Shown: positions 1 to 64,000 of the stretch, piece after piece
Layout of the letters: each line of letters begins with the position of its first letter
Position numbering within the stretch: the first letter of the stretch is position 1
From: Pedobacter heparinus DSM 2366
GTDB taxonomy: Bacteria > Bacteroidota > Bacteroidia > Sphingobacteriales > Sphingobacteriaceae
Reading direction: 5' to 3'
NCBI RefSeq assembly: GCF_000023825.1
Contig: NC_013061.1
Location: 2,294,001 to 2,358,000, forward strand
Length of the DNA: 64,000 bases
Translations under genes and position numbers: made by a program
The notes under the pieces: generated by a model
Told to the model about the DNA's origin: nothing
The model's database searches: none
The model's input: the letters and a program-made list of their open reading frames with translations, nothing else

Positions 1-438
1 CCTGACTTTACATTTGTTGATCAGGAGGGAAAACCGACCAGTCTTGCTGATTTAAAAGGGAAAGTTTTTATGATTGACTTTTATTTTTATGGTTGTAAAG
101 GCTGTATTGCATATGCAAAGCGATTTAAGGAGGAAATCTACCCAGAATTTGTCCATAACCCAAAATTTAAGGTATTGAGTGTAAGTGTAGACAAAAAAAG
201 GGAGCATTGGATTTCTGCTATGAATAGCAATCTTTATAATGAAAGAGACTATATAAATCTAAGTGCTGGTAACCTTTCTTGGAAACATCCTTTCTTGAAG
301 CATTTTAACAGAGCTTCCTTCCCCTTTATATTACTTGTAGATAAAAACGGTAGGTTAATCAGTAAAATAGAAAACGAAAGCAGCCCCGTTATAGCAGATT
401 TTATCAGGAAATCTTTAAATGAGAAAAACAGCAAGTAA
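1..438 (+). CDS. TlpA/thioredoxin-like protein, C-terminal part (5' end outside the window)
   Basis: The frame is open from base 1, so the gene starts upstream of the window; the first internal ATG at 70 is not the true start. The visible 145 residues begin with the AhpC/TSA-type strand pattern (PDFTF..G....L.DLKGK) and then carry the redox motif GCKGC, a CxxC active site in a 'DFYFYGCKGC' context where family members usually have a tryptophan before the cysteine. A later 'FPFILLVDKNGRLI' segment matches the cis-Pro strand and beta-hairpin of TlpA/ResA-like proteins. Probable role: periplasmic or membrane-tethered thiol-disulfide exchange. Whether an N-terminal domain or lipoprotein signal exists cannot be seen. 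A stem-loop follows the stop codon. Confidence 0.8.
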   Translation, partial: PDFTFVDQEGKPTSLADLKGKVFMIDFYFYGCKGCIAYAKRFKEEIYPEFVHNPKFKVLSVSVDKKREHWISAMNSNLYNERDYINLSAGNLSWKHPFLKHFNRASFPFILLVDKNGRLISKIENESSPVIADFIRKSLNEKNSK

Positions 439-447
439 TTTAATTCG

Positions 448-481
448 GCTGTCTTTAAGATTCAGGAATTTTAAAGACAGC
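448..481. terminator. Stem-loop after the thioredoxin-like gene
   Basis: A perfect 11-bp inverted repeat (GCTGTCTTTAA / TTAAAGACAGC) with a 12-base loop starts 10 bases after the stop codon. It lacks a long T run on the plus strand, but its position between converging genes (the thioredoxin gene and the reverse-strand pseudogene) fits a shared terminator. Confidence 0.55.
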
Positions 482-975
482 TAAATTATTATAAAACCGT
501 TTATTTACAATGCCTGGAGGTGTTGAATGCGTAATACGTGTTTTCCTTTTTCTTAAATGAACCTGGGCACGCGTAACCGTATCAATAGTTTTGCTCTGGT
601 ATAAGCCATTTAGATTGGCATAAAAGGATCTCGGTAGTAAAACATGTAAACCAAAAGATTTGATTCCTTATCATATCTTATTTTGCCATCAGTACAGAAG
701 TATCCATCTATTTGTTTTTCAGGTAAATAACTGGCAAGTTCCTTGCCATCCTAGTTTACTTTTTTAAGTTTTCTTCTTACTATACCATCTATTTTGGCTT
801 TGGTCATCATGACAAATGAATTTGGACCGACAACTTCAGATCGATAAATAGGAATAGTATCTAGTTTGCTATTGCCAACTTCCTTATCATTTTCAAATTT
901 ATAGACTGTAGATGAACCACCGCTAAAAATAAAATTTATGTTAATTATATTGCTTTTTTAGTGTTTAAACCACCA
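460..975 (-). pseudogene. Decayed paralogue of the propeller-like protein at 24577-25623
   Basis: Reading the minus strand gives about 160 codons of clear but broken similarity to the 348-residue protein at 24577-25623. The segment EKQIDGYFCTDGKIRYD matches EKQVDGLFCTDGMLRYN there. After a frameshift near 622-628, NLNGLYQSKTID matches NLNLVKKIKTID. An in-frame stop lies at 751-753, and stops also precede the N-terminal similarity near 955-970. The C-terminal third is absent, with similarity ending near 460. The rest of the stretch up to the sigma gene shows no other gene. This is a dead copy of a gene that, in its intact form, sits behind mauE and a DUF6520 peptide gene. Confidence 0.8.
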
Positions 976-1081
976 TTTTATACCAAATTACTTGATTGTC
1001 AATAATCATGTGTGTTTATTTGTTGGAATTCGTATAAGTTTACAGTATTATTAGTAAATTTAATTGAGAGGGTTTTCAATA

Positions 1082-1651
1082 ATGGCTGATTACAGCAAAT
1101 ATTCTGATGAGGAATTGTTTGGCCTATTAAAACAGGACGATCAGAAAGCCTATTTAGAGATTTATGACCGGTATAAAGTATTACTGCAAAACCATGCGAT
1201 AAGGAAACTTACGGATATGGATGATGTAGAGGATATTTTGCAGGAGCTATTTATAGATCTGTGGGATAAGCGTGCTGCCATTTATTTAACTACTGGCCTG
1301 GTTAACTACCTGTATACTGCAATGCGCAACCGCATATTTAACCACTTTTATAAAAAGCAGCGGGAAGGAAATTATTTAAACTCACTTGTAGCCGTGATAG
1401 AAAGGGGGGAGTATGTAACAGACCTTGCACTGCGTGAAAAGGAATACACCGAAATCATTAAAGCTGAAATTGACGCCCTGCCCGAGCGGATGCGAGAGGT
1501 TTTCCTGTTGCACCGTAACGAAGGTTTAACCTATAAGGAAATTGCCGAGCAGCTGGGCACATCAGAACTTACCGTGGCAACCCAGGTTAAAAAGAGCCTA
1601 AAAACGCTAAGATTAAGGTTGGGGGCTACCGGATTTTCAATGTTTATTTGA
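1082..1651 (+). CDS. ECF RNA polymerase sigma factor, Bacteroidota FecI-like type
   Basis: The 189-residue protein has the two-domain ECF layout. The sigma-2 region lies at about residues 10-85, with the 'VEDILQELFIDLWDKR' core-binding helix. The sigma-4 region lies at about 120-180, with 'LPERMREVFLLHRNEGLTYKEIA' followed by a helix-turn-helix. ATG at 1082 is preferred because it begins MADYSKYSDEELF, the usual family start; a TTG at 1064 would add six residues. It is expected to direct transcription of the downstream SusC/SusD operon under control of the neighbouring FecR anti-sigma factor and a TonB-dependent signal. Because fecR is frameshifted here, the sigma factor may be uncontrolled or inactive in practice. 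Confidence 0.92.
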   Translation: MADYSKYSDEELFGLLKQDDQKAYLEIYDRYKVLLQNHAIRKLTDMDDVEDILQELFIDLWDKRAAIYLTTGLVNYLYTAMRNRIFNHFYKKQREGNYLNSLVAVIERGEYVTDLALREKEYTEIIKAEIDALPERMREVFLLHRNEGLTYKEIAEQLGTSELTVATQVKKSLKTLRLRLGATGFSMFI

Positions 1652-1710
1652 ACTCCAGTTCAAAATATTTTAAGCCGATCCAATTAATTGTTGATCATCT
1701 GGAATTCATG

Positions 1711-1798
1711 CGTAAGTTTTTTCTTACTTACGAGAAATACGAGACACTGTCTCGTATTTCTGATAATCCAATTTCCGAATCACTGTCTCGGAAATTGG
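1711..1798. repeat. Three consecutive palindromes between the sigma and fecR genes
   Basis: Three inverted repeats lie side by side. At 1711-1732, CGTAAG pairs with CTTACG across a T-rich loop. At 1733-1761, a perfect 14-bp stem (AGAAATACGAGACA / TGTCTCGTATTTCT) has a one-base centre. At 1768-1798, a perfect 11-bp stem (CCAATTTCCGA / TCGGAAATTGG) has a 9-base loop. The second and third share CACTGTCTCG across their right arms, so they look related. They may attenuate or stabilise the transcript, or be REP-type elements. The flanking bases up to 1931 show no gene. Confidence 0.75.
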
Positions 1799-1931
1799 AA
1801 AGTCCTGTTAAGATTATTTACCTGTAAATCAGATAGATGTGAAATATTTTAATTTTTATCCATCTACCGATACCTTGATACCCCCATCTTATTTGTCATG
1901 TATTAAAAGGAGATTAAATTCTTGTTAAAAA

Positions 1932-3117
1932 ATGAATACATCCAACATTAACAACTTATTAGAAAAATACCTTGATGGTATTTCAACGCCTGAAGAAAAT
2001 GCGATGTTGGAAACATGGTATATGCGTTATGAAAATAAGAACCTGGTGCAGGTTGCAGATGAACTGCGAATTGACCAGCTAGAAAGGATAAGGATGCAGA
2101 TGGCTCAACATAGTACACGAGCAAAAACTATTAAACTTTGGTCTCGTATCATCGGCGTAGCCGCTGCGGTAGCAGCCATTGTGTTTGGGGTATTCTTTTT
2201 TAAAGCGCCAGGTAATCCTGAACCTGGGTTAGGAGCTACAAACTATACTAACGACATTGCCCCGGGTAAAAACACCGCAACCCTTACCCTTGCCAATGGT
2301 AAAACCATTCCTAAGCGATGTTAAAACCGGGGTAATTGTTGATGCTTCAAAATTAACCTACAATGATAACACACCGGTCATTTCGAACGAAGAGAGGAAT
2401 CTCTTGAATAGCACAGACAAGAGATCTCTCCCATACGGTCGAGATGACGGGGCTGGACGAAGCCTTACCCTTACCACCCCCAGGGGTGGAACTTATCAGG
2501 TGCGTTTGCCTGATGGCAGTAAAGTGTGGCTAAACGCCGCATCGAGTTTAACTTATACTGCGCCGCTAAATGAGCGTGGCGGCATACGAAAAGTTGAACT
2601 GAGTGGCGAAGCCTACTTTGAAGTATTTAGGAATAAAAATCAACCCTTTGTAGTAACTGCCAAAAATTTGACAACAACGGTATTGGGCACACATTTTAAC
2701 ATTAGTGCTTATGACGATGAAAATAGCACAAGAGCTACTTTACTTGAAGGAAGTGTAAAGGTGGCTGCTCCCGGGCTTTCGGGGAAAGAAGCTGAAGCAG
2801 GTAGTGTAATCATAAAACCAAATCAACAAGCCTTTGTCACGGGTAGCACCGGTATTAGTGTAAAGGAAGTAGATGCGGAACAAGCCGTAGCCTGGAAAAA
2901 TGGCAAATTCCGGTTCAGGGAAACCCCGCTACAAGAGGTGATGAAACAACTGGCTCGCTGGTATGATGTAGAAGTGGTTTACCCTGATGGTATACCGGAT
3001 AAGAAATTTACAGGGGGCATTAACCGTAATGTAAATGTTTCTGAAGCACTCGGTTTGTTTAAATTTTCGGGGCTTAAGTTTACAATAGAAAACAAAAAAA
3101 TAATAGTGAAAAAATAA
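1932..3117 (+). pseudogene. FecR-like anti-sigma factor, frameshifted and carrying a repeat insertion
   Basis: The first frame (1932-2324) encodes the cytoplasmic N-terminus, one membrane helix (about residues 75-92, IIGVAAAVAAIVFGVFFF) and the start of the periplasmic part, then stops at 2322. A second frame resumes immediately (KTGVIVDASKLTYND...) and carries the FecR domain 'RLPDGSKVWLNAASSLTY...GEAYFEV' and the C-terminal DUF4974-like region ending at 3117. The break falls at 2309-2311: one extra C, or two missing bases. The joined product would be about 394 residues, with a ~25-codon in-frame palindromic repeat inside the linker. The gene lies between the sigma factor and SusC, as is usual. 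A sequencing error is the main alternative to a true frameshift. Confidence 0.85.
2375..2450. repeat. REP-like palindromic element inside fecR
   Basis: The element begins GGTCATTTCGAACGAAGAGA, contains ATCTCTTGAA, and closes with AAGAGATCTCTC...TCGAGATGAC, so the two ends are complementary. It translates in frame as SNEERNLLNS...LPYGRDDGAG, which is not FecR-like, within the variable linker. A related copy lies at 23996-24080. Confidence 0.8.
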
Positions 3118-3364
3118 AAGACATCATCAGAGGATTTAACCAACCCTCATTAAATCATATGATCAGCTAACTAAACAATAGGAGGAACAGCAGCAACGCC
3201 TTAATGAACCAGAGAAACTAAACCAAAAAGGAGCTTCAAAAAGAAGCCGGAAAGTGTTTCGACCACTTGCCGGCAAATGATTGAGCCAACCTTTGCCGAT
3301 TCAAGACCGGCATAAAAAATTTATCGACTAACAAATTTATTATCAACTCAACCAAAGTAAAGTT

Positions 3365-6300
3365 ATGCAAATTATTGCTGATAACATAGGTATGCCTTTG
3401 CGTATACCGCCTAAACTATTATTAATAATGAAACTAACCATTTTCATATTAATTATTGCCCTGGTACAGGTTAGTGCCAGGGGATTTGGACAGAAGATAA
3501 CGCTCAACACCAATCATACGCCTATTGAAAAAGTTTTACAATCTATAACCAACCAAAGTGGTTACGAGATTTTATACGATTTAAAAGATCTTAAGGATCA
3601 AAAGGTAAGCTTAAAACTAAATAATGTTTCTGTTGAAGAAGCCATTAAAACAGTACTTAAAGACTTGCCTTTTACCTACCAGATTATTAAAAACAATATT
3701 GTATTAAAAAAAGAGGAGCCTTCCTTTCTGGAGCGCCTGGCTGAGCGCTGGGCTGATACTGATATTCGTGGTATGGTGCGTAATGAAAGGGGTGAAGCAC
3801 TGGAAGGGATTACGATAATGGTAAAGGGAGCCAAAACCGGAACAAGGACCAATGCCAACGGTGAGTTTGTTTTAAAAGGCGTGAAAAAAGGTGATGTACT
3901 GGTATTTACAGGTGTAGCCATTGAGCCTTTTGAATATACGGTAAAGGATGATAAAAATATTGAACTGAATTTAAAAGCGAGGTTGGTGCAGTTGGAAGAG
4001 GTAGGGATTAATACTGGTTACCAGAAGATTAGCAAAGAAAGGTTTGTAGGTTCTTATAGCCAATTGGATAGTGCAGCATTTCATAGACGTGCAGGAATGG
4101 GGATTTTGGAGAGGTTGGATGGAACATTGCCTGGCATATTGTTTAATAAGAAGTTTACTTATGTAGCAGGTTACAACAACACAATTCAAATTAGAGGAAT
4201 CAATACAATCAACAGCAACCCTAATCCTCTTATTGTTGTTGACAATTTTCCTATGGATGCACGCTTTGACCTAAATAGTATTAACCCTAATGATGTGGAA
4301 AACATCACGATACTAAAAGATGCCGCAGCAAGTTCAATTTGGGGTGCCCGTGCAGGTAATGGTGTAATCGTGATTACTACAAAGAAGGGAAAATTAAACA
4401 CGTCGGTTTCAGTAACAGCCTCTTCAAATGTTACAATTGAAAATCGACCAAATTTATACTACACACCAAAGATAAATACAAATGACTTTATTGAATTAGA
4501 AAAGGAATTGTTTAGCAAAGGGTTATATACAGACAATTTAAATAATACAAATACGTGGCCTGTTGTATCACCGGTAGTAGAATTGTTAAATGAATATAGC
4601 AAAGGTGAGATAAATCAAAATGAATTAGATCAGAAATTGGAAGTTTTGAAGGGAATTGATATTAGAGAGGAATTAAACAAACACATTTATCGAACTGGTT
4701 TACGACAACAACATCATCTTACCTTAAATGGAGGCACCAACGCCATAGGATATAACTTTTCGTATGGATATAATACAACAAAGTCAAATATTCAAAACAG
4801 CAAAGGAAATCAACAGTATACATTAAATACCGCTGTTATTTTTAAACCATTGAAAAACTGGGAAATTCAAACTCAAGTTGCCTATGGTAAAAGCAAAACT
4901 CAGCATGTCCCACCAGATTTGTCTTGGGCTAGATATCCCTATTTGCAACTTTCGGACATTCATGGAAATGCTTTAAGTGTACCTTATCAAATAAGAACTA
5001 AATACCTGGACACGATAAACCACAGTGGATTATTGGATTGGCAATTTCGTCCATTGGATGAAATAAAATTAACTAATAATATTGCTACAAATCAGTTTAC
5101 CAACATAAATCTTGGAACTTCATACAAAATCACAGATTGGCTAACGGCATCGATCAATTATCAATACTTGCATCAAATTAATTTGAGAAAAGCCCAAAAT
5201 TCGATAGAAAGTTATTTTACTCGTGACCTCGTTAATAAATTCTTCAATCCGAATCCAAATGTTGACCCTAATTTAAAATATCCCGTTCCAATTGGATCAA
5301 TTTTAAGGGCTGCATCTGACCAATCCAGTACAAGTAATGGAAGAGCTTCTCTAAGTTTCAATAAATTTTTCGGAAGGCATAATATCGCTGCTATGGTTGC
5401 AACAGAAGCTTCAGAAACCACGGGTAATGGCGATAGCAATCTTATCTATGGTTACGATCCACGAAATGGCAGTTATAAACCTAATGTTGATTTCTATTCG
5501 CAATATCCCTTAACTTTTGCAACTTCTCTGGGAAATGTATTGCAGATACCAAACGGACAAGGAGTAAATACTCAATCCACCAACAGAGTGATATCCTTGC
5601 TGGCCAATATCTCTTACAATTTTGCAGATAAGTATTACTTGTACGGTAGTGCACGGAGAGATGGATCAAATATGTTTGGTGTGAAAACTAACAATCGATG
5701 GAAACCTCTTTGGTCGATTGGTAGTAAATGGCAGTTATCTAAAGAAGAGTTTTTTAGTAGTTTATGGTTACAGAATTTAGCAATCCGAACGACCTATGGT
5801 TACGCTGGTAACCCAGGTAGCCAGGCAGGTAGAATGACAATGATTTTTGCTTCCTTACCACAATCTTTAACTGGATTAACCTATGCTCAAGTCAATTCTA
5901 TTAACAATCCAGATTTAAGGTGGGAAAAGGTAAGTACCTTTAATTTAGGGGCTGATTTTACAATGTGGAAGGGCAGATTATATGGAAGTATGGATATGTT
6001 CTGGAAAAAATCTACAGATCTGCTTGCTAACTATCCAATGGATCCATCTGTCGGGGTAAATGCCGCTATGATCAACTCCGCAGATATGAAAGGGAATGGT
6101 TTTGAAGTGCAATTGAATTCTAAGAACGTCCAAGGCCCTTTTAGTTGGATTAGTAGCTTCGGTGTTAGTTATTCAAAAACGATTGTTACTAAAGTGTACC
6201 AAGGGGGGTATAGGGCAAATGATTTTATCTCTTATAGTTTAAATCCTTCAGAGGGAAAACTAGCCTTTTCTTTCTCGAGTTATAAATGGGCCGGGTTAGA

Positions 6301-6928
6301 TCCGTTAACTGGAGATCCTCAAGGTTATCTAAATGGTGCAATTAGTAAAGACTATGATGCAATATTTAGTGATTCTATCCAAAATCAGGTATATCATGGG
6401 TCAAGTATTCCCTTATATTCTACCACTATTGGAAACACGATTAGTTATAAGAATTTTAGTTTATCCTTCGTCATTACTGGCAGATTTAACTATTATTTCC
6501 GTAAACCTGCCTTGGAAATTAATAATACTGATGTTGAATTAGGCGCAACAAGGCTTATGGCTGATTATTATCAAAGATGGCAAAAGCCTGGTGATGAAAA
6601 AAACACCAGTATTCCTTCTGTGATATATCCAGTACCTCCAAATCTTTTCTCAAGAAGCTCCTTTTATAGTGCAGCTCAGATAAACGTTTTACGTGCAGAC
6701 AATATCAAACTTCAAGACATTAGGTTTGGATATACTTGGATTAGGAAAGGAAATTCTCAATTTCCTTTCAAAAGCGGACAATTCTTCTTTTACCCAAATA
6801 ATCTAAACTTGATTATTTGGAGGAAAAACAATTCTTCATTAGATCCCGACTTCAGCGGAGGATCGTCAGATCCGACGTTAGCACCTTCACCAAAGACTTG
6901 GACTGTTGGTGCTTCAATTAATTTATAA
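3365..6928 (+). CDS. SusC/RagA-type TonB-dependent outer-membrane transporter with STN domain
   Basis: This 1187-residue protein is the outer-membrane channel of a SusCD importer. After an N-terminal extension and a hydrophobic signal (MKLTIFILIIALVQVSA, from about residue 22) comes a secretin/TonB N-terminal (STN) domain at about 48-115, the hallmark of transporters that signal to a FecR/ECF pair. A CarboxypepD_reg-like domain follows at about 135-200, then the plug (about 210-345, including IQIRGINTI, LIVVDNFP and 'GARAGNGVIVITTKKG'), then the beta-barrel ending WTVGASINL. ATG 3365 is plausible because many such proteins carry a ~25-residue lead before the hydrophobic segment; ATG 3428 would begin directly at it. 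SusD starts 16 bases after the stop, so the two are co-transcribed. Confidence 0.95.
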   Translation: MQIIADNIGMPLRIPPKLLLIMKLTIFILIIALVQVSARGFGQKITLNTNHTPIEKVLQSITNQSGYEILYDLKDLKDQKVSLKLNNVSVEEAIKTVLKDLPFTYQIIKNNIVLKKEEPSFLERLAERWADTDIRGMVRNERGEALEGITIMVKGAKTGTRTNANGEFVLKGVKKGDVLVFTGVAIEPFEYTVKDDKNIELNLKARLVQLEEVGINTGYQKISKERFVGSYSQLDSAAFHRRAGMGILERLDGTLPGILFNKKFTYVAGYNNTIQIRGINTINSNPNPLIVVDNFPMDARFDLNSINPNDVENITILKDAAASSIWGARAGNGVIVITTKKGKLNTSVSVTASSNVTIENRPNLYYTPKINTNDFIELEKELFSKGLYTDNLNNTNTWPVVSPVVELLNEYSKGEINQNELDQKLEVLKGIDIREELNKHIYRTGLRQQHHLTLNGGTNAIGYNFSYGYNTTKSNIQNSKGNQQYTLNTAVIFKPLKNWEIQTQVAYGKSKTQHVPPDLSWARYPYLQLSDIHGNALSVPYQIRTKYLDTINHSGLLDWQFRPLDEIKLTNNIATNQFTNINLGTSYKITDWLTASINYQYLHQINLRKAQNSIESYFTRDLVNKFFNPNPNVDPNLKYPVPIGSILRAASDQSSTSNGRASLSFNKFFGRHNIAAMVATEASETTGNGDSNLIYGYDPRNGSYKPNVDFYSQYPLTFATSLGNVLQIPNGQGVNTQSTNRVISLLANISYNFADKYYLYGSARRDGSNMFGVKTNNRWKPLWSIGSKWQLSKEEFFSSLWLQNLAIRTTYGYAGNPGSQAGRMTMIFASLPQSLTGLTYAQVNSINNPDLRWEKVSTFNLGADFTMWKGRLYGSMDMFWKKSTDLLANYPMDPSVGVNAAMINSADMKGNGFEVQLNSKNVQGPFSWISSFGVSYSKTIVTKVYQGGYRANDFISYSLNPSEGKLAFSFSSYKWAGLDPLTGDPQGYLNGAISKDYDAIFSDSIQNQVYHGSSIPLYSTTIGNTISYKNFSLSFVITGRFNYYFRKPALEINNTDVELGATRLMADYYQRWQKPGDEKNTSIPSVIYPVPPNLFSRSSFYSAAQINVLRADNIKLQDIRFGYTWIRKGNSQFPFKSGQFFFYPNNLNLIIWRKNNSSLDPDFSGGSSDPTLAPSPKTWTVGASINL

Positions 6929-6944
6929 TATAAAGAGATAAGCT

Positions 6945-8303
6945 ATGAAACATAAATTTGAAAAATTATTCTTCTTTTCATTGATTTTCAGTACTACACT
7001 GTGTTCCTGTAATAAATTCTTGGAAGAAAAACCAGATATATCGATGCATATTCCCTCCACAATATCGGACTTTCAGGCTCTATTAGATCAAGGTGGTATA
7101 TGGGTTAATGATCCAGGTTTGTTGGAAATATTAGCAGGAGATTATTATGTCAATTCTAGTTCTTGGCAAAACTTAAATTCCGCTGATGCAACTAATCACA
7201 TTTGGGCTTCGGATGCTGTACCAAACATACTCAGTTGGAATCTACCTTATCAATTTCCGATCTACTATTCAAATATAGTGTTGGATCAACTAGCTTCCTC
7301 ACAATTAAATGAAGATATAAACTATAAACAAATACATGGTACAGCATTATTTTATCGTGCAAATGCATTTTTCACCCTTGCGCAAGTCTTTGCGAAACCT
7401 TATGATGCCTCAACGTTATCCGATCTGGGAATAGTTCTTCGTACCACTTCAGATGCCAATGCTAAATCTACCAGAGCTACAATTGGTACAACGTATGATA
7501 AAATTCTAACTGATTTAAAAAAAGCTGCGGAATTACTCCCTGAGAGTAGCATAATTCAAACCAGACCTACAAAATCAGCTGCTTACGCATCATTGGCAAG
7601 GGTGTATTTGATGATGCGAGATTATAATAACGCATTACAATATTCTAACTTAGTGTTACAAAAATCACAAACATTATTAGATTTTAATGGACTTACAGGG
7701 GGTGTCCCAATTGTAAATTTCAATAATGAAGTTATATATTTCAGTCGGACACGAAGTGAGATAATTTTGAGTCAAACTAATGCAAAAATTAGCGAGACAC
7801 TTTTAAACTTATATACTGATATTGACCTGCGAAAAAGGATTTTCTTCAGACCGAATACTGGCATTAATGCTGGAACATTTGCTTTTAGAGGAAGTTATGG
7901 GGGATCGCAGTTTCCAGGTTCAGTGTTTACAGGAACAACAACAGGGGAAATGCTTCTAATCAGAGCTGAGTGTTTCGCAAGAATAGACAATAAAGTTCTA
8001 GCTATTAAAGATATTAATACCCTTTTGGCAAAACGAATGGATAAAACCAAATGGAGTCCAATTGATCCTAGTACAGTCACTGACCCATTATCCCTAGTTT
8101 TAGCAGAAAGAAGGAAAGAATTGGTGTTCCGCGGATTAAGATGGATGGATGTTAGGAGGCTTAATATGGAAGGGGCTAATATCACATTAAAAAGACAGAT
8201 AAATGGAATTGAATATACCCTGCCCCCTAATGATCCGAGAGGAGTGGCACTGATTCCTTTTGATGTGATCAATAGAGCAGGAATACCACAAAATCCTCGA
8301 TGA
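6945..8303 (+). CDS. SusD/RagB-type substrate-binding outer-membrane lipoprotein
   Basis: The 452-residue protein starts with a lipoprotein signal (STTLCSCNKFLEEKP; lipid cysteine 20 or 22) and has the SusD fold signatures: 'ALFYRANAFFTLAQVF' in the N-terminal TPR part, 'ARVYLMMRDYNNALQYSNLVL', and the C-terminal 'LLIRAECFARI...AIKDINTLL' and 'LAERRKELVFRGLRWMDVRR' segments. It caps the SusC channel and binds the substrate on the cell surface. It is slightly short for the family (usually 480-600). The substrate is not evident from the sequence; the following thioredoxin and metalloprotease genes suggest peptides rather than glycans. Confidence 0.93.
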   Translation: MKHKFEKLFFFSLIFSTTLCSCNKFLEEKPDISMHIPSTISDFQALLDQGGIWVNDPGLLEILAGDYYVNSSSWQNLNSADATNHIWASDAVPNILSWNLPYQFPIYYSNIVLDQLASSQLNEDINYKQIHGTALFYRANAFFTLAQVFAKPYDASTLSDLGIVLRTTSDANAKSTRATIGTTYDKILTDLKKAAELLPESSIIQTRPTKSAAYASLARVYLMMRDYNNALQYSNLVLQKSQTLLDFNGLTGGVPIVNFNNEVIYFSRTRSEIILSQTNAKISETLLNLYTDIDLRKRIFFRPNTGINAGTFAFRGSYGGSQFPGSVFTGTTTGEMLLIRAECFARIDNKVLAIKDINTLLAKRMDKTKWSPIDPSTVTDPLSLVLAERRKELVFRGLRWMDVRRLNMEGANITLKRQINGIEYTLPPNDPRGVALIPFDVINRAGIPQNPR

Positions 8304-8334
8304 ACTAAATAACACACATTTTAAATCAAAACAA

Positions 8335-9840
8335 ATGAAAAGAGTAATCTTAATGTACTTGCTATGTGCGGGACTGGTTAGCCACGCTCAAGAATGGACC
8401 AAAAAAATCAATGACTCTGATTTTCACAACAGGAGAAGTAAGGGACTGAAAATTGGAGATAAAATGCCTGATATTTCACTAGGTAGTGTATGGAATAATA
8501 AAACAGGAAAAACACGGTTTTCAGATTTTAAAGGAAAATTGATTATACTGGACTTCTGGAGTCAAGGTTGTTCTGATTGCATTGCTGCATTTCCTAAAAT
8601 GGAGAAACTGCAAAAGGAGTTTAAAGATGAGATTCAGATTTTTTTATTCAATCCATGGGAAATGGTTGATGATGTCATTATGCACTTTAAGAAAAATAGT
8701 GAGGATTTAAAAATGCCAGACCTTCCTTGTATACAAAAAGATACTAAGGGAATTTCCGAGCAGCTACTCAAGCTTTTACCAGTAATGGGTGTAACTACTC
8801 AGGTTTGGATCGATAAGGATGGTAAAATAACATTAATTGGTTCATCCAGAAATAATACTTCAAAAAAAATCAGGGATTTTTTAGATGGCAAAGAAGTTTA
8901 TAAGTTGAACAATAACTCACTTAATCCAAACTTTGATCCCTCATATCCCTATGTGAAGCTTTTAGGTGACTTCAAAACAACACCTGTAAAGTATAGCTCC
9001 ACTTTTACTGGCTTTAACAATGAATATCAGGCGCAAAACCCTAATAGGGCCCTAAACATCTTAGATTCTGCTGCGGGTACAATTAGAAATACTTTTGTAA
9101 ACACTTTTGTTTTGGATTTATATTCACATCCATTCAAGGATATATTTTTAGCTCAACAAAAAAAAATTCTTTATGAGGCGATTTCCCATCGTGGGTATGT
9201 AATTCCATTTAATTTTGAACTTCCTAAAGATACACTTCGTTACACATATTTTCATAAATATCTGAATGGAGGTTCTGATGATTCGATATACCGTAAGCCA
9301 AAGTTTTGTTATGAGCAGATCCTCCCAATTAACGTCCCCGTAGAACTACAGAAAAAATATATGCTCGAAGATTTGAACCGTTATTTCAGTAGTCTTTATG
9401 GTACTTATGGAAGATTGGAGAAGCGAGTTGTTCCTTGTTATGAACTGGTTCAATTAGCAGGTAGCATGCCGGTTAATTCTAAAAGCCGAAACCCTGACAA
9501 TCTATATTCTACTATGAAAAAAGTAAATACTGTTAAAGATTGGAAAAAGTATGTAAGATATGAAAATTACAGCCTTAGTTTAATTTGTCAGGAAATTTTT
9601 GAGAATCAATATTTGAGGAATGAATTTCTTGAAAATAAAAAATCCAGTAAGCCAGCAATCTTGTTTAATGAAACAGGATTAGAGGGCACTGCAATATTGG
9701 ATTTGTTGGAGCTTCCTGAGGCAGCTGCTATCAAATCCATGGAAGATTATCGCAGGGCGTTAAATAAAATTGGCTTTGATATTAAAGTTTCGAGTCGATC
9801 CTTGAACTTCTTAGTAATTACTGATAATAGCGGAAAGTAA
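8335..9840 (+). CDS. Secreted TlpA-like thioredoxin with a long C-terminal extension
   Basis: A signal peptide (ILMYLLCAGLVSHAQ) is followed by a TlpA/ResA-type thioredoxin domain at about residues 38-185, with 'LIILDFWSQGCSDC' holding the redox pair C79/C82. The remaining ~310 residues do not resemble a domain I can name. Homologues of this layout are common directly behind SusCD pairs in Pedobacter-like genomes. Likely role: reduction or shuffling of cysteines in the periplasm, perhaps in the imported peptide or in the neighbouring enzymes. The gene ends one base before the next start codon, indicating translational coupling. Confidence 0.85.
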   Translation: MKRVILMYLLCAGLVSHAQEWTKKINDSDFHNRRSKGLKIGDKMPDISLGSVWNNKTGKTRFSDFKGKLIILDFWSQGCSDCIAAFPKMEKLQKEFKDEIQIFLFNPWEMVDDVIMHFKKNSEDLKMPDLPCIQKDTKGISEQLLKLLPVMGVTTQVWIDKDGKITLIGSSRNNTSKKIRDFLDGKEVYKLNNNSLNPNFDPSYPYVKLLGDFKTTPVKYSSTFTGFNNEYQAQNPNRALNILDSAAGTIRNTFVNTFVLDLYSHPFKDIFLAQQKKILYEAISHRGYVIPFNFELPKDTLRYTYFHKYLNGGSDDSIYRKPKFCYEQILPINVPVELQKKYMLEDLNRYFSSLYGTYGRLEKRVVPCYELVQLAGSMPVNSKSRNPDNLYSTMKKVNTVKDWKKYVRYENYSLSLICQEIFENQYLRNEFLENKKSSKPAILFNETGLEGTAILDLLELPEAAAIKSMEDYRRALNKIGFDIKVSSRSLNFLVITDNSGK

Positions 9841-9841
9841 T

Positions 9842-10288
9842 ATGAAAAATCTTGTAACAATACTTGCTTTGCTATTCTATGTACATACGGCAAAATCACA
9901 AATGTATAGTCCGGTAAAATGGAGCTATGTAGCAAAGAAAATAGGCAATAATGAAGCCATGCTTTACATTAAAGGGGTAATTGAACAGGGGTGGCATGTT
10001 TTTTCCGTGAACCAACCCAATGGTGGACCATTAAGGACCAGTTTTGCTTTTAAGCCTTCTAAAGATTATTCGCTTGCAGGTAAAGTGATGGAGCCACAAC
10101 CCATAAGACAGCATGATAAAACCTTTAAAATTGACATATTTTATTTTGAAGAGGCTGTGATATTTCAGCAAAAGATCAAATTAATAAACACTAACACAAC
10201 CGTATCTGGAAAGATTGAGTATATGGCATGTACCGATGGCATGTGTACGCCACCTTTAGATATCCAGTTTTCGATTCCTATTAAATAA
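9842..10288 (+). CDS. Periplasmic DsbD N-terminal (alpha) domain-like protein
   Basis: A signal peptide (MKNLVTILALLFYVHTAKSQ) precedes about 128 residues with the immunoglobulin-like pattern of the DsbD alpha domain: 'PVKWSYVAKKIGNNEAMLYI', 'GWHVFSV' and a terminal 'YMACTDGMCTPP' with paired cysteines. In full-length DsbD this domain passes electrons from the membrane domain to periplasmic partners. Here it is a stand-alone domain, so it may shuttle thiols for the TlpA-like protein encoded directly upstream. The start follows the upstream stop by one base; the metalloprotease begins 20 bases downstream. Family assignment rests on the cysteine motif and overall pattern. Confidence 0.75.
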   Translation: MKNLVTILALLFYVHTAKSQMYSPVKWSYVAKKIGNNEAMLYIKGVIEQGWHVFSVNQPNGGPLRTSFAFKPSKDYSLAGKVMEPQPIRQHDKTFKIDIFYFEEAVIFQQKIKLINTNTTVSGKIEYMACTDGMCTPPLDIQFSIPIK

Positions 10289-10308
10289 CAATAATATATA
10301 TATAATCA

Positions 10309-12981
10309 ATGAGATATTCAAAACTCATCGCGGCGTTTGCCACGTGTACGGTATTCCTAATATCGTGTAGTGTGTTCAAAAAGAAGCAAAAGACTGTTAC
10401 TACTTCAATAGCAACCGCGACAAAGAGTACTTCAGACACTACTAAAAAAACGCCTGTTTCTAAACTCAATCCATATGATCAGGTTATTACAAAAAATACA
10501 AAGAGTGCATATGGTTTAATTAATTTTCACCGTGTACAAGACAAATATTTCTTCGAGATTCCAAATTCGCTATTGGAGACAGATTTATTGGTGGTAAACA
10601 GAATATCAAAAGGGGCTAGTGGAACCAGCCAAGCAAATAGCGGTTATAGTGGCGACCAAATCAATGAGAATGTGGTTCGTTTTTCTAAAGGGCCGAATGA
10701 TAAACTATATATAAAAAGCGTTTCATACACCGAGCGTTCAACTGATAGTACAGATAACGGCATGTACCGTTCGGTGCGAAATTCAGGCTTGCAACCTATC
10801 GTTGCGGCATTTGACATCAAAGCATTAAGTAAAGACTCCACTGCTGTGGTAATTGATGTAACCGATTATTTAAATGGAGATAATGAAGTATTGTTCTTTA
10901 ATTCTGGTGCCAAGAGCGGCTTAAAGTTAGGTGGTCTGCAAGCAGACAAGTCATACATCTCCTCAGGAAAGGCTTTCCCTCAAAGCCTAGAGATCAAAAC
11001 TGTAAAAACTTATAGTAAAGCTGCCGGACCAGCTTCACCTGGCATTCCTCCAACAGGGATTGGCAATGCGACCTATGAACTCAACAGTTCGATCATTCGA
11101 CTGCCCCAAAACCCTATGCTGCCACGGTTTTATGATGATCGAATTGGTTATTTCTCCACGGGCTACATCGATTTTGATAGAAACTCCCAAGGTGTGGCAC
11201 AAACTACAATGATCACCCGCTGGAGGCTGGAACCAAAAAAGGAAGATGAAGCGAAATATCTAAAAGGTGAGTTAGTAGAACCTACTCGACAGATCATTTT
11301 TTATATCGATCCGACAACCCCCAAAAAATGGGTACCCTATCTGATTCAAGGTGTAAATGACTGGAATATTGCTTTCGAGGCCGCAGGCTTTAAAAATGCA
11401 ATTGTTGCTAAAGAAGCTCCTACCAATGCACAAGACAGTACCTGGAGTATAGAAAGCGCCAGATACAATGTAATTGTTTATAAACCTTCGGCAATATCGA
11501 ATGCCAGTGGTCCACATGTACATGACCCTAGAACGGGCGAAATATTAGAAACCCATATTAACTGGTACCATAATGTGATGCAGCTTTTGCGTAACTGGTA
11601 TTTTATACAGGCTGCCGCGGTAGATCCCAAAGCCAGGAAAATGAAATTTGATGATGAACTGATGGGGCAATTAATTCGCTTTGTTAGCAGCCATGAGGTT
11701 GGGCACACTTTAGGTTTGACACACAACTTCGGGTCGTCATCAACCGTTCCGGTTGAAAAGTTACGTGATAAAGCATGGGTAGAAGCAAATGGGCATACAC
11801 CCTCAATTATGGATTACGCCAGATTTAATTATGTAGCACAGCCTGAAGACGGAATTTCTGAAAAAGGGATTTTTCCTCGCATTGGAATTTATGACAAATG
11901 GGCTATTGAATGGGGTTATAGATGGTTTCCAACCTTTAATAGCAGAGAAGAGGAAAAAAGTCATATGAACAATTGGATTGTGAAGCAGTTAAAAATGGAC
12001 AAAAGATACTGGTATGGTGAACAATCAATCAATGTTTCAGATCCGAGAAGGCAAAGTGAAGATTTGGGTGACAATGCCATGAAGGCCGGTTATTATGGAA
12101 TCAAAAATCTCAAAAGAATAGTGCCTAATTTGATTCAATGGACGAATGAGGCCAATGAGGGCTATAAAAACTTAGATATAATGTATAAGGAAGTTGTAGC
12201 TCAATACAAACGTTACATCTCTCATGTGGTAAACAATATTGGCTTATTATCCTGGAACAAACAGCCCGTAGAGGAAAATGGTGATTTACTTGAATTTACT
12301 CCAAAGAACAAACAAAGAGAAGCTGTCCGCTTTTTACAGGACCAATTGTTTGAAACCCCAAAATGGCTGATGGATGCCAAAATATTCAAAAAAGTTGGCG
12401 GACAAGGCCCCAATTTGCCTTTGGCTCTTCAAGTTCCCGCTTTAAATCAGTTATTATCTCCTGATAATTATTTAAGGCTAGTTATTTATAAAGATGCACA
12501 ACCTGAAAATGCATATGAGTTTCATCAACTTTTAAATGACTTAATGCAAGGAATATGGAAGGAGTTGCCAAATCAATTACCTATCGATTATTATCGCAGG
12601 AACTTACAAAAGGTTTATGCAGAAAGATTAATTGAATTGTTGGATTTGTCAAAAAGTGCCGATCCCATGGAAAAAATACAAGGTCCTTATTTTAATTATA
12701 GGTCTGATATGAGTCCGATAGTGAGGAGCCACATGAAAACTCTCCTGCATAAAATTAATAGTGCTTTGCCGTTATACAAGGATAAGCTTAGCCGGGAGCA
12801 TTTACTACAGGTGAAATCAAGATTACAGAATACACTAAATCCAAATGCTGTGATTATTTCGGGAAATGTCAATGAAAGATCTCCCTCCGCAGGGTTTGCC
12901 CTTTCTAATATTGACTCGATTACTCGAGAGTGTTGCGGTCACCATGGTTTAGGAAACTCTAAATTCCAAAGTTGTTGGTAA
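10309..12981 (+). CDS. Zinc-dependent metalloprotease (DUF5117/DUF4953 type)
   Basis: The 890-residue secreted protein has a lipoprotein-like start (CTVFLISCSVFKKK; candidate lipid cysteine at residue 20). A domain typical of the DUF5117 family follows at about 60-260. The catalytic domain has HEVGHTLGLTHNFGSS at residues 462-477, giving zinc ligands H462, H466 and H472 with E463 as the base, the metzincin-like HExxHxxGxxH pattern. A downstream 'PSIMDYARFNYVAQPED' resembles a Met-turn. It closes the SusCD operon. Expected role: cleaving imported or surface peptides. The last ~15 residues (ECCGHHGLGNSKFQSC) are cysteine-rich and look atypical; a late frameshift is possible. Confidence 0.9.
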   Translation: MRYSKLIAAFATCTVFLISCSVFKKKQKTVTTSIATATKSTSDTTKKTPVSKLNPYDQVITKNTKSAYGLINFHRVQDKYFFEIPNSLLETDLLVVNRISKGASGTSQANSGYSGDQINENVVRFSKGPNDKLYIKSVSYTERSTDSTDNGMYRSVRNSGLQPIVAAFDIKALSKDSTAVVIDVTDYLNGDNEVLFFNSGAKSGLKLGGLQADKSYISSGKAFPQSLEIKTVKTYSKAAGPASPGIPPTGIGNATYELNSSIIRLPQNPMLPRFYDDRIGYFSTGYIDFDRNSQGVAQTTMITRWRLEPKKEDEAKYLKGELVEPTRQIIFYIDPTTPKKWVPYLIQGVNDWNIAFEAAGFKNAIVAKEAPTNAQDSTWSIESARYNVIVYKPSAISNASGPHVHDPRTGEILETHINWYHNVMQLLRNWYFIQAAAVDPKARKMKFDDELMGQLIRFVSSHEVGHTLGLTHNFGSSSTVPVEKLRDKAWVEANGHTPSIMDYARFNYVAQPEDGISEKGIFPRIGIYDKWAIEWGYRWFPTFNSREEEKSHMNNWIVKQLKMDKRYWYGEQSINVSDPRRQSEDLGDNAMKAGYYGIKNLKRIVPNLIQWTNEANEGYKNLDIMYKEVVAQYKRYISHVVNNIGLLSWNKQPVEENGDLLEFTPKNKQREAVRFLQDQLFETPKWLMDAKIFKKVGGQGPNLPLALQVPALNQLLSPDNYLRLVIYKDAQPENAYEFHQLLNDLMQGIWKELPNQLPIDYYRRNLQKVYAERLIELLDLSKSADPMEKIQGPYFNYRSDMSPIVRSHMKTLLHKINSALPLYKDKLSREHLLQVKSRLQNTLNPNAVIISGNVNERSPSAGFALSNIDSITRECCGHHGLGNSKFQSCW

Positions 12982-13264
12982 GACAATTAACGACCTATGG
13001 ATTATCGCTCTTCAAACATCCATAAAATCAGCGTAGGAGCATTGCCAAGCCAATTGGGGCTGTTTATTGAAAACGTGCTGGCAGAAAGCTAAGGTGACAA
13101 GGAAGCCAATAGAAAATGTGAAAGTGAGCTTTTTTGAGGGATGGCTGAAAGCCGGGATGGTAAAGAAGAATTTAATGTTTTTACGATAAAATAATTATTG
13201 GTTAAACGGTGAAGATGTCCGGAGCAGTAAATGAGCGTGCTGTTTCGGCTTCTTAAAAAAATGA
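12982..13264 (+). other. Gene-poor stretch with a 31-codon reading frame of doubtful status
   Basis: A short frame at 12997-13092 (beginning MDYRSSNIHKIS, ending ENVLAES) and AT-rich DNA lie between the metalloprotease and the XRE regulator. No terminator with a T run was found. The short frame could be a remnant of a longer gene, but I do not recognise it. Confidence 0.25.
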
Positions 13265-13588
13265 ATGATGATCATGTACGATATCAACATCAGCCAAAAG
13301 CTGAGGGCTTTACGGAAAAACCGGGGCTGGACACAAAGCGATATGGCAGCGCAGCTGGACATTTCTGTGCCGGCTTATTCGAAAATAGAATGTGCGCAGA
13401 CGGAATTGACACTAGGCAGGTTAAAACTGCTTGCTACTATACTGAAGGTAAAGGTTTGCTGGTTGCTGGACGAAGAAGAAGCGATGTTGCACCAGGAGAA
13501 CGAGGAGCTGAAAGAGAAACTGAGGTTGACCAATATAGAAGTGATGGGCTTGCAGAAAAGATTGCTGGCTTGTTTTGAACAAAGATAA
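13265..13588 (+). CDS. XRE-family helix-turn-helix regulator
   Basis: The protein has 107 residues from ATG 13265; ATG 13274 (MYDINISQKLRALR) is equally likely. Residues about 10-65 form a Cro/C1-type HTH: 'LRALRKNRGWTQSDMAAQLDISVPAYSKIE' covers helices 1-4. The C-terminal ~40 residues (DEEEAMLHQENEELKEKL...) form a charged coiled coil, probably for dimerisation. It is a DNA-binding repressor or activator of unknown targets, perhaps the adjacent accessory genes. A longer frame on the same strand (from 13231) overlaps it in another phase but has no family resemblance. A good terminator follows. Confidence 0.85.
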   Translation: MMIMYDINISQKLRALRKNRGWTQSDMAAQLDISVPAYSKIECAQTELTLGRLKLLATILKVKVCWLLDEEEAMLHQENEELKEKLRLTNIEVMGLQKRLLACFEQR

Positions 13589-13630
13589 AATTAACGTCTC
13601 TCCTTTCATAAACGGGTGGGTTTATATTGG

Positions 13631-13662
13631 AGCCGGGGGCGTAAGCAACTCCCGGTTTTTTA
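13631..13662 (+). terminator. Rho-independent terminator after the XRE gene
   Basis: CCGGGGG pairs with CTCCCGG (one G-T wobble) across a GCGTAAGCAA-type loop, followed by TTTTTT. It sits about 45 bases after the stop codon. Confidence 0.8.
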
Positions 13663-13750
13663 AGGTTGAGGTTCATCAAAATATTGATAATGTAGACAAA
13701 AAATTATGATTGATAAAAACATTTTACTGGCCCTGATCCCTTCGCGATAA

Positions 13751-14173
13751 ATGAACATACTGCCATACATTGCTGCTTTGGAAAAGGTACTTGCAGAATT
13801 GCCGGAAAAAGGTCATTTGCTTACCCTGCGTGAATATGCCCTGGACGACCGAATCTTGCTGCACAAAATGATATTCCGTTTTTTAGATTTTAGTTACGCG
13901 GAAACAGTTTACCTGCTGAAAGGGCTGATCATTTACCAGCAGCGCTGGGGTGATTTAAATGAAATTGCAAAAGAAGGGATAAGAGAAGTAAGCACAGTGC
14001 TGATGCGGCGGGCCAGGGAATACCAGCAAAGCGGGGACCTGGTAAAGGCTATGGAAATGGCCTTTGCGATACTGGTTACCGTTGAACCGGAAAAGGACCC
14101 TGAAGACCTGGTTTACTACGCCATAGTAATGGATGTAGTTGGCTTTATCACCGAACTGGAAAAAGATTACTGA
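13751..14173 (+). CDS. Hypothetical helical protein, 140 residues
   Basis: An uncharacterised, almost entirely alpha-helical cytoplasmic protein (LPYIAALEKVLAELPEKGHLLTLREY...). It has no signal peptide, membrane segment or catalytic motif that I can see. The ending 'DVVGFITELEKDY' is acidic. It lies between an XRE regulator and a Crp-like regulator on the same strand, after a terminator, so it probably has its own promoter. About 130 bases of non-coding DNA separate it from the next gene. Composition and codon use look like the surrounding chromosome. Function unknown. Confidence 0.6.
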   Translation: MNILPYIAALEKVLAELPEKGHLLTLREYALDDRILLHKMIFRFLDFSYAETVYLLKGLIIYQQRWGDLNEIAKEGIREVSTVLMRRAREYQQSGDLVKAMEMAFAILVTVEPEKDPEDLVYYAIVMDVVGFITELEKDY

Positions 14174-14303
14174 TAAATATCTATTCATTTAAAAAAACAA
14201 GGATTATGGAAAACACTTAACTCAAATGATTGACGGGAGATTTTAAGGGAACGTTTGTACAAGGGGAAATAAACAACAAACGATTAAATTTTCTAATTAA
14301 ATT

Positions 14304-14960
14304 ATGAATAAAAGACCATTTAAATTAACCGAAGCTCAAATGACAGCCTGGAAACAGGAGGTAGTAGATTACTTACGCTCTTTATTGGACAACCCGCTTT
14401 TGCTGGGTAAGCTGTCTGTAGTACTGATGAATAGTTTAAGGCCTCATTTTAAACGGAAAGGCTATATGCTATTGCAGCCTGATATGCTGATGACCGAGGC
14501 CCATTACCTTAGAAAAGACCTGATTAAACTGTATAGCATTGATGCACAAACAGGCGAAGAAAAGATACGCTTTATATGGAATGCCGGCAGTATTGTTGTT
14601 TTACTGGAAGCTTTTAGGGAACGCCTGGTAAACGAGGTATTGTATATAGAGCTGATAGAAGATTGTGAACTGGTAAGCATCAGCAATTTTTGTATGGACG
14701 ATATTTATGAAGGACATACTGTTGCCTATAAACTGACCGAGAAAATAAGGGCAGCCGAAATGGCACGTAAGGATTTGCAAACAGAAATATTGCAGATGGT
14801 GGATAAGAAACAGCGCTACTGTGTGTTTAAGGAGAAGTTTCCGGAGTTTTTTGTTGACGGGGAATGGAGATTGAGCAATGAAGAGATTTGTAGTTTCATT
14901 GGGATATCGCCTACTTGTTTAAAAACAGCCCGTAAGATTTGTTCGGATGTGGAGGACTAA
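14304..14960 (+). CDS. Crp/Fnr-like cyclic-nucleotide-binding-fold regulator
   Basis: The 218-residue protein resembles the divergent Crp/Fnr-like proteins frequent in Sphingobacteriaceae. The N-terminal half has the pattern of a cNMP-binding barrel ('LRPHFKRKGYMLLQPDMLMTEAHYL', then 'EKIRFIWNAGSIVVLLEAF'). The C-terminal half has a long connecting helix and a helix-turn-helix-like end ('LSNEEICSFIGISPTCLKTARKI'). The canonical arginine of cAMP sites is not evident, so a nucleotide ligand should not be assumed. A deleted second copy lies at 23270-23440 with the same terminator behind it, showing that this gene and a mauE-like gene once formed a duplicated cassette. Confidence 0.75.
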   Translation: MNKRPFKLTEAQMTAWKQEVVDYLRSLLDNPLLLGKLSVVLMNSLRPHFKRKGYMLLQPDMLMTEAHYLRKDLIKLYSIDAQTGEEKIRFIWNAGSIVVLLEAFRERLVNEVLYIELIEDCELVSISNFCMDDIYEGHTVAYKLTEKIRAAEMARKDLQTEILQMVDKKQRYCVFKEKFPEFFVDGEWRLSNEEICSFIGISPTCLKTARKICSDVED

Positions 14961-15012
14961 ATAGTCTTCTTTTGAGGGCTAACAAACCTCTTGCAAGGTC
15001 GAAATCGACTTT

Positions 15013-15045
15013 TAGCCTTCCTTCGGGGAGGCTATTTTTGTTTTA
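15013..15045 (+). terminator. Terminator after the Crp-like gene
   Basis: AGCCTTCC pairs with GGGAGGCT (one wobble) across a TTCG tetraloop, followed by ATTTTTGTTTT. An almost identical terminator stands at 23494-23526 behind the decayed copy. Confidence 0.9.
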
Positions 15046-15125
15046 AAGCTAGATGTTATTGATTCAAGAAGATATTGAATAAAGGATTTTGGTTTATGCT
15101 GCTCCTCGATGCCATAAGGTGCACA
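15046..15125 (+). pseudogene. Remnant of the 5' end of a mauE-like gene
   Basis: The DNA matches the start of the intact mauE-like gene at 23526-23605. TGTTATTGATTCA is shared exactly, and AAGAAG/TTGAATAAA.GATTTTGG corresponds to the MKKLNKRFW codons. The ATG has become AAG, and similarity fades by about 15125. From there to 15355 I see no gene, only AT-rich sequence. Confidence 0.75.
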
Positions 15126-15355
15126 ATGTAGTATGGTTAATGAACCATGTGATCTGGATACTGTAAATGAAGATGATTATAAAAAGGCTACTTCTAAATG
15201 GTGTTTTGTTTGATATCAAAACCTCCACAATACTAACAAATATAAAATCTAATTTGGCCAAAATCGACCTTTGCTGGCTATAATCGAGGTTCAAGCAAAA
15301 ATATAATTGTAAAATGGAATTGGGACGGTCGTTACTTTACGTTTTAAGTGACTAG

Positions 15356-15676
15356 AACAAATTAACTATTGCAGATTCTAACATCGATGCAACGGAGCAG
15401 CAACTAATCGCTCAATGTGAAGCTAATGGTATTGATACTTCTAAAGGAAATGGCGAGGCATTCAATAACGTGGAAAAGCGTGCTAAGTTACGCGAGCATA
15501 CTCATTCACAAAATATTCCGTTTAATTTCCTCCTGGAAGAATTACCAAGTTCTGGCTCAAGCAAAGTGAAAACAATTGCCGATGCACTAAAGAAACTTTT
15601 GCCTAGTTTCCAGTATTTCAAGGCAGATAGTTCACTTTCCGATGCAGAATGTAAAAATACATTGAAAATCAAATAA
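15356..15676 (+). pseudogene. Orphan coding fragment, possibly from an AAA/OLD-like ATPase
   Basis: The frame is open from the stop at 15353-15355 and reads LTIADSNIDATEQQLIAQCEANG...FNNVEKRAKLREH...KTIADALKKLLPSFQYFKADSSL, ending at 15676. There is no plausible start; a GTG at 15470 is internal to the coding pattern. The composition is that of a real soluble protein. The 'KKLLPSFQYFKAD' phrase resembles a segment seen in AAA-type ATP-dependent nucleases, but this is recollection of a pattern, not a match. It appears to be an internal piece of a gene cut off on both sides, next to the repeat-bounded element that follows. Confidence 0.45.
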
Positions 15677-15718
15677 TTACAAAATTATAGTAACAAAAAA
15701 GTAACATAAACTTACAAA

Positions 15719-15816
15719 GTTTCACCTCCCATTAACTTTAACTTCAGTTACAGTATCAATTATGGAGGCAATTGAAATTTACAATTAAGACTTTTATTAA
15801 AGCAAAAAAAAATAGC
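15719..15816 (+). repeat. Left copy of a ~95-bp direct repeat
   Basis: It shares TATCAATTATGGAGGCAA and AAATTTACAATTAAG.CTTTTATTAAAGCAAAAAA with 17610-17707, in the same orientation. The two copies bracket the 454-residue gene. Read in the phase YQLWRQLKFTIK.FIKAKK, several differences between copies are synonymous (TTG/CTA, AGC/AGT, ACG/ACA), hinting that both descend from coding sequence. From 15817 to 16169 I see no gene. Confidence 0.8.
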
Positions 15817-16169
15817 ACGATAAAAATCACTTATTTAGATTCAGATTATTGAAATTAATGCTATTTGCTCTCAGACTTTATTTAATGGGAAAATGAAATT
15901 ATCATAGGTCGTTGCTTTTCGAGTTTTATTCTCTTTGGTTTTCTTGCCTTTACAAATCACAAAATAGGATGTCCAGCCGGGTCTCATTTTTTATTGCATA
16001 CTGTCTTAAGCGAGAAATTTACGGACCGTAACCCATTGAAAGCTCAGGGTCAGTATTGATTATTTATATTATCTCACTATCTTGGAAGCTAAGGCATTTG
16101 ACTTAGGAAAACCTTGTCCGGATTATACTAATCGTTGAATAAAACAACTACAAAATTTAAATTAAGGCT

Positions 16170-17534
16170 ATGAAAAAAGAATTGCTCAATAATGAAATCC
16201 ATCAAAAGATAATTAGTGCTGCTGAATTATTTTTAAAGCGGGATCAAGGTAAACCGGTTAACCTCATTGATGCAGTGGATTGGATGACCCAGATCGCTGG
16301 TAGCGGAGATTTAAATCGGGTTACTGATATTTACCTATATGAAGAAGGATTTAGTGAAACTGAAAAAGCGCTAAAAGATACGATCCTTCATGCGATCACG
16401 TCCATTGTCGCATTTGAATACCAGGCGCAAAACTTCGCATATTTGGAAAATATGATCTTCGCTAATAATAGCAGACAGAGTGACCGCGCCTTAGATTATT
16501 TTTTAAAAATAGGCCGCTACCACGAGAAATTTAAGGATAGCGTATTGGCTTTTGTCGAAAAAAACTTTGATGCCTTTTCAGAGAACCAACTTAACATTTC
16601 AGCTTTCTATCTATTAAAACTCTACAAAAAAGAAAAAAGGGTAACAGACCTCTTTAATAAAATACGCATACTTTACGATAAAAAACACCTAAAAAAAGAA
16701 AATATTCCCAATGCATCGAAAGAGGTTGATGAGGCTTCAAAAGAAATTAAAATAGGTAAGGTCTTTTCTGAAATATTGAAAGGACACCCTGCGGATAATG
16801 TTGTTTTTTCCAAATATGTCTTTCAGGAAGAATTTTTTGAGGGGGTAAAACTGTATAAAAAACATGAACCGTCTGCAACTGAAGAACAATTGGACGCATT
16901 TGTCAATATTTTGACCATCATTGCAGACGAAATGGCAAATTTAATCCACGCTTTAGCTAAAAATGCGATGGATGCAGGGTTTCATTTATCGGACTTCGAT
17001 CATTATAAGGTTAATCCCGCAATAAGGACGCAATTACAGCAGCTCATTGATATGCTCGAAGCGAAAAGAGCGAAAGCCAAAGATATTGCTAATCTTTGCT
17101 CAGCCAAGGCAAAAATCAGTAATTCAATCTCGAATTTATTAAAAAAGGAGGAAATTGGGGAGGATATGCTTCAGCTGGCCAAATCATTTGAAAATGTAGG
17201 GTCTCATGCCGTAGCTATCAAACTTTATAAATCCATCATGAATGATTTCCAGTCAGAATCTTCCAGGTTATCGAGCGGCCTATTTCCCGAAATTTCTTAC
17301 ATTGATTCTAGGCCCGAACGGGAAATCGAAATATTTGAAACGGCAAATGCGGCTCACCAAAAGCTAACCGCCCAAGATAGTAGCGAGGATACACCTCGAA
17401 CAGCTAAAGAAGAAGATTTAGTACATGATGTTGAACCATCAGAGGAAGAATTTGAAAATACGCCAGCAAAAGCTGATAATAGCCTTTTCGCACGTATAAA
17501 GCGGCTGTTTAGGGAATTAGATAACCCTTTTTAG
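16170..17534 (+). CDS. Hypothetical helical protein, 454 residues, within direct repeats
   Basis: I do not recognise this protein. It is cytoplasmic in appearance (no signal or membrane helix), almost wholly alpha-helical and rich in lysine and glutamate. It has TPR/HEAT-like spacing in parts ('ALDYFLKIGRYHEKFKDSVLAFVEKN', 'LAKSFENVGSHAVAIKLYKSIM'). Residues about 395-440 form an acidic, disordered linker (SSEDTPRTAKEEDLVHDVEP...), followed by a short basic amphipathic end (LFARIKRLFRELDNPF). It stands alone between ~95-bp direct repeats, with non-coding DNA on both sides. A role as a mobile-element cargo or defence-associated protein is possible but is only inference from position. Confidence 0.65.
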   Translation: MKKELLNNEIHQKIISAAELFLKRDQGKPVNLIDAVDWMTQIAGSGDLNRVTDIYLYEEGFSETEKALKDTILHAITSIVAFEYQAQNFAYLENMIFANNSRQSDRALDYFLKIGRYHEKFKDSVLAFVEKNFDAFSENQLNISAFYLLKLYKKEKRVTDLFNKIRILYDKKHLKKENIPNASKEVDEASKEIKIGKVFSEILKGHPADNVVFSKYVFQEEFFEGVKLYKKHEPSATEEQLDAFVNILTIIADEMANLIHALAKNAMDAGFHLSDFDHYKVNPAIRTQLQQLIDMLEAKRAKAKDIANLCSAKAKISNSISNLLKKEEIGEDMLQLAKSFENVGSHAVAIKLYKSIMNDFQSESSRLSSGLFPEISYIDSRPEREIEIFETANAAHQKLTAQDSSEDTPRTAKEEDLVHDVEPSEEEFENTPAKADNSLFARIKRLFRELDNPF

Positions 17535-17609
17535 CACGACATGACCTTTTATTGTTTTTCAATTACTGTGACATAATTCCCGTTTAAATTCTTAATTACT
17601 TTAAAGGCA

Positions 17610-17707
17610 ATTTCACCACCATCAAAGTAAAATTCAGTTAAGGTATCAATTATGGAGGCAACTAAAATTTACAATTAAGGCTTTTATTAAAGCAAAAAAG
17701 CATAGTA
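17610..17707 (+). repeat. Right copy of the ~95-bp direct repeat
   Basis: It matches 15719-15816 at about 80% by eye, in the same orientation, roughly 1.9 kb away. It lies between the 454-residue gene and the end of the converging helicase operon. Confidence 0.8.
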
Positions 17708-17799
17708 CAAGACAAAAAGCCTATATGGATATTTAGACAAGTTAAGTGATGCCGCTTGATAAAGGTTAATTGAACCCATTTCAATTAACCCTTATAGAT

Positions 17800-18456
17800 T
17801 TATCGAAATTTTTTGAGATACATGCAATCTGTCTGACTATCTATGTAATCTAAAAATGTCTCATGAATTATAGTCTTTTCTAGTCCTACTTTGAAAGTGT
17901 TGTTATTCGAATAAAAAATATCTATATGATTTTCTGGGTGTGTATGCTCCTTCCCATCGGCTTTAGCATTTAAATACCCATCTGTATCTTTATCAAAACG
18001 TAGATATCCATCTTCCATCATCAATAGATCTTTTAGGAGAATCCAAAGATTATCATTATAGTCAGGTTCTAGTTCGAATACTGGTTCTGCAAAATCTAGA
18101 CAAACTAAGCTATTGAATCTATCATCTTTCAAAATCGACATTAAATCGGAGATAGTTTTTGAATCTAAATCAATAATACTTCTGTAGTTAATGAACGTTA
18201 TGTCGTCATGTATAATAAAAGTAAATGGGAAATTTATTGAATAATATTTGTTTTTTGTGATAAAAAAAAGCCTGCTCATTTTTTTTACATGCAGTATCAA
18301 TTTTGAATCACTTACCAAGCTATCAGGTTCATTATAAAGTAAGAAACGGGTGGCTTCTAGTAAAATAGTTAGAATCTGTACTTTAGTTTTTATTCGTTCG
18401 TGGGGAAAAAAGAGGTCTAAGGTACTTTCGTTAAGAGCGTATGCAAATTTTTTCAT
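17800..18456 (-). CDS. Hypothetical protein, 218 residues, partner of the SF1 helicase
   Basis: I do not recognise this protein. It is soluble, of mixed alpha/beta composition, and rich in aspartate and asparagine, with a C-terminal acidic stretch 'RFDKDTDGYLNAKADGKEHTHPENHID'-like in character (histidines and acids that could bind metal). There is no signal peptide. It starts two bases after the helicase stop, so the two genes form a tightly coupled operon and probably act together. Low GC matches the helicase and differs from the biosynthetic region. A nuclease, sensor or immunity role would fit a two-gene defence module, but no catalytic motif is certain. Confidence 0.6.
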   Translation of the reverse strand: MKKFAYALNESTLDLFFPHERIKTKVQILTILLEATRFLLYNEPDSLVSDSKLILHVKKMSRLFFITKNKYYSINFPFTFIIHDDITFINYRSIIDLDSKTISDLMSILKDDRFNSLVCLDFAEPVFELEPDYNDNLWILLKDLLMMEDGYLRFDKDTDGYLNAKADGKEHTHPENHIDIFYSNNNTFKVGLEKTIIHETFLDYIDSQTDCMYLKKFR

Positions 18457-18457
18457 T

Positions 18458-20446
18458 CTAGTAATACTCCTTTAAAGAAACTATAAATGCAGAGGTACGT
18501 TCTTCATCAAATTTATCAATATTAGCATTAACTAAAACGTCTTCGATATTTTTACGTTTTGTTTCCTCAATGGCTAACTTGTCAAATATTTCAGTTAGAA
18601 ATTCCTTATAAGATTTCTGTGAACTGCTTAAGAAGCCAACTAAGTTGTTTTTGATTTCTTTTTGTTCTTTAGGGGTAGGTTCTGTTGTCTTTATTGCTTT
18701 AGTTTGATTTATTATTTTTAATCCTTTCTCTAGATGTTTGATATCATTTTTTTCGTTTACAAGCAAAAAGGACTTAATAAAAGATCTGGTTAGCATTGTG
18801 TAAAGTATATTTCTATATCTGTACGTTTGCTTAATTGTTCCAGTGATACATATTACAAATGGAAATTCTAAACCTTTAACATTGTTTGAGTTTGAGATAC
18901 ATAAAGTGTTATCAATTAATGACTTACTTTCGTGTGCTCTGTTTATTCTCCAGCCGAATCTTTTGTTTATAATTAAAGAGAGATGATCAATGTATTCATA
19001 GATTTGTTTATCATCATCCAAAATAATTATTGCAATATCATTAGGGCTTACTGTTTCATCTTCTCGGATTATGCTTTCAATAGCTTTGATAACCTTTGAG
19101 CTTTTAGTAGATTTTATAATTTCAACACTTTCAAATTTGTCTGTGTCAATATCTTCAAATCTTCTTAGTGGTTCTCTAGTAAACTGTATTTCCTTGTCAG
19201 CAAGTCTTTTTACATTATATCCGAATGCATTCCATTCGTCGTCGTCAAACCAATTTAATTTCTTTTCTTCAAACAAGCCTAGTCCTACTGAGTGAGCAAA
19301 CATTAGCGTTCTAGGATCGGTTCGATAGCATTTATTAAGTACGACATCTACTTGTAAGACTTTTTTATCAATGTTCTCGAAAATGTCTTGGAATATGTCT
19401 CCCGCTATATAAACATTTTCTTTGGTTACTTTTTCACATACCTGAAAAAAGACATCTGGAAAATCTTGACGTTCATCAATCAATAGGTAATCAAAAGCAT
19501 ATTCGAAATCTTTAGGGTCAATACTCTCAATGTAATCTAATGCTAAAGTGAATATTCTATTATAATCATTTGTTGGACTAAATCTTAAGAAGGGTATGTC
19601 GTAAAAGTAGCATAAATAACTATATATGCCTGAATTGGGGTCTCCTTTAGATCCCCATGCTCTATTAACCCATAATCGTTTATTCCATTCTATTTGTTTC
19701 TCTACTCTCATAAAGTTGAAAAAAATAGGGACTCTTTCTTGTAATGTATTCGCTAAGGCTATATTATGACAGGTGAAAAATATCTTTGAGGTACTTGTTT
19801 TAACATACAAGTCTTTTAGTTTATGTAACAAAAGTTCGGTCTTTCCTGTACCTGACAACCCTTGAATAGTGATTGTTTTATTGTCGAAATCCTGATACAT
19901 AAATCTGGTTTGCTCACCATCAAATAAAACAATGTTTTTCTTAACTTTTTCGAGCAGCGTTTCTGGGACTTCAGATCCAATGTTTTCAATGTCGTTAATA
20001 CTTCCGATTAATAATGAAATAAGTAAGTCGCTTATTCTTTGTGATTTAAGATCTTCTAGAAAGTTTTCGGCGACAACGCTTTCTATATTATTGAGGTCAA
20101 AATTTTCAATTCGAACAGTATTGTTCTTTTTCCAATCCCTTGGTCGGCCTATATGTTCTTTGTAGTTGTATTTGTCAGAAATCGAATTTAAATCTTCAAT
20201 AAAGTCATCACAATAGTCTTGAAATTTTTCATCGTTATTTCCAAGATTCAAAAAGATTATTCTGTGTTTTGGGATTAATATGACCAAACAGTTATCTTCA
20301 TAATCATAACTATACTTTTCTCCTAAGGGGGATGTAATTAAGTAGATCTGTTTATTTGAATGGTTTGTTAAATACTCTTCAAACTTATTGGCGATATTTT
20401 CACCTAGTTCATTTTTACTGAGATTTTTAAACAATTGAGCGGCCAT
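18458..20446 (-). CDS. Superfamily 1 (UvrD/Rep-like) DNA helicase/ATPase
   Basis: The 662-residue protein carries the SF1 motif set in order. There is a Q-like 'FDGEQTRFMYQ' near 175. Walker A is GLSGTGKT at 196-203. Walker B is LLIDERQDFP with DERQD at 324-328, where UvrD has DEAQD. Motif III is AGDIFQDIF at 348-356. A motif IV-like 'LNKCYRTDPRTLMFAH' follows at 370-385. Motif V is 'NVKGLEFPFVICI', and a motif VI-like 'YTMLTRSFIKSFLLV' lacks the usual second arginine. The N-terminal ~110 residues are a separate unassigned domain, and the last ~100 are helical. The standard UvrD 1B/2B domains look reduced. Such compact helicases often occur in phage-defence modules; the coupled downstream gene supports a two-component system. 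Confidence 0.8.
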   Translation of the reverse strand: MAAQLFKNLSKNELGENIANKFEEYLTNHSNKQIYLITSPLGEKYSYDYEDNCLVILIPKHRIIFLNLGNNDEKFQDYCDDFIEDLNSISDKYNYKEHIGRPRDWKKNNTVRIENFDLNNIESVVAENFLEDLKSQRISDLLISLLIGSINDIENIGSEVPETLLEKVKKNIVLFDGEQTRFMYQDFDNKTITIQGLSGTGKTELLLHKLKDLYVKTSTSKIFFTCHNIALANTLQERVPIFFNFMRVEKQIEWNKRLWVNRAWGSKGDPNSGIYSYLCYFYDIPFLRFSPTNDYNRIFTLALDYIESIDPKDFEYAFDYLLIDERQDFPDVFFQVCEKVTKENVYIAGDIFQDIFENIDKKVLQVDVVLNKCYRTDPRTLMFAHSVGLGLFEEKKLNWFDDDEWNAFGYNVKRLADKEIQFTREPLRRFEDIDTDKFESVEIIKSTKSSKVIKAIESIIREDETVSPNDIAIIILDDDKQIYEYIDHLSLIINKRFGWRINRAHESKSLIDNTLCISNSNNVKGLEFPFVICITGTIKQTYRYRNILYTMLTRSFIKSFLLVNEKNDIKHLEKGLKIINQTKAIKTTEPTPKEQKEIKNNLVGFLSSSQKSYKEFLTEIFDKLAIEETKRKNIEDVLVNANIDKFDEERTSAFIVSLKEYY

Positions 20447-20815
20447 CTAATTTGTAAATTATGTATTGATTGATATTCTTATCCTGAAACAAATATATTC
20501 TAAGATATGAAAGAGCCCTGAATATTACATTAGGAAACGAAATAAATGTTGTAGTTTTCAAATTTAACAGTCTATTGAGCTAAAAATATCATAACTAAAA
20601 ATAGCACAGCTCAATTAAAAATACCCCTTGAAATAGTGTTCAAGCGAATACATTTGTTATACTTTTAATCTGTCAATTAATTTGCAACATGAAATAAAAT
20701 ATAACTGGGTTCTACATTGAAACAAACAAATCTTAGGTTCACTGCTGATAAAGTCGCATATAGTAAAATTCTGCTAATAAAATTTCAGATTCTATTCCAT
20801 TTAAAGAAATACCCC

Positions 20816-20931
20816 AGTTTTGATGTCCCACAAATTCAACCTGAAATGGAGTGGTAAATTCTGGCATATGACTTTTTAAGTAATTCTGAAAAATTTGCAA
20901 ATCAAGTTGAACAATTACCAGATAATTGTGT
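20816..20931 (+). pseudogene. Fragment of a DinB-like gene, partial duplicate of 22203-22320
   Basis: The bases AGTTTTGATGTCCC.CAAATTCAA and CTTTTTAAGTAATTCTGAAA recur at 22203-22320 in the frameshifted DinB-like gene, with about 90% identity by eye. A TAA and other changes break the reading frame here, and nothing of the gene's two ends remains. The rest of the gap between the helicase (20446) and 21011 shows no other feature. Confidence 0.85.
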
Positions 20932-21010
20932 GCAGGTGATGATGGATAGGGGTTTGGCGGTTGTGGAGACACACGTAAATTACTACCTTGCAGATTAAAT
21001 CTATGATATA

Positions 21011-21853
21011 ATGCTCAGCAGACTTTACCTCTGGTCCATTTTTATGCTTTTATCATTATCTCTTAAAAGCCAGTATCTTGATACCAGATATAATAATTCA
21101 TCCAAAGACATGCGTTTGCAAGGGAAAGTAAAACAACTGAAACTGACCTGGTATAAAAGCGTAAAAAATGGAGACTCATTAAAAAACGAATTGGAATTGA
21201 CTATACTTTATAAATTTAATGAGGCGGGAAACATCACCGAAAAGATACAGTATAGAGCCAAAGGTGACGAAGCTGCCCGGGATATTTATGGATATGAGAA
21301 TGGAAGGGTTGTTAGTTATAAAGCATATAGCAATGGGAGTAAATTGCCGCAATATGTAGTGAGCTGCATCACTGATTTGGCTAAAAATACTTTTACTACC
21401 CGGTTGACAATTCCTGGATTGCAAGGGGTACATTCGACAACGGTGCGAACCTATAATGCAAAGGGACAGATACTATCGCAAATAACAAAAGAATCAGGTA
21501 AAATTACGGGAACTACAAAAAAGTACGATCCGGTTAAAAATACTGTAAGAAGCACCTCTCTTGATAATAGCAGTTATTATGATGAGGTTTATGATAAAAA
21601 TCAGTTCCTGATTGAGGCCCATTATTATAAAAAATCTGAAGATGATGCCGGAACTCATTTCTATACCAAGTATGATGCATTTGGAAATGAGGTTGAGAGC
21701 TACTATGTTAATAAAAAGGAAGGTTTTACTTCTCCAACAGACAGTACTTCATACACGTATGACAGCCACAACAACTGGATATCTAAGGTTTCGAAGAGCG
21801 ATTTTTATACAAAGAAGCAGGAGAGAGTTATTGAATATTATAGTGGGAAATAG
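21011..21853 (+). CDS. Secreted hypothetical protein with YD/RHS-like repeats
   Basis: A signal peptide (LYLWSIFMLLSLSLKSQ) precedes about 260 residues in repeated beta-strand units of the type 'YKFNEAGNITEKIQY', 'RTYNAKGQILSQIT', 'TKYDAFGNEVESYY' and 'YTYDSHNNWISKV', resembling YD-repeat/RHS-type strands of secreted Bacteroidota proteins. No catalytic residues are apparent, and no toxin domain follows, so it is not a full RHS toxin. It is probably periplasmic or surface-exposed. It lies between two DinB-derived sequences, in a patch that has undergone duplication. Function unknown. Confidence 0.65.
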   Translation: MLSRLYLWSIFMLLSLSLKSQYLDTRYNNSSKDMRLQGKVKQLKLTWYKSVKNGDSLKNELELTILYKFNEAGNITEKIQYRAKGDEAARDIYGYENGRVVSYKAYSNGSKLPQYVVSCITDLAKNTFTTRLTIPGLQGVHSTTVRTYNAKGQILSQITKESGKITGTTKKYDPVKNTVRSTSLDNSSYYDEVYDKNQFLIEAHYYKKSEDDAGTHFYTKYDAFGNEVESYYVNKKEGFTSPTDSTSYTYDSHNNWISKVSKSDFYTKKQERVIEYYSGK

Positions 21854-21972
21854 CTTGGCGCCAAATAGGCTATAGTGTGGAGACGAAAGTATTGAATCGG
21901 GCGGTTAAGGGAATTTGGGAAAAAAAATATTTTATCTTATTTTAAATTATATTTCTAATTGTCCTCTGTCAT

Positions 21973-22439
21973 ATGAAAAGAAACATAGTTATTGCAAACC
22001 GCCTTCGTGAGGTGTCCTTAATGGATATTGGATTGCCAACACAAATTTTAAAGCACAAATCTTAAGTGTAAATTGGGAGCAAGCAATTCAAAAAGTTGGA
22101 AATCTAAATACAATTGCAGCTTTAACCTTTCATGTTAATTATTATTTGAAGGGGTTGTTACATGTTTTTAATGGTGGGAGGCTTGAAATTAGTGATAAAT
22201 ATAGTTTTGATGTCCCGCAAATTCAATCTGAAATGGATTGGAAAATTCTGGTGGATGACTTTTTAAGTAATTCTGAAAAATTTGCAAATCAGGTTGAACA
22301 ATTGCCAGATAATTTGCTGGACGAGCCATTTGTTGACGAAAAATATGGAAGCTACTTACGAAATATTGAAGGTGTTATTGAACACAGCTACTATCACCTC
22401 GGCCAGGTTTCTTTAATAAAAAAGATGATTTCTAAATAA
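21973..22439 (+). pseudogene. DinB-like (DUF1572-type) protein, frameshifted near the N-terminus
   Basis: From ATG 21973 the first frame reads MKRNIVIANRLREV, then shifts near 22011-22016. A second frame continues LLNGYWIANTNFKAQILSVNWEQAI and runs to 22439. The rejoined ~155-residue product has the DinB four-helix pattern, with the metal-type histidines in 'LTFHVNYYLKGLLHV' and 'IEHSYYHLGQV'. One base appears to be missing. Functional DinB-like proteins are often metal-dependent thiol transferases. If the shift is real, only a TTG-initiated C-terminal 97-residue fragment could be made. Confidence 0.75.
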
Positions 22440-22489
22440 AGCTGTTTCAAGAAATACAATACGAGTTAAATTTGAATAAATTGGCTACC

Positions 22490-23167
22490 CTAGAATTCTG
22501 TCTTGTTAGTACGCTTTTTCTTTGTTGTTATTCTTCTTATTAACAGGACAACTCCTGCAATTACGCCAAGTATAATTGCCCAGGCAGCAAGTTTCCCAAT
22601 TATGGATCCAATGGCATATGCCGCTGGATGATCAACCCCTTGTGTTAAGCTGGTTTTGTCGGCAGTTATAGTCAATGAGTTTAAAAATTGCGTTCTGGCT
22701 GTTTGTGTAGCCAGCTTGTTTTCTGACAAAGTCATAAAATTTACCGTAATCAGGGTGTTATCTAAAAGTATAAAACGTGCAAATCTTAAATCGGGCAGGT
22801 TGGGGTTCGAGCTTGCAATGAATTCTATTTCTATTCCTTTTAATCCGTCGATTTCAAATGGGTTTTTACTAATTAGCTTACCCTGGGCAGCATCTAAAAA
22901 GCCATTGATGGTATTGTCATAAAATTCTGGCAATGTGCTACCATTGACCTGTAGCAGCTTATCAGCATCCAATTTTCTGGTTACCGTAGAGTAAATGGCT
23001 ACAGAATCGATAAACTGGGTCATACTATGCCCCAATGTATCTAACGTTATAGGTTTTTGAGGGAAGGTAATAGTAGCGAGACCCGCCAGGTTTTGTTTTT
23101 GAGGGTTTTGGGCGAATAATTGGAGAACACTAAAGAGCAGTAAAATAGTACAGAAGTTTTTTTTCAT
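22490..23167 (-). CDS. Secreted or membrane-anchored hypothetical protein, 225 residues
   Basis: An N-terminal signal peptide (FCTILLLFSVLQLFAQ), a periplasmic domain of about 155 residues and one C-terminal membrane helix (about 193-212, LAAWAIILGVIAGVVLLI) followed by a basic tail (RRITTKKKRTNK) are visible. The periplasmic part ('GLKGIEIEF', 'FARFILLDNTLITVNFMT') resembles small lipid-binding-like beta domains seen in Bacteroidota, but I cannot name the family. It converges on the DinB-like gene with a 50-base gap. Function unknown. Confidence 0.65.
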   Translation of the reverse strand: MKKNFCTILLLFSVLQLFAQNPQKQNLAGLATITFPQKPITLDTLGHSMTQFIDSVAIYSTVTRKLDADKLLQVNGSTLPEFYDNTINGFLDAAQGKLISKNPFEIDGLKGIEIEFIASSNPNLPDLRFARFILLDNTLITVNFMTLSENKLATQTARTQFLNSLTITADKTSLTQGVDHPAAYAIGSIIGKLAAWAIILGVIAGVVLLIRRITTKKKRTNKTEF

Positions 23168-23269
23168 AAAAGCGTTGATTTATAAGTAACGAAATGATAG
23201 CAGTGCATGTTCATTGTAATGCTGAAATAAATATACAAATCATATATTTAAACCAAAATTACTGCAAGA

Positions 23270-23440
23270 AAAGATACGCTTTATATGGAATTGCGGCAGT
23301 ATTGTTGGTAAACGAGGTATTGTATATAGAGCTGATAGAAGATCGTGAACTTGAGCAGTAAGGAGATCTGTAGTTTCATTGGGATGTCGCCTACTTGTTT
23401 AAAAACAGCCCGGAAGATTTGTTCGGATGAGGAGGACTAA
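23270..23440 (+). pseudogene. Deleted copy of the Crp-like gene at 14304
   Basis: The sequence follows 14565-14960 closely but has lost about 29 bases (equivalent to about 14600-14628) and about 200 bases (about 14672-14870). It keeps the codons for the last ~30 residues and the stop, then GACTAAATAGTCTTC and the same terminator. Its 5' half is absent. Confidence 0.9.
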
Positions 23441-23493
23441 ATAGTCTTCTTTTGAGGGCTAACAAACTTTTTTGCAAGGTCTAAATCGACTTT

Positions 23494-23526
23494 TAGCCTT
23501 CCTTCGGGGAGGCTATTTTTGTTTTA
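23494..23526 (+). terminator. Terminator behind the decayed Crp-like copy
   Basis: It repeats the stem AGCCTTCC-TTCG-GGGAGGCT and T-rich tail of 15013-15045, directly ahead of the mauE-like start codon at 23546. Confidence 0.9.
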
Positions 23527-23545
23527 TGCTTAATGTTATTGATTC

Positions 23546-24127
23546 ATGAAGAAGTTAAATAAAAGATTTTGGTATCTGTTGAGGATTGATATCATCAGGT
23601 ACTTGTTTATCCTGCTGTTTTTATATGCAGCATTTAGTAAAGTTTGGGACTTTCAGAAGTTTAAGGTGCAGCTGGGGCAATCGCCTATATTATCAGATTT
23701 TACTTTGCTGGCTGCCTTGTGTATCCCTGCGGTTGAGATTTTGATTGCTATAGGTTTGGCGTTTAAACGGACCTTATTGCCGGCCCTTTGGGCCAGCTAT
23801 GGCTTGATGATCATGTTTAGCTTGTACATCATAGTGATTTTGAAGTTCAGTGACCGGCCGGTTTGCCATTGTGGTGGTGTTTTGGAACAGATGCAATGGT
23901 CGGAACATTTGTGGTTTAATGTAGGGTTTGTGGGGTTGGGGATATTAGGGTTGTGGCTGGGGTTTTACCGCCGGTTTCGTGATGCTGGTACGTCGCGTCA
24001 TCTCGAACCGCGGGGAGAGATCTCTTGTTTAGGCATAGTTCAAGAGATCCCTCGTCGCTGCGCTTCCCTCGGGATGACGGGGTGTGTTAAGGACGACCGC
24101 TTTAGGCATGACGACGAGGTGTGTTAA
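23546..24127 (+). CDS. MauE/DoxX-like redox-associated membrane protein with repeat-derived tail
   Basis: Residues 1-150 form a four-helix DoxX/MauE-type membrane protein ('LFILLFLYAAFSKVWDFQKF', 'LAALCIPAVEILIAIGLAF', 'YGLMIMFSLYIIVILKF', 'WFNVGFVGLGILGLWLGFY') with a conserved loop 'CHCGGVLEQMQWSEHLW' holding two cysteines. This family is linked to disulfide handling in partner periplasmic proteins. After RRFRDAGT the frame runs into a palindromic repeat (23996-24080), so the last ~40 residues are not original protein. The gene is first in a set with a cysteine-containing secreted peptide and a propeller-like protein. ATG 23546 corresponds to MKKLNKRFW. Confidence 0.8.
   Translation: MKKLNKRFWYLLRIDIIRYLFILLFLYAAFSKVWDFQKFKVQLGQSPILSDFTLLAALCIPAVEILIAIGLAFKRTLLPALWASYGLMIMFSLYIIVILKFSDRPVCHCGGVLEQMQWSEHLWFNVGFVGLGILGLWLGFYRRFRDAGTSRHLEPRGEISCLGIVQEIPRRCASLGMTGCVKDDRFRHDDEVC
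23996..24080. repeat. REP-like palindromic element in the 3' end of the mauE-like gene
   Basis: CGTCATCTCGAACCGCGGG opens the element; AGATCTCTTG and CAAGAGATCCCTC form an inner inverted pair; CCCTCGGGATGACG closes it. It resembles the element at 2375-2450 in its ends and in the CTCTTGAA-type centre. Confidence 0.8.
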
Positions 24128-24211
24128 AAATATTCAATGCGCGTTGAACAGGTGGAAGCCGAAAAGCCTGATTGAAACAGAGTAGGCATTAATCTTATCA
24201 TTCAAAAAAAA

Positions 24212-24472
24212 ATGAAAAAACAATTTTTCACATTCGTTATTGCGGCTGTATGTGTCGTAAGCACTGTATTTGCCACGGCAAAACCAACAACAACTGTTTT
24301 ACTGGGATCGCCTTACAACGACCAGGGTGAATGTACTACCCCAGGCAATGTAATTGGCACCTGTGATGTAAACTACACGGGCAATGCCTGCAAGTTGCTG
24401 GCCGGTGGCGATGCTTACCTGCAGGATACAGAGACTGGCCTTTGTACCATTCCACTGTACAGACAAAACTAG
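24212..24472 (+). CDS. Small secreted cysteine-containing protein (DUF6520-like)
   Basis: The 86-residue precursor has a signal peptide (FFTFVIAAVCVVSTVFATA) and a mature part of about 62 residues with four cysteines ('GECTTPGNVIGTCDVNYTGNACKLL', 'TGLCTIPLY'). This fits the DUF6520 pattern of short secreted Bacteroidota proteins that occur next to MauE-like membrane proteins. The cysteine pairs suggest disulfides possibly formed with help from the MauE-like protein 85 bases upstream. Biological role unknown; it could be a secreted signal, antimicrobial or structural peptide. The DUF name is from recollection of the pattern. Confidence 0.7.
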   Translation: MKKQFFTFVIAAVCVVSTVFATAKPTTTVLLGSPYNDQGECTTPGNVIGTCDVNYTGNACKLLAGGDAYLQDTETGLCTIPLYRQN

Positions 24473-24503
24473 ATCTCCCAATTTAGTTTGACATGTTGTA
24501 AGT

Positions 24504-24530
24504 ACCCGCTGAACCAATGGTTTGGCGGGT
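24504..24530. terminator. Hairpin after the DUF6520-like gene
   Basis: ACCCGC pairs with GCGGGT, and an inner AACC pairs with GGTT. There is no T run, so it may be an attenuator or mRNA-stabilising stem rather than a strong terminator. Confidence 0.5.
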
Positions 24531-24576
24531 TAGTTACCCTCAAAATTAAGCTTTTACATGTAAAATCCATTAGCCT

Positions 24577-25623
24577 ATGAAAAAATTCTACTACTTACTG
24601 ATCATTGTTGCTGTACTTTCATCTTTACCCGTCCTGTATCTGACCATCCGCTATGCGCTTAAACAGCGTGCGGCTACCTATAACTTTAAAAGGAACCTGC
24701 TTGGCGTGGTTAAAGGCCATAAGGCCATCGATATAAAATACAATTCCTATTACATTGCCGGTGAGGCTGGAAGTTCCGTTTATCTGGCCAGCGGAACGGC
24801 CATAGGCCATTTGCTAAAGGTTGGCCCTTTGTTAAAGGATACGGTAAGCATTAACCTTGAGCTGAACAGGCAGGAGGTAAAAGTAAAGGGCAGCTATAAG
24901 GCTTATGTAGATTCCAGTTCTTTTTACCTGTACAATGGCTTGGAACGCAGCATCCTGAAAGGCAGTACTGGTATTTGGAAGGCATCGGTGTATGCGGTAA
25001 AGGCGCCATACTTTGCACAGCTGCAGCCTTTGGGCACACAGACGATGGTTTTCCGCTTTATAGACACCGATACCCGGGCGAATAGTTTGCGCAAGGTAAA
25101 TGTGCGGGGAGAAAGCAAGAGCAATACCGGCATATTTGAAAAGCAGGTAGATGGTTTGTTTTGTACGGATGGCATGCTGAGGTATAACCGGCAGCTGCAC
25201 ATGCTGACCTATGTGTACCATTACCGCAACGAGATCTTGCTGATAGACACGAACCTGAACCTGGTGAAGAAAATAAAGACCATAGACCCGATAGATTCGG
25301 CCCGGTTTAAGGTAGACCAGCTGCGCTCCGAAAAATCTTTCACTTTTGCTTCGCCCAGCCTGATGGTAAATGCAAACTGTTCAAACCAGGGTAGATATTT
25401 GTTTGTGCAATCGAAACTAATGGGTAAAGGTGAGGATTTGACGCTGTTCAGGAAAAGTGCGGCAATAGATGTGTACGATCTGGAGAAACAGGTATACTGT
25501 TATTCGTTTTACCTGCCCAAATATAAGGAGGTACCCATAAGCAGTTTTAAGGTATTGGGGAACAGCTTGTATGCAGTGGCAGGGCAATACCTGACCAGGT
25601 ATGCGCTGGAATTACCGGAGTGA
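24577..25623 (+). CDS. Membrane-anchored beta-propeller-like protein, 348 residues
   Basis: One N-terminal membrane helix (about residues 4-27) anchors an extracytoplasmic domain of about 320 residues. Its strand-rich repeats ('VDGLFCTDGMLRYNRQLHMLTYVYHYRNEILLIDTNLNLVKKIKTID', 'KQVYCYSFYLPKY', 'LYAVAGQYLTRY') resemble the BF3164/TolB-like propellers of Bacteroidota. It follows the mauE-like and DUF6520-like genes in the same orientation and is probably part of one functional set. A dead paralogue lies at 460-975. No catalytic motif seen. Confidence 0.65.
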   Translation: MKKFYYLLIIVAVLSSLPVLYLTIRYALKQRAATYNFKRNLLGVVKGHKAIDIKYNSYYIAGEAGSSVYLASGTAIGHLLKVGPLLKDTVSINLELNRQEVKVKGSYKAYVDSSSFYLYNGLERSILKGSTGIWKASVYAVKAPYFAQLQPLGTQTMVFRFIDTDTRANSLRKVNVRGESKSNTGIFEKQVDGLFCTDGMLRYNRQLHMLTYVYHYRNEILLIDTNLNLVKKIKTIDPIDSARFKVDQLRSEKSFTFASPSLMVNANCSNQGRYLFVQSKLMGKGEDLTLFRKSAAIDVYDLEKQVYCYSFYLPKYKEVPISSFKVLGNSLYAVAGQYLTRYALELPE

Positions 25624-25640
25624 GAGGAAGCTGAAGAAAA

Positions 25641-25669
25641 TGCTTTTGGGAAGGGCCATACCCCAAAAG
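25641..25669. terminator. Stem-loop after the propeller-like gene
   Basis: GCTTTTGGG pairs with CCCAAAAGC across an 11-base loop, 18 bases after the stop. A second possible pair (GAAGG / CCTTC) follows. Confidence 0.6.
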
Positions 25670-25723
25670 CGAAGGTCTGGATCCCATAACCGGGCCTTCA
25701 ATTGAAATTAACGTTTAAACATA

Positions 25724-26080
25724 ATGGGCAATAATGAATTGTTGCTTAACATTTACAAAATGAAAGACCGGCAGGCTTGCCTGGTTTTTAAAAGTACAGG
25801 CAAACCCTGTAAGCTCTTTAACTTAATAGAAGTATTGCACTTTGCAGGCGAAATGAAACTGTTGAGCGCAGCCATGGATACCGGAGCTGCACAAAACTAT
25901 GCTTATACTTTACGGAGTGCCGATGGCCTGGAACGCAGGTTAATCTGTTGTTTTGTACAGGAGGTGGTAAAACTGGAGCTTTGGTTTAAAGCGCAGCTGA
26001 AGTTTAGCTGGCAGGGCACGGCAAAGGAGTTCCGCGCTGCGGTAGATAGGATGCTAGCGAAACTGCCGCACTTCTTTTAA
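25724..26080 (+). CDS. Hypothetical protein, 118 residues
   Basis: I do not recognise this small soluble protein. It begins MGNNELLLNIYKMKDRQ and ends in a short helical, basic stretch (FRAAVDRMLAKLPHFF). It has four cysteines (CLVF, PCKLF, ICCF), no signal peptide and no membrane segment. It sits between the propeller-like gene and the first DUF6266 gene, all on the plus strand with gaps of about 100 bases, so it may have its own promoter. Codon use and GC resemble the neighbours. Confidence 0.55.
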   Translation: MGNNELLLNIYKMKDRQACLVFKSTGKPCKLFNLIEVLHFAGEMKLLSAAMDTGAAQNYAYTLRSADGLERRLICCFVQEVVKLELWFKAQLKFSWQGTAKEFRAAVDRMLAKLPHFF

Positions 26081-26171
26081 AAAAACTGGCACGATGCCGG
26101 GCTGATGCTATCGTTGCTAACCACAGCTAAAAAAGGTTGCAAACGTCAATGAACCCATAAAATTTAAAGAC

Positions 26172-26813
26172 ATGGGCAAGTACAAAAAGGGCATCCTCGG
26201 CCCCTTCAGAGGAAAGGTTGGCACAACCGTAGGATCTAGCTGGAACGGAATTTTTTACCTGAAAAGTTTACCAGATTTTGGGGACTATGTGCCCAGCACA
26301 GCACAGTTAAATGTGCAGGCCAAAATGGCCTTTGTAACCGGCTTTTTGAAGCCACTTAAACCACTGCTGAACATAGGTTATAAGCTGTTTAACAAGGGCA
26401 TTACGCCGATGAACGCCGCCACTTCTTATCACCTGAAGAATGCGGTTACGGGTACCAGTGCCCTGAACTATGCCATTGATTATACCAAGGTAATGATCAG
26501 TGAAGGCAATTTGCCTGTAGCCGATGATCCTGAGGTGAACGTTACAGTTGCCAACCAGCTGAACTTTAGCTGGGTTGACGATTCGGACCCGGAGAGTACC
26601 AACGATACGGATATGCTTACTGTACTGGCCATTAATCCCACAAAAGGGAATTATACCAAAAAGGTTAATGCTGTACCAAGATCGGCCCAAGCTTATGTGC
26701 TTCCGGTACCAGGTTATAGTGGTGACGAGGTGCAGGTGTATCTGTTTTTTGTGAGTGCTGATGGTAAACAGGTGAGTGATAGTGTGTATGTAGGGGAGTT
26801 TATAGTGCTTTAA
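26172..26813 (+). CDS. DUF6266 family protein, first copy
   Basis: The 213-residue protein begins with the conserved motif GKYKKGILGPFRGKVGTTVG...WNGIFYLKSLP, which marks the DUF6266 family of Bacteroidota. The middle is helical, and the C-terminal ~100 residues are predicted beta strands ending 'DSVYVGEFIVL'. There is no signal peptide. The family's function is unknown; the start resembles short phage- or element-associated structural proteins, but that is a weak impression. A second member (27522-28163) lies 0.7 kb downstream, about 40% identical by eye at the N-terminus. A strong hairpin follows this copy. Confidence 0.75.
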   Translation: MGKYKKGILGPFRGKVGTTVGSSWNGIFYLKSLPDFGDYVPSTAQLNVQAKMAFVTGFLKPLKPLLNIGYKLFNKGITPMNAATSYHLKNAVTGTSALNYAIDYTKVMISEGNLPVADDPEVNVTVANQLNFSWVDDSDPESTNDTDMLTVLAINPTKGNYTKKVNAVPRSAQAYVLPVPGYSGDEVQVYLFFVSADGKQVSDSVYVGEFIVL

Positions 26814-26820
26814 TTTAAAG

Positions 26821-26841
26821 GGGCGGTGCGCGGCACCGCCC
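26821..26841. terminator. GC-rich hairpin after the first DUF6266 gene
   Basis: A perfect 9-bp stem (GGGCGGTGC / GCACCGCCC) with a three-base loop stands 7 bases after the stop and is followed by TTGATTTACTTT. Confidence 0.75.
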
Positions 26842-26872
26842 TTGATTTACTTTAAAAAGAGAAAATTATATT

Positions 26873-27535
26873 ATGAACGAAGAAGAGATAATTAAAGGAT
26901 CAATTTTTCATTTGATGAATTTTATGATCATGGAGCTATTGCGACATGGCTTTTTACTCGCTATGCGAGATGAGTTAAAGGATTTAAAAGGGCTGGTAAG
27001 GGTAGAAGATGAATACTGGCTTGCTGAACCCAGTGAATATGTGTGTATAACAGATGAAATTGAGCTGTTAAGGCAGGTAAAAGATCCGCTGGTTAAGCTG
27101 ATCATGAGCTCTGTTGATAAAATATCCCGATATAAGGATACCTATTTAATGGTAAACAACCTTGACAGTATGGAAATAATATGTAACGATGAATTTAATG
27201 AAGCAGCTGGAAGCATTTATTACGCCAATACTTATGAAATGGATTGTGATGGCAGCTATAATAGTATTTACGTTAATGTGTTAAGTTATTACTGGTGCAT
27301 GGAGCTGATTTTGTTTTATGGGGTAACGCAATTTATGCTGAATAAGGAAGAAGTATATGAAGAGGTAGATAAAAACTATGAGCATTACCATACTACAAAA
27401 GGGTTTGAAACATTAACGGACAACAAAAATGCCTTGCTGTTGCTTGACCTGATGGCTGAATTAAACAAAGACGGGTACTACATTGGCGAATGTGATTTGA
27501 AAACAACTAAAAAAAACGAAGATGGGAAGATATAA
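26873..27535 (+). CDS. Hypothetical acidic protein, 220 residues
   Basis: I do not recognise this soluble, acidic protein, which is rich in tyrosine, asparagine and aspartate (for example 'EAAGSIYYANTYEMDCDGSYNSIYV'). The N-terminal ~60 residues are helical; no membrane segment is long enough to be convincing. It lies between the two DUF6266 genes and overlaps the second by 14 bases, so these two are translationally coupled and may function together. No catalytic motif seen. Confidence 0.6.
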   Translation: MNEEEIIKGSIFHLMNFMIMELLRHGFLLAMRDELKDLKGLVRVEDEYWLAEPSEYVCITDEIELLRQVKDPLVKLIMSSVDKISRYKDTYLMVNNLDSMEIICNDEFNEAAGSIYYANTYEMDCDGSYNSIYVNVLSYYWCMELILFYGVTQFMLNKEEVYEEVDKNYEHYHTTKGFETLTDNKNALLLLDLMAELNKDGYYIGECDLKTTKKNEDGKI

Positions 27536-28163
27536 GAATGGAATAACCGGGCCTGTTAGGGGCAAAATTGGAAACGTGGTGGGGAGCACCTGGCGGGGCA
27601 TAGCTGTGTTAAAAAGCCTGGCAGAACCCAGTACGAAAGCGCCATCAGAAAAACAGCTAAACCAGCGCTTTGTATTTGCAATGGTAAACGCCTGGTTAAA
27701 ACCCCTGAGAGACTTGATATGGATTGGTTTCCAGATTTTCACCGGCACAAAAACGCCTATGAACGGAGCTGTGTCATTATTGCTGAAAGAAGCAGTAACA
27801 GGTAACAGCAGGGAAAACTATGCCATAGATTTTGCAAAAGTAATACTGAGCAGGGGAGAGTTGCTGATATCGCTGATTAAACAGGTACTGGTATTAATAG
27901 ACAGCGTGCTGCAGATTAAGTGGGAAAACCCATCGGCCTCCGTTTTTTGCCAAGCCAATGATAAAGCGACTGTGGTGGTGTACAATAATGCAAAGCAAAA
28001 GTTTGTGATATTTAAGGATGTGGCAAAACGGGCTGATGAACAGGTAGATTTACAGTTGCCTGCTGATTTTGCCGGAGATGCTATACATGCATGGATGCAC
28101 TATGTAAGTATGGAAGGAGATGCGGTGAGTACGAGTGTTTATATCGGTGAATATGTGATATAA
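27522..28163 (+). CDS. DUF6266 family protein, second copy
   Basis: The 213-residue protein opens with GRYKNGITGPVRGKIGNVVG...WRGIAVLKSLAEP, the DUF6266 signature, and closes with 'STSVYIGEYVI', parallel to the first copy's ending. The middle differs considerably, so the duplication is not recent. Its start lies inside the end of the 220-residue gene. It converges on the aminotransferase gene with a six-base gap, marking the edge of the accessory zone. Function unknown. Confidence 0.75.
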   Translation: MGRYKNGITGPVRGKIGNVVGSTWRGIAVLKSLAEPSTKAPSEKQLNQRFVFAMVNAWLKPLRDLIWIGFQIFTGTKTPMNGAVSLLLKEAVTGNSRENYAIDFAKVILSRGELLISLIKQVLVLIDSVLQIKWENPSASVFCQANDKATVVVYNNAKQKFVIFKDVAKRADEQVDLQLPADFAGDAIHAWMHYVSMEGDAVSTSVYIGEYVI

Positions 28164-28169
28164 TATTGG

Positions 28170-29267
28170 TTATAAAATAAAATTATTTAAAGTTTCAACA
28201 ACATAATGGATATCTTCAACAGTATGGGCAAAAGAACAAGGTAAACTCAATGTAGTATTGTGAATTTCTGTAGAAACCGGATAATTTAAATGGTTCATAA
28301 ACTTTAGCGCTTTCTGTTTATGCGGAGCAATAGGATAATGAATTTCTGTTCCGATCCGATTTTCCAGCAAATAAGCCTTTAACCTGTCACGCTCGGGATG
28401 TCTGATGTTAAATATATGATAAACATTACTAAAATCATTATTTACTACTGGCTTTATGAAATTATCACTTAATTCTGAAAGATAAATGGCGGCCAGTTTC
28501 TTCTTATGAAGATTGATCTCATTTAAGTAAGGAAGTTTTATCCTTAAAAACGCGGCCTGTATTTCATCTAATCTTGAATTATAGCCAACAATTTCATTGT
28601 GGTATTTCTTTTCGGAACCGTAATTCCTCAGCTGTCTCAGTTTTTGGTAATGTTTCTCTGACTTGCAGATTAATGCTCCTGCATCGCCTAAGGCGCCTAA
28701 ATTCTTTGTAGGATAGAAGCTAAATGCACCAAAATCTCCGAAAGTTCCCGCAAGTTTTCCCTTATAAGTAGCACCATGTGCCTGGGCACAGTCTTCTATT
28801 AGCTTCAGGTTTTTGTTTTTACAGATCGAAAGTATCGGATCCATTTCACAGCACTGGCCATAGAGATGGACAACCATTATGGCTACTGTTCGTTCAGTGA
28901 CGGCATCTTCAATTTTTTGTGGATCGATGTTATAAGTGTTGATATCGGGCTCAACCAGGACCGGTACCAAACCGCAATGCACAATAGATAAGATTGTAGC
29001 AATGTAAGTATTAGAGGGAACTATAATTTCATCCCCATCTTTAAAGTCGCAGGCCTTTAAGGAAAGGATTAGTGCATCCAGTCCATTGGCTACACCAACA
29101 ACGTATTGTTCGTTATGATAGTCGCCAAATTCTTCTTCAAATTTGGTTACCTCTTTTCCTAGTATATACCAGCCGGCGTCCAGAAAATCGGTAAATTTTT
29201 GTTTAAACGCAGCTTCAAATGGTCTATTGAGCGTTTTTAAATTTTCGTATGGTATTGTAAGGCTCAT
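28170..29267 (-). CDS. DegT/DnrJ/EryC1/StrS-type PLP sugar aminotransferase
   Basis: The 365-residue protein has the typical family features. '[15 protein letters not shown]' is followed by '[14 protein letters not shown]' (cofactor phosphate loop). '[18 protein letters not shown]' and '[11 protein letters not shown]' (the Asp that holds the pyridine nitrogen) come next, then the catalytic lysine in '[18 protein letters not shown]' and '[12 protein letters not shown]'. It resembles the FdtB/QdtB group that makes 3-amino-3,6-dideoxyhexoses from dTDP-3-ketosugars. No cognate ketosugar isomerase or acetyltransferase gene is in the window, so the amino sugar pathway must be completed elsewhere. 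It is last in a minus-strand run behind a glycosyltransferase gene (33-base gap). Confidence 0.88.
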
Positions 29268-29300
29268 AGATATAAGGATAAGACATTTTTTGGAGAGCTT

Positions 29301-30275
29301 TTACGTCAACAACTTTTTTAGTTTTTTATTTTTGTTTTGTAGGCCCGCGATAAAAACCTTAGGAATTTCTTTTAGGGTGAAGGGGATGTTCACAGCAAAT
29401 GACCTGATCAGCAAAATGAACGAATATTTGAGGTTAAGTTCACGGATTAAATTGTGTTTGGCAAACTCAACCAACCCTATCATATACCTTTGTTCCAGGG
29501 TTTTTCTTTCTTTCGGGCTGAGCAGCTTATCAAATTTAATAAGCTTTGCCTTTGCATCAGCAATGTATAAGAATTCAACCACCTCACTCCATTTTCTGCC
29601 ATCATAAACATTGATCTCGTCGATCCTTTTATGCCATAATTTAGTTAACGTAAAAGCGGCCCGGCATTCTTTGGTCAATATCATTTCAAGATACAAACAC
29701 CAGTCGTCCCCGATGTTCATTTCCTCATCCCATCCGGATACAATGGAAGATTTTCTCATCACTAATGAAGATGAAGGGGAAGGGCAGGACTTAATATACA
29801 GCTCCCTTACTTCGTCATAGTTCAAATCGATCCATTCGTCTTTTTCTTTATATAAATATGGAGTTAAGAATGGATCCTTATTCAGGAAATCCCAGCTGTC
29901 GCCAGCTTTTGTATCCTGATCCCAGTTGGCAAAAACAAAGTCAAGTTTATCTGTTTCCAGTTTTTCAACACAATTTTTAAGGAAATCCGTATACCAGATG
30001 TCATCAGAGTCTAGAGATGCGATAATATCTCCTTTAGCATGTTTTAATCCCAGGTTTCTTGCTGAAGCCTGACCGCCATTTTCTTTATAATAGTATTCTA
30101 CCCCAGGATATTCTTCTTTAACAAGTTTTCCTGTTTGATCAATTGAGCCGTCATCTACTACTATTATTTGGATATTTTGATAGGACTGATTTAATGCACT
30201 TTCAATAGCCTCAGGAAGTTTTTTTTCTCTGTTATAAGTAGGGATAATTACTGTAACCAGTTTTTGAAGATTCAT
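29301..30275 (-). CDS. Family 2 glycosyltransferase
   Basis: The 324-residue enzyme has a GT-A fold start 'LVTVIIPTYNREKKLPEAIESAL', the nucleotide-binding 'VVDDGSIDQTG', the metal site 'ASLDSDD' and the downstream 'GDDWCLYLEMIL' acceptor-side motif. There are no membrane helices. It probably transfers a sugar in glycan or glycoconjugate assembly and may use the amino sugar made by the adjacent aminotransferase. The C-terminal ~80 residues are helical and basic (NKNKKLKKLL). Confidence 0.88.
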   Translation of the reverse strand: MNLQKLVTVIIPTYNREKKLPEAIESALNQSYQNIQIIVVDDGSIDQTGKLVKEEYPGVEYYYKENGGQASARNLGLKHAKGDIIASLDSDDIWYTDFLKNCVEKLETDKLDFVFANWDQDTKAGDSWDFLNKDPFLTPYLYKEKDEWIDLNYDEVRELYIKSCPSPSSSLVMRKSSIVSGWDEEMNIGDDWCLYLEMILTKECRAAFTLTKLWHKRIDEINVYDGRKWSEVVEFLYIADAKAKLIKFDKLLSPKERKTLEQRYMIGLVEFAKHNLIRELNLKYSFILLIRSFAVNIPFTLKEIPKVFIAGLQNKNKKLKKLLT

Positions 30276-30416
30276 TAATTTTTTCTTAGGGAAAAAGGTA
30301 TATAAGCGCTTTTACTATTACTGGATATAAATATAGGTGGTAGACGGAAATAAAACCAAAATAAACAATAAAAATGTGAATTAATATTTACACAGATTTT
30401 CGTCTTTGAAAAGACA

Positions 30417-32633
30417 CTAAGATTTTTTAGATAGTTTTAACGAAGACATGATCACCAGATCAGAGCCTTTATTGTATTCTGGTTTTGTATAAATGTATTT
30501 TTTAAGGTCCGGTAGCCTTGTAAGCAAGGTTTGTATTGCACCCCGGGCTTCTGCACGGGCCATACCCATTCCTATACATTGATGGATACCTGCACCAAAG
30601 GCAAGGTGTCTTTTTGCTGGTCGAGTTAGGGAAAATCTTTCCGGTTCAGTGTAGTGATCAGGATCTGTCATAGCAGATCTTAAATTAAGCATCAACGTAC
30701 TTCCTGCAGGAATTGTTTGTTCTTGTAAAATCACTTCTTGAGTAGCGATTCTGTGAACAGCTGTTATTGGTGTTTGCAGCCTGAGACATTCTTCAATAAA
30801 TCTGCCGATCTGCTTTTCATCATCCATTAACTGATCAGCTAGAGCTGGCTCGGTTAAGGTTATATATATAGCGCTACTGATTAGAGCGCTGGTTGTTGCC
30901 ATTCCGGCTGTCCAAATGATTCTCAACAGACTTGTTGCATCTGACAGGATAAATTCATTATTGATAACCAATTGACGTAATTTTCCCCATAAACAGTCTT
31001 GTTTATGGAGTTCACAGATCAAAAATTCAGTTTCGAAAAATTCCTGCAAACGCTGCCAGTAAAGCATGTTTTGGTAATCTTTTCCGGTAAAATTTAGCAT
31101 TCTCTCAGCATTTTCAGAGGACAGTCCAAAAAAGTTGCACAACACCAAAAGTGACAAAGGGTCTGAATAATCTTTAACCATATCAAAATTGTCCTGCTGA
31201 AAGATCAAATCCAGTAATTGCTGGGCGGTAACGGCTGTAAATTGAGCCAGTTCTGAGATTACTTCCGGCGAAAATAATGGTTGCAGCAAATTTCGGATGA
31301 TTTTATGAGTTTCAGGATCTGCACCCAGAAGAATAGGATCGTAATCTTTTAATATTGAACTGGAAAATATTTGTGGCTGTTTTAAAATATACTCAACCTC
31401 ATTGTAACCCAGAACCAGCCAGGCAGTGTGGGCTGGTAGGAAGTGGACAGCACCATACTTTCTTAAATATTCAAATGAAAGTGGTGATGGATCATTATAT
31501 ATATTAAAGGTTTGTTTAAAGTTTGTAAGTGTAATTATTTCATCGTCAATTAAATAAGATCTTTCAAATTTTATCTTGGTCAGTTGTTTTTGTAAAAGAT
31601 TGTGGTTTGCTATTTCAACTGATTCGGATTGCATGGAGTTGAATACTTTAATTTCAACAGGTTTGCATACTGCATTAAACTGTCTTTCTGAGATCGCTGG
31701 TGGACCAATTTGTAAGAAAGTTTTATAACCATCATTTAAAACTGCTTGTAATGTTTTCGCAAATAGTACAGGCAAACAGACAAGGTTATACCAGTACTCG
31801 CGATCAAGAACAATATTTCCTGGAATCATTTTGCCCAGGGTTGGTGAATAATAGTCGCATTTTAAAGGTTTTGGCTCTATATCTTCATAGTACTTATACA
31901 ATAATTTATGCTGCAACCTGATTCGGGAAGTATGATAAGGAATAAATGTTTTTTCAGCAGCAAAATTAAAGGCCATTCCCTCAACCAAAAAAAATTGTTT
32001 TAATTGGTCAATGTCATCTTTATCACAAGCAATCAGCTGAGCTTGTGGGCTATCTTCATAAATTATTTCTGCCCATACTGGTGATCTTTTGCAAAAATCT
32101 AAAGCTTCATTAAAATTGAGGTTCAGAAATACAAAGGCGTATTGCATCCGCTCAACTTTATAAAGTGTCATGTAGCTTAAGGAGATTTTTAAAGCTTCTT
32201 TAAGTGTAAGCGCCCCTGCTGCATAAGCGGCTGCAGGTTCTCCCATGCTAACCCCCATAACTGCATTTGGATAAATACCATTGCTGTTGTATAAATCCAC
32301 AGTAGCCAATTGTATGGCTGTGATACAAGTAAATTTAGATTCGTCTTCAAAAATATGTGGATTTACCTCACCTTCAAAATAGGATCGTATCTCAGTTCCC
32401 CCATGTTCAGTTAAAATATCATCGCAATTCTGGATTACTCTTCTAAAGATCTTATGCTCTTTATAAAGACTACGGCCAACTGTAGGCCAATTGTCATTAC
32501 GCCCCCCAAAAGTAAACACCAAACGATCTATTTCTTTTTTTTTTATCAGAAAGCTTTTAACTGTATGTGCCCTCCACCAGAAAGCAAAATAAACGCGTTT
32601 TGCAAAATTTATCATTGTATGTTTATTCATCAT
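30417..32633 (-). CDS. Acyltransferase-cytochrome P450 fusion protein
   Basis: This 738-residue protein joins two domains. Residues about 35-330 resemble a PKS/FabD-type acyltransferase: 'VFTFGGRNDNWPTVGRSLY' stands for the usual FPGQG start, GVSMG at 127-131 gives nucleophile Ser129, and IPYHTS gives His234. Residues about 370-738 are a cytochrome P450: I-helix 'IWTAGMATTSALIS', ExxR in 'FIEECLRLQ', and heme loop FGAGIHQC with Cys686, then IGMGMARAEA. The UbiA-like gene ends 16 bases before it. I infer that the acyltransferase domain loads or docks a carrier-bound substrate for oxidation. It lies with prenyltransferase and terpene-cyclase-like genes. No ferredoxin partner is visible nearby. 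Confidence 0.88.
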   Translation of the reverse strand: MMNKHTMINFAKRVYFAFWWRAHTVKSFLIKKKEIDRLVFTFGGRNDNWPTVGRSLYKEHKIFRRVIQNCDDILTEHGGTEIRSYFEGEVNPHIFEDESKFTCITAIQLATVDLYNSNGIYPNAVMGVSMGEPAAAYAAGALTLKEALKISLSYMTLYKVERMQYAFVFLNLNFNEALDFCKRSPVWAEIIYEDSPQAQLIACDKDDIDQLKQFFLVEGMAFNFAAEKTFIPYHTSRIRLQHKLLYKYYEDIEPKPLKCDYYSPTLGKMIPGNIVLDREYWYNLVCLPVLFAKTLQAVLNDGYKTFLQIGPPAISERQFNAVCKPVEIKVFNSMQSESVEIANHNLLQKQLTKIKFERSYLIDDEIITLTNFKQTFNIYNDPSPLSFEYLRKYGAVHFLPAHTAWLVLGYNEVEYILKQPQIFSSSILKDYDPILLGADPETHKIIRNLLQPLFSPEVISELAQFTAVTAQQLLDLIFQQDNFDMVKDYSDPLSLLVLCNFFGLSSENAERMLNFTGKDYQNMLYWQRLQEFFETEFLICELHKQDCLWGKLRQLVINNEFILSDATSLLRIIWTAGMATTSALISSAIYITLTEPALADQLMDDEKQIGRFIEECLRLQTPITAVHRIATQEVILQEQTIPAGSTLMLNLRSAMTDPDHYTEPERFSLTRPAKRHLAFGAGIHQCIGMGMARAEARGAIQTLLTRLPDLKKYIYTKPEYNKGSDLVIMSSLKLSKKS

Positions 32634-32648
32634 GCGAAATGCTCATTG

Positions 32649-33683
32649 TTATTTGCGGGTCAGTTGAAGTATTTTAATACCTATTATGCGTGCATAATCA
32701 TAAATGGCAAGCCATATCAAATAGGGAAATAACAGCATATGTACGATCAATGCAATGAAGTTGAGGTTATCCGTAATGGATGCAAATACCAAAAGAGATA
32801 TGGGAAAAAACATTTGGTAATAATCAGCCATCAGTATCTGGAAAGGACCACTGTTGGGTTTAATTATTAACACTATCTGATTCTTATACGCTGTATACCG
32901 TAAATATAGAAGTACGAGGTATAGCAATAAAGCTATATATGGGGCTAAAAGTGCCAGTTGAGTTAATAATATACTTAAAGCGATCAATTCTAAAGTGATG
33001 AGTAACATGGATTGCTTTTTGAAATCCTGGGGTTCAATTTTGCTCGCATAAGTATTCAGATTTACCTTAATGTCGTTCACTCTGTCTGCGAACTGATGCC
33101 AGAGAATTCCTCTAAGGCCGTAACAGAATGCCCAGACGCCAACACTTGCAAACCAGACCCAGTTCATTTCCTGATGTGTAATATAACTCACACTGGATAC
33201 CATTAATAAACTGGGGAATAAGTGAGATCCGCATCCGTCTGCAAAAACGCCCAATATGCCCCTATTCTTTAGTCTGACGGGTCTGATAGAGTAGAGGCTA
33301 AATACGATCCAGGATAGGAGGTAGAGCAGGCAGGATAAAAGATCAGGATAAAGAAAATAACCGAATATAGTTCCAAAGAATATGCAGGCTACTGGAATTG
33401 TCCATCTCAATTTTTCAGGAATTTGCTGGATCCTGTTGGGTTTTCCACTGGCCAGATCTTCTTCAAGATCTGTAATGTCATTGATAACGCTGACATAGAT
33501 GGCGCCTACTACCAGGGAGGCTAACAAAAAAACCAGCCATAATGATACGCGGTATAGGGGGACAGCTGACATCAATACTGTGGCATAGCCAATTGCCAGG
33601 AGTGGTGGGAGTTTATGAGCCCACCATTCCGCAGATCTTATAACTTTAAATATTTTCATTGGATAATAAGGCGTATGAGGCAA
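32649..33683 (-). CDS. UbiA-family membrane prenyltransferase
   Basis: The 344-residue integral membrane protein has about eight or nine helices and both aspartate-rich sites of the UbiA family: NDITDLEED at 68-76 and DRVND at 200-204, which bind the prenyl diphosphate through magnesium. Such enzymes prenylate aromatic or other acceptors, and some cyclise terpenes. ATG at 33659 (MKIFKVIRSAEWW) is a likelier start than 33683 because it aligns with usual N-termini; either way the start overlaps the end of the preceding gene, implying translational coupling with the toroid protein. Acceptor unknown. Confidence 0.85.
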   Translation of the reverse strand: MPHTPYYPMKIFKVIRSAEWWAHKLPPLLAIGYATVLMSAVPLYRVSLWLVFLLASLVVGAIYVSVINDITDLEEDLASGKPNRIQQIPEKLRWTIPVACIFFGTIFGYFLYPDLLSCLLYLLSWIVFSLYSIRPVRLKNRGILGVFADGCGSHLFPSLLMVSSVSYITHQEMNWVWFASVGVWAFCYGLRGILWHQFADRVNDIKVNLNTYASKIEPQDFKKQSMLLITLELIALSILLTQLALLAPYIALLLYLVLLYLRYTAYKNQIVLIIKPNSGPFQILMADYYQMFFPISLLVFASITDNLNFIALIVHMLLFPYLIWLAIYDYARIIGIKILQLTRK

Positions 33684-34695
33684 GTGCCTCCAGACAAAAA
33701 CCTGTAGTCAGTTCTTCTGAACCAAAACAACTTAGCTTTTTTGGTCCGCCATAATAAACAGCCCAACGTGCCCAACTGCCATAAGATTGCTGGTTATCCA
33801 GCAGGTAATTTACTGCTTTCTTTAAAACGTTAGCACTGTAATTTAAATTGATCAGTGTAATAATGCCCAATGCCGTATTAAGGACATTATTTCCCATAGA
33901 GCCGTTTTCCTGCACGGTTGCTAAAATCCGATCGATCATTGGTTGTTTGGCTGGTTCCAATGCTGATATTCCATTTTTGTAATTTCTGGAAAAAAAGTAG
34001 TAAATGGTAAACGGGTTACGGTACCAAAGATCGCAGTTTGCTTCTTTATTTTGTTCGATTATATCCAACATATAATTAATTACGGGTTGTGTACTTTCAT
34101 TTAAACCGAGATAAAAAAGCACATTTGCATTCACCGCAGCATCTATATCGTTACGGTTACACTCAAATTTACTCCAAAAAAAGAAGGACTGTATCGGATT
34201 TTTAAATTCTCTTAAAATCAGCAGCCAATAATCTTTGTTCCAGATGGTATTTGGCCGCAGGGTATACCAGGTATAAAAAAGGCCAGATTTATTACGGTTG
34301 CAGCGCAGAATTTCTTTATTATGTGGATAATCTCTCTTTAAAGCCTGCAAAACTTTTGAAGCACATGCGGTATTGTCCACATCAGCCGGACAGACTTTGA
34401 ACAATGGTGCCCAGGTAGTGAAATTATTCCAGGTGCCTGCTCTCATGGACTGGAATTGCAGAAAGGTTGCAGAAAGCTCCAGAATATCCTTTACTTTTGG
34501 TAAATGCGATAAATTTAATAAAGAAAAACAAATGAGAGAGGTAGAAAACACATTGCTATAAGGTATTGTATCCTTTAAATGATCCTCATGACCAAGATAA
34601 AGGCAGAACTCGCCATTAGGGAATTGATGCTGATGAAGATAATCAACACCGTTGAGTATTGCCTGTGTTATAGTTTCTGGCTGAAGCGTGTCCAT
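33646..34695 (-). CDS. Terpene cyclase-like/squalene-cyclase-repeat (alpha-alpha toroid) protein
   Basis: The 349-residue protein has prenyltransferase/squalene oxidase-type repeats: 'GVDYLHQHQFPNGEFCLY', 'ATFLQFQSMRAGTWNNFT', 'AVNYLLDNQQSYGSWARWAVYYG'. At 105-109 it carries DVDNT in the position where class II terpene cyclases have DxDDT, the general acid; the third aspartate is replaced by asparagine. Full squalene-hopene cyclases are ~630 residues with two barrels, so this looks like a single-barrel form. It is coupled to the UbiA-like gene. It may cyclise a prenyl chain or be a non-catalytic relative; the Asp-to-Asn change leaves this open. Confidence 0.75.
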   Translation of the reverse strand: MDTLQPETITQAILNGVDYLHQHQFPNGEFCLYLGHEDHLKDTIPYSNVFSTSLICFSLLNLSHLPKVKDILELSATFLQFQSMRAGTWNNFTTWAPLFKVCPADVDNTACASKVLQALKRDYPHNKEILRCNRNKSGLFYTWYTLRPNTIWNKDYWLLILREFKNPIQSFFFWSKFECNRNDIDAAVNANVLFYLGLNESTQPVINYMLDIIEQNKEANCDLWYRNPFTIYYFFSRNYKNGISALEPAKQPMIDRILATVQENGSMGNNVLNTALGIITLINLNYSANVLKKAVNYLLDNQQSYGSWARWAVYYGGPKKLSCFGSEELTTGFCLEALASYALLSNENI

Positions 34696-34701
34696 TTGAT
34701 T

Positions 34702-35868
34702 TTATTTATTTGCAAGAAGCTCAACAATTAGCTTTGCGAACTCTGTTTCAGGTGATTTTGGGACGTTTTCTGCAACATGTTTAGCCCCGTTTTTTCCGAT
34801 CTCTTCCCATTCTTCTCTTTTATGCCAGGCACGTTCCATTGCCTCCCCGAATGATTCTTCATTGGCGTGACCGATAAAAGCGGTAACACCTTCTTCTACC
34901 AGTTCTGCATTCCCGCCTGCATTGGATATGATTACGGGCCTGCCAGCAGACATGGCCTCGACCATAGATAGAGGTAAACCTTCACTTCTGGAAGGAAGAA
35001 CAAGGGCATGATAATCTTCCCACATCGCTTCAATATCCTCAATCTGTCCCAGAAAATCGACGTTGGTGACATTTAACAGTTTAGCCATATCTTTTAAAGC
35101 TGCCTCGTCTGTACCTTTTCCAATAAAGGATACTTTTACAGGACGATCTCTCCATTTTTGCTCGGAAAGTATACGGATCAATAGATCCTGTCCTTTATCC
35201 AGCAAAAAAAGCCTGCCTAAACAAGCTAATTTGTATGGTTCTTTAGATTTAGGAAATGGTACAATGTTTCCTGATAGCTTTACCGGATTAAAAATGACCT
35301 GCCCGTTGGGTAGTCTTTTACCAAATTGTTCTTCTGTTAACCGCAGGTTATGGTGTGATACAAAGAAACATTTTTCCGCTTTTTCCAGTGCTTTGAGCAT
35401 AAAGGCACGATCATCCTTGTGGGGCCAGTAAAAATCTACGGCCTTTTGGGAAATGACCACATAGGGTATTTTAAGGAGGGAACATTGGTAAGCAAGTTTC
35501 AGGCCGTCAAAATTTATTCCCTGTGAGATGATCACCAGTGCTGGTTTGGTGTCCTGCATGATCTTGATGAAAGCGCTAAAATCCTCACCCTGATCTGAGG
35601 TCAATTTCAGTTTCAGCGCCACCTGATTGACTAATTTTAAGCTCTTTTTATAAACTCTTTTTGCTATTGTACCTTTTGGGAAAATGTCGAGCAGATTAAC
35701 GCCCCTTTCAGCAAGTCTGATAAATTCCGGATGAGCCCTGTTGATATAATATTTTATTACTGTAATATGAAAACCAGACTCTTGTAACAGCGGAACACTT
35801 CTTCCCCATAATTCTTCGCTGCCACCCCAGTCCTCTGCGCAGGTACTGGCTATAACTATCCTCTTCAT
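34702..35868 (-). CDS. Family 4 (GT-B fold) glycosyltransferase
   Basis: The 388-residue protein begins 'RIVIASTCAEDWGGSEELWGR', the glycine-rich N-terminal loop of GT4 enzymes. It contains the nucleotide-binding C-terminal motif 'LPSRSEGLPLSMVEAMSAGRPVI', with the EX7E pair. There are no membrane helices. It could glycosylate the natural product or extend a glycan. Its start overlaps the end of the ABC exporter gene by four bases (ATGA type), which ties it to export of a glycosylated compound. The toroid gene begins six bases downstream of its stop. Confidence 0.9.
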   Translation of the reverse strand: MKRIVIASTCAEDWGGSEELWGRSVPLLQESGFHITVIKYYINRAHPEFIRLAERGVNLLDIFPKGTIAKRVYKKSLKLVNQVALKLKLTSDQGEDFSAFIKIMQDTKPALVIISQGINFDGLKLAYQCSLLKIPYVVISQKAVDFYWPHKDDRAFMLKALEKAEKCFFVSHHNLRLTEEQFGKRLPNGQVIFNPVKLSGNIVPFPKSKEPYKLACLGRLFLLDKGQDLLIRILSEQKWRDRPVKVSFIGKGTDEAALKDMAKLLNVTNVDFLGQIEDIEAMWEDYHALVLPSRSEGLPLSMVEAMSAGRPVIISNAGGNAELVEEGVTAFIGHANEESFGEAMERAWHKREEWEEIGKNGAKHVAENVPKSPETEFAKLIVELLANK

Positions 35869-37682
35869 TGTTGTTTCTGTGCTAAATCTTTATTGAACAA
35901 ATTATAATAGGCTCCTTTCAAGTTGATTAATTCCTGGTGGGTTCCTGATTCTGATATAGTTCCATTGGATAGGAAATAGATATAGTCTGCATGTTTTACT
36001 GCAGATTGCCTGTGACTGATGATGAGCGCAGAACGAGTCCCGATACGTTCTCTGAAAGAATCAAAAAGTTCCTTTTCTGCTGTCGCATCTAAGGCACTGG
36101 TGGCTTCATCTAAGATAATAAAGCGTGACTTGCTATAAAATGACCTGGCAATGGCCAGTTTCTGCCATTGACCTATGCTTACTTCGTGACCATCTTCAAA
36201 TATTCGACCCATAATCGTATCATACCTGGCAGGAAATGTATCGATAAACGAATCTGCACCTGAATTTTTTGCTGCTTCGATAATTTCTATTCTGTCTCTT
36301 TTGCCATCAATATCTCCAAACCTGATGTTATCTGCAGCGCTTACGTTGTATTTTCCAAAATCCTGAAAGACCGCACAAATTTGTTTTTGATATTCTTTAA
36401 TTGAATATTTCCTGATGTCTGTGCCACTTAAACTAATTGTTCCTGACGTTGGATCATATAATCTACATAACAGCTTAATCAGGGTAGATTTACCTGCTCC
36501 ATTCATTCCTACAACAGCTATAATTTTTCCGGAAGGCATTTTGATATTGATGTCTGTGAGTGTCGGCTTTTCTGCGTGAGGGTAGATGAAGTTTAAATCT
36601 TTTATTTCGAGATCGATGGATGCATCATTTGGTATTGGCAATGGATGCTGTGCTTGCACTAAATTGCTTTTTAAATCAAATAGCTCAAATACGCTCTTGA
36701 CAAAGATATTATTCTGATAGAGGGTAGATATACCAGAGGACAAGGTCTGTATAACATTGAAAGATTGTGGAAAAGCAACTAAAAATAAAGTAATATCCCC
36801 CACGCTGGTATTTCCCCGGACACTTCCAATAGCGATATAAGCAATACACGAGAAAAAACCAAGTGTAGCAATTGCAGAGGTTACCAATTCCCGGTATGTA
36901 CGTTCTTTACTTAGTTTGAGCTTTCCTGACAATAATAACAATCTGATTTCACTATACATTTTTCTTAAATACTCGCCCAAACCGAAGCTTCTGACTTCTT
37001 TTGCGTGAACATCGCTGGTTAATAATGTACTCAAATAGTTTGTTTTTCTTTCTAGCGCCGTCTGGGTTATCCGAAGCACATTTTGGCTGTCTGCAAAGAT
37101 AATCCTAACCCATAAAGTTGGGAGTACAAATAAGGTCAGGATTGGAAAGAGGCGCCAGTCTATAGAAACCAGTATAGAGCCTATGATGATCAGGTTGATA
37201 AAGTTTTTAGTGATGTCAACAATAGTAAAGACGATCAAATTAGGCCTGTCGCCTCCCATATCCCGCGCGCGCTTTAAAATGTCAAAGTATTCAGGACTTT
37301 CATAGAAGGACAAATCAAGATTAATGGCGCTTTCATGGATTTTATTGTCAACGTATTCAGCTACTTTTCCCGATTGCTTTTCAGTTATATAACCTAGTAT
37401 GGCTTTTGCAGCGGCACAAAGAACGGCAGCAAGGGTAGCGAAAATGATGAGATTAATGACGCGGTCTTCATATTGAACCAGGTTGGCCTCTTTTTTAGCA
37501 AGGGTGTCAATCAATAGCTTCAGTAAATAAAGAGAGGCAAAGAAAAGTGCGCTTTCCACCATTATGAAAATTATGGAAATCGTAGTCCATAATTTAGTTG
37601 CAGACCATATTAACCTTATTATTCTTAATAGATTTAGATTCGTACTTAGTTTATGAGCTTTTGTTGCAAATGATTTAATCAT
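35865..37682 (-). CDS. ABC exporter, fused membrane and ATPase domains (MsbA-like)
   Basis: The 605-residue half-transporter has a six-helix membrane domain (about 25-330) and an ATPase domain with Walker A GMNGAGKST, signature VSIGQWQKLAIARS (SIGQ replacing the usual SGGQ) and Walker B FIILDEATSALD followed by 'ALIISHRQSAV'. It works as a homodimer in the inner membrane, exporting lipids, peptides or natural products. Its location in the same minus-strand run as the P450, prenyltransferase and glycosyltransferase genes suggests it carries the locus product or a lipid-linked precursor. Confidence 0.9.
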   Translation of the reverse strand: MIKSFATKAHKLSTNLNLLRIIRLIWSATKLWTTISIIFIMVESALFFASLYLLKLLIDTLAKKEANLVQYEDRVINLIIFATLAAVLCAAAKAILGYITEKQSGKVAEYVDNKIHESAINLDLSFYESPEYFDILKRARDMGGDRPNLIVFTIVDITKNFINLIIIGSILVSIDWRLFPILTLFVLPTLWVRIIFADSQNVLRITQTALERKTNYLSTLLTSDVHAKEVRSFGLGEYLRKMYSEIRLLLLSGKLKLSKERTYRELVTSAIATLGFFSCIAYIAIGSVRGNTSVGDITLFLVAFPQSFNVIQTLSSGISTLYQNNIFVKSVFELFDLKSNLVQAQHPLPIPNDASIDLEIKDLNFIYPHAEKPTLTDINIKMPSGKIIAVVGMNGAGKSTLIKLLCRLYDPTSGTISLSGTDIRKYSIKEYQKQICAVFQDFGKYNVSAADNIRFGDIDGKRDRIEIIEAAKNSGADSFIDTFPARYDTIMGRIFEDGHEVSIGQWQKLAIARSFYSKSRFIILDEATSALDATAEKELFDSFRERIGTRSALIISHRQSAVKHADYIYFLSNGTISESGTHQELINLKGAYYNLFNKDLAQKQQ

Positions 37683-37772
37683 CGATACAGATTAATGAAA
37701 TGGAGCATAATAATTGGGTTTAGATAAGACAAAAATAACAATTTAGAAGGCATATAGAAACCGGTACTGAAA

Positions 37773-38864
37773 TTAAAATGATGCTTCGGTAGGTTGGCTT
37801 TTTTTCTTTTTATTAAAAAAATCTATGAATGTGTATAAAACCAACGAAAATGCTTTATTAAAAGGCTTTTCTATAAATTTGTTCAGGAACCAGGAAACAA
37901 GAATGGCCGATAAAAGAATGCCGAATAGGAGCAGGTCAGCCTGTATTTTATCGCTAAAATACCAGTAAAAACATAAAAAATAAATGTGAAACAAATAAAA
38001 TGGATAAGCAATTTCTCCCAGAAATGTAAAAAATGCATTTGATTTTATATTGAGCTTCTTAACGGAAATCAGCAAAAAAATAAGATAAATCAATATAACC
38101 ATAAGCGTAATCACCCAGACATTTATTGTATTAGGTTCTTTACTTAGTGCCTGTAATTGAATAGCCAAATGGTTTGCTCCAAACAATGCACAAATAAAGT
38201 TTGCGAACAACAGACTATACAATTTCCTGGCTGAGCTGTATTGGACCGAAATTAAGTAAAACAGTATACCAGCAACAAATGGGGTGACTATGATATGGAC
38301 AGGAAAAGCGGGTAGGAAAAGATTGGCCAGACTAAAAAGGGTCAGCCCAGCAATAACAATCAATAGCTTATTCCAAAGCTTAAAGTAAATGATCAACGCT
38401 ATAAAAATATAGAAAAACAGTTCGATAACCAGTGTGTGAAAAACTGGGTTCATTAATGGGTACCCAAAAATCATTGGCACCATTGTTAAATTTAATAATA
38501 ATGCCTTCACAGAGGTAAATGATAAATAGCTGTGTGCTTCAATTATTCGTGGCAAGATAAAAGCTGCCAAACAGCTTACCCAAAACAAAGGGTACAATCT
38601 GGAGAGCCTGCTTACGACGAAATCTTTTAAATTTCTTTTTACTGAAGTCATGGTTACAACATACCCACTAACCATAAAAAAGACCAGCAAGGCAACACTG
38701 CCATAACGTGAAATAAAGTTGTATTTATGATTTTCCGGTACAATCTGGTATATCAAATTAAATGTATCGGTGTAATGCGCGAAATAAACAGCTAAAACTG
38801 CCAAAAACCTTAGTAGATCCAAGGCCCCGGATCTGCCTGGCTTGGAACGGGACTTTACCATCAT
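37773..38864 (-). CDS. OafA-type membrane O-acyltransferase (acyltransferase family 3)
   Basis: The 363-residue protein has about ten membrane helices and the family start 'LDLLRFLAVLAVYFAHYTDTF', with the catalytic histidine in FAHY. 'GSVALLVFFMVSGYVVTMT' follows and 'EIAYPFYLFHIYFLCFYWYF' comes near the end. Such enzymes move acetyl or longer acyl groups onto surface glycans, lipids or antibiotics. It lacks the C-terminal SGNH domain of larger members. It stands between the ABC exporter (90-base gap) and a GT2 gene, so the acceptor may be the polysaccharide or the natural product. Confidence 0.88.
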   Translation of the reverse strand: MMVKSRSKPGRSGALDLLRFLAVLAVYFAHYTDTFNLIYQIVPENHKYNFISRYGSVALLVFFMVSGYVVTMTSVKRNLKDFVVSRLSRLYPLFWVSCLAAFILPRIIEAHSYLSFTSVKALLLNLTMVPMIFGYPLMNPVFHTLVIELFFYIFIALIIYFKLWNKLLIVIAGLTLFSLANLFLPAFPVHIIVTPFVAGILFYLISVQYSSARKLYSLLFANFICALFGANHLAIQLQALSKEPNTINVWVITLMVILIYLIFLLISVKKLNIKSNAFFTFLGEIAYPFYLFHIYFLCFYWYFSDKIQADLLLFGILLSAILVSWFLNKFIEKPFNKAFSLVLYTFIDFFNKKKKSQPTEASF

Positions 38865-38964
38865 TTGATAAATATAAGCTTATAACGGCATAATTACCTC
38901 TGCTTTTTTAATTCTATTTTTCTTTGTTGTATTGTTTAGAACCGCAGCGGGCAATGCTGCGATT

Positions 38965-39966
38965 TTATTTCCTTTGATGTTTAGCTTTATAACGGATCAA
39001 CACTTTAACAGAGATCTTTAAAAAATAATATAAGGTATGTTTGCTCGGATGTAACCGAACGGCCTTAGCCGTTTGTAATAATGCCGGTTTTGAATCTGTA
39101 TTATTGTGGTAAAGGCCATCGGCTATCATGGTGATGTAGTAGGCATATTTTTCCCTTGCTTTTCTTTTCAGTTTTTTTCTTTCCTTTATTGGAAGATAGT
39201 TTTGAATGGTGTCGATCACCGCAGAAATGTCTTTTATATTTTGCCCTGTTCGGAAAGAATTACTGGTGATATTATTATTGTGAACTCTGTAAAATGCAAG
39301 TGGCTTAGGAGAATAAGCAACCGGATAGTGAGCCGCAATTCGTGTCCACATCTCCCAATCTTCTCCGTAATGGACACCAAAAAAACTACCCAGATGTTCG
39401 TATACGGTACGTTTAACTACAATACAAGGGGTTTGCAGCAGCTGCCCTTGCGCTATTTTTAGTAGCCAGTTGTCAATTATTCCAGGTTCAGGAAGGATGA
39501 TTTTACTGTCCCAAATTTCTTTATCGTTTTCATCGAAATCTGTACAACCGGTAAATGCCGCCCCAATTTCAGGATAGCTCTTAAATAAAGCATCTATTTC
39601 TTCATAAAATCCAGGCTTAACCAGATCATCCCCATGCAAAATATGAACCAATGTACCGATGGATCTATTGATACAGGTTTCAAAATTACGCAGGCTACCT
39701 ACATTCCGCGTTTGTTTATAAAAACCTACTCGCCCTTTACCAATTTCATTTACCAGAGCCTCAACATCCCCGTCAGTACTGAAATCATCAATAACTTCTA
39801 TCTGCATTTCTTCTGCAGAAGGGGCTTGTAATAAAACGCTTTCTATAGTTTTACGTAAATAATGGATGCAATTATAAGAAGGAATCATTACTGACCATTT
39901 TGGCCTGGAGACATTTAAAGATAGAGGCTCAATCTTAGGTGGTGATTTCGGGGTGCGCTCGAGCAT
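38965..39966 (-). CDS. Family 2 glycosyltransferase
   Basis: The 333-residue GT-A enzyme reads 'KWSVMIPSYNCIHYLRKTIESVL', 'IEVIDDFSTDG' (nucleotide site), 'LVHILHGDD' (metal site) and 'GEDWEMWTRIA' (acceptor-side acid). The C-terminus is helical and lysine-rich. It is the first gene of the left minus-strand run, with a 175-base divergent intergenic region separating it from the plus-strand GT2 gene; promoters for both presumably lie there. Sugar specificity cannot be told. Confidence 0.88.
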   Translation of the reverse strand: MLERTPKSPPKIEPLSLNVSRPKWSVMIPSYNCIHYLRKTIESVLLQAPSAEEMQIEVIDDFSTDGDVEALVNEIGKGRVGFYKQTRNVGSLRNFETCINRSIGTLVHILHGDDLVKPGFYEEIDALFKSYPEIGAAFTGCTDFDENDKEIWDSKIILPEPGIIDNWLLKIAQGQLLQTPCIVVKRTVYEHLGSFFGVHYGEDWEMWTRIAAHYPVAYSPKPLAFYRVHNNNITSNSFRTGQNIKDISAVIDTIQNYLPIKERKKLKRKAREKYAYYITMIADGLYHNNTDSKPALLQTAKAVRLHPSKHTLYYFLKISVKVLIRYKAKHQRK

Positions 39967-40140
39967 AATTAATTTATATCGGTATCAATATTTATCACGT
40001 CAATAGTTTTTTATCCCGAAACAGTAATATTTCTGTAGCAGTACTTCTTGCGTATAAAAGTAAAAGTTTATTTTAATTTTGTTCCATACGTAATATAAAA
40101 ACTTTTAAATTAATTGTAACAATTAGAAATGGGGTAAACT

Positions 40141-41046
40141 ATGATCAATTTAAAAGAGGAGGCATTGGTTAGTGTCATAATCCCTTGTTATAACCACGGT
40201 AGATATTTGTCTAAAGCGATAGAAAGTGTGCTCGCACAAACCTATACCCATTTTGAAATTATAGTTGTAGACGATGGTTCTGGCGATAATACCAAAGAGA
40301 CAGCCCAAAATTATAAAGAGGTTAAGTATATATACCAAATGAATCAGGGCCTTTCTGCGGCACGGAATACCGGTATTGATGAAAGTACCGGTGAATACCT
40401 GGTTTTTTTGGATGCTGATGATTGGTTATTAAAAGATGCATTAATGATAAATCTGAACTTTATACAAGCATCACCACAGCTGGCCTTTGTATCTGGTGGG
40501 TTCAGTTTTTTTTTTAACAAAGATCAGAAGATGTGGGATGAGACCAGCAAAGTTGAGTCTAATCATTACTGCCACCTTTTACAAAAAAACTTCATAGCAA
40601 TGATCGCTACGGTGATGTTTCGCCGCTGGGTGTTTGATTCTTTCAGGTACGATACTACATTGAAGGTCTGTGAAGATTATGATTTATATCTGAAAGTTGC
40701 CCGCAGGCATCCCGTAGCCCACCATACTGAATTGATTGCGGTTTATTTTATTCATGATTCAAATGTCTCCAAAGGCTCGGTAAAGATGCTGAACACCGCC
40801 TTACAAATATTAGATGCACAAAAAAGCGGTTTGAGAAATGCCGAGGAAAGACATTGGTTCAATCTGGGTCAGACTTTTTGGAGAAAGTGGTATTGTACCC
40901 TCATGCGGGATGAAATGATTATGGCTTTAAATGATACTATGGAAGCAAATATGGTAACACTTAAAACTTTAAGAAAACACAATAAGCGATTATATTTTGA
41001 TTTGATATTTAAAACAGTTTTAGCTTTTTTTAAGGTTGGGAAATAG
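40141..41046 (+). CDS. Family 2 glycosyltransferase
   Basis: The 301-residue protein starts 'LVSVIIPCYNHGRYLSKAIESVL', has 'IIVVDDGSGDNT', the metal-binding 'LVFLDADDW' and 'CEDYDLYLKVARRHP', the common GT2 acceptor motif. It is transcribed alone on the plus strand, convergent with the wzt-like gene, whose stop is 23 bases away. No membrane segment. It is likely one of the sugar transferases assembling the glycan exported by the neighbouring Wzm/Wzt system. Confidence 0.9.
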   Translation: MINLKEEALVSVIIPCYNHGRYLSKAIESVLAQTYTHFEIIVVDDGSGDNTKETAQNYKEVKYIYQMNQGLSAARNTGIDESTGEYLVFLDADDWLLKDALMINLNFIQASPQLAFVSGGFSFFFNKDQKMWDETSKVESNHYCHLLQKNFIAMIATVMFRRWVFDSFRYDTTLKVCEDYDLYLKVARRHPVAHHTELIAVYFIHDSNVSKGSVKMLNTALQILDAQKSGLRNAEERHWFNLGQTFWRKWYCTLMRDEMIMALNDTMEANMVTLKTLRKHNKRLYFDLIFKTVLAFFKVGK

Positions 41047-41068
41047 AGTGATGTGTGTTTGTCTTATT

Positions 41069-42331
41069 TTAAAAGTTGTCTTGTTGCAGTTGTACTTTAA
41101 ACTTTGGCCTAACCGAGCCAACCCAGTCGCCATACCATGCCGTATTCTCCCTAAAGTCCTCCACTTCAAAAGATAAGCATTCTTCAAAATCAAACAATGG
41201 ACTGCTGGTGTTTTTAACAAATGACAGGTCTATGGAATAGGACCCATTATTCAGAAAGTCGCCAGGTATAGTACATTTCCCTTTAATTACCCCCTTGGTA
41301 TATTGCTTTGAAGTTGAGGCGACATTAAAAACACATTCTCCCATTACGGTGTTTAATATAATGTTTACACCCAGATCCATTTCTTCCGCTGGTAAATACC
41401 AAAATTCGAATTCGATGAGCAGAGGTGTTCTGATGTCTATGATATTGCTGGAATCGGGATATTGTGGCAACATTTCGACACGTTTGATACGGACACTTTC
41501 ATTTCCTGGCGCAGTGTCAGGGTCATCGTATATCCTGCTTAGATATAATGTTTGCTCACGCTTTAAATAATTGCCTATTACATCTTGCATATTTCCCATA
41601 TCAATTAGCCGCCCTTTTTCAAGGTAGATTGCTTTGGTACATAAGCTTTTTAGCGCTTGCGAATTATGGCTTACAAAAAGTACAGTTTTGCCTTCTTCTG
41701 TCGACACCTGTTTCATTTTACCCAGGCATTTTTTCTGAAATTCAGCATCACCCACAGCTAATACCTCATCAACGATGAGGATTTCGGGATCCAAATGCGC
41801 AGCTATGGCAAATGCAAGCCGAACGTACATCCCGCTGGAGTAGCGTTTTACAGGAGTATCCAGAAATCGCTCAATACCGGAAAAAGCTACAATTTCGTCA
41901 TATTTAGCTATGATCTCTTTTTTGTGCATACCCAAAATTTGCCCATTTAAAAAGATGTTCTCGCGGCCTGTCAACTCTAAATGGAAGCCTGTGCCAACTT
42001 CCAATAAACTTGCAATGCGGCCCTTGCCTTTAATGGTGCCGGTTGTTGGTAGCGTAATGCGCGACAGTACTTTCAACAGGGTTGATTTTCCAGCTCCGTT
42101 TTTGCCAACAAAGCCGACCACGTCGCCCTTCATTATCTCAAAATTAATGTCTTTAAGCGCCCATAGTTCTTTTCCTTTGTCGATATGGAGGTCGTTCGTT
42201 GCTGTATTATTGCCAATTGAAAATGTTTTCTTCCAGAGGTTTTGGAGATCTTCTTTAAATGATCCGGATCCTATTACGCCCAGTCGGTAATATTTTGATA
42301 TGTTTTCTGCTTTTAGCATCAGGTTACTCAT
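41069..42331 (-). CDS. wzt: Polysaccharide ABC transporter ATPase with C-terminal glycan-binding domain (Wzt-like)
   Basis: The 420-residue protein has an ATPase domain with Walker A GFVGKNGAGKST, 'LTGRENIFLNGQILGM', the signature 'RYSSGMYVRLAFA' and Walker B ILIVDEVLAVGD, all typical of the O-antigen/teichoic-acid export type. From about residue 275 a beta-sandwich Wzt_C-like domain follows ('RIKRVEMLPQYPDSSNIIDI...FEFWYLP'), which in known systems recognises the finished glycan terminus. Together with the permease immediately upstream (10-base gap) it exports lipid-linked polysaccharide across the inner membrane. Confidence 0.92.
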   Translation of the reverse strand: MSNLMLKAENISKYYRLGVIGSGSFKEDLQNLWKKTFSIGNNTATNDLHIDKGKELWALKDINFEIMKGDVVGFVGKNGAGKSTLLKVLSRITLPTTGTIKGKGRIASLLEVGTGFHLELTGRENIFLNGQILGMHKKEIIAKYDEIVAFSGIERFLDTPVKRYSSGMYVRLAFAIAAHLDPEILIVDEVLAVGDAEFQKKCLGKMKQVSTEEGKTVLFVSHNSQALKSLCTKAIYLEKGRLIDMGNMQDVIGNYLKREQTLYLSRIYDDPDTAPGNESVRIKRVEMLPQYPDSSNIIDIRTPLLIEFEFWYLPAEEMDLGVNIILNTVMGECVFNVASTSKQYTKGVIKGKCTIPGDFLNNGSYSIDLSFVKNTSSPLFDFEECLSFEVEDFRENTAWYGDWVGSVRPKFKVQLQQDNF

Positions 42332-42341
42332 TCTTCATCGC

Positions 42342-43208
42342 TTAAATAATGTCCATTACCTCTGTTTCGCGTCTTTTAAATAAGACCAGACCCAGTATTA
42401 ATAAAATAGTAGTATTAACAGTAGCCAACAACAAATACTGATATTGTATTGTTCCTACATTGAAAAACATGGCCCTGAATGTTTCTATAATAGGAGTTAA
42501 GGGGTTTAACCAAAATAGAAACTGATATTTTAATGGCACAATGGAACTGGGAAAAACCACTGGGGTAACAAACATACCTAAGCGGAGTATATATTGAAAA
42601 AAAGTATCTACATCTCTGTATCGTGCTGTAAAAACTGAAATCAATAGACCAGTACCTAATGCAAACGCAGCGGTTAATACAATTAGAAATGGAATAAGAA
42701 GCAATGATGTTGTGAGCTGAAACTGATGATACACGATGTGGTAATACAAAAATATAATGATAAACAATAAAAATTGTATGGATAGTCTTACTGATTGAGT
42801 GATAATGTTGCTTACTGGCATAATTAACCTGGGGAAGTATACTTTACTAAAAATTTCTGCATTGGTGATGAACGTATACATAGTGCCAGAGATGTTATCG
42901 AAAAAGAAAGTCCAGATGATGGTACCAGACAAATAGAATAGTATTTTAGGAACACCATCAGTTGATACCTTAGCAAAACTGCCGAACACAATCAAATAAA
43001 TTAAAGTAGTTAAGAGAGGCTGCAAAAACATCCATATGGGGCCAATTATGGTTTGCTGGTAACTGGCAATTAAATCACGGCGCACAAAACGCATAATTAA
43101 TCCTCTATAGGCATAAAGGTCGCGCAGGCCTAACTTAAACCAGGCTGGAGTACCATTTATTTCCCATTGCCAATCTGCAGTTGTATCTTCGTTTTTGTTA
43201 TTATTCAT
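42342..43208 (-). CDS. wzm: Polysaccharide ABC transporter permease (Wzm-like)
   Basis: The 288-residue protein is an ABC-2 type permease with six membrane helices after an N-terminal amphipathic segment ('LGLRDLYAYRGLIMRFVRRDLIASYQQTI'). It carries the conserved 'GPIWMFLQPLLTTLIYLIVF' and the ending 'LNPLTPIIETFRAMFF', both diagnostic of O-antigen/capsule permeases. It pairs with the downstream ATPase. The gene begins 33 bases after the deacetylase stop, so methyltransferase, deacetylase, permease and ATPase form one operon. Confidence 0.93.
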   Translation of the reverse strand: MNNNKNEDTTADWQWEINGTPAWFKLGLRDLYAYRGLIMRFVRRDLIASYQQTIIGPIWMFLQPLLTTLIYLIVFGSFAKVSTDGVPKILFYLSGTIIWTFFFDNISGTMYTFITNAEIFSKVYFPRLIMPVSNIITQSVRLSIQFLLFIIIFLYYHIVYHQFQLTTSLLLIPFLIVLTAAFALGTGLLISVFTARYRDVDTFFQYILRLGMFVTPVVFPSSIVPLKYQFLFWLNPLTPIIETFRAMFFNVGTIQYQYLLLATVNTTILLILGLVLFKRRETEVMDII

Positions 43209-43241
43209 TTTAAAGATAAATATTTATTTATATGCTAAATG

Positions 43242-44198
43242 TTAACTTTTTATCCAATTGTTAAGGTGAAAGGCAAATGTAGCCGCATCCCAGTTTTTAA
43301 TCTGAAAGCGAGGGATAGCATATTTATTGGTATCTGTTGTGAAATGCTGAGCATGCGTGGTGAATGCCAGCTCTATACCGGAATCTGGTAAAATCGCTAA
43401 AGTGTCCTGATTGTGACCGCCATGTGGATAAGCTAGATAATTAATGGAGTTGCCTGTCAATTCTTTTAAAAAATTAATGCCACCTTGTATTTCATTTTTT
43501 TGATATTCATAAGAAAAATAGGGCAAGTATGGATGTGTCATCGTATGTGCGCCAATAGTAAAAAGCGGGCTTGATTGCAGGTCTAACAATTCTTTTTGAT
43601 CCATTGTAAAATATTCCGGCCTTTTATTGGCATTGTTTGCCCAGACTTCAAGACTTTCAATAAAGGCCTGGTGTTGTGTTGAAGGCATTTTTCTAACCAT
43701 ATCACAAAGTTTGAGATACAGATCAAGCGGGTTTAGCGTATTGCCATTGTCAGCCTTGCCAATATTCCAAATCTCATCTTGCTGCCCGAGTATTAATTTA
43801 TCGGGTAGGTGAGGTGATTGCAAACAAATACGTTCTAGGGCATCCCACCAGAATTCCGTTTGTTTTCCAATAGCGTCTGTAGGTATAAAAAAACTTGCCG
43901 GAATATCATATTTTTCAAGCAAAGATTTAGCTGCTAAATAATTGTCGTGATAACCATCATCAAAAGTAACAGCTACAGTTTTGGCTGGCATTTTGCTTTT
44001 TCGAGTTAGAATATCTGCCAATTCATCTACAGAAATTACATTGTAGGCTTTTAACACTTTTAAATGTTCTTCGAAATGTTTAGGATTAACCGCGAGGTCC
44101 CAAGGGTCTGATAGGGGTTTTGCTATCCGGTGATACATCAATACTACACCACGGCGAGCAAATTTATTTTTCACTCTGTATAGCAATGAACCTAACAT
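43242..44198 (-). CDS. Polysaccharide deacetylase (NodB homology, CE4-type)
   Basis: The 318-residue protein has the NodB motif set: 'VAVTFDDGYHDNY' (motif 1, catalytic Asp and metal Asp), 'TIGAHTMTHPYL' (motif 2 with the two metal histidines) and 'AYPHGGHNQDTL' (motif 3). There is no signal peptide; it starts 'GSLLYRVKNKFARRGVVLMYHRI', the usual beginning for enzymes in glycan loci. It would remove N- or O-acetyl groups from a lipid-linked glycan. Its start codon overlaps the last base of the methyltransferase gene. Confidence 0.9.
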   Translation of the reverse strand: MLGSLLYRVKNKFARRGVVLMYHRIAKPLSDPWDLAVNPKHFEEHLKVLKAYNVISVDELADILTRKSKMPAKTVAVTFDDGYHDNYLAAKSLLEKYDIPASFFIPTDAIGKQTEFWWDALERICLQSPHLPDKLILGQQDEIWNIGKADNGNTLNPLDLYLKLCDMVRKMPSTQHQAFIESLEVWANNANKRPEYFTMDQKELLDLQSSPLFTIGAHTMTHPYLPYFSYEYQKNEIQGGINFLKELTGNSINYLAYPHGGHNQDTLAILPDSGIELAFTTHAQHFTTDTNKYAIPRFQIKNWDAATFAFHLNNWIKS

Positions 44199-44947
44199 TA
44201 AGCCTGTTTTTTTAATTGAACGCCAACAATGACACTATATGCTGTATCCCTTACATCAAGCTTTGATTGATCCACTTCAGACAGTCCAGCTCCATATAAA
44301 AAAGTTGTAGCTGCATATACGTTACCATAAGTTTGTATCTGAAAACTGTTTGCAGGGAATAGCTCCGTCAAAATACGCTTCATAGAGTGCTCATTAAATG
44401 ACCATAGCCAGTATTGACCCCATTCTCCCCGATCGATTTGACTTATTCCCGGAGTTGTTATTAACAATATGCCATCTTTTTTGAGAATCCGGTAACAATG
44501 TTTTAGTGCGGAAGTATAATCATAAATGAGATGTAGTGTTTGTGTAAGTATAATACAATCAAAATGTTCCGAAGGTAAATGCTCCCCTTTACTCAAATCC
44601 CCAATATAGGTAGCACCAGGTGTGCCGGCATTTAAATGTAATACATCACTTTTGGTAACGTTGCTACCACCATATTTTAATGTATAGGCATTGTCTGCAA
44701 TCTCCAGAACATTACCCTTGATGTGAACGGATTGTTCATCCAAAAATTTTTCAATATAATAACGATCTACAGCACCGCCACGATCAAAACCAAAATCATT
44801 ACTAAATGGCATTACAGAATTAAAATCTCCCCAACTGATTTTGCCCTGTGGAGGTACAAATCCCTGATATAAGCCAATACGATTTATAAAACGTTTTACA
44901 AAAACAGGCAGGTTCTTCTTAATTGTAGATTTCAAACTATTAATCAT
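44198..44947 (-). CDS. SAM-dependent methyltransferase
   Basis: The 249-residue protein has a class I methyltransferase core: a 'GNVLEIADNAYTLKYG' strand-loop in the SAM site (unusual, lacking the GxGxG), 'TYIGDLSKGEHLPSEHFDCIILTQTLHLI', and 'CYRILKKDGILLITTPG' as the later strand. This form is common in glycan loci, where it methylates a terminal sugar, a cap that can be read by Wzt's C-terminal domain. It heads the wzm/wzt operon; a 219-base AT-rich region separates it from the divergent GT2 gene and should hold both promoters. Confidence 0.82.
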   Translation of the reverse strand: MINSLKSTIKKNLPVFVKRFINRIGLYQGFVPPQGKISWGDFNSVMPFSNDFGFDRGGAVDRYYIEKFLDEQSVHIKGNVLEIADNAYTLKYGGSNVTKSDVLHLNAGTPGATYIGDLSKGEHLPSEHFDCIILTQTLHLIYDYTSALKHCYRILKKDGILLITTPGISQIDRGEWGQYWLWSFNEHSMKRILTELFPANSFQIQTYGNVYAATTFLYGAGLSEVDQSKLDVRDTAYSVIVGVQLKKQA

Positions 44948-45166
44948 CGTAATAAGTCAGGTCAAAATTATCCAATATATAAAATAAGATCTTGTTTAAG
45001 GTGTTTACAAAACTATGGCTCTAAGCTAAATAATTATAACATGAGTTGTTAAAATTTAAGAAAATTAATTTGACGTATTGCAACTTGATTTGTATGCTGT
45101 TATAAAAGTATTTGTCTTGAAGGATTTTAACGAAATTTAAAAAACATATATTTACATTTACAGAAA

Positions 45167-46078
45167 ATGAAAACAACTTCTATTGTCACTGTAAATTTTA
45201 ACCAGCCCCAGGTAACTATTGATTTTCTTAAATCTGTAAAAGTTAACACATCTGCTGAAAAAGTAGAGGTCATTTTGGTTGATAATGGGAGCAGGGAGGA
45301 CCATGAAGAGGCTTATAAAGCAGTTTACCCCGAGCTGGTTTACATCAGATCGGCTGTAAACCTTGGTTTCGCCGGTGGCAACAACCTGGGAATTAAAGTG
45401 GCTACAGGCGATTTTCTGCTGCTGTTGAATAACGATACAGAGATTACAGGAAACCTGATTGAAACAATGATTGCTGAGTTTGACAGCCATCCCGAAATAG
45501 GGATCCTGTCACCTTTGCTTTTATATTTCGACCAGCCGGAAACTATACAATATGCTGGTTTTACAGCAATGAATTATTTAACCTGTAGAAACAAGGGTAT
45601 AGGCAATATGGAGATCGACAGCGGGCAATATGATGATGATAGCAGGGAAACAGGGTTTTGCCATGGTGCTGCTATGATGTGCCGTAAATCAGATCTGGAA
45701 ACCGTTGGCCTGATGGCGGAGCATTTCTTTTTGTACTATGAAGAATTGGATTGGTGTGAACACTTTAAAAAGGCGGGGAGAAAGATCTGGTTTACCGGAA
45801 AAGCTAAAGTTTATCACAAAGAATCGATCAGTGTTGGAAAAGAGAGTAGCATCAAAACCTATTTTATGACGCGTAACCGGATGCTTTTTATCAGAAGAAA
45901 TACGGGCTTGCTTAATACAGTATTGTTTAGCATCTATTACCTGCTGTTTGCCTCTACCAAGCAGATTGTTGTTTACCTTTTAAATGGCCGGACAGATTTA
46001 ATACCCTGGGTTTTTAAAGGAATACTTTGGAATTTTACCAATTCAAAAAATAGCCATAAACTTGGCTTTAAAATATAA
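45167..46078 (+). CDS. Family 2 glycosyltransferase (rhamnosyltransferase-like)
   Basis: The 303-residue protein resembles the WbbL/rhamnosyltransferase branch of GT2: 'TSIVTVNFNQPQVTIDFLKSV', 'VILVDNGSRED', 'LLLNNDTEITGNLIETMI' (metal site NND), 'FCHGAAMMCRKSDLETVGLM' and 'FFLYYEELDWCEHFKKAG'. The C-terminal region carries one hydrophobic stretch ('TVLFSIYYLLFASTKQIVVYLL') that may associate with the membrane. It is directly followed by a second, membrane-embedded GT2 gene (three-base gap). Confidence 0.9.
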   Translation: MKTTSIVTVNFNQPQVTIDFLKSVKVNTSAEKVEVILVDNGSREDHEEAYKAVYPELVYIRSAVNLGFAGGNNLGIKVATGDFLLLLNNDTEITGNLIETMIAEFDSHPEIGILSPLLLYFDQPETIQYAGFTAMNYLTCRNKGIGNMEIDSGQYDDDSRETGFCHGAAMMCRKSDLETVGLMAEHFFLYYEELDWCEHFKKAGRKIWFTGKAKVYHKESISVGKESSIKTYFMTRNRMLFIRRNTGLLNTVLFSIYYLLFASTKQIVVYLLNGRTDLIPWVFKGILWNFTNSKNSHKLGFKI

Positions 46079-46081
46079 AAT

Positions 46082-47263
46082 ATGATTATAGCTTTCTGGA
46101 TTTGCCTCTTCATTATCATTTACACTTTTATTGGATATGGTCTTGTTTTGTTCTTTCTGGTTAAAATTAAAAGAATATTCACAAAACCACAGGTTTTTAT
46201 ACCTGTACCAGATGATCTTCCTAATGTTACCTTGTTAATAGCCGCCTATAATGAGGAGGACATTATTGCCGACAAGGTAAATAATACATTGGAACTGAAT
46301 TATCCAAAAGACAGATTACAGATTGTCTTTATTACGGACGGTTCCAGTGACCGCACGGTTGAACGGTTAAGAAATAGGGAGGGCATTACTTTGTTGCATG
46401 AAGATACACGCGCTGGAAAAATGGCAGCCATTAAACGGGCCATACCTTTTATCAATGGAGACATCACTGTATTTACAGATGCAAATACCTTTTTAAATAA
46501 AGATGCCATCCTTGAGTTGGTAAAACACTATCAGAACAATAAAGTTGGTGCAGTGGCTGGCGAAAAAAGAATTTTGGTGGAAGATAAAGCCGATGCCAGT
46601 TCGGCAGGAGAAGGCTTTTACTGGAAATACGAATCAGCACTTAAAAAGTGGGACTATGAGCTATATTCTAATGTAGGAGCTGCCGGAGAATTATTTAGCA
46701 TCAGAACAGCATTGTATCAGCCTGTTGAATCGGATACCATTATTGACGACCATATGATTGCCATGCGAATTGCTGAAAAAGGTTATGTTATTGCCTACGA
46801 ACCCAATGCTTATGCCATGGAAACAGCCTCGGCAAATACCAAAGAAGAATTAAAAAGAAAAATAAGAATAGCAGCGGGAGGCATTCAGTCCATCTTAAGA
46901 CTAAAGAAAGCAGCAAATCCGCTTTATTATCCTGTGCTCACATTTCAATATATCAGTCACAGGGTTTTAAGATGGACGGTTACCCCAATTTTGCTTGTAG
47001 TCACTTTTCTGTTGAATGGTTTAATTGTGTTAAATGGTGACAGAGGGATTTATCTGGTTATCTTTGGTGCCCAGGTTGTGTTTTACGTCCTGGGCCTGAC
47101 GGGGATGATCTTTGAAAGAAGGAACATTAGAATCAAAAGTTTCTTCATCCCATATTATTTTTGTGTAATGAATTATGCAGTAATTGCTGGAGCCATCAGA
47201 TATTTTAAAAGACAACAAAGCGCGGCATGGGAAAAATCTGAAAGAAAAACAGCTCAAACCTGA
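46082..47263 (+). CDS. Membrane-bound processive-type family 2 glycosyltransferase
   Basis: The 393-residue protein has one N-terminal membrane helix, a cytoplasmic GT-A domain ('VTLLIAAYNEEDIIADKV', 'VFITDGSSDRT', 'ITVFTDANTFL', and 'DDHMIAMRIAEKGYVI'), and about three C-terminal helices, the layout of cellulose synthase/IcaA-like enzymes. The QxxRW motif of processive synthases appears altered: 'SHRVLRW' is present without a clear Q two residues before. It may polymerise or extend a membrane-linked glycan. Its end overlaps the end of the convergent phosphopantetheinyl transferase gene by 10 bases. Confidence 0.88.
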   Translation: MIIAFWICLFIIIYTFIGYGLVLFFLVKIKRIFTKPQVFIPVPDDLPNVTLLIAAYNEEDIIADKVNNTLELNYPKDRLQIVFITDGSSDRTVERLRNREGITLLHEDTRAGKMAAIKRAIPFINGDITVFTDANTFLNKDAILELVKHYQNNKVGAVAGEKRILVEDKADASSAGEGFYWKYESALKKWDYELYSNVGAAGELFSIRTALYQPVESDTIIDDHMIAMRIAEKGYVIAYEPNAYAMETASANTKEELKRKIRIAAGGIQSILRLKKAANPLYYPVLTFQYISHRVLRWTVTPILLVVTFLLNGLIVLNGDRGIYLVIFGAQVVFYVLGLTGMIFERRNIRIKSFFIPYYFCVMNYAVIAGAIRYFKRQQSAAWEKSERKTAQT

Positions 47264-47946
47264 TATTCCCAATAATTAAACCGATCTGTTTCTGCGGAAA
47301 AGGCCAGACTGACCACTATCCGGTTGTCGTCATTGAAGCTTACAATGTTAAAATCAGTATTGTTCCTGTGGACTTTATTTATTAAAGAGGGAATGTGTTC
47401 AAATGTATTATTTATGCCTTCTCCTGTAGCTTTAATCAATGCTTCTTTCCTGGTCCAGAGCAAATAAAAATGTTGTAAGGGATTATCACTTTCAGTTACG
47501 AATTCAATTTCCTCTTTATTAAAACAATTGTTCAAAACGTCAGTATACTTAAAAACGGTATTTACATATTCAACATCTATTCCAATATCGGCACTGCTAA
47601 CAGCGATAAAAACGTATTTGGAAGTATGTGCAATGTTAAAATTTATACCATGTACCATTGGTTTACCGTTAGCTGCTTTATGAAATTTCAATTCTTCAGG
47701 TTTAATACGTAGAAAATCTGCTACTATTAGCTTTGAGAGGTGTTTGCCAACCACATAGTTTTTTTTATCAGCTGCAAGTCTGAACCTTAAAGCCTTTTGC
47801 TGTTCATCTAAAGTCAGCAAGAAATCCCGATTAATTTTGTCAAAGTACAATTCAGCATCTATTTTAAAAATATGGCTCTCCCTCTCCAAAAATAGGGCAT
47901 GACCATGGTAACTATGCCAATCCAGATGTTTTATAGATGGATTCAC
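47254..47946 (-). CDS. 4'-phosphopantetheinyl transferase (Sfp-type)
   Basis: The 230-residue enzyme has the Sfp signature: 'FNIAHTSKYVFIAVS', 'IGIDVEYVN' with D124 and E126 as magnesium ligands, and 'WTRKEALIKATGEGI' with W164, K167 and E168. It transfers the phosphopantetheine arm from coenzyme A to carrier-domain serines. It starts seven bases after the NRPS stop codon, so it is the last gene of the three-gene biosynthetic operon and supplies the activation needed by the three carrier domains upstream. Confidence 0.93.
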   Translation of the reverse strand: MNPSIKHLDWHSYHGHALFLERESHIFKIDAELYFDKINRDFLLTLDEQQKALRFRLAADKKNYVVGKHLSKLIVADFLRIKPEELKFHKAANGKPMVHGINFNIAHTSKYVFIAVSSADIGIDVEYVNTVFKYTDVLNNCFNKEEIEFVTESDNPLQHFYLLWTRKEALIKATGEGINNTFEHIPSLINKVHRNNTDFNIVSFNDDNRIVVSLAFSAETDRFNYWEYQV

Positions 47947-47953
47947 CTTATTG

Positions 47954-50900
47954 TTAAATCTTATTTAATGTTTCCTGTAATATCCTGGCAAATTCTATAT
48001 CGTTTGGATGGGCAAGCATGGTAATGTGATCACCCGGGATGTTCATGACGTCAACCCCTTTTTTGGCAAATTTTTTCCAGCCAAGATGTATTGGGTCATC
48101 TATATAATAGAGCCTTTTATTTACACTAAACAGGCTAACCTTGATATCAGCAGGAACAAGTCTGTAATTCCTGTGGGCTATATTATAACTTTTATAAATG
48201 TCTTTTTCTTTCTGTGATATCTGTTCATTTACGCCTTCGAAATTATTGGGTTTAAGAAAGTTTAATTTGTATTTCACATAATTTAACTGATAGGAGAAAG
48301 TTTCGTAAGGATATTTAATGAACGATTTGATCACGAAAGGAAACTTTTTAAATTGACGTATTATTTTCCTCGCCAAAATACTTCTGGTACTGGCAAAATT
48401 TTCATTGTTTCCTGCATAACAGTCAACTATCCCAACAAATTTTACCTGCCGACCCATAGCTATCAGCTGGCGTGCCATTTCGAAGGCAATTGTTCCGCCT
48501 GAAGAATAACCCGTTAAACAATATGGCCCTTCCGGATTAGATTCAATCATCTCCGATATGTATAAAGCAGCTATTTCCTCAATGGTATACAATAGTGGGC
48601 TTGGCTTGCTCAATCCTGCAGCCTGTAATCCATAAACTGGTTGCTCAGCATCAAGGTAGCCACTTATAAATTTAAACAAGAGAATGTTAAGACCTGCACC
48701 ATGTATCAAATATATAGGGTCTTTAGTACCAGTCGGCTTGATCGGTACCAGGGCACCTAACTTTTCTTCTTCATTTGATTCAATTTTTTTTGCCAGTTTA
48801 TTAATAGTTGAATTTTCAAAAAGAACGGCAAGGGGAAGACGTTTACCCGTTTCTTTTTCTATGGCTGACATCACTTTTACTGCCAGTAATGAATGCCCGC
48901 CCAGTTCAAAAAAATCATCTTCCAGACCAATATAATCCATTTCTAAAACGCTCTGCCAGATGCTCAGAATGACTTGTTCATACCTGTTTAATTCCTTTAG
49001 GTCTGTTTGCAGAACAGCGTTAGATTTGATCTGGGGTTGTGGTAGGGCATTTTTGTCAATTTTATTGTTCGGGGTTAAAGGAAAGCTTTTTAACACGACA
49101 TAATCAACTGGTACCATATAATCTGGTAGATGTTGTCTCAAATTAATGGTCCAGTTCTCGGTGATAGTTTTAGGGATCTGTATTTGACTGGCATTTTGAG
49201 GATTCCTTGCGAAATCAGCAAGTTTTCGATTTGATAAAAATTCGCCAGAGGTATATTCAGGTAAGATCTGATCCAGTTGTGACGGGATAAAGATCACATC
49301 GAAATTTCCATCGGTACCATCTGTGCTCCATCTTACATGTGTTTGATAAGCCAGCTCAGCGCCCAAATTCCAAAAAAGTTCAGGGTCAAGGCCATCGTCA
49401 ATTATGGCTAGCCTGTTTTTTATGGTCTTCATGTCAACAGCTTCCCCTTTGTTCATCCACTGATACAAAGTGAAGTCTTTAGCGGTCCGTTTATTTAAAA
49501 TGTTTTTTACCTCAAAAATTTTGTTTTCATTCGATCTTAGAAGTTCTTCAAGTGTTGTTAAACTTTTAATCTCATCCCATGATAAGCTTAATGCCGGCTT
49601 TTCAGATTTATGTGTTGAATTTACATAGATCCAGATGTCATAGTGATATTTAACGGTTTCATTTAACCTAGTTCCTCTTCGCAACTGTACATCAACTCCG
49701 GTAATTGAAGGTATCAATGCTTTAAGAAGGTAAAAAAATCCAGGATCAGCAGTAAATTCATCTTCAATCTTTACCCGGTGCTGAACGATCTCCTTAAAAT
49801 CGGCGAGAGTGGTGGTATCTTTCGACCGGGGTAAGTGATCTATGGCATGACACATTTCCAATGAATTTTTTCCTTGCATGTCACCTATAAATAGACAACC
49901 TCCATCATTGATCCTCTTTACAGACTCTTCAATAACTTTTAGAAAATATTTGCTGTCAGGAAAATACTGGGCCACACTATGGATGATGATAAGATCAAAC
50001 TTCGCATCGCCAATACTGCTAAAATCATCTGCTGTGGCAACCCGAGCGGTAACATTTTTCCATTTTTCAGATTCAGCATTTATTGTTTGTTGCAAGCTCT
50101 CTATTGCCGTTTCAGCATAGTCTGTAGCGACATAAGAGGAGGCGCCAGGCGCAATTTCAAACATCAGTTGCCCGCCTCCGCTGCCAATTTCCAAAATATG
50201 TTGAGCTTTAAGCTTGTTGATCCGGTTTACCGAGGCCCTTAGCCATTCTTCAGATTGTTTCAAAAAATCTTCACTGTTTTCCAGTTGTTTGAAAAACTTA
50301 CTGTCCATGTCTTCTTCAACAGAAGATTGTGTGCCATTAGATTGCACTTCCATATTATAAATGGTGTCCCATCTATCTTTCCAGGACAAACTATCGACAG
50401 TTCCAACTCCATCTTCTAAAACTACATATCCAACCAAACGTTTGTCGGATCTGCTATCTTCCCTTGCAATCACTACGGCCTGTTTGACATCATCCTGAGC
50501 AGATAAAACGGACTCAATTTCTCCTAATTCTATTCTGTGCCCCCGGATTTTAACCTGCTGGTCAATCCTTCCCAAACATTGTATCTCTCCATTTGCCAGA
50601 CGGATTCCGAGATCACCAGTCCGGTATACTTTGGAGCCCGGATGCCCGGAAAAAGTGTCATTGATGAATTTCTCATCACTTAGTTCAGGCCTGTTTAAAT
50701 AGCCGGCAGCAACGCCATCCCCTCCAATTAAAATTTCGCCCGAGGCACCTATAGCTACCTCTTGATTATGTTCATCAACTATATAAATCTGCGTATTGTT
50801 GATGGGTAAACCAATGGTCAATAGCCCATCGGTAGGTTTAATTTTTTTTATGGTAGACCAAATGGTTGTTTCTGTTGGTCCATACATATTCCATAATTCA

Positions 50901-53176
50901 TCACAGCGGGCCATTATTTTTTCGGAGAGATCCTTAGGCAAGGCTTCTCCTCCACACAATACCTTCGGCAGATCTCCTCTTTTCCATCCGGCGTCAATCA
51001 TCATTTGCCAGGTTGATGGCGTGGCCTGCATTAGGTTTATTTTTTTTGACTTTAATATATTTAGCAATAGCCGTCCGTCACGTGTGCTCTCCTGATCAGC
51101 AATGACCACTTCAGCACCTGTAATCAATGGCAGGTATAATTCCAGGCCGGCAATGTCGAATGAAATGGTGGTAATGGCCAATAAACTGTCATTAGCTGAT
51201 ATTCCTGGTTCATTTTGCATGCTCACTAAAAAATTAGCCAGGTTATGATGCGTTACCTTTACACCCTTAGGTTTTCCTGTTGATCCCGAAGTATATAATA
51301 TGTAGGCAAGGTCATTGCCACCTAATTCTATAGTGCGAGATACTTCTTCAAACTTGTCCAGTTGCGACCAGATTTCTTCGATTATAAATTCACTGGCTTC
51401 CGTCTTGTATTTTTGCTGATAGGATTTATTGGTGATCAATACTTTAGTAGCAGCATCCTGCAACATAAATTCGATTCTTTCATGCGGATAAGACGGGTCC
51501 AGGGGAATATAGGCAGCGCCCGCCTTGAGTATACCCAACAAAAACACCAGCATTTCCATCGATCTATCCACGCAGAGTCCAACAGTATCCCCGGGTTTAA
51601 CACCTTTATCAAGCAGATAGGAGGCTAACTGGTTGGTTTTTTTCCAAAGTTGCTGATAACTCATGCTTTTACTGCTGAAGCTGACAGCTGTATTTTCCGG
51701 ATACCTTTTTGCGGCTTCCATAACCAGCTCGTTTATGTTTTGGTTTACATGCCTTTGTACATTTACCGGAGGTTTTATAATTTGGTTTTGTTGCTCCGGT
51801 ATACCTGTTAAAAGAGCAATGGTACTTTCCGGACTTTTTACGATTTTTTCGAGAATTGAGCGGTATTCTTTATGAAAACTTTCAATGGTCTTCTCGTCAA
51901 ATAAATCTGTGTTATAAGACCATTCGAGTAGGATGCCATTTTTAGAACCAGTTGCATTGAGATAAATCTCAAAATTTTCATACGACCTGGGGTTACTGAA
52001 TAAAGCATGCTGCAGTTCATCAAATGATACAGCCTGATCCATTCCCATGTCAATATTAAATATTACCGGTACCAAAGTAACCCTTGAACTGTCTCTGGGT
52101 ATATATAATTTCTTTATCAATTCACCAAAGGTCAGTCTCTGATGATCATAAGCATCAAGTATTTCGCCTTTACGCTTTTTTAAATAATCAGAAAAAGACT
52201 GTGCCGGCTCTATATGTGTTTTGAGTGGCAATAAATTGACGCAATGCCCAACCACATTGTATAAACCACTTGCTGACTGTCCTGAAGCGGGCAGACCTAC
52301 CACAATGTCCTGCTCTCTGGTTCTGCTGTACAATAATATTTCAAAAGCAGCCAGTAAGGTGGTAACCAGGCTGGCACCCGCCTTGGCGCCAGTATTTTTT
52401 ATCTGCGTTAAAAGTGTTCCGGTTAAAGGATGGTCAATTCGTTTTGCTTTATATGATCTGGGCGCTAATCTTGGGCGATCTGTTGGCAGATCTACCATCG
52501 GAATTTTGCCTTTATATTGGTTTAGCCAGTACGTTTCAGTTTTTTGATAAGACTGACTTAATTTAAAACGGGCTTGTTCAGTCGCGTAGTCACTGATTTG
52601 ATAAGGCTTAGCAAGAAAAATTTCTTCCCCTTTTAAATAGCTGTTATACATTTTGCTGAGGTCTTCCAGCATAATGCCGGTAGACCAGCCGTCACCAATG
52701 ATATGATGCTTTATAATGGTAAAGTAATGCGTATTTTCATTCAATTTATGAAGCAGTACTTTAAAAAGAGGGCCTTCCTTTAAATCGAGTGGTGTATTTA
52801 CTGCCTTTTGTATTACCGCATTTAATTGTTTCCGTTGGTTTGCTTCATCCGGATTGGTAATATCCTCCAACGCAAACTCCATATTCCAGTTTTTATAAAT
52901 GATTAGTTTTTCTCCATCCGGACTTACAGTAGACCTGAGTGCTTCGTGGCGTAAAATCAGGTTTTTTATTGCTTTGCTAAAACAATCGAAATCAAATCTG
53001 CCATTAAATTCCAGAGAAACAGATTCGTTGTAAGATAAATTAGCTTCTTCTCCGCCCAAGATACAGGAAACCCATATTTCTCGCTGAGAATCATTTGTAA
53101 AAGTAATTTTCTCTATCACTTTTCCCTCTTCAAAGGGGTTAAAGTCAATAGGCTTAAGAACAGGTATATTGCTCAT
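47954..53176 (-). CDS. NRPS module C-A(MT)-T-TE, predicted to use glycine
   Basis: This 1740-residue protein contains, in order: a condensation domain (HHIIGDG at 157-163); an adenylation domain with 'YILYTSGSTGKPKG' near 625-638 and 'MYGPTETTIW' at 764-773; a methyltransferase inserted after the A8 motif (SAM loop ILEIGSGGGQ at 994-1003); A10 'PNNKIDKNALP'; a carrier domain with Ser1429 in LGGHSLL; and a thioesterase with Ser1559 in GYSSGG. The specificity residues read D-I-L-Q-L-G-M-I-W, agreeing with the glycine code. Methyltransferases placed here usually N-methylate, so sarcosine is inferred. It should receive the chain from the protein encoded 15 bases upstream and release the product. 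Confidence 0.92.
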   Translation of the reverse strand: MSNIPVLKPIDFNPFEEGKVIEKITFTNDSQREIWVSCILGGEEANLSYNESVSLEFNGRFDFDCFSKAIKNLILRHEALRSTVSPDGEKLIIYKNWNMEFALEDITNPDEANQRKQLNAVIQKAVNTPLDLKEGPLFKVLLHKLNENTHYFTIIKHHIIGDGWSTGIMLEDLSKMYNSYLKGEEIFLAKPYQISDYATEQARFKLSQSYQKTETYWLNQYKGKIPMVDLPTDRPRLAPRSYKAKRIDHPLTGTLLTQIKNTGAKAGASLVTTLLAAFEILLYSRTREQDIVVGLPASGQSASGLYNVVGHCVNLLPLKTHIEPAQSFSDYLKKRKGEILDAYDHQRLTFGELIKKLYIPRDSSRVTLVPVIFNIDMGMDQAVSFDELQHALFSNPRSYENFEIYLNATGSKNGILLEWSYNTDLFDEKTIESFHKEYRSILEKIVKSPESTIALLTGIPEQQNQIIKPPVNVQRHVNQNINELVMEAAKRYPENTAVSFSSKSMSYQQLWKKTNQLASYLLDKGVKPGDTVGLCVDRSMEMLVFLLGILKAGAAYIPLDPSYPHERIEFMLQDAATKVLITNKSYQQKYKTEASEFIIEEIWSQLDKFEEVSRTIELGGNDLAYILYTSGSTGKPKGVKVTHHNLANFLVSMQNEPGISANDSLLAITTISFDIAGLELYLPLITGAEVVIADQESTRDGRLLLNILKSKKINLMQATPSTWQMMIDAGWKRGDLPKVLCGGEALPKDLSEKIMARCDELWNMYGPTETTIWSTIKKIKPTDGLLTIGLPINNTQIYIVDEHNQEVAIGASGEILIGGDGVAAGYLNRPELSDEKFINDTFSGHPGSKVYRTGDLGIRLANGEIQCLGRIDQQVKIRGHRIELGEIESVLSAQDDVKQAVVIAREDSRSDKRLVGYVVLEDGVGTVDSLSWKDRWDTIYNMEVQSNGTQSSVEEDMDSKFFKQLENSEDFLKQSEEWLRASVNRINKLKAQHILEIGSGGGQLMFEIAPGASSYVATDYAETAIESLQQTINAESEKWKNVTARVATADDFSSIGDAKFDLIIIHSVAQYFPDSKYFLKVIEESVKRINDGGCLFIGDMQGKNSLEMCHAIDHLPRSKDTTTLADFKEIVQHRVKIEDEFTADPGFFYLLKALIPSITGVDVQLRRGTRLNETVKYHYDIWIYVNSTHKSEKPALSLSWDEIKSLTTLEELLRSNENKIFEVKNILNKRTAKDFTLYQWMNKGEAVDMKTIKNRLAIIDDGLDPELFWNLGAELAYQTHVRWSTDGTDGNFDVIFIPSQLDQILPEYTSGEFLSNRKLADFARNPQNASQIQIPKTITENWTINLRQHLPDYMVPVDYVVLKSFPLTPNNKIDKNALPQPQIKSNAVLQTDLKELNRYEQVILSIWQSVLEMDYIGLEDDFFELGGHSLLAVKVMSAIEKETGKRLPLAVLFENSTINKLAKKIESNEEEKLGALVPIKPTGTKDPIYLIHGAGLNILLFKFISGYLDAEQPVYGLQAAGLSKPSPLLYTIEEIAALYISEMIESNPEGPYCLTGYSSGGTIAFEMARQLIAMGRQVKFVGIVDCYAGNNENFASTRSILARKIIRQFKKFPFVIKSFIKYPYETFSYQLNYVKYKLNFLKPNNFEGVNEQISQKEKDIYKSYNIAHRNYRLVPADIKVSLFSVNKRLYYIDDPIHLGWKKFAKKGVDVMNIPGDHITMLAHPNDIEFARILQETLNKI

Positions 53177-53191
53177 TTGATTGCTGTTAAT

Positions 53192-56100
53192 TTATATCAC
53201 CTGAAGAAATTCTCCTGGATTTTTCTCATCCTTGATAAACCAGGCAGGATTGCCATCTTTATCTTTACCCAATTTTGCACCTGGGAAGGGGGGGATATTT
53301 AAGTTATTATAATTGGCTATTTCATTGTCGGTTTCAGCTATCTGGTGCTGATATTCGGGAATTAAACCTACGGCTTTAAGTTCCATTAAACTTTCTTCGA
53401 AGCACCTGATGATCGTTTGGATATCTTCTGCAGTATGTGCGGTGGTAAGGAAGCAGGCAAATCCCTCGAGTATATGAATCCCTTTGTAACGCATTAATGT
53501 AAAGAACAGTTCATTATAAGGATATTCCTCAATAAACTTAATCCTCCATAATGAACCATACTGTGCGATGTACATCGGAACATTTAATTTCCTGCATATT
53601 TTATTAATTGCATCGGCAATATATAAGCCGTTTGCATTGAGGTTTTCCTGCAACGCCGGACCTGCTTCTTTCAGGTAAGTTAGCGAGGCTTTGGCAGTAG
53701 CCAATGCCAATGGATGCCTTACAAATGTTCCTGCAAAATACGTAACGCCAACCTCTGGAATTGAGTCATCACCATATTGCCAGAACCCCCCATCCAATGC
53801 ATCCATATATTTTTTCTTACCTGCAATGATTCCTATGGAAATGCCGCCACCCGCTACCTTACCGTAGGTGCCAATATCAGCTTTAATGCCAAAGAGTGCC
53901 TGAACTCCTCCGGGATGAAAGCGAAAGCCAGAAATAACCTCATCAAAAATTAAGACGGTTTCAGCATCCTCAGTAATTTTTCTCAATTTATTAAGAAATT
54001 CAATTGGTTGAAAATCAGCTCGTCTGCTTTGTATCGGTTCAACCAATACTGCAGCAATTTCATGTGCACGTTCTTCAATGATCTGCAAAGATTCTTCTGT
54101 ACCATAATCCAGGATAAGCATATTTTGAACCGCTTCAGGCATGATGCCCGGAGCAGCAGGAAAAGTTTTTAACTTTTTACTTCCCCTAACGATCACCTCA
54201 TCTGCAATGCCATGATAAGAGCCCGTAAAAGCAACGATTATTGATCGCCCTGTAACGGTCCGAGCTATTCGCATTGCACCTAATACAGCTTCTGAACCAG
54301 TGTTGCACAGTGCTGCCCGATCAAAGCTGGTGAATTCACAGATGAGTTTGGATACCTCTCCGGATAATTCATGCTGAGGTCCGATTTCATAACCCTTTTC
54401 AATCTGATCAATTAAAGCATGTTTAATGATGTCTGGCTGATAACCAAGCATATTTGAGCCAAAACCGTTCAAGGCATCGATATATTCGTTATCATCAATA
54501 TCCCATAAACGACTTCCTTTGGATTTGTTGATTACAATTGAATAGACCAGGTCTTTTGTTGCTGGCCTGAATCCTGAAACCACTCTCGGATCGGCCATGT
54601 ACGACCGGTGCTGTTGTGTATAGGCTTTGCTGCCTTTTGTTTTATTGTTGTAACGTACAATTAAATCGTTCAGGTAATTTTGCTGCACTTCATTCAGCGC
54701 TGCTGATTGTCTTTCAATTTTTGCAGCCGCTCCAAATGGTTTTTTAATTTCCAGGCTTTCTTCAGCGGTTAGCTGAGTATTTGCGTTAAACTTTACTATT
54801 GGCTGCTGTACCTGATGGTTGTTATACTGTTCATTTACCGATGGCATCTGGCTGCCTTGCAAAATTGAAACCTGCTTTGCCAATAGCTGCAATTGCTGAC
54901 TGATCAGGTCTAATGCCGTATGGTTGACCGGACCCGCTTGACTGCCATTTAAGTAAACCGGCTGTGCCGTAGTTGGCGGGCCAGGATTCGCCGGCATTGC
55001 CTCAGCAGGTAATTTGGTTGCCAAATAGTCTGCTAAAAGTCCCGTAGTGCTGTATTCCTCATTCAGTTGTCTGAACGTGATCGGCAATGCAAATTGCTTT
55101 TTTAAATTCAGGGCAACCTGTGTGAGCAACAAGGAATCTAACCCCATCTCAATAAAGGTCATTTCAGGGGTGATGTTGCTCATGTCTATGCCTGATGCAT
55201 TTTCCAATAGCTCTTTAATTTTGTCAATTAAAACTTGCTTTCTCATTATTGGGGATGATTTAATATCCTGCTGGACAGTAATCGGTTCAGCAGGTAACAA
55301 TAGGTTTGTAAATTGAACAGGTAAAACCGGGTTTACCCAGTATTGTTTTTTATTGAAAAAATAGGTTGGCAGTCCATTTATCACTGTTCTGTCTTCGTTT
55401 TTATAAAACGAGGTCCAATTTGGCTCTACACCGTTCAGCCAGAGCTGACCTAATGCCTTTAATACTGAATTATAGGAAGACTGCTCATTTTCTCCTTGTT
55501 CCAGCGAGGCAATAACTGCAATCGGCTTACCGGCAGCCTGCTGACGGGTTAAGGTAGCAGCTGAATTGCCAGGGCCAATTTCCACAAATAAATTATAGCC
55601 CTCAGTTAAAAGTTTTTGCGCAGCTGCTCCGAAATTAACGGTTGATCTTAAATGCTTAGCCCAGTAAGTCGGGTTGGTGGCCTCTTCATTAGTTAGCCAT
55701 TCACCTGTTACGGTTGAAACAATTGGAATAAGCGGTTCATTTAGCGTTATGGTTTCCACAAGCGCATTGAACGGTTCAATAACGGGATCCATCATGTGTG
55801 AATGAAACGCATGGCTGGTTGGCAATAAGCGATTAAGTATCCCCATTTCATCCAGTTGAGTAACCAGGTCCGCAATTGCTGTGGTAGTGCCTGCAACAAC
55901 ACTTAAATTTGGACTGTTTACTGCAGCCAGGGCTATCTCATCAGAAAGTAGTGTTTTTACTGTTTCCACATCAGAACGTATAGACAACATACTGCCTTCC
56001 GGTAAACCACTCATCATCTTGCCACGGGAGGCAATTAGTTTCAAGGCATCTGGTAAAGACAGTATCCCAGAAAAATAGGCAGCTACGAATTCGCCTATAC

Positions 56101-59100
56101 TATGCCCGATAAACGCAGTGGGGAATATACCCCAGCTCATCCAGAGTTTGCCTAAGGCATATCCAATAGTAAATAGGGCGGGCTGACTATATCGGGTATT
56201 TTTAAGTCTGTTTTCTGCGGCTTCATTTACATTTTCAGGATAGATTACATCCAAAATGTTCTCCTGCATCACTTCAGCAAGCAGCGCAGCACATTCATCC
56301 ATAGCTTGTCTGAATACGGGTTCAGCAACATACAGGTCCTTACCCATATTCAGAAACTGGGCTCCCTGTCCCGGAAACATGAATACAAGCTCTTGTGGAT
56401 ATTCTTTAAGAATCCTGGTGTTTGCAGCGAGTAGCGGCTCATTGGCTATTTTTTCTGCAAAGTCTGCTGCAGATGAAGCTACGACAAATCTTCTGTGATT
56501 AAAATCTGATCTTGAACTATGTAGGGTATATGCGACATCTGCCAGGTTTAAGCCCTGTTTATTGAGGTAGTCGGCTAATTTTAAACCATAACCATGGATG
56601 CTATTTTCAGCCTTTGCCGACCAGCACAGCAATTGGACAGGACGGATGCTTTTATTGTCTGGTTTAACCGGATTTTCCGCCTCTTCCAATACTATATGTA
56701 CATTCGTGCCGCCAACGCCAAAAGAACTAACGCCAGCAATCCGTTTACGACCTGGATTCCAATCGCGTAGTATATCATTGACAAAAAAAGGACTGTTTGC
56801 GAAATCGATATGAGGATTGGGCGTTTTGTAATTGATTGAAGGAGGGAGTTGTTTGTAGTACAATGAAAACACCGTCTTGATCATACCTGCAACACCCGAC
56901 GCACCGGTTAAATGGCCGAAATTGCTTTTAACAGAGCCAATGGCGCAAAATTGTTTTTTTTCCTGCTCAGCAAAAGCCATATTCAGGCCCTCAATCTCAA
57001 TTGGATCACCCAAAGGTGTGGCTGTGCCATGCGCTTCAATGTAAGAGATATCTGCTGCAGAAACCCCGGCATCTGCTATAGCCATACTGATCGCAGCAGC
57101 CTGGCCTTCTGCACTGGGTGCTGTGAAACTACCTTTTCCGCCGCCGTCGTTACTTAAGCCAATGCCTTTAATTACTGCATAAATGGTATCACCATCCAGT
57201 TCGGCTTTAGCCTTGTTCTTTAACACAATTACACCTGCACCATCGCTAAATACGGTACCCTTTGCATCTGCATCGAAAGCCCGGCAATGTCCATCGCTAC
57301 TCAACATTGCACCATCTTCATAAAGGTGTCCGCTATTTACAGGTACGAGCATAGAAGAGCCACCCGCCAGAGCTACATCGCAGTGCCCGTTTCTGATACT
57401 TTCTACTGCCTGTGCTATCGCCAGCAGCGAAGTGGAACAGGCTGACTGAACATTTACAGCTGGTCCTTTTAAATCCAGTGCATAAGCGGTACGGCTTGCA
57501 ATGTAATCCTTATCACTTACAGTGCTTACTTGAAAAGCTCCTGCATTTTCAATAAGTGCTGTGTTGGAAATTACATTGTTCGAATAATAGGTGTTAAACC
57601 TGCATCCTGCAAAAACACCAATAGTGCCATCATATTTCTGAGGTACATGGCCACTGTGTTCCAATGCCTCCCAGGAAATTTCTAGAAAGAGACGATGTTG
57701 AGGATCCATCAATTCTGCAAGTTTAGGATTAATACCAAAAAAAACAGCATCAAAACCAGCGGGATCATTTATTATTCCTCTTGCCTTAACATAATTGGGG
57801 CTTTTTTTCAGCACATCCGGTATAGATGGGTCCAGTTCTTCATCTGTAAAGAAATGTGTAGTTTCCTTTCCTTCCTTTAAATTCTGCCAGAATTCATCAA
57901 CGGTATCTGCTCCTGGAAACCTCCCGGCCATCCCGACTACCGCAATATCATTTCCACTTATAGCTTTCAATTCTTTTTTAGGGGCCGTTTTGAAACTGCG
58001 TCCGTCTATAAAAGCTGCAATACCTTCAACCGTAGGGTGTTGGTACAGCCTGGTTACAGGCAACAACAGTTCCAGCTCTTTCAAAAGTGCCACTAATTTT
58101 TGAGCCAGCAGGGAATTTCCTCCCAATTCAAAAAAATTATCTTTAATGCCTACCCGTTTTACATTTAACAGAGATTGCCATACTGCTGCAATCTTTTGTT
58201 CAGTAGGGTGTTTCGGCGCAACATATATACTACTCAAAAAGGCTCCTGCATCTACATCTGGCAGCGCTTTTTTATCCACCTTTCCGTTCGGGGTAAGTGG
58301 AATGGTATCCAACGAAACAATCAACTGAGGGATCATATATTCCGGCAGTTTCTTTTTCATGTAATCCGCAATCGCTGTTCTGTTGAAATCGCCATGAGGT
58401 ATGACATAGGCAATTAAACTTTTGCCATTTTGTTGATCCGTTCTGGTAATTACAACACATTGTTTTACGTCACCACATTCGCTAAGTGCATTTTCCACTT
58501 CAGCAAGTTCAATTCTGTAACCTCTTATTTTTACCTGATCATCAGCTCTCCCCTGAAACTCAATATTTCCGTCAGGCAACCATCTGCCAAGATCACCTGT
58601 CTTGTACAATCGTTCTCCGGCTTTAAACGGACTGTCAATAAACTGTTTTTTAGTTAGTTCCGGGCGGTTAAAATACCCCCTGGATACCTGTATGCCACCA
58701 ATATGTATTTCTCCGGTCGATTCAGGAACAGGATTCATGAACTCATCAAGGATGTAGATATCCACATTTTCGAGGGGACGTCCTATGGGAAGGACCTTAA
58801 CTCGTTCTGCATCATCTGATGTACAGTGGTATTCAGCTGCGGTTATTGTACATTCTGTCGGGCCGTACTTGTTATAAAAGTCAACCTTTCCTATCCATTT
58901 TTTAAATAATGACTTTTTACACAGGTCACCACCGGCTACCACTCTTTTTAAATTTGGATAACCATCCGGGTTCAGATTTTCCAGAAAACCCGGTGTGCTG
59001 TGTAAGTGCGTTACTTTTTTGTTTTTAAGGAATAAAGAAAACGCATCCATATCATTGAGCAATGCCCCTTCAACCAATATCAGTGTAGCCCCATTTAATA

Positions 59101-59722
59101 AGGCCAGGAATATTTGCTCAACTGAGGCATCAAAGCAATAGCTCGAAAACTGTAGTATCCTATCTGCGGGGTTGATTTGAAAATAAGTTGTCTGGGTGCG
59201 GATGTAAGTAGATAATGACCGGTGTTCAACCATAACACCTTTGGGCTTACCCGTTGATCCGGACGTATAGATTACATATATCAAATCCGTGTCTTTGGTA
59301 GCTACGGTAGTGGCAACAAACGGCTCTTTGCTGATTAAATCCCATTCTTCGTCTAGCAAAATTGTCTTTCCCGGCAAATTTTTGCAACTTTCACGATTAC
59401 TGACAGTGAATTCAGTTTTAATTTCGTCCAGGATGTACCCAATTCTTGCAGCTGGATATTGAGGGTCAATGGGAACATAAGCACCGCCAGCTTTAATAAT
59501 GCCAAGTATGCCTACAATCATCTCTATAGAGCGGTTAATGCAGATGGGAACAAGTGTTTCTTGTTTTACGCCCTGCGCCCTTAAATAATGGGCCAGCTGA
59601 TTCGACCTTTCGTCTAGTTCTTTGTAGGTAAGCTGATTGTTATTAAAATCCAGCGCAATATTTTCAGGGAAAATTTTGGCTTGCCCTGAAAATGAATCCG
59701 TTATTGTTCCTTTATTAAGCAT
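53192..59722 (-). CDS. Hybrid NRPS-PKS, A-T-KS-AT-T-aminotransferase
   Basis: The 2176-residue protein starts with an adenylation domain ('YVIYTSGSTGKPKG' near 150; 'KYGPTECTIT'), so it is a loading module with no condensation domain. A carrier follows (Ser ~537, LGGNSLL). Next are a ketosynthase (Cys ~762 in QSACSTS; EAHGTATPLGDP; KSNFGHL), a cis acyltransferase (Ser ~1204 in GHSIG), a second carrier (Ser ~1528 in GLDSLL) and a PLP aminotransferase of glutamate-1-semialdehyde type (Lys1955 in TYGKVAGGG). No ketoreductase or dehydratase is present, which fits transamination of the beta-keto group, as in mycosubtilin-type synthases. The A-domain pocket reads D-A-E-H-V-G-K-I-T; D235 implies an alpha-amino acid, but I cannot assign it. 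Confidence 0.93.
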   Translation of the reverse strand: MLNKGTITDSFSGQAKIFPENIALDFNNNQLTYKELDERSNQLAHYLRAQGVKQETLVPICINRSIEMIVGILGIIKAGGAYVPIDPQYPAARIGYILDEIKTEFTVSNRESCKNLPGKTILLDEEWDLISKEPFVATTVATKDTDLIYVIYTSGSTGKPKGVMVEHRSLSTYIRTQTTYFQINPADRILQFSSYCFDASVEQIFLALLNGATLILVEGALLNDMDAFSLFLKNKKVTHLHSTPGFLENLNPDGYPNLKRVVAGGDLCKKSLFKKWIGKVDFYNKYGPTECTITAAEYHCTSDDAERVKVLPIGRPLENVDIYILDEFMNPVPESTGEIHIGGIQVSRGYFNRPELTKKQFIDSPFKAGERLYKTGDLGRWLPDGNIEFQGRADDQVKIRGYRIELAEVENALSECGDVKQCVVITRTDQQNGKSLIAYVIPHGDFNRTAIADYMKKKLPEYMIPQLIVSLDTIPLTPNGKVDKKALPDVDAGAFLSSIYVAPKHPTEQKIAAVWQSLLNVKRVGIKDNFFELGGNSLLAQKLVALLKELELLLPVTRLYQHPTVEGIAAFIDGRSFKTAPKKELKAISGNDIAVVGMAGRFPGADTVDEFWQNLKEGKETTHFFTDEELDPSIPDVLKKSPNYVKARGIINDPAGFDAVFFGINPKLAELMDPQHRLFLEISWEALEHSGHVPQKYDGTIGVFAGCRFNTYYSNNVISNTALIENAGAFQVSTVSDKDYIASRTAYALDLKGPAVNVQSACSTSLLAIAQAVESIRNGHCDVALAGGSSMLVPVNSGHLYEDGAMLSSDGHCRAFDADAKGTVFSDGAGVIVLKNKAKAELDGDTIYAVIKGIGLSNDGGGKGSFTAPSAEGQAAAISMAIADAGVSAADISYIEAHGTATPLGDPIEIEGLNMAFAEQEKKQFCAIGSVKSNFGHLTGASGVAGMIKTVFSLYYKQLPPSINYKTPNPHIDFANSPFFVNDILRDWNPGRKRIAGVSSFGVGGTNVHIVLEEAENPVKPDNKSIRPVQLLCWSAKAENSIHGYGLKLADYLNKQGLNLADVAYTLHSSRSDFNHRRFVVASSAADFAEKIANEPLLAANTRILKEYPQELVFMFPGQGAQFLNMGKDLYVAEPVFRQAMDECAALLAEVMQENILDVIYPENVNEAAENRLKNTRYSQPALFTIGYALGKLWMSWGIFPTAFIGHSIGEFVAAYFSGILSLPDALKLIASRGKMMSGLPEGSMLSIRSDVETVKTLLSDEIALAAVNSPNLSVVAGTTTAIADLVTQLDEMGILNRLLPTSHAFHSHMMDPVIEPFNALVETITLNEPLIPIVSTVTGEWLTNEEATNPTYWAKHLRSTVNFGAAAQKLLTEGYNLFVEIGPGNSAATLTRQQAAGKPIAVIASLEQGENEQSSYNSVLKALGQLWLNGVEPNWTSFYKNEDRTVINGLPTYFFNKKQYWVNPVLPVQFTNLLLPAEPITVQQDIKSSPIMRKQVLIDKIKELLENASGIDMSNITPEMTFIEMGLDSLLLTQVALNLKKQFALPITFRQLNEEYSTTGLLADYLATKLPAEAMPANPGPPTTAQPVYLNGSQAGPVNHTALDLISQQLQLLAKQVSILQGSQMPSVNEQYNNHQVQQPIVKFNANTQLTAEESLEIKKPFGAAAKIERQSAALNEVQQNYLNDLIVRYNNKTKGSKAYTQQHRSYMADPRVVSGFRPATKDLVYSIVINKSKGSRLWDIDDNEYIDALNGFGSNMLGYQPDIIKHALIDQIEKGYEIGPQHELSGEVSKLICEFTSFDRAALCNTGSEAVLGAMRIARTVTGRSIIVAFTGSYHGIADEVIVRGSKKLKTFPAAPGIMPEAVQNMLILDYGTEESLQIIEERAHEIAAVLVEPIQSRRADFQPIEFLNKLRKITEDAETVLIFDEVISGFRFHPGGVQALFGIKADIGTYGKVAGGGISIGIIAGKKKYMDALDGGFWQYGDDSIPEVGVTYFAGTFVRHPLALATAKASLTYLKEAGPALQENLNANGLYIADAINKICRKLNVPMYIAQYGSLWRIKFIEEYPYNELFFTLMRYKGIHILEGFACFLTTAHTAEDIQTIIRCFEESLMELKAVGLIPEYQHQIAETDNEIANYNNLNIPPFPGAKLGKDKDGNPAWFIKDEKNPGEFLQVI

Positions 59723-59928
59723 ATAAAACAGTTGAACGTTGATTGGATAGTATGATACATTATCCGTTCAAACAAATTTTACACTAAGGTAAAAAAATTA
59801 TATGATACTTAGGGTTTGTACAGAACTTGTTACTAATGATAAACTTACTGTTGGTATCCTCTAAAATTATCCAATGGTTGAAGATATGCTTGATTAATTG
59901 TGCGATTTTTTAAAAAAAAACTATCAAA

Positions 59929-59957
59929 AAAAAGTCAGTCGTAGGGACTGACTTTTT
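59929..59957. terminator. Bidirectional terminator below the small basic protein gene
   Basis: AAAAAGTCAGTC pairs perfectly with GACTGACTTTTT across a five-base loop, with A and T runs on the two sides. It ends the minus-strand gene at 59976. The remaining ~200 bases to 59722 should contain the promoter of the biosynthetic operon, but I could not fix a clear Bacteroidota promoter there. Confidence 0.9.
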
Positions 59958-59975
59958 CACAATTAAGAAATTGTT

Positions 59976-60161
59976 TTATTTCTTCTCCGGAGGTGTATTC
60001 ACAATTTCTCCAAATTCATTTACCCAGGCCATCATGCTTTCCAGATCTCCACCTGTAGAGTTTTGCTGACGTTCCAGTTTACGTTGTTCTTTATCTTCTT
60101 TTTTCTTTTGTCTGTTTTTTTCCAGTTGCTTCTTCATGAAGGTAGCCTGAGATTTAGCCAT
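59976..60161 (-). CDS. Small basic conserved protein, 61 residues
   Basis: The protein begins MAKSQATFMKKQLEKNRQKK, continues with a highly charged lysine/arginine/glutamate helix, and ends with a short conserved part 'GDLESMMAWVNEFGEI'. An upstream ATG at 60173 would add MIEF, which is not in keeping with relatives. Similar ~60-residue proteins are widespread in Bacteroidota and, as I recall, often stand beside a cold-shock protein gene; none is present here. Function unknown, possibly RNA- or ribosome-associated. A strong terminator follows. Confidence 0.75.
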   Translation of the reverse strand: MAKSQATFMKKQLEKNRQKKKEDKEQRKLERQQNSTGGDLESMMAWVNEFGEIVNTPPEKK

Positions 60162-60401
60162 AAATTCAATCAATTAATTAAAAAATAACTTTCCTCTGCG
60201 CTTACCTGTGTAACCTTATAATGATTCGCTAGGATCATGCTGGTCTGAGTGTAATTTAATTCCTGGTTGACAACGGATCTACAACCGAATGAATTTGAAG
60301 CCAATTCAATAGAAGAGTTGGCAGATAATGGGAAGAGAAAAGTATTAGAATATCCCGTTTTATGCAAATATAAGCAATTTTATCGTAAAAACCTTATCTG
60401 T

Positions 60402-60965
60402 TTACTTTACCAGGGTAACCGTATAGCTTATTGCAGCGCCAACGGTCATTACAGCAGTGGTCACTTCTTTTGCTTTAATGGTGATGCTGTATTTCATAGC
60501 AGGTTTTGAGATATATGGTTTCAAGGTTTCGGGCAATATAACCGGGTTTAGGGTCAGCCCACGGCTTAATGTTTTGGAAGGAATGGATACACTGGCCAGG
60601 CTATCGGTTTTACTGCCATCGGTAAGGCTGAACTTGATGGATTGAAGATTGGCAAAATTGTTTTTTGTATCAATGGAATCTTCAACAATTTCAGCTAAAC
60701 CAAGGTTGATACTTTTAAGCTTAACCGAATGCAGGTTCGAAGCGTTCAGGTCCTGGACCTGGGCATTGATCTGGTTTTCCAGGTTTATGGTTGTTGCTAC
60801 GTTAGGTAGGGTAAGGGCATTATCCAATGTTGCGATTACAGGAATTTCAAAATAAACCGTGTCTGTAACAATGGCATCCCGCTGTAAATTTTCTGCTATT
60901 TTACTGCATGAGGTATAAATGACAACCGGCAAAATTACAGCAATATATAAGACTTTATTTTTCAT
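60402..60965 (-). CDS. Predicted lipoprotein, 187 residues
   Basis: A lipoprotein signal peptide (LYIAVILPVVIYTSC, lipid cysteine 20) is followed by about 165 residues rich in threonine, valine and leucine with a beta-strand pattern ('IPVIATLDNALTLPNVATTINL', 'MKYSITIKAKEVTTAVMTVGAAISYTVTLVK'). No enzymatic motif. It probably sits in the outer or inner membrane facing the periplasm. It stands alone, 228 bases from the small basic gene, with that gap holding nothing recognisable. Function unknown. Confidence 0.75.
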   Translation of the reverse strand: MKNKVLYIAVILPVVIYTSCSKIAENLQRDAIVTDTVYFEIPVIATLDNALTLPNVATTINLENQINAQVQDLNASNLHSVKLKSINLGLAEIVEDSIDTKNNFANLQSIKFSLTDGSKTDSLASVSIPSKTLSRGLTLNPVILPETLKPYISKPAMKYSITIKAKEVTTAVMTVGAAISYTVTLVK

Positions 60966-61325
60966 GGCGGGCTAAGGGTAGAGGTGTGATTTATACGCAG
61001 CAAATATTCGAAATAAAATCGAGACCATCAATCCTTAACCTCATTCGGTTAGCTTTTGTCTGGTCGTTTATCTTGTTTTTTAATGCACCATTTTTCCTCC
61101 CTAAATCGAAGCAACTTATATTATATTTGGCGTTTCTGTACTCCAGAATATTATTTTGTTTGTTTCTATAACTATTTATTAATCAATATAATTAATATTA
61201 TTTATATTGATTTTTTATTTAATTTAAAATTACCTGATAAGGGTAGTTATACTTAAAACACAAAATAATATTCTGAAATACATATTTTTATTCTGTTTTA
61301 CAGTGTATTATGATCTTTATTTAAA
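60966..61325. other. AT-rich intergenic region without a gene
   Basis: I see no credible gene here. An AT-only inverted repeat (AATCAATATAA / TTATATTGATT, 61181-61212) followed by six T residues could act as a weak terminator on the plus strand, but no plus-strand gene precedes it. The promoter of the lipoprotein gene should lie near 60966-61050. Confidence 0.5.
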
Positions 61326-61577
61326 CTAATACTGCTGCCTGTTGTAAGCAGCCGAAAAATCACCTCTCATTCCCTTAAAACGTTCCACTACTGTGGCAAT
61401 AAATGCCTCATCCAGGATCTGGAAAATTTCATTCGCCCCACCACCTGTCAGGTCCAGTTCGGAGAGTTTATAACTCTGTTCCAATGTTCCCTGTTCAAAT
61501 TTGATGATGTACTTCTGGTTCATGTTAAATAACGTGATCTTACAATCCGGATGGGGCAGTTCTGCAATTACTCTCAT
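61326..61577 (-). CDS. Conserved hypothetical protein, 83 residues
   Basis: The short soluble protein reads MRVIAELPHPDCKITLFNMN..., then 'YIIKFEQGTLEQSYKLSELDL', then a helical end ('FQILDEAFIATVVERFKGMRGDF'). The first part looks like a small beta sheet and the rest like a helix. I recognise it as a type of conserved small Bacteroidota protein without known function. It starts 11 bases after the S46 peptidase stop and is therefore probably co-transcribed with it. Confidence 0.7.
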   Translation of the reverse strand: MRVIAELPHPDCKITLFNMNQKYIIKFEQGTLEQSYKLSELDLTGGGANEIFQILDEAFIATVVERFKGMRGDFSAAYNRQQY

Positions 61578-61588
61578 ATTTTAATTAT

Positions 61589-63766
61589 TTATATTTTAAC
61601 GCCGATCTCTTTTAAAAGAAAGTTGGCATGGTCAATTTTAGCGGCTACCCATAACACATAACGGATGTCGACCCCTATAGACCTGCTATAACTTTCGTTC
61701 CAGGCATAATCATTAATCGTAGCACCGTAAGCACGGTCAAAATTTACACCGATCAATTCACCGCGGTCATTCATAATAGGGGAGCCAGAGTTGCCCCCGG
61801 TAGTGTCCATATTATAAAGAAAAGCTACAGGTACATCTTTAAGGTCTTTTTTGGCAAAAGGCCCAAAGTCTTTGGCCTCCCACAATGCCCTGATCTGTGC
61901 CGGGTAATCAAATTCCGGATTTCCGGTTGTCCCTTTCTCCAGTATGCCCTTTATAGTCGTGTATGGGCGCATATATGATGCGTCTGCCGGCCAGTATCCC
62001 CTAACATAGCCATAAGTCAGCCTTAAAGTACTGTTCGCGTCGGGGATAAAGTCTTTCTTCAGGAATTTTTCTTTAACATTCACATAATCGCCCATCAGCT
62101 TATTCAATATGCCTTCCCGGCGGTCTTTCTCTGGTTTCAGTTCGGCTATCTGCCGGGCTATTGCTTTTTCAAAAACCAGTAGAGGATCGCTGTATGCAGT
62201 AAGCGAACCAGGGCTTGCCAATAAAGTATGGAACACATAAGCACTATCTTTCAATTTGCTGATGTTAAATGTTTTATCGATAAAACGGTTAATCTCTTTT
62301 TCACTATCGGAAGTAAGGTTTAACATGCTTAATGCACTTACCTGCTGGTCTGAAGGGAGTGCTGCAGCATCAGTCAGCATCTTTTTAAAGATGTTTTTGT
62401 CGGCCTCAATATCATATGAAGCATAATTTCCAGACAGAAACTCTTTTAAGCGTGGCAGGTTCTGTTTAAAGAAAGCTTCCTGCTGGTTTGCCGGCTGAGC
62501 TTCAAGATCTGCTTTGAATATATTGATGTTTTTGGATACACCCAGTAAACTGGTTGAGTTGTAAAGCTGGGTAAGCCATAAATCCCGCTTGGCATCTCCG
62601 TTAATTAGTTTGTACAGGTTGTCAATGTCGGTCATTAAAGTGCCATACCTGGCTTTTACTTCCACATTATTGTTAATGAACCGGGCAAGCTCCGCATCCT
62701 CCGCTTTCTTTTTGCCAACCAGGTCGATGCCCTTTAGGCCCTGTAATTTACCTCTGTAGTTTTTCATTACATTGGCGTTTCTCTTAATCCTGGTTGCCAG
62801 TTTAATTTCGGTCGCTTTATCTTTTTTGCCGGCATTTTCCATAGTGGTATTCTGGAAATCATATAGGTCCGAAACGTAGGGCAATACAAATTGCTGCTGA
62901 TAGGCAATGAACTGGGCAGGGCGGTGGCGGAAAGTTTTGCCCGGATAGCCCAGAATGAATACAAAGTCTTCCTCGTTGGTTCCGTTGGGGTTTACTTTCA
63001 GGAATTTTTTTGGCTTGTAGGGAACGTTGTTTTTTGCGTATTTGGCCGGAGAACCATCTGGTGCCACATAAGCACGCATGAAAGAGAAGTCGCCCGTATG
63101 ACGTGGCCATGCCCAGTTGTCGGTTTCTCCACCATATTCACCGATCTGCCGGTTGGGCACATAAACCAGCCGCACATCCTTTATGGTTTTATACCTGAAC
63201 AATACATAAGTTTTTCCGATAAACATTTCCGATACTTCGGCTTTTATGCCCGGGTCTTTTTTCTCGGCCTCAACTTCAATGTTTTTCATGGCATCGTTAA
63301 TCAGTTTTAACCTTGAAGCAGGGTCGGTAACCTGTGATACTGCCCCTAAAATACGATCAGACACATCCTCATAACTGTCAGTAATTCGACAGGTTAGTCC
63401 CTTTGCCTCAATTTCCTGTTCAGCTGTTTGTGCTACAAAACCATTGCTCAGGTAATCGTGTTTAGGTGTGCTGGCCTGCTGCACGGCACTAAAAGCACAA
63501 TGGTGATTGGTGATGATCAGTCCTGCATCAGATATAAATGAGCCGGTACAGCCACCAACATTGACCAATGCATCAACCAGACTGGTGCCATTTGGATTGT
63601 AGATTTCATTCTGACTGATCTTTAAGCCAGCTTTTTTTAGATCCAGTTTATGGATTTCGCTTAGGGGGAACATGCCTTCTTCCCAGGGCTTATAGCCCGA
63701 TTGCACAATGCCGACTGTAAGCAATGCGCCGGTCAGCAATAATGTAATTCGCATTTTTTTATTCAT
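61589..63766 (-). CDS. S46-family dipeptidyl-peptidase, DPP11-like
   Basis: A signal peptide (ITLLLTGALLTVGIVQSG) precedes a chymotrypsin-like serine peptidase with an inserted helical domain. The catalytic histidine lies in 'GLIITNHHCAF' (H88/H89), and the nucleophile is about Ser660 in 'TTGGNSGSPIM'. Eighteen residues after the serine stands arginine (IGVNFDRAYG). In characterised S46 enzymes an arginine here marks DPP11, which cuts dipeptides after Asp or Glu, whereas DPP7 has glycine. The enzyme is periplasmic and supports peptide use as a nutrient. The 234 bases upstream to the window end contain the promoter region and no visible gene. Confidence 0.93.
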   Translation of the reverse strand: MNKKMRITLLLTGALLTVGIVQSGYKPWEEGMFPLSEIHKLDLKKAGLKISQNEIYNPNGTSLVDALVNVGGCTGSFISDAGLIITNHHCAFSAVQQASTPKHDYLSNGFVAQTAEQEIEAKGLTCRITDSYEDVSDRILGAVSQVTDPASRLKLINDAMKNIEVEAEKKDPGIKAEVSEMFIGKTYVLFRYKTIKDVRLVYVPNRQIGEYGGETDNWAWPRHTGDFSFMRAYVAPDGSPAKYAKNNVPYKPKKFLKVNPNGTNEEDFVFILGYPGKTFRHRPAQFIAYQQQFVLPYVSDLYDFQNTTMENAGKKDKATEIKLATRIKRNANVMKNYRGKLQGLKGIDLVGKKKAEDAELARFINNNVEVKARYGTLMTDIDNLYKLINGDAKRDLWLTQLYNSTSLLGVSKNINIFKADLEAQPANQQEAFFKQNLPRLKEFLSGNYASYDIEADKNIFKKMLTDAAALPSDQQVSALSMLNLTSDSEKEINRFIDKTFNISKLKDSAYVFHTLLASPGSLTAYSDPLLVFEKAIARQIAELKPEKDRREGILNKLMGDYVNVKEKFLKKDFIPDANSTLRLTYGYVRGYWPADASYMRPYTTIKGILEKGTTGNPEFDYPAQIRALWEAKDFGPFAKKDLKDVPVAFLYNMDTTGGNSGSPIMNDRGELIGVNFDRAYGATINDYAWNESYSRSIGVDIRYVLWVAAKIDHANFLLKEIGVKI

Positions 63767-64000
63767 CTTTGTTATATATAGCAGTTAGTTTCCGGTAAGC
63801 TGGTATTGCTTTCATTGCAATGGCCATTAAAAAGGTCAAATCTAAAATTTTAATCCGAGTGTTTGTTTATCTTTTGTGCATCTCTGCCTGCGGTCAGTGT
63901 ATATGCACTGATATTTTCTTTAGTATAATACTTCTGGTAAATGTCTGTTTTTGACATACAAAATAAAGTACAAACAAAGCGTATAAGAAAAGGAAAAAGG

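What the first reader, a model, noticed from the sequence alone, without database searches (positions are those of the whole stretch)
30417..32633. Acyltransferase-P450 fusion protein
One reading frame joins an AT domain with intact Ser129/His234 to a complete cytochrome P450 with Cys686. P450s are usually separate proteins, or fused to reductases. The fusion suggests oxidation of a substrate presented by, or transferred from, an acyl carrier, and may be the signature enzyme of this pathway.
Basis: partly seen in the sequence, partly recalled or inferred. Interest (0 to 1): 0.75.

Follow-up and report, generated by a model that had tools for sequence, protein, structure and literature searches.

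The report
Acyltransferase–P450 fusion beside terpene cyclase
A bacterium carries one gene that welds an acyl-transferring domain to an oxygen-inserting P450 domain; it sits next to terpene-type genes and probably decorates a terpene product, a rare but real enzyme layout whose job can be tested directly.

Summary
Window 30417-32633 (-) is one 738-codon frame: a PKS-type acyltransferase (Pfam 39-314; Ser129/His234) followed by a P450 (about 376-735; Cys686). It is no assembly join: a full-length relative (30-32% identity, same order, same three residues) lies in another class of the same phylum (G202). The fusion is rare in what I could search.

The interpretation changes. In both genomes the gene lies in a tight gene run with a UbiA-family membrane protein, a GT4 and a GT2 glycosyltransferase and a class II terpene-cyclase beta domain whose model matches drimenol synthase (Z 30.5). 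In two other genomes a related P450 is fused to that cyclase domain instead. G202 shows no NRPS condensation domain, no type I PKS marker and no AT domain besides FabD and this one, so no assembly line is needed. Both fused ATs lack the arginine that holds malonyl groups. The gene was not found in 9 of 11 related operons (three of these cut by contig ends): an accessory, not the signature enzyme.

Most likely: the P450 oxidises the cyclised terpenoid and the AT esterifies it with a simple acyl group, as separate enzymes do in fungal drimane pathways. Substrate, order and donor are inferred. New variant of a known kind.

The parts
30417..32633 (-). AT-P450 fusion, 738 aa: N-terminal PKS-type acyltransferase, linker, C-terminal cytochrome P450
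   Evidence: ORF; Pfam; PDB sequence matches; full-length relative
31686..32525 (-). acyltransferase domain, about residues 37-316; Ser129 and His234 kept, carboxylate-binding Arg column = Tyr154
30420..31508 (-). cytochrome P450 domain, about residues 376-738; ExxR 615-618, Cys686, I-helix AGMATT (576-581)
32649..33683 (-). UbiA-family membrane prenyltransferase-like protein (in-frame ATG at 33659, where relatives begin); NDxxDxxxD and DxxxD motifs kept
   Evidence: UbiA, 48.7 bits vs cut-off 34.2; invariant N68 D69 D72 D76 D200 D204 in 4 of 4
33646..34695 (-). class II terpene-cyclase beta-domain protein, 349 aa, DVDNT motif (D105, D107) and Y225
   Evidence: sequence match to drimenol synthase; model; Z 30.5 to 9m7f
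34702..35868 (-). GT4 glycosyltransferase, present in 11 of 11 related operons
35865..37682 (-). ABC exporter (membrane plus ATPase in one chain), present in 8 of 11 related operons
37773..38864 (-). membrane O-acyltransferase (Acyl_transf_3), also beside the exporter in L016 and L017
29301..30275 (-). GT2 glycosyltransferase, present in 9 of 11 related operons
28170..29267 (-). DegT/DnrJ/EryC1-type sugar aminotransferase, last gene of the run

Best explanation
The gene is a true two-domain tailoring enzyme of a terpenoid pathway. The UbiA-family protein and the class II cyclase make a cyclised, probably head-group-linked prenyl product; GT4 and GT2 glycosylate it and the ABC protein exports it. 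The P450 half hydroxylates the cyclised terpenoid, and the AT half, which has lost the malonyl-binding arginine, moves a simple acyl group (acetyl or longer, from CoA or the fatty-acid ACP) by a Ser129/His234 ping-pong mechanism onto a hydroxyl, plausibly the one the P450 made. Shown: the fusion, its conservation in one distant relative, the retained catalytic residues, the missing arginine, the operon company, the cyclase fold, and the P450-cyclase fusion in relatives. Inferred: substrate, order of steps, acyl donor, product.
For: Same architecture in G202, about 30% identical, with Ser129, His234, Cys686 conserved. Both genes sit with TC, UbiA, GT4 and GT2 in tight runs. A related P450 is fused to a TC domain in G1083 and G915, next gene UbiA; that domain in G1083 matches the TC profile at hhalign E 3.2e-16. 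In G068 a TC-like gene adjoins two P450 genes. TC model: best PDB matches are drimenol synthase (Z 30.5, rmsd 2.6, 292 aligned) and MstE (Z 29.3). TC residues D105, D107, Y225 align with D331, D333, Y427 of AsDMS, essential there (PMC12365925, passages). Arg column lost in 2 of 2 AT-P450s, kept in 7 of 7 reference ATs. G202 shows no NRPS C domain, no type I PKS marker and no AT besides FabD and this one. Functional parallel: calidoustene C is made by a cyclase-hydrolase, two P450s and an acyltransferase (PMC11035983, passages); astellolides need P450s, an ester-forming NRPS and the acetyltransferase AstG (PMC5024094, passages).
Against: Only two fusion sequences were found, so conservation rests on one pair. 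FabD-fold ATs usually deliver to carrier proteins; small-molecule acceptors are unusual (recalled). The AT site is odd beyond the arginine (GGRN for PGQG, Val before Ser129), so it might be inactive; the AT half is less conserved than the P450 half (26.8% vs 36.2%). In 9 of 11 related operons the gene was not found, so the pathway does not need it. The tree does not firmly join the P450s of the two fusion types: they fell in one group of six rows (92/93, with G903 and G068) in the 15-row tree, and that group was gone when two long rows were added; one clade of the four is not rejected (p-AU 0.106). Related P450s without cyclase neighbours exist (G375, G903, G904). The TC has DVDN, not DxDD. 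UbiA may itself be a cyclase or use a non-terpenoid acceptor. No product is known.
Confidence: 0.4

Rival explanations
1. One reading: the AT docks or unloads an acyl carrier (fatty-acid ACP, or the PKS in this window) and the P450 oxidises that acyl chain before it is passed to the product.
For: AT domains act on carrier-bound acyl groups by nature; one of the solved P450s closest in sequence is the biotin-pathway P450 3ejb, which acts on acyl-ACP (recalled). The AT has lost the malonyl arginine, fitting a fatty acyl. G202 still has a fatty-acid FabD.
Against: The gene runs in both genomes leave no room for a carrier gene, and none shows in the 680-base gap before the G202 run, where the ORFs of 40 codons or more read as a GntR-like regulator and a short opposite-strand frame (label by eye). 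Related P450s are fused or adjacent to a terpene cyclase instead of an AT. A chain buried on Ser129 could not reach a heme in another domain without transfer (inference).
Confidence: 0.25
2. The AT half is a non-catalytic scaffold or docking module, and only the P450 is a working enzyme.
For: GGRN replaces PGQG, Val precedes the serine and Tyr154 replaces Arg; the AT half is less conserved than the P450 half (26.8% vs 36.2%); P450-TC relatives manage without an AT.
Against: Ser129, His234, the GxSxGE and PYH motifs and IGP are kept at about 27% identity of the AT half, which drift alone would not be expected to preserve.
Confidence: 0.15
3. A trans-acting AT that serves the NRPS/PKS at 47954-59722, with an attached P450 that oxidises the carrier-bound polyketide.
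For: Same window; NRPS and phosphopantetheinyl transferase genes also lie close to the GT4-UbiA operon in L021 and L022.
Against: The PKS has its own AT with the arginine, and it is the only type I PKS marker match in the own genome; the fusion lacks the arginine; G202 has the fusion without an NRPS C domain, PKS marker or PKS AT; L021 and L022 show no AT-P450 in the DNA held.
Confidence: 0.06
4. Two genes joined by a sequencing or assembly error.
For: The architecture is rare.
Against: An independent genome of another class has the same full-length fusion at about 30% identity; the window frame is uninterrupted and the window's genome is a single contig.
Confidence: 0.01

Closest known systems
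HAD-terpene-cyclase-beta drimenol synthases (AsDMS) with separate P450s and acyltransferases, e.g. calidoustene and astellolide pathways (fungi) and the cav cluster (Streptomyces clavuligerus)
   Same: Class II beta-domain cyclase with the same catalytic Asp/Tyr set; P450 tailoring; acyl tailoring in the fungal cases
   Different: No HAD domain on the cyclase; a UbiA-family protein and glycosyltransferases are present; P450 and a PKS-type AT are one chain, whereas the passages describe separate P450s and acyl-transferring enzymes
MstE-type meroterpenoid cyclase
   Same: Single-domain class II cyclase, Z 29.3 to the TC model
   Different: 16% identity; acceptor and product unknown here; partnership of MstE with a UbiA prenyltransferase is recalled, not tested
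Type I PKS acyltransferase domains and FabD (PF00698)
   Same: Pfam match, GxSxGE with Ser129, His234
   Different: No malonyl-binding Arg, GGRN for PGQG; attached to a P450, not to KS or ACP
Bacterial P450s of the CYP107, BioI and PksS kind
   Same: Alignment over the whole P450 half, ExxR, heme Cys
   Different: N-terminal AT; I-helix lacks the usual acid (A579; 5 of 15 aligned rows are non-acidic there)
P450-TC fusion proteins of G1083 and G915 (found here)
   Same: P450 of similar type, beside a UbiA gene
   Different: Cyclase domain fused at the C-terminus instead of an AT at the N-terminus; I-helix acid kept

Membership tests
PF00698 acyltransferase family | Profile match above the curated cut-off | tested here: met
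   87.1 bits vs 32.7; relative 80.5 bits
PF00698 acyltransferase family | Catalytic Ser in GxSxG and catalytic His | tested here: met
   S129 and H234 aligned with FabD and PKS ATs
Malonyl/methylmalonyl-specific acyltransferase (FabD, extender ATs) | Arg that binds the free carboxylate (role recalled) | tested here: not met
   Tyr154 here, Ser in G202; Arg in 7 of 7 references
Cytochrome P450 (PF00067) | Profile match, ExxR, heme-ligand Cys in FxxGxHxC | tested here: met
   78 bits vs 22.8; E615/R618/C686
P450-derived glycosyltransferase activators (TIGR04515) | Score above the curated cut-off; these proteins lack the heme Cys (recalled) | tested here: not met
   101.7 bits vs cut-off 343; Cys686 present
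Class II terpene cyclase beta domain (neighbour gene) | Fold and DxD general acid with Tyr partner | tested here: met
   Z 30.5 to 9m7f; D105, D107 (in a weak 3-6 bit stretch) and Y225 align with D331, D333, Y427
Class II terpene cyclase beta domain (neighbour gene) | Cyclisation of a prenyl substrate | not testable with these tools
   needs enzyme assay
UbiA prenyltransferase family (neighbour gene) | PF01040 match and two Asp-rich motifs | tested here: met
   48.7 bits vs 34.2; N68 D69 D72 D76 and D200 D204 invariant in 4 of 4
Trans-AT of an assembly line | Serves AT-less type I PKS modules of the same cell | tested here: not met
   The only type I PKS marker match in the own genome is the window PKS, which has its own AT; G202 has none
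Bifunctional terpenoid hydroxylase-acyltransferase | Both activities on one terpenoid | not testable with these tools
   needs purified protein and substrate

The most novel reading that the evidence does not exclude
A PKS-type AT domain, freed from assembly lines and stripped of its malonyl-binding arginine, has been welded to a P450 to give one enzyme that hydroxylates a class II-cyclised terpenoid and then esterifies it: a bacterial, single-chain counterpart of the separate P450 and acyltransferase steps of fungal drimane ester pathways, within an undescribed UbiA/cyclase/glycosyltransferase pathway of Bacteroidota.
Probability: 0.3. Interest if true: 0.65.

Novelty: new variant of a known kind. 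Interest (0 to 1): 0.45.

Why it matters
It would show a PKS-type AT fold working as a small-molecule O-acyltransferase coupled to a P450, and it flags a Bacteroidota terpenoid-glycoside pathway that I did not find described (GT4-UbiA-class II cyclase, with variable decoration genes). The P450-cyclase and AT-P450 fusions together name the partners, so the substrate might be made by co-expression.

Tried and rejected
Genome-contig scan with the two-row AT-P450 alignment found no relative, but it used only two short peptide patterns from the less conserved AT half, so it is a weak negative. The same in viral contigs found none. The second genome scan used the UbiA pair and found 8 operons, none with an AT-P450 in the DNA held (up to 10 kb each side).

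Single-sequence structure prediction of the fusion failed (mean pLDDT 33). So the relative placement of the domains is unknown.

Considered and dropped: TIGR04515 glycosyltransferase activator (heme Cys present, score far under cut-off); trans-AT for the window PKS; remnant of a lost AT-P450 in related operons (tblastn at E 0.1 finds none in L016-L023). G375 is a counter-example: a related stand-alone P450 with no window-like cyclase, UbiA or AT nearby; G903 and G904 likewise. Those neighbour checks were blastp against window proteins, which also missed the TC-like gene of G068 (seen by eye, then hhalign), so a diverged cyclase could be overlooked. G310 has a distant TC-like gene beside a radical-SAM-like gene, without P450 or UbiA by the same check (that label is read from the sequence).

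Papers: no hit for six ways of writing 'AT-P450'; searches listed nothing that describes such a fusion in the titles and abstract starts shown. The library holds open-licence PMC papers only.

Full report
Observation. The minus strand of 30417-32633 is one open frame of 738 codons. Pfam places Acyl_transf_1 at 39-314 (87.1 bits, cut-off 32.7) and p450 at 569-706 (78 bits, cut-off 22.8). P450s of known structure align from about 376 to 735 and type I PKS acyltransferases from about 37 to 315. Positions 129, 234 and 686 are Ser, His and Cys.

Not an artefact. G202, in a different class of the same phylum, has a 748-residue protein with the same order, AT at 40-312 and P450 at 545-707, aligned to residues 23-711. 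Ser129, His234 and Cys686 are invariant. Identity is 221 of 728 aligned residues in all: 75 of 280 in the AT, 9 of 59 in the linker and 130 of 359 in the P450. A chance join in two lineages with both sets of catalytic residues kept is not credible.

Rarity. Matches at each call's cut-off: 2 of 395 phylum genomes (own and G202), 1 of 301 family genomes (own), 3 of 395 class genomes (own plus two that align only in the P450), 1 of 128 genomes of G202's order (itself), 2 of 185 of its class (itself and a lone P450). Among 99 near relatives 7 match, only the own one over the full length. These samples overlap. No plasmid record of 72,556 covers 80% of the query at one place. The collection scans were narrow.

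Surroundings in the window. The run on the minus strand is ABC exporter (37682-35865), GT4, TC, UbiA, AT-P450, GT2, DegT (to 28170); gaps are between an overlap of 14 and 141 bases, 15 between UbiA and the fusion. The 349-aa TC gene has no Pfam match at E 0.001, only weak squalene-cyclase ones, but its profile finds drimenol synthase (E 1.2e-12) and AstC in the PDB (also 31). An AlphaFold model from 7 sequences (pLDDT 78.7, pTM 0.86) matches drimenol synthase 9m7f at Z 30.5, rmsd 2.6, 292 aligned, and MstE at Z 29.3 (Foldseek); other alpha-alpha toroids (cellobiose epimerases) follow at Z about 21-22. D105, D107 and Y225 align with D331, D333 and Y427 of AsDMS (the first two in a weak stretch of 3-6 bits; numbering set by the single DxDTT331-335 motif, which puts the aligned Arg-Tyr-Tyr at 425-427). 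Variants D331A, D331N, D333N and Y427F lost all activity there (PMC12365925, passages; D333N also PMC9128629, passages). D105, D107 and Y225 are invariant in 7 of 7 and in 4 of 4 sequences. The UbiA relative keeps NDxxDxxxD and DxxxD.

Relatives of the operon. Starting from UbiA, 8 loci were found: Pedobacter Leaf194, Leaf176, jejuensis, quisquiliarum and fastidiosus, two MAGs and Hymenobacter latericoloratus. With the window, G202 and G260 this gives 11 GT4-UbiA operons. A TC gene is seen in 9 of 11; in the other two (L020, L021) the UbiA side ends at a contig edge. The ABC exporter is seen in 8 and the GT2 in 9. AT-P450 is found in 2 of 11 (L019, L020 and L021 are cut by contig ends). Other decoration genes: a Core-2/I-branching-type enzyme (L019, L021), a methyltransferase (L020), a sulfotransferase-like protein (below Pfam's cut-off, G202). 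So the fusion looks like one of several alternative decorations.

The P450 goes with the cyclase. In G1083 and G915 the best P450 relatives outside the fusion pair are proteins of 716 and 717 residues: P450, then a TC-type domain, next gene UbiA. In G068 a TC-like gene (hhalign E 1.8e-06, probability 89.7%) adjoins two P450 genes. Against this, G375 has a related P450 without cyclase neighbours, and so do G903 and G904, as far as blastp against window proteins can tell. P450s of this kind are scarce in the class: 5 of 149 genomes match at 1e-15, the own one included, so repeated adjacency is notable. The tree pairs the two AT-P450s (91/82; 92/80). Their grouping with the P450-TCs had 92/93 support in a set of six that also held G903 and G068, and was gone when two long rows were added; one clade of the four is not rejected (p-AU 0.106).

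AT chemistry. Aligned with the own FabD, the window PKS AT and five PKS ATs, the Arg column is Tyr154 in the fusion and Ser in G202, against Arg in 7 of 7. PGQG is GGRN here and NGRS in G202; the Gln is kept in 4 of 7 references and is Met in 3. By established AT enzymology (recalled) loss of this Arg points to non-carboxylated acyl groups. The own genome shows three matches to the FabD model: FabD, the PKS AT and this one. G202 shows two AT domains, one over the whole of a 295-residue frame (FabD-like) and this one, no condensation domain and no type I PKS marker (the own genome has one, the window PKS). So the fusion works in G202 without a modular assembly line. Type II or III PKS genes were not searched.

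P450 chemistry. ExxR and the heme Cys are kept. The I-helix acid position is Ala579 here and Thr in G202; 10 of 15 aligned P450s have Glu there and 5 do not, these two included (read from the alignment). This does not preclude activity (recalled).

Mechanism. The best fit is hydroxylation of a class II-cyclised, UbiA-derived terpenoid by the P450 and acyl transfer by the AT. Fungal drimane pathways use the same logic with separate proteins: cyclase-hydrolase, P450s DrtC/DrtD and acyltransferase DrtE for calidoustene C (introduction of PMC11035983, passages); P450s AstB/F/J, ester-forming NRPS AstA and AstG for O-acetylation in astellolides (PMC5024094, passages). A bacterial P450, CavA, hydroxylates drimenol. 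Substrate, donor and order remain inferred; confidence 0.4. That the gene belongs to the TC-UbiA pathway I put at about 0.75.

Novelty. Both halves belong to known families; their union, and the UbiA-cyclase-GT operon around it, I did not find described (open-licence papers, listings only). New variant of a known kind.

Noticed in passing
window 47954-59722 (-): Two-gene NRPS/PKS: AMP-binding, carrier, KS, AT, class III aminotransferase (two carrier stretches in all), then C-A-MT-carrier-TE; this layout recalls beta-amino-fatty-acid lipopeptides (recalled). A 4'-phosphopantetheinyl transferase gene follows at 47254-47946.
   Followed up: partly
L021 2-5878 and L022 1-3577: NRPS and phosphopantetheinyl transferase homologues lie next to (L021) or two genes away from (L022) the ABC-GT4-UbiA operon in two Pedobacter species, so NRPS and terpenoid operon may act together.
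   Followed up: partly
window 26172-26813 and 27522-28163 (+): Two 213-aa ORFs with alike starts (MGxYKxGIxGPxRGKxG), apparently paralogues, flank an unlike 220-aa ORF.
   Followed up: no
L014 3327-4199 (-) and L049 4810-5739 (-): Proteins of about 300 aa without any Pfam match near Wzt-type transporters in the P450-cyclase clusters.
   Followed up: partly
L033 1803-2762 (+): Distant TC-like protein next to a protein whose start reads like a radical SAM peptide-modifying enzyme: the cyclase-type toroid in a possible RiPP setting.
   Followed up: no
window 41069-43208 (-), L014 4882-6941, L015 2451-4558, L049 5925-8020: Wzm/Wzt polysaccharide exporter pairs recur near the P450-cyclase genes, hinting that the product is attached to or exported with a glycan. 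None was seen near the G202 operon.
   Followed up: partly
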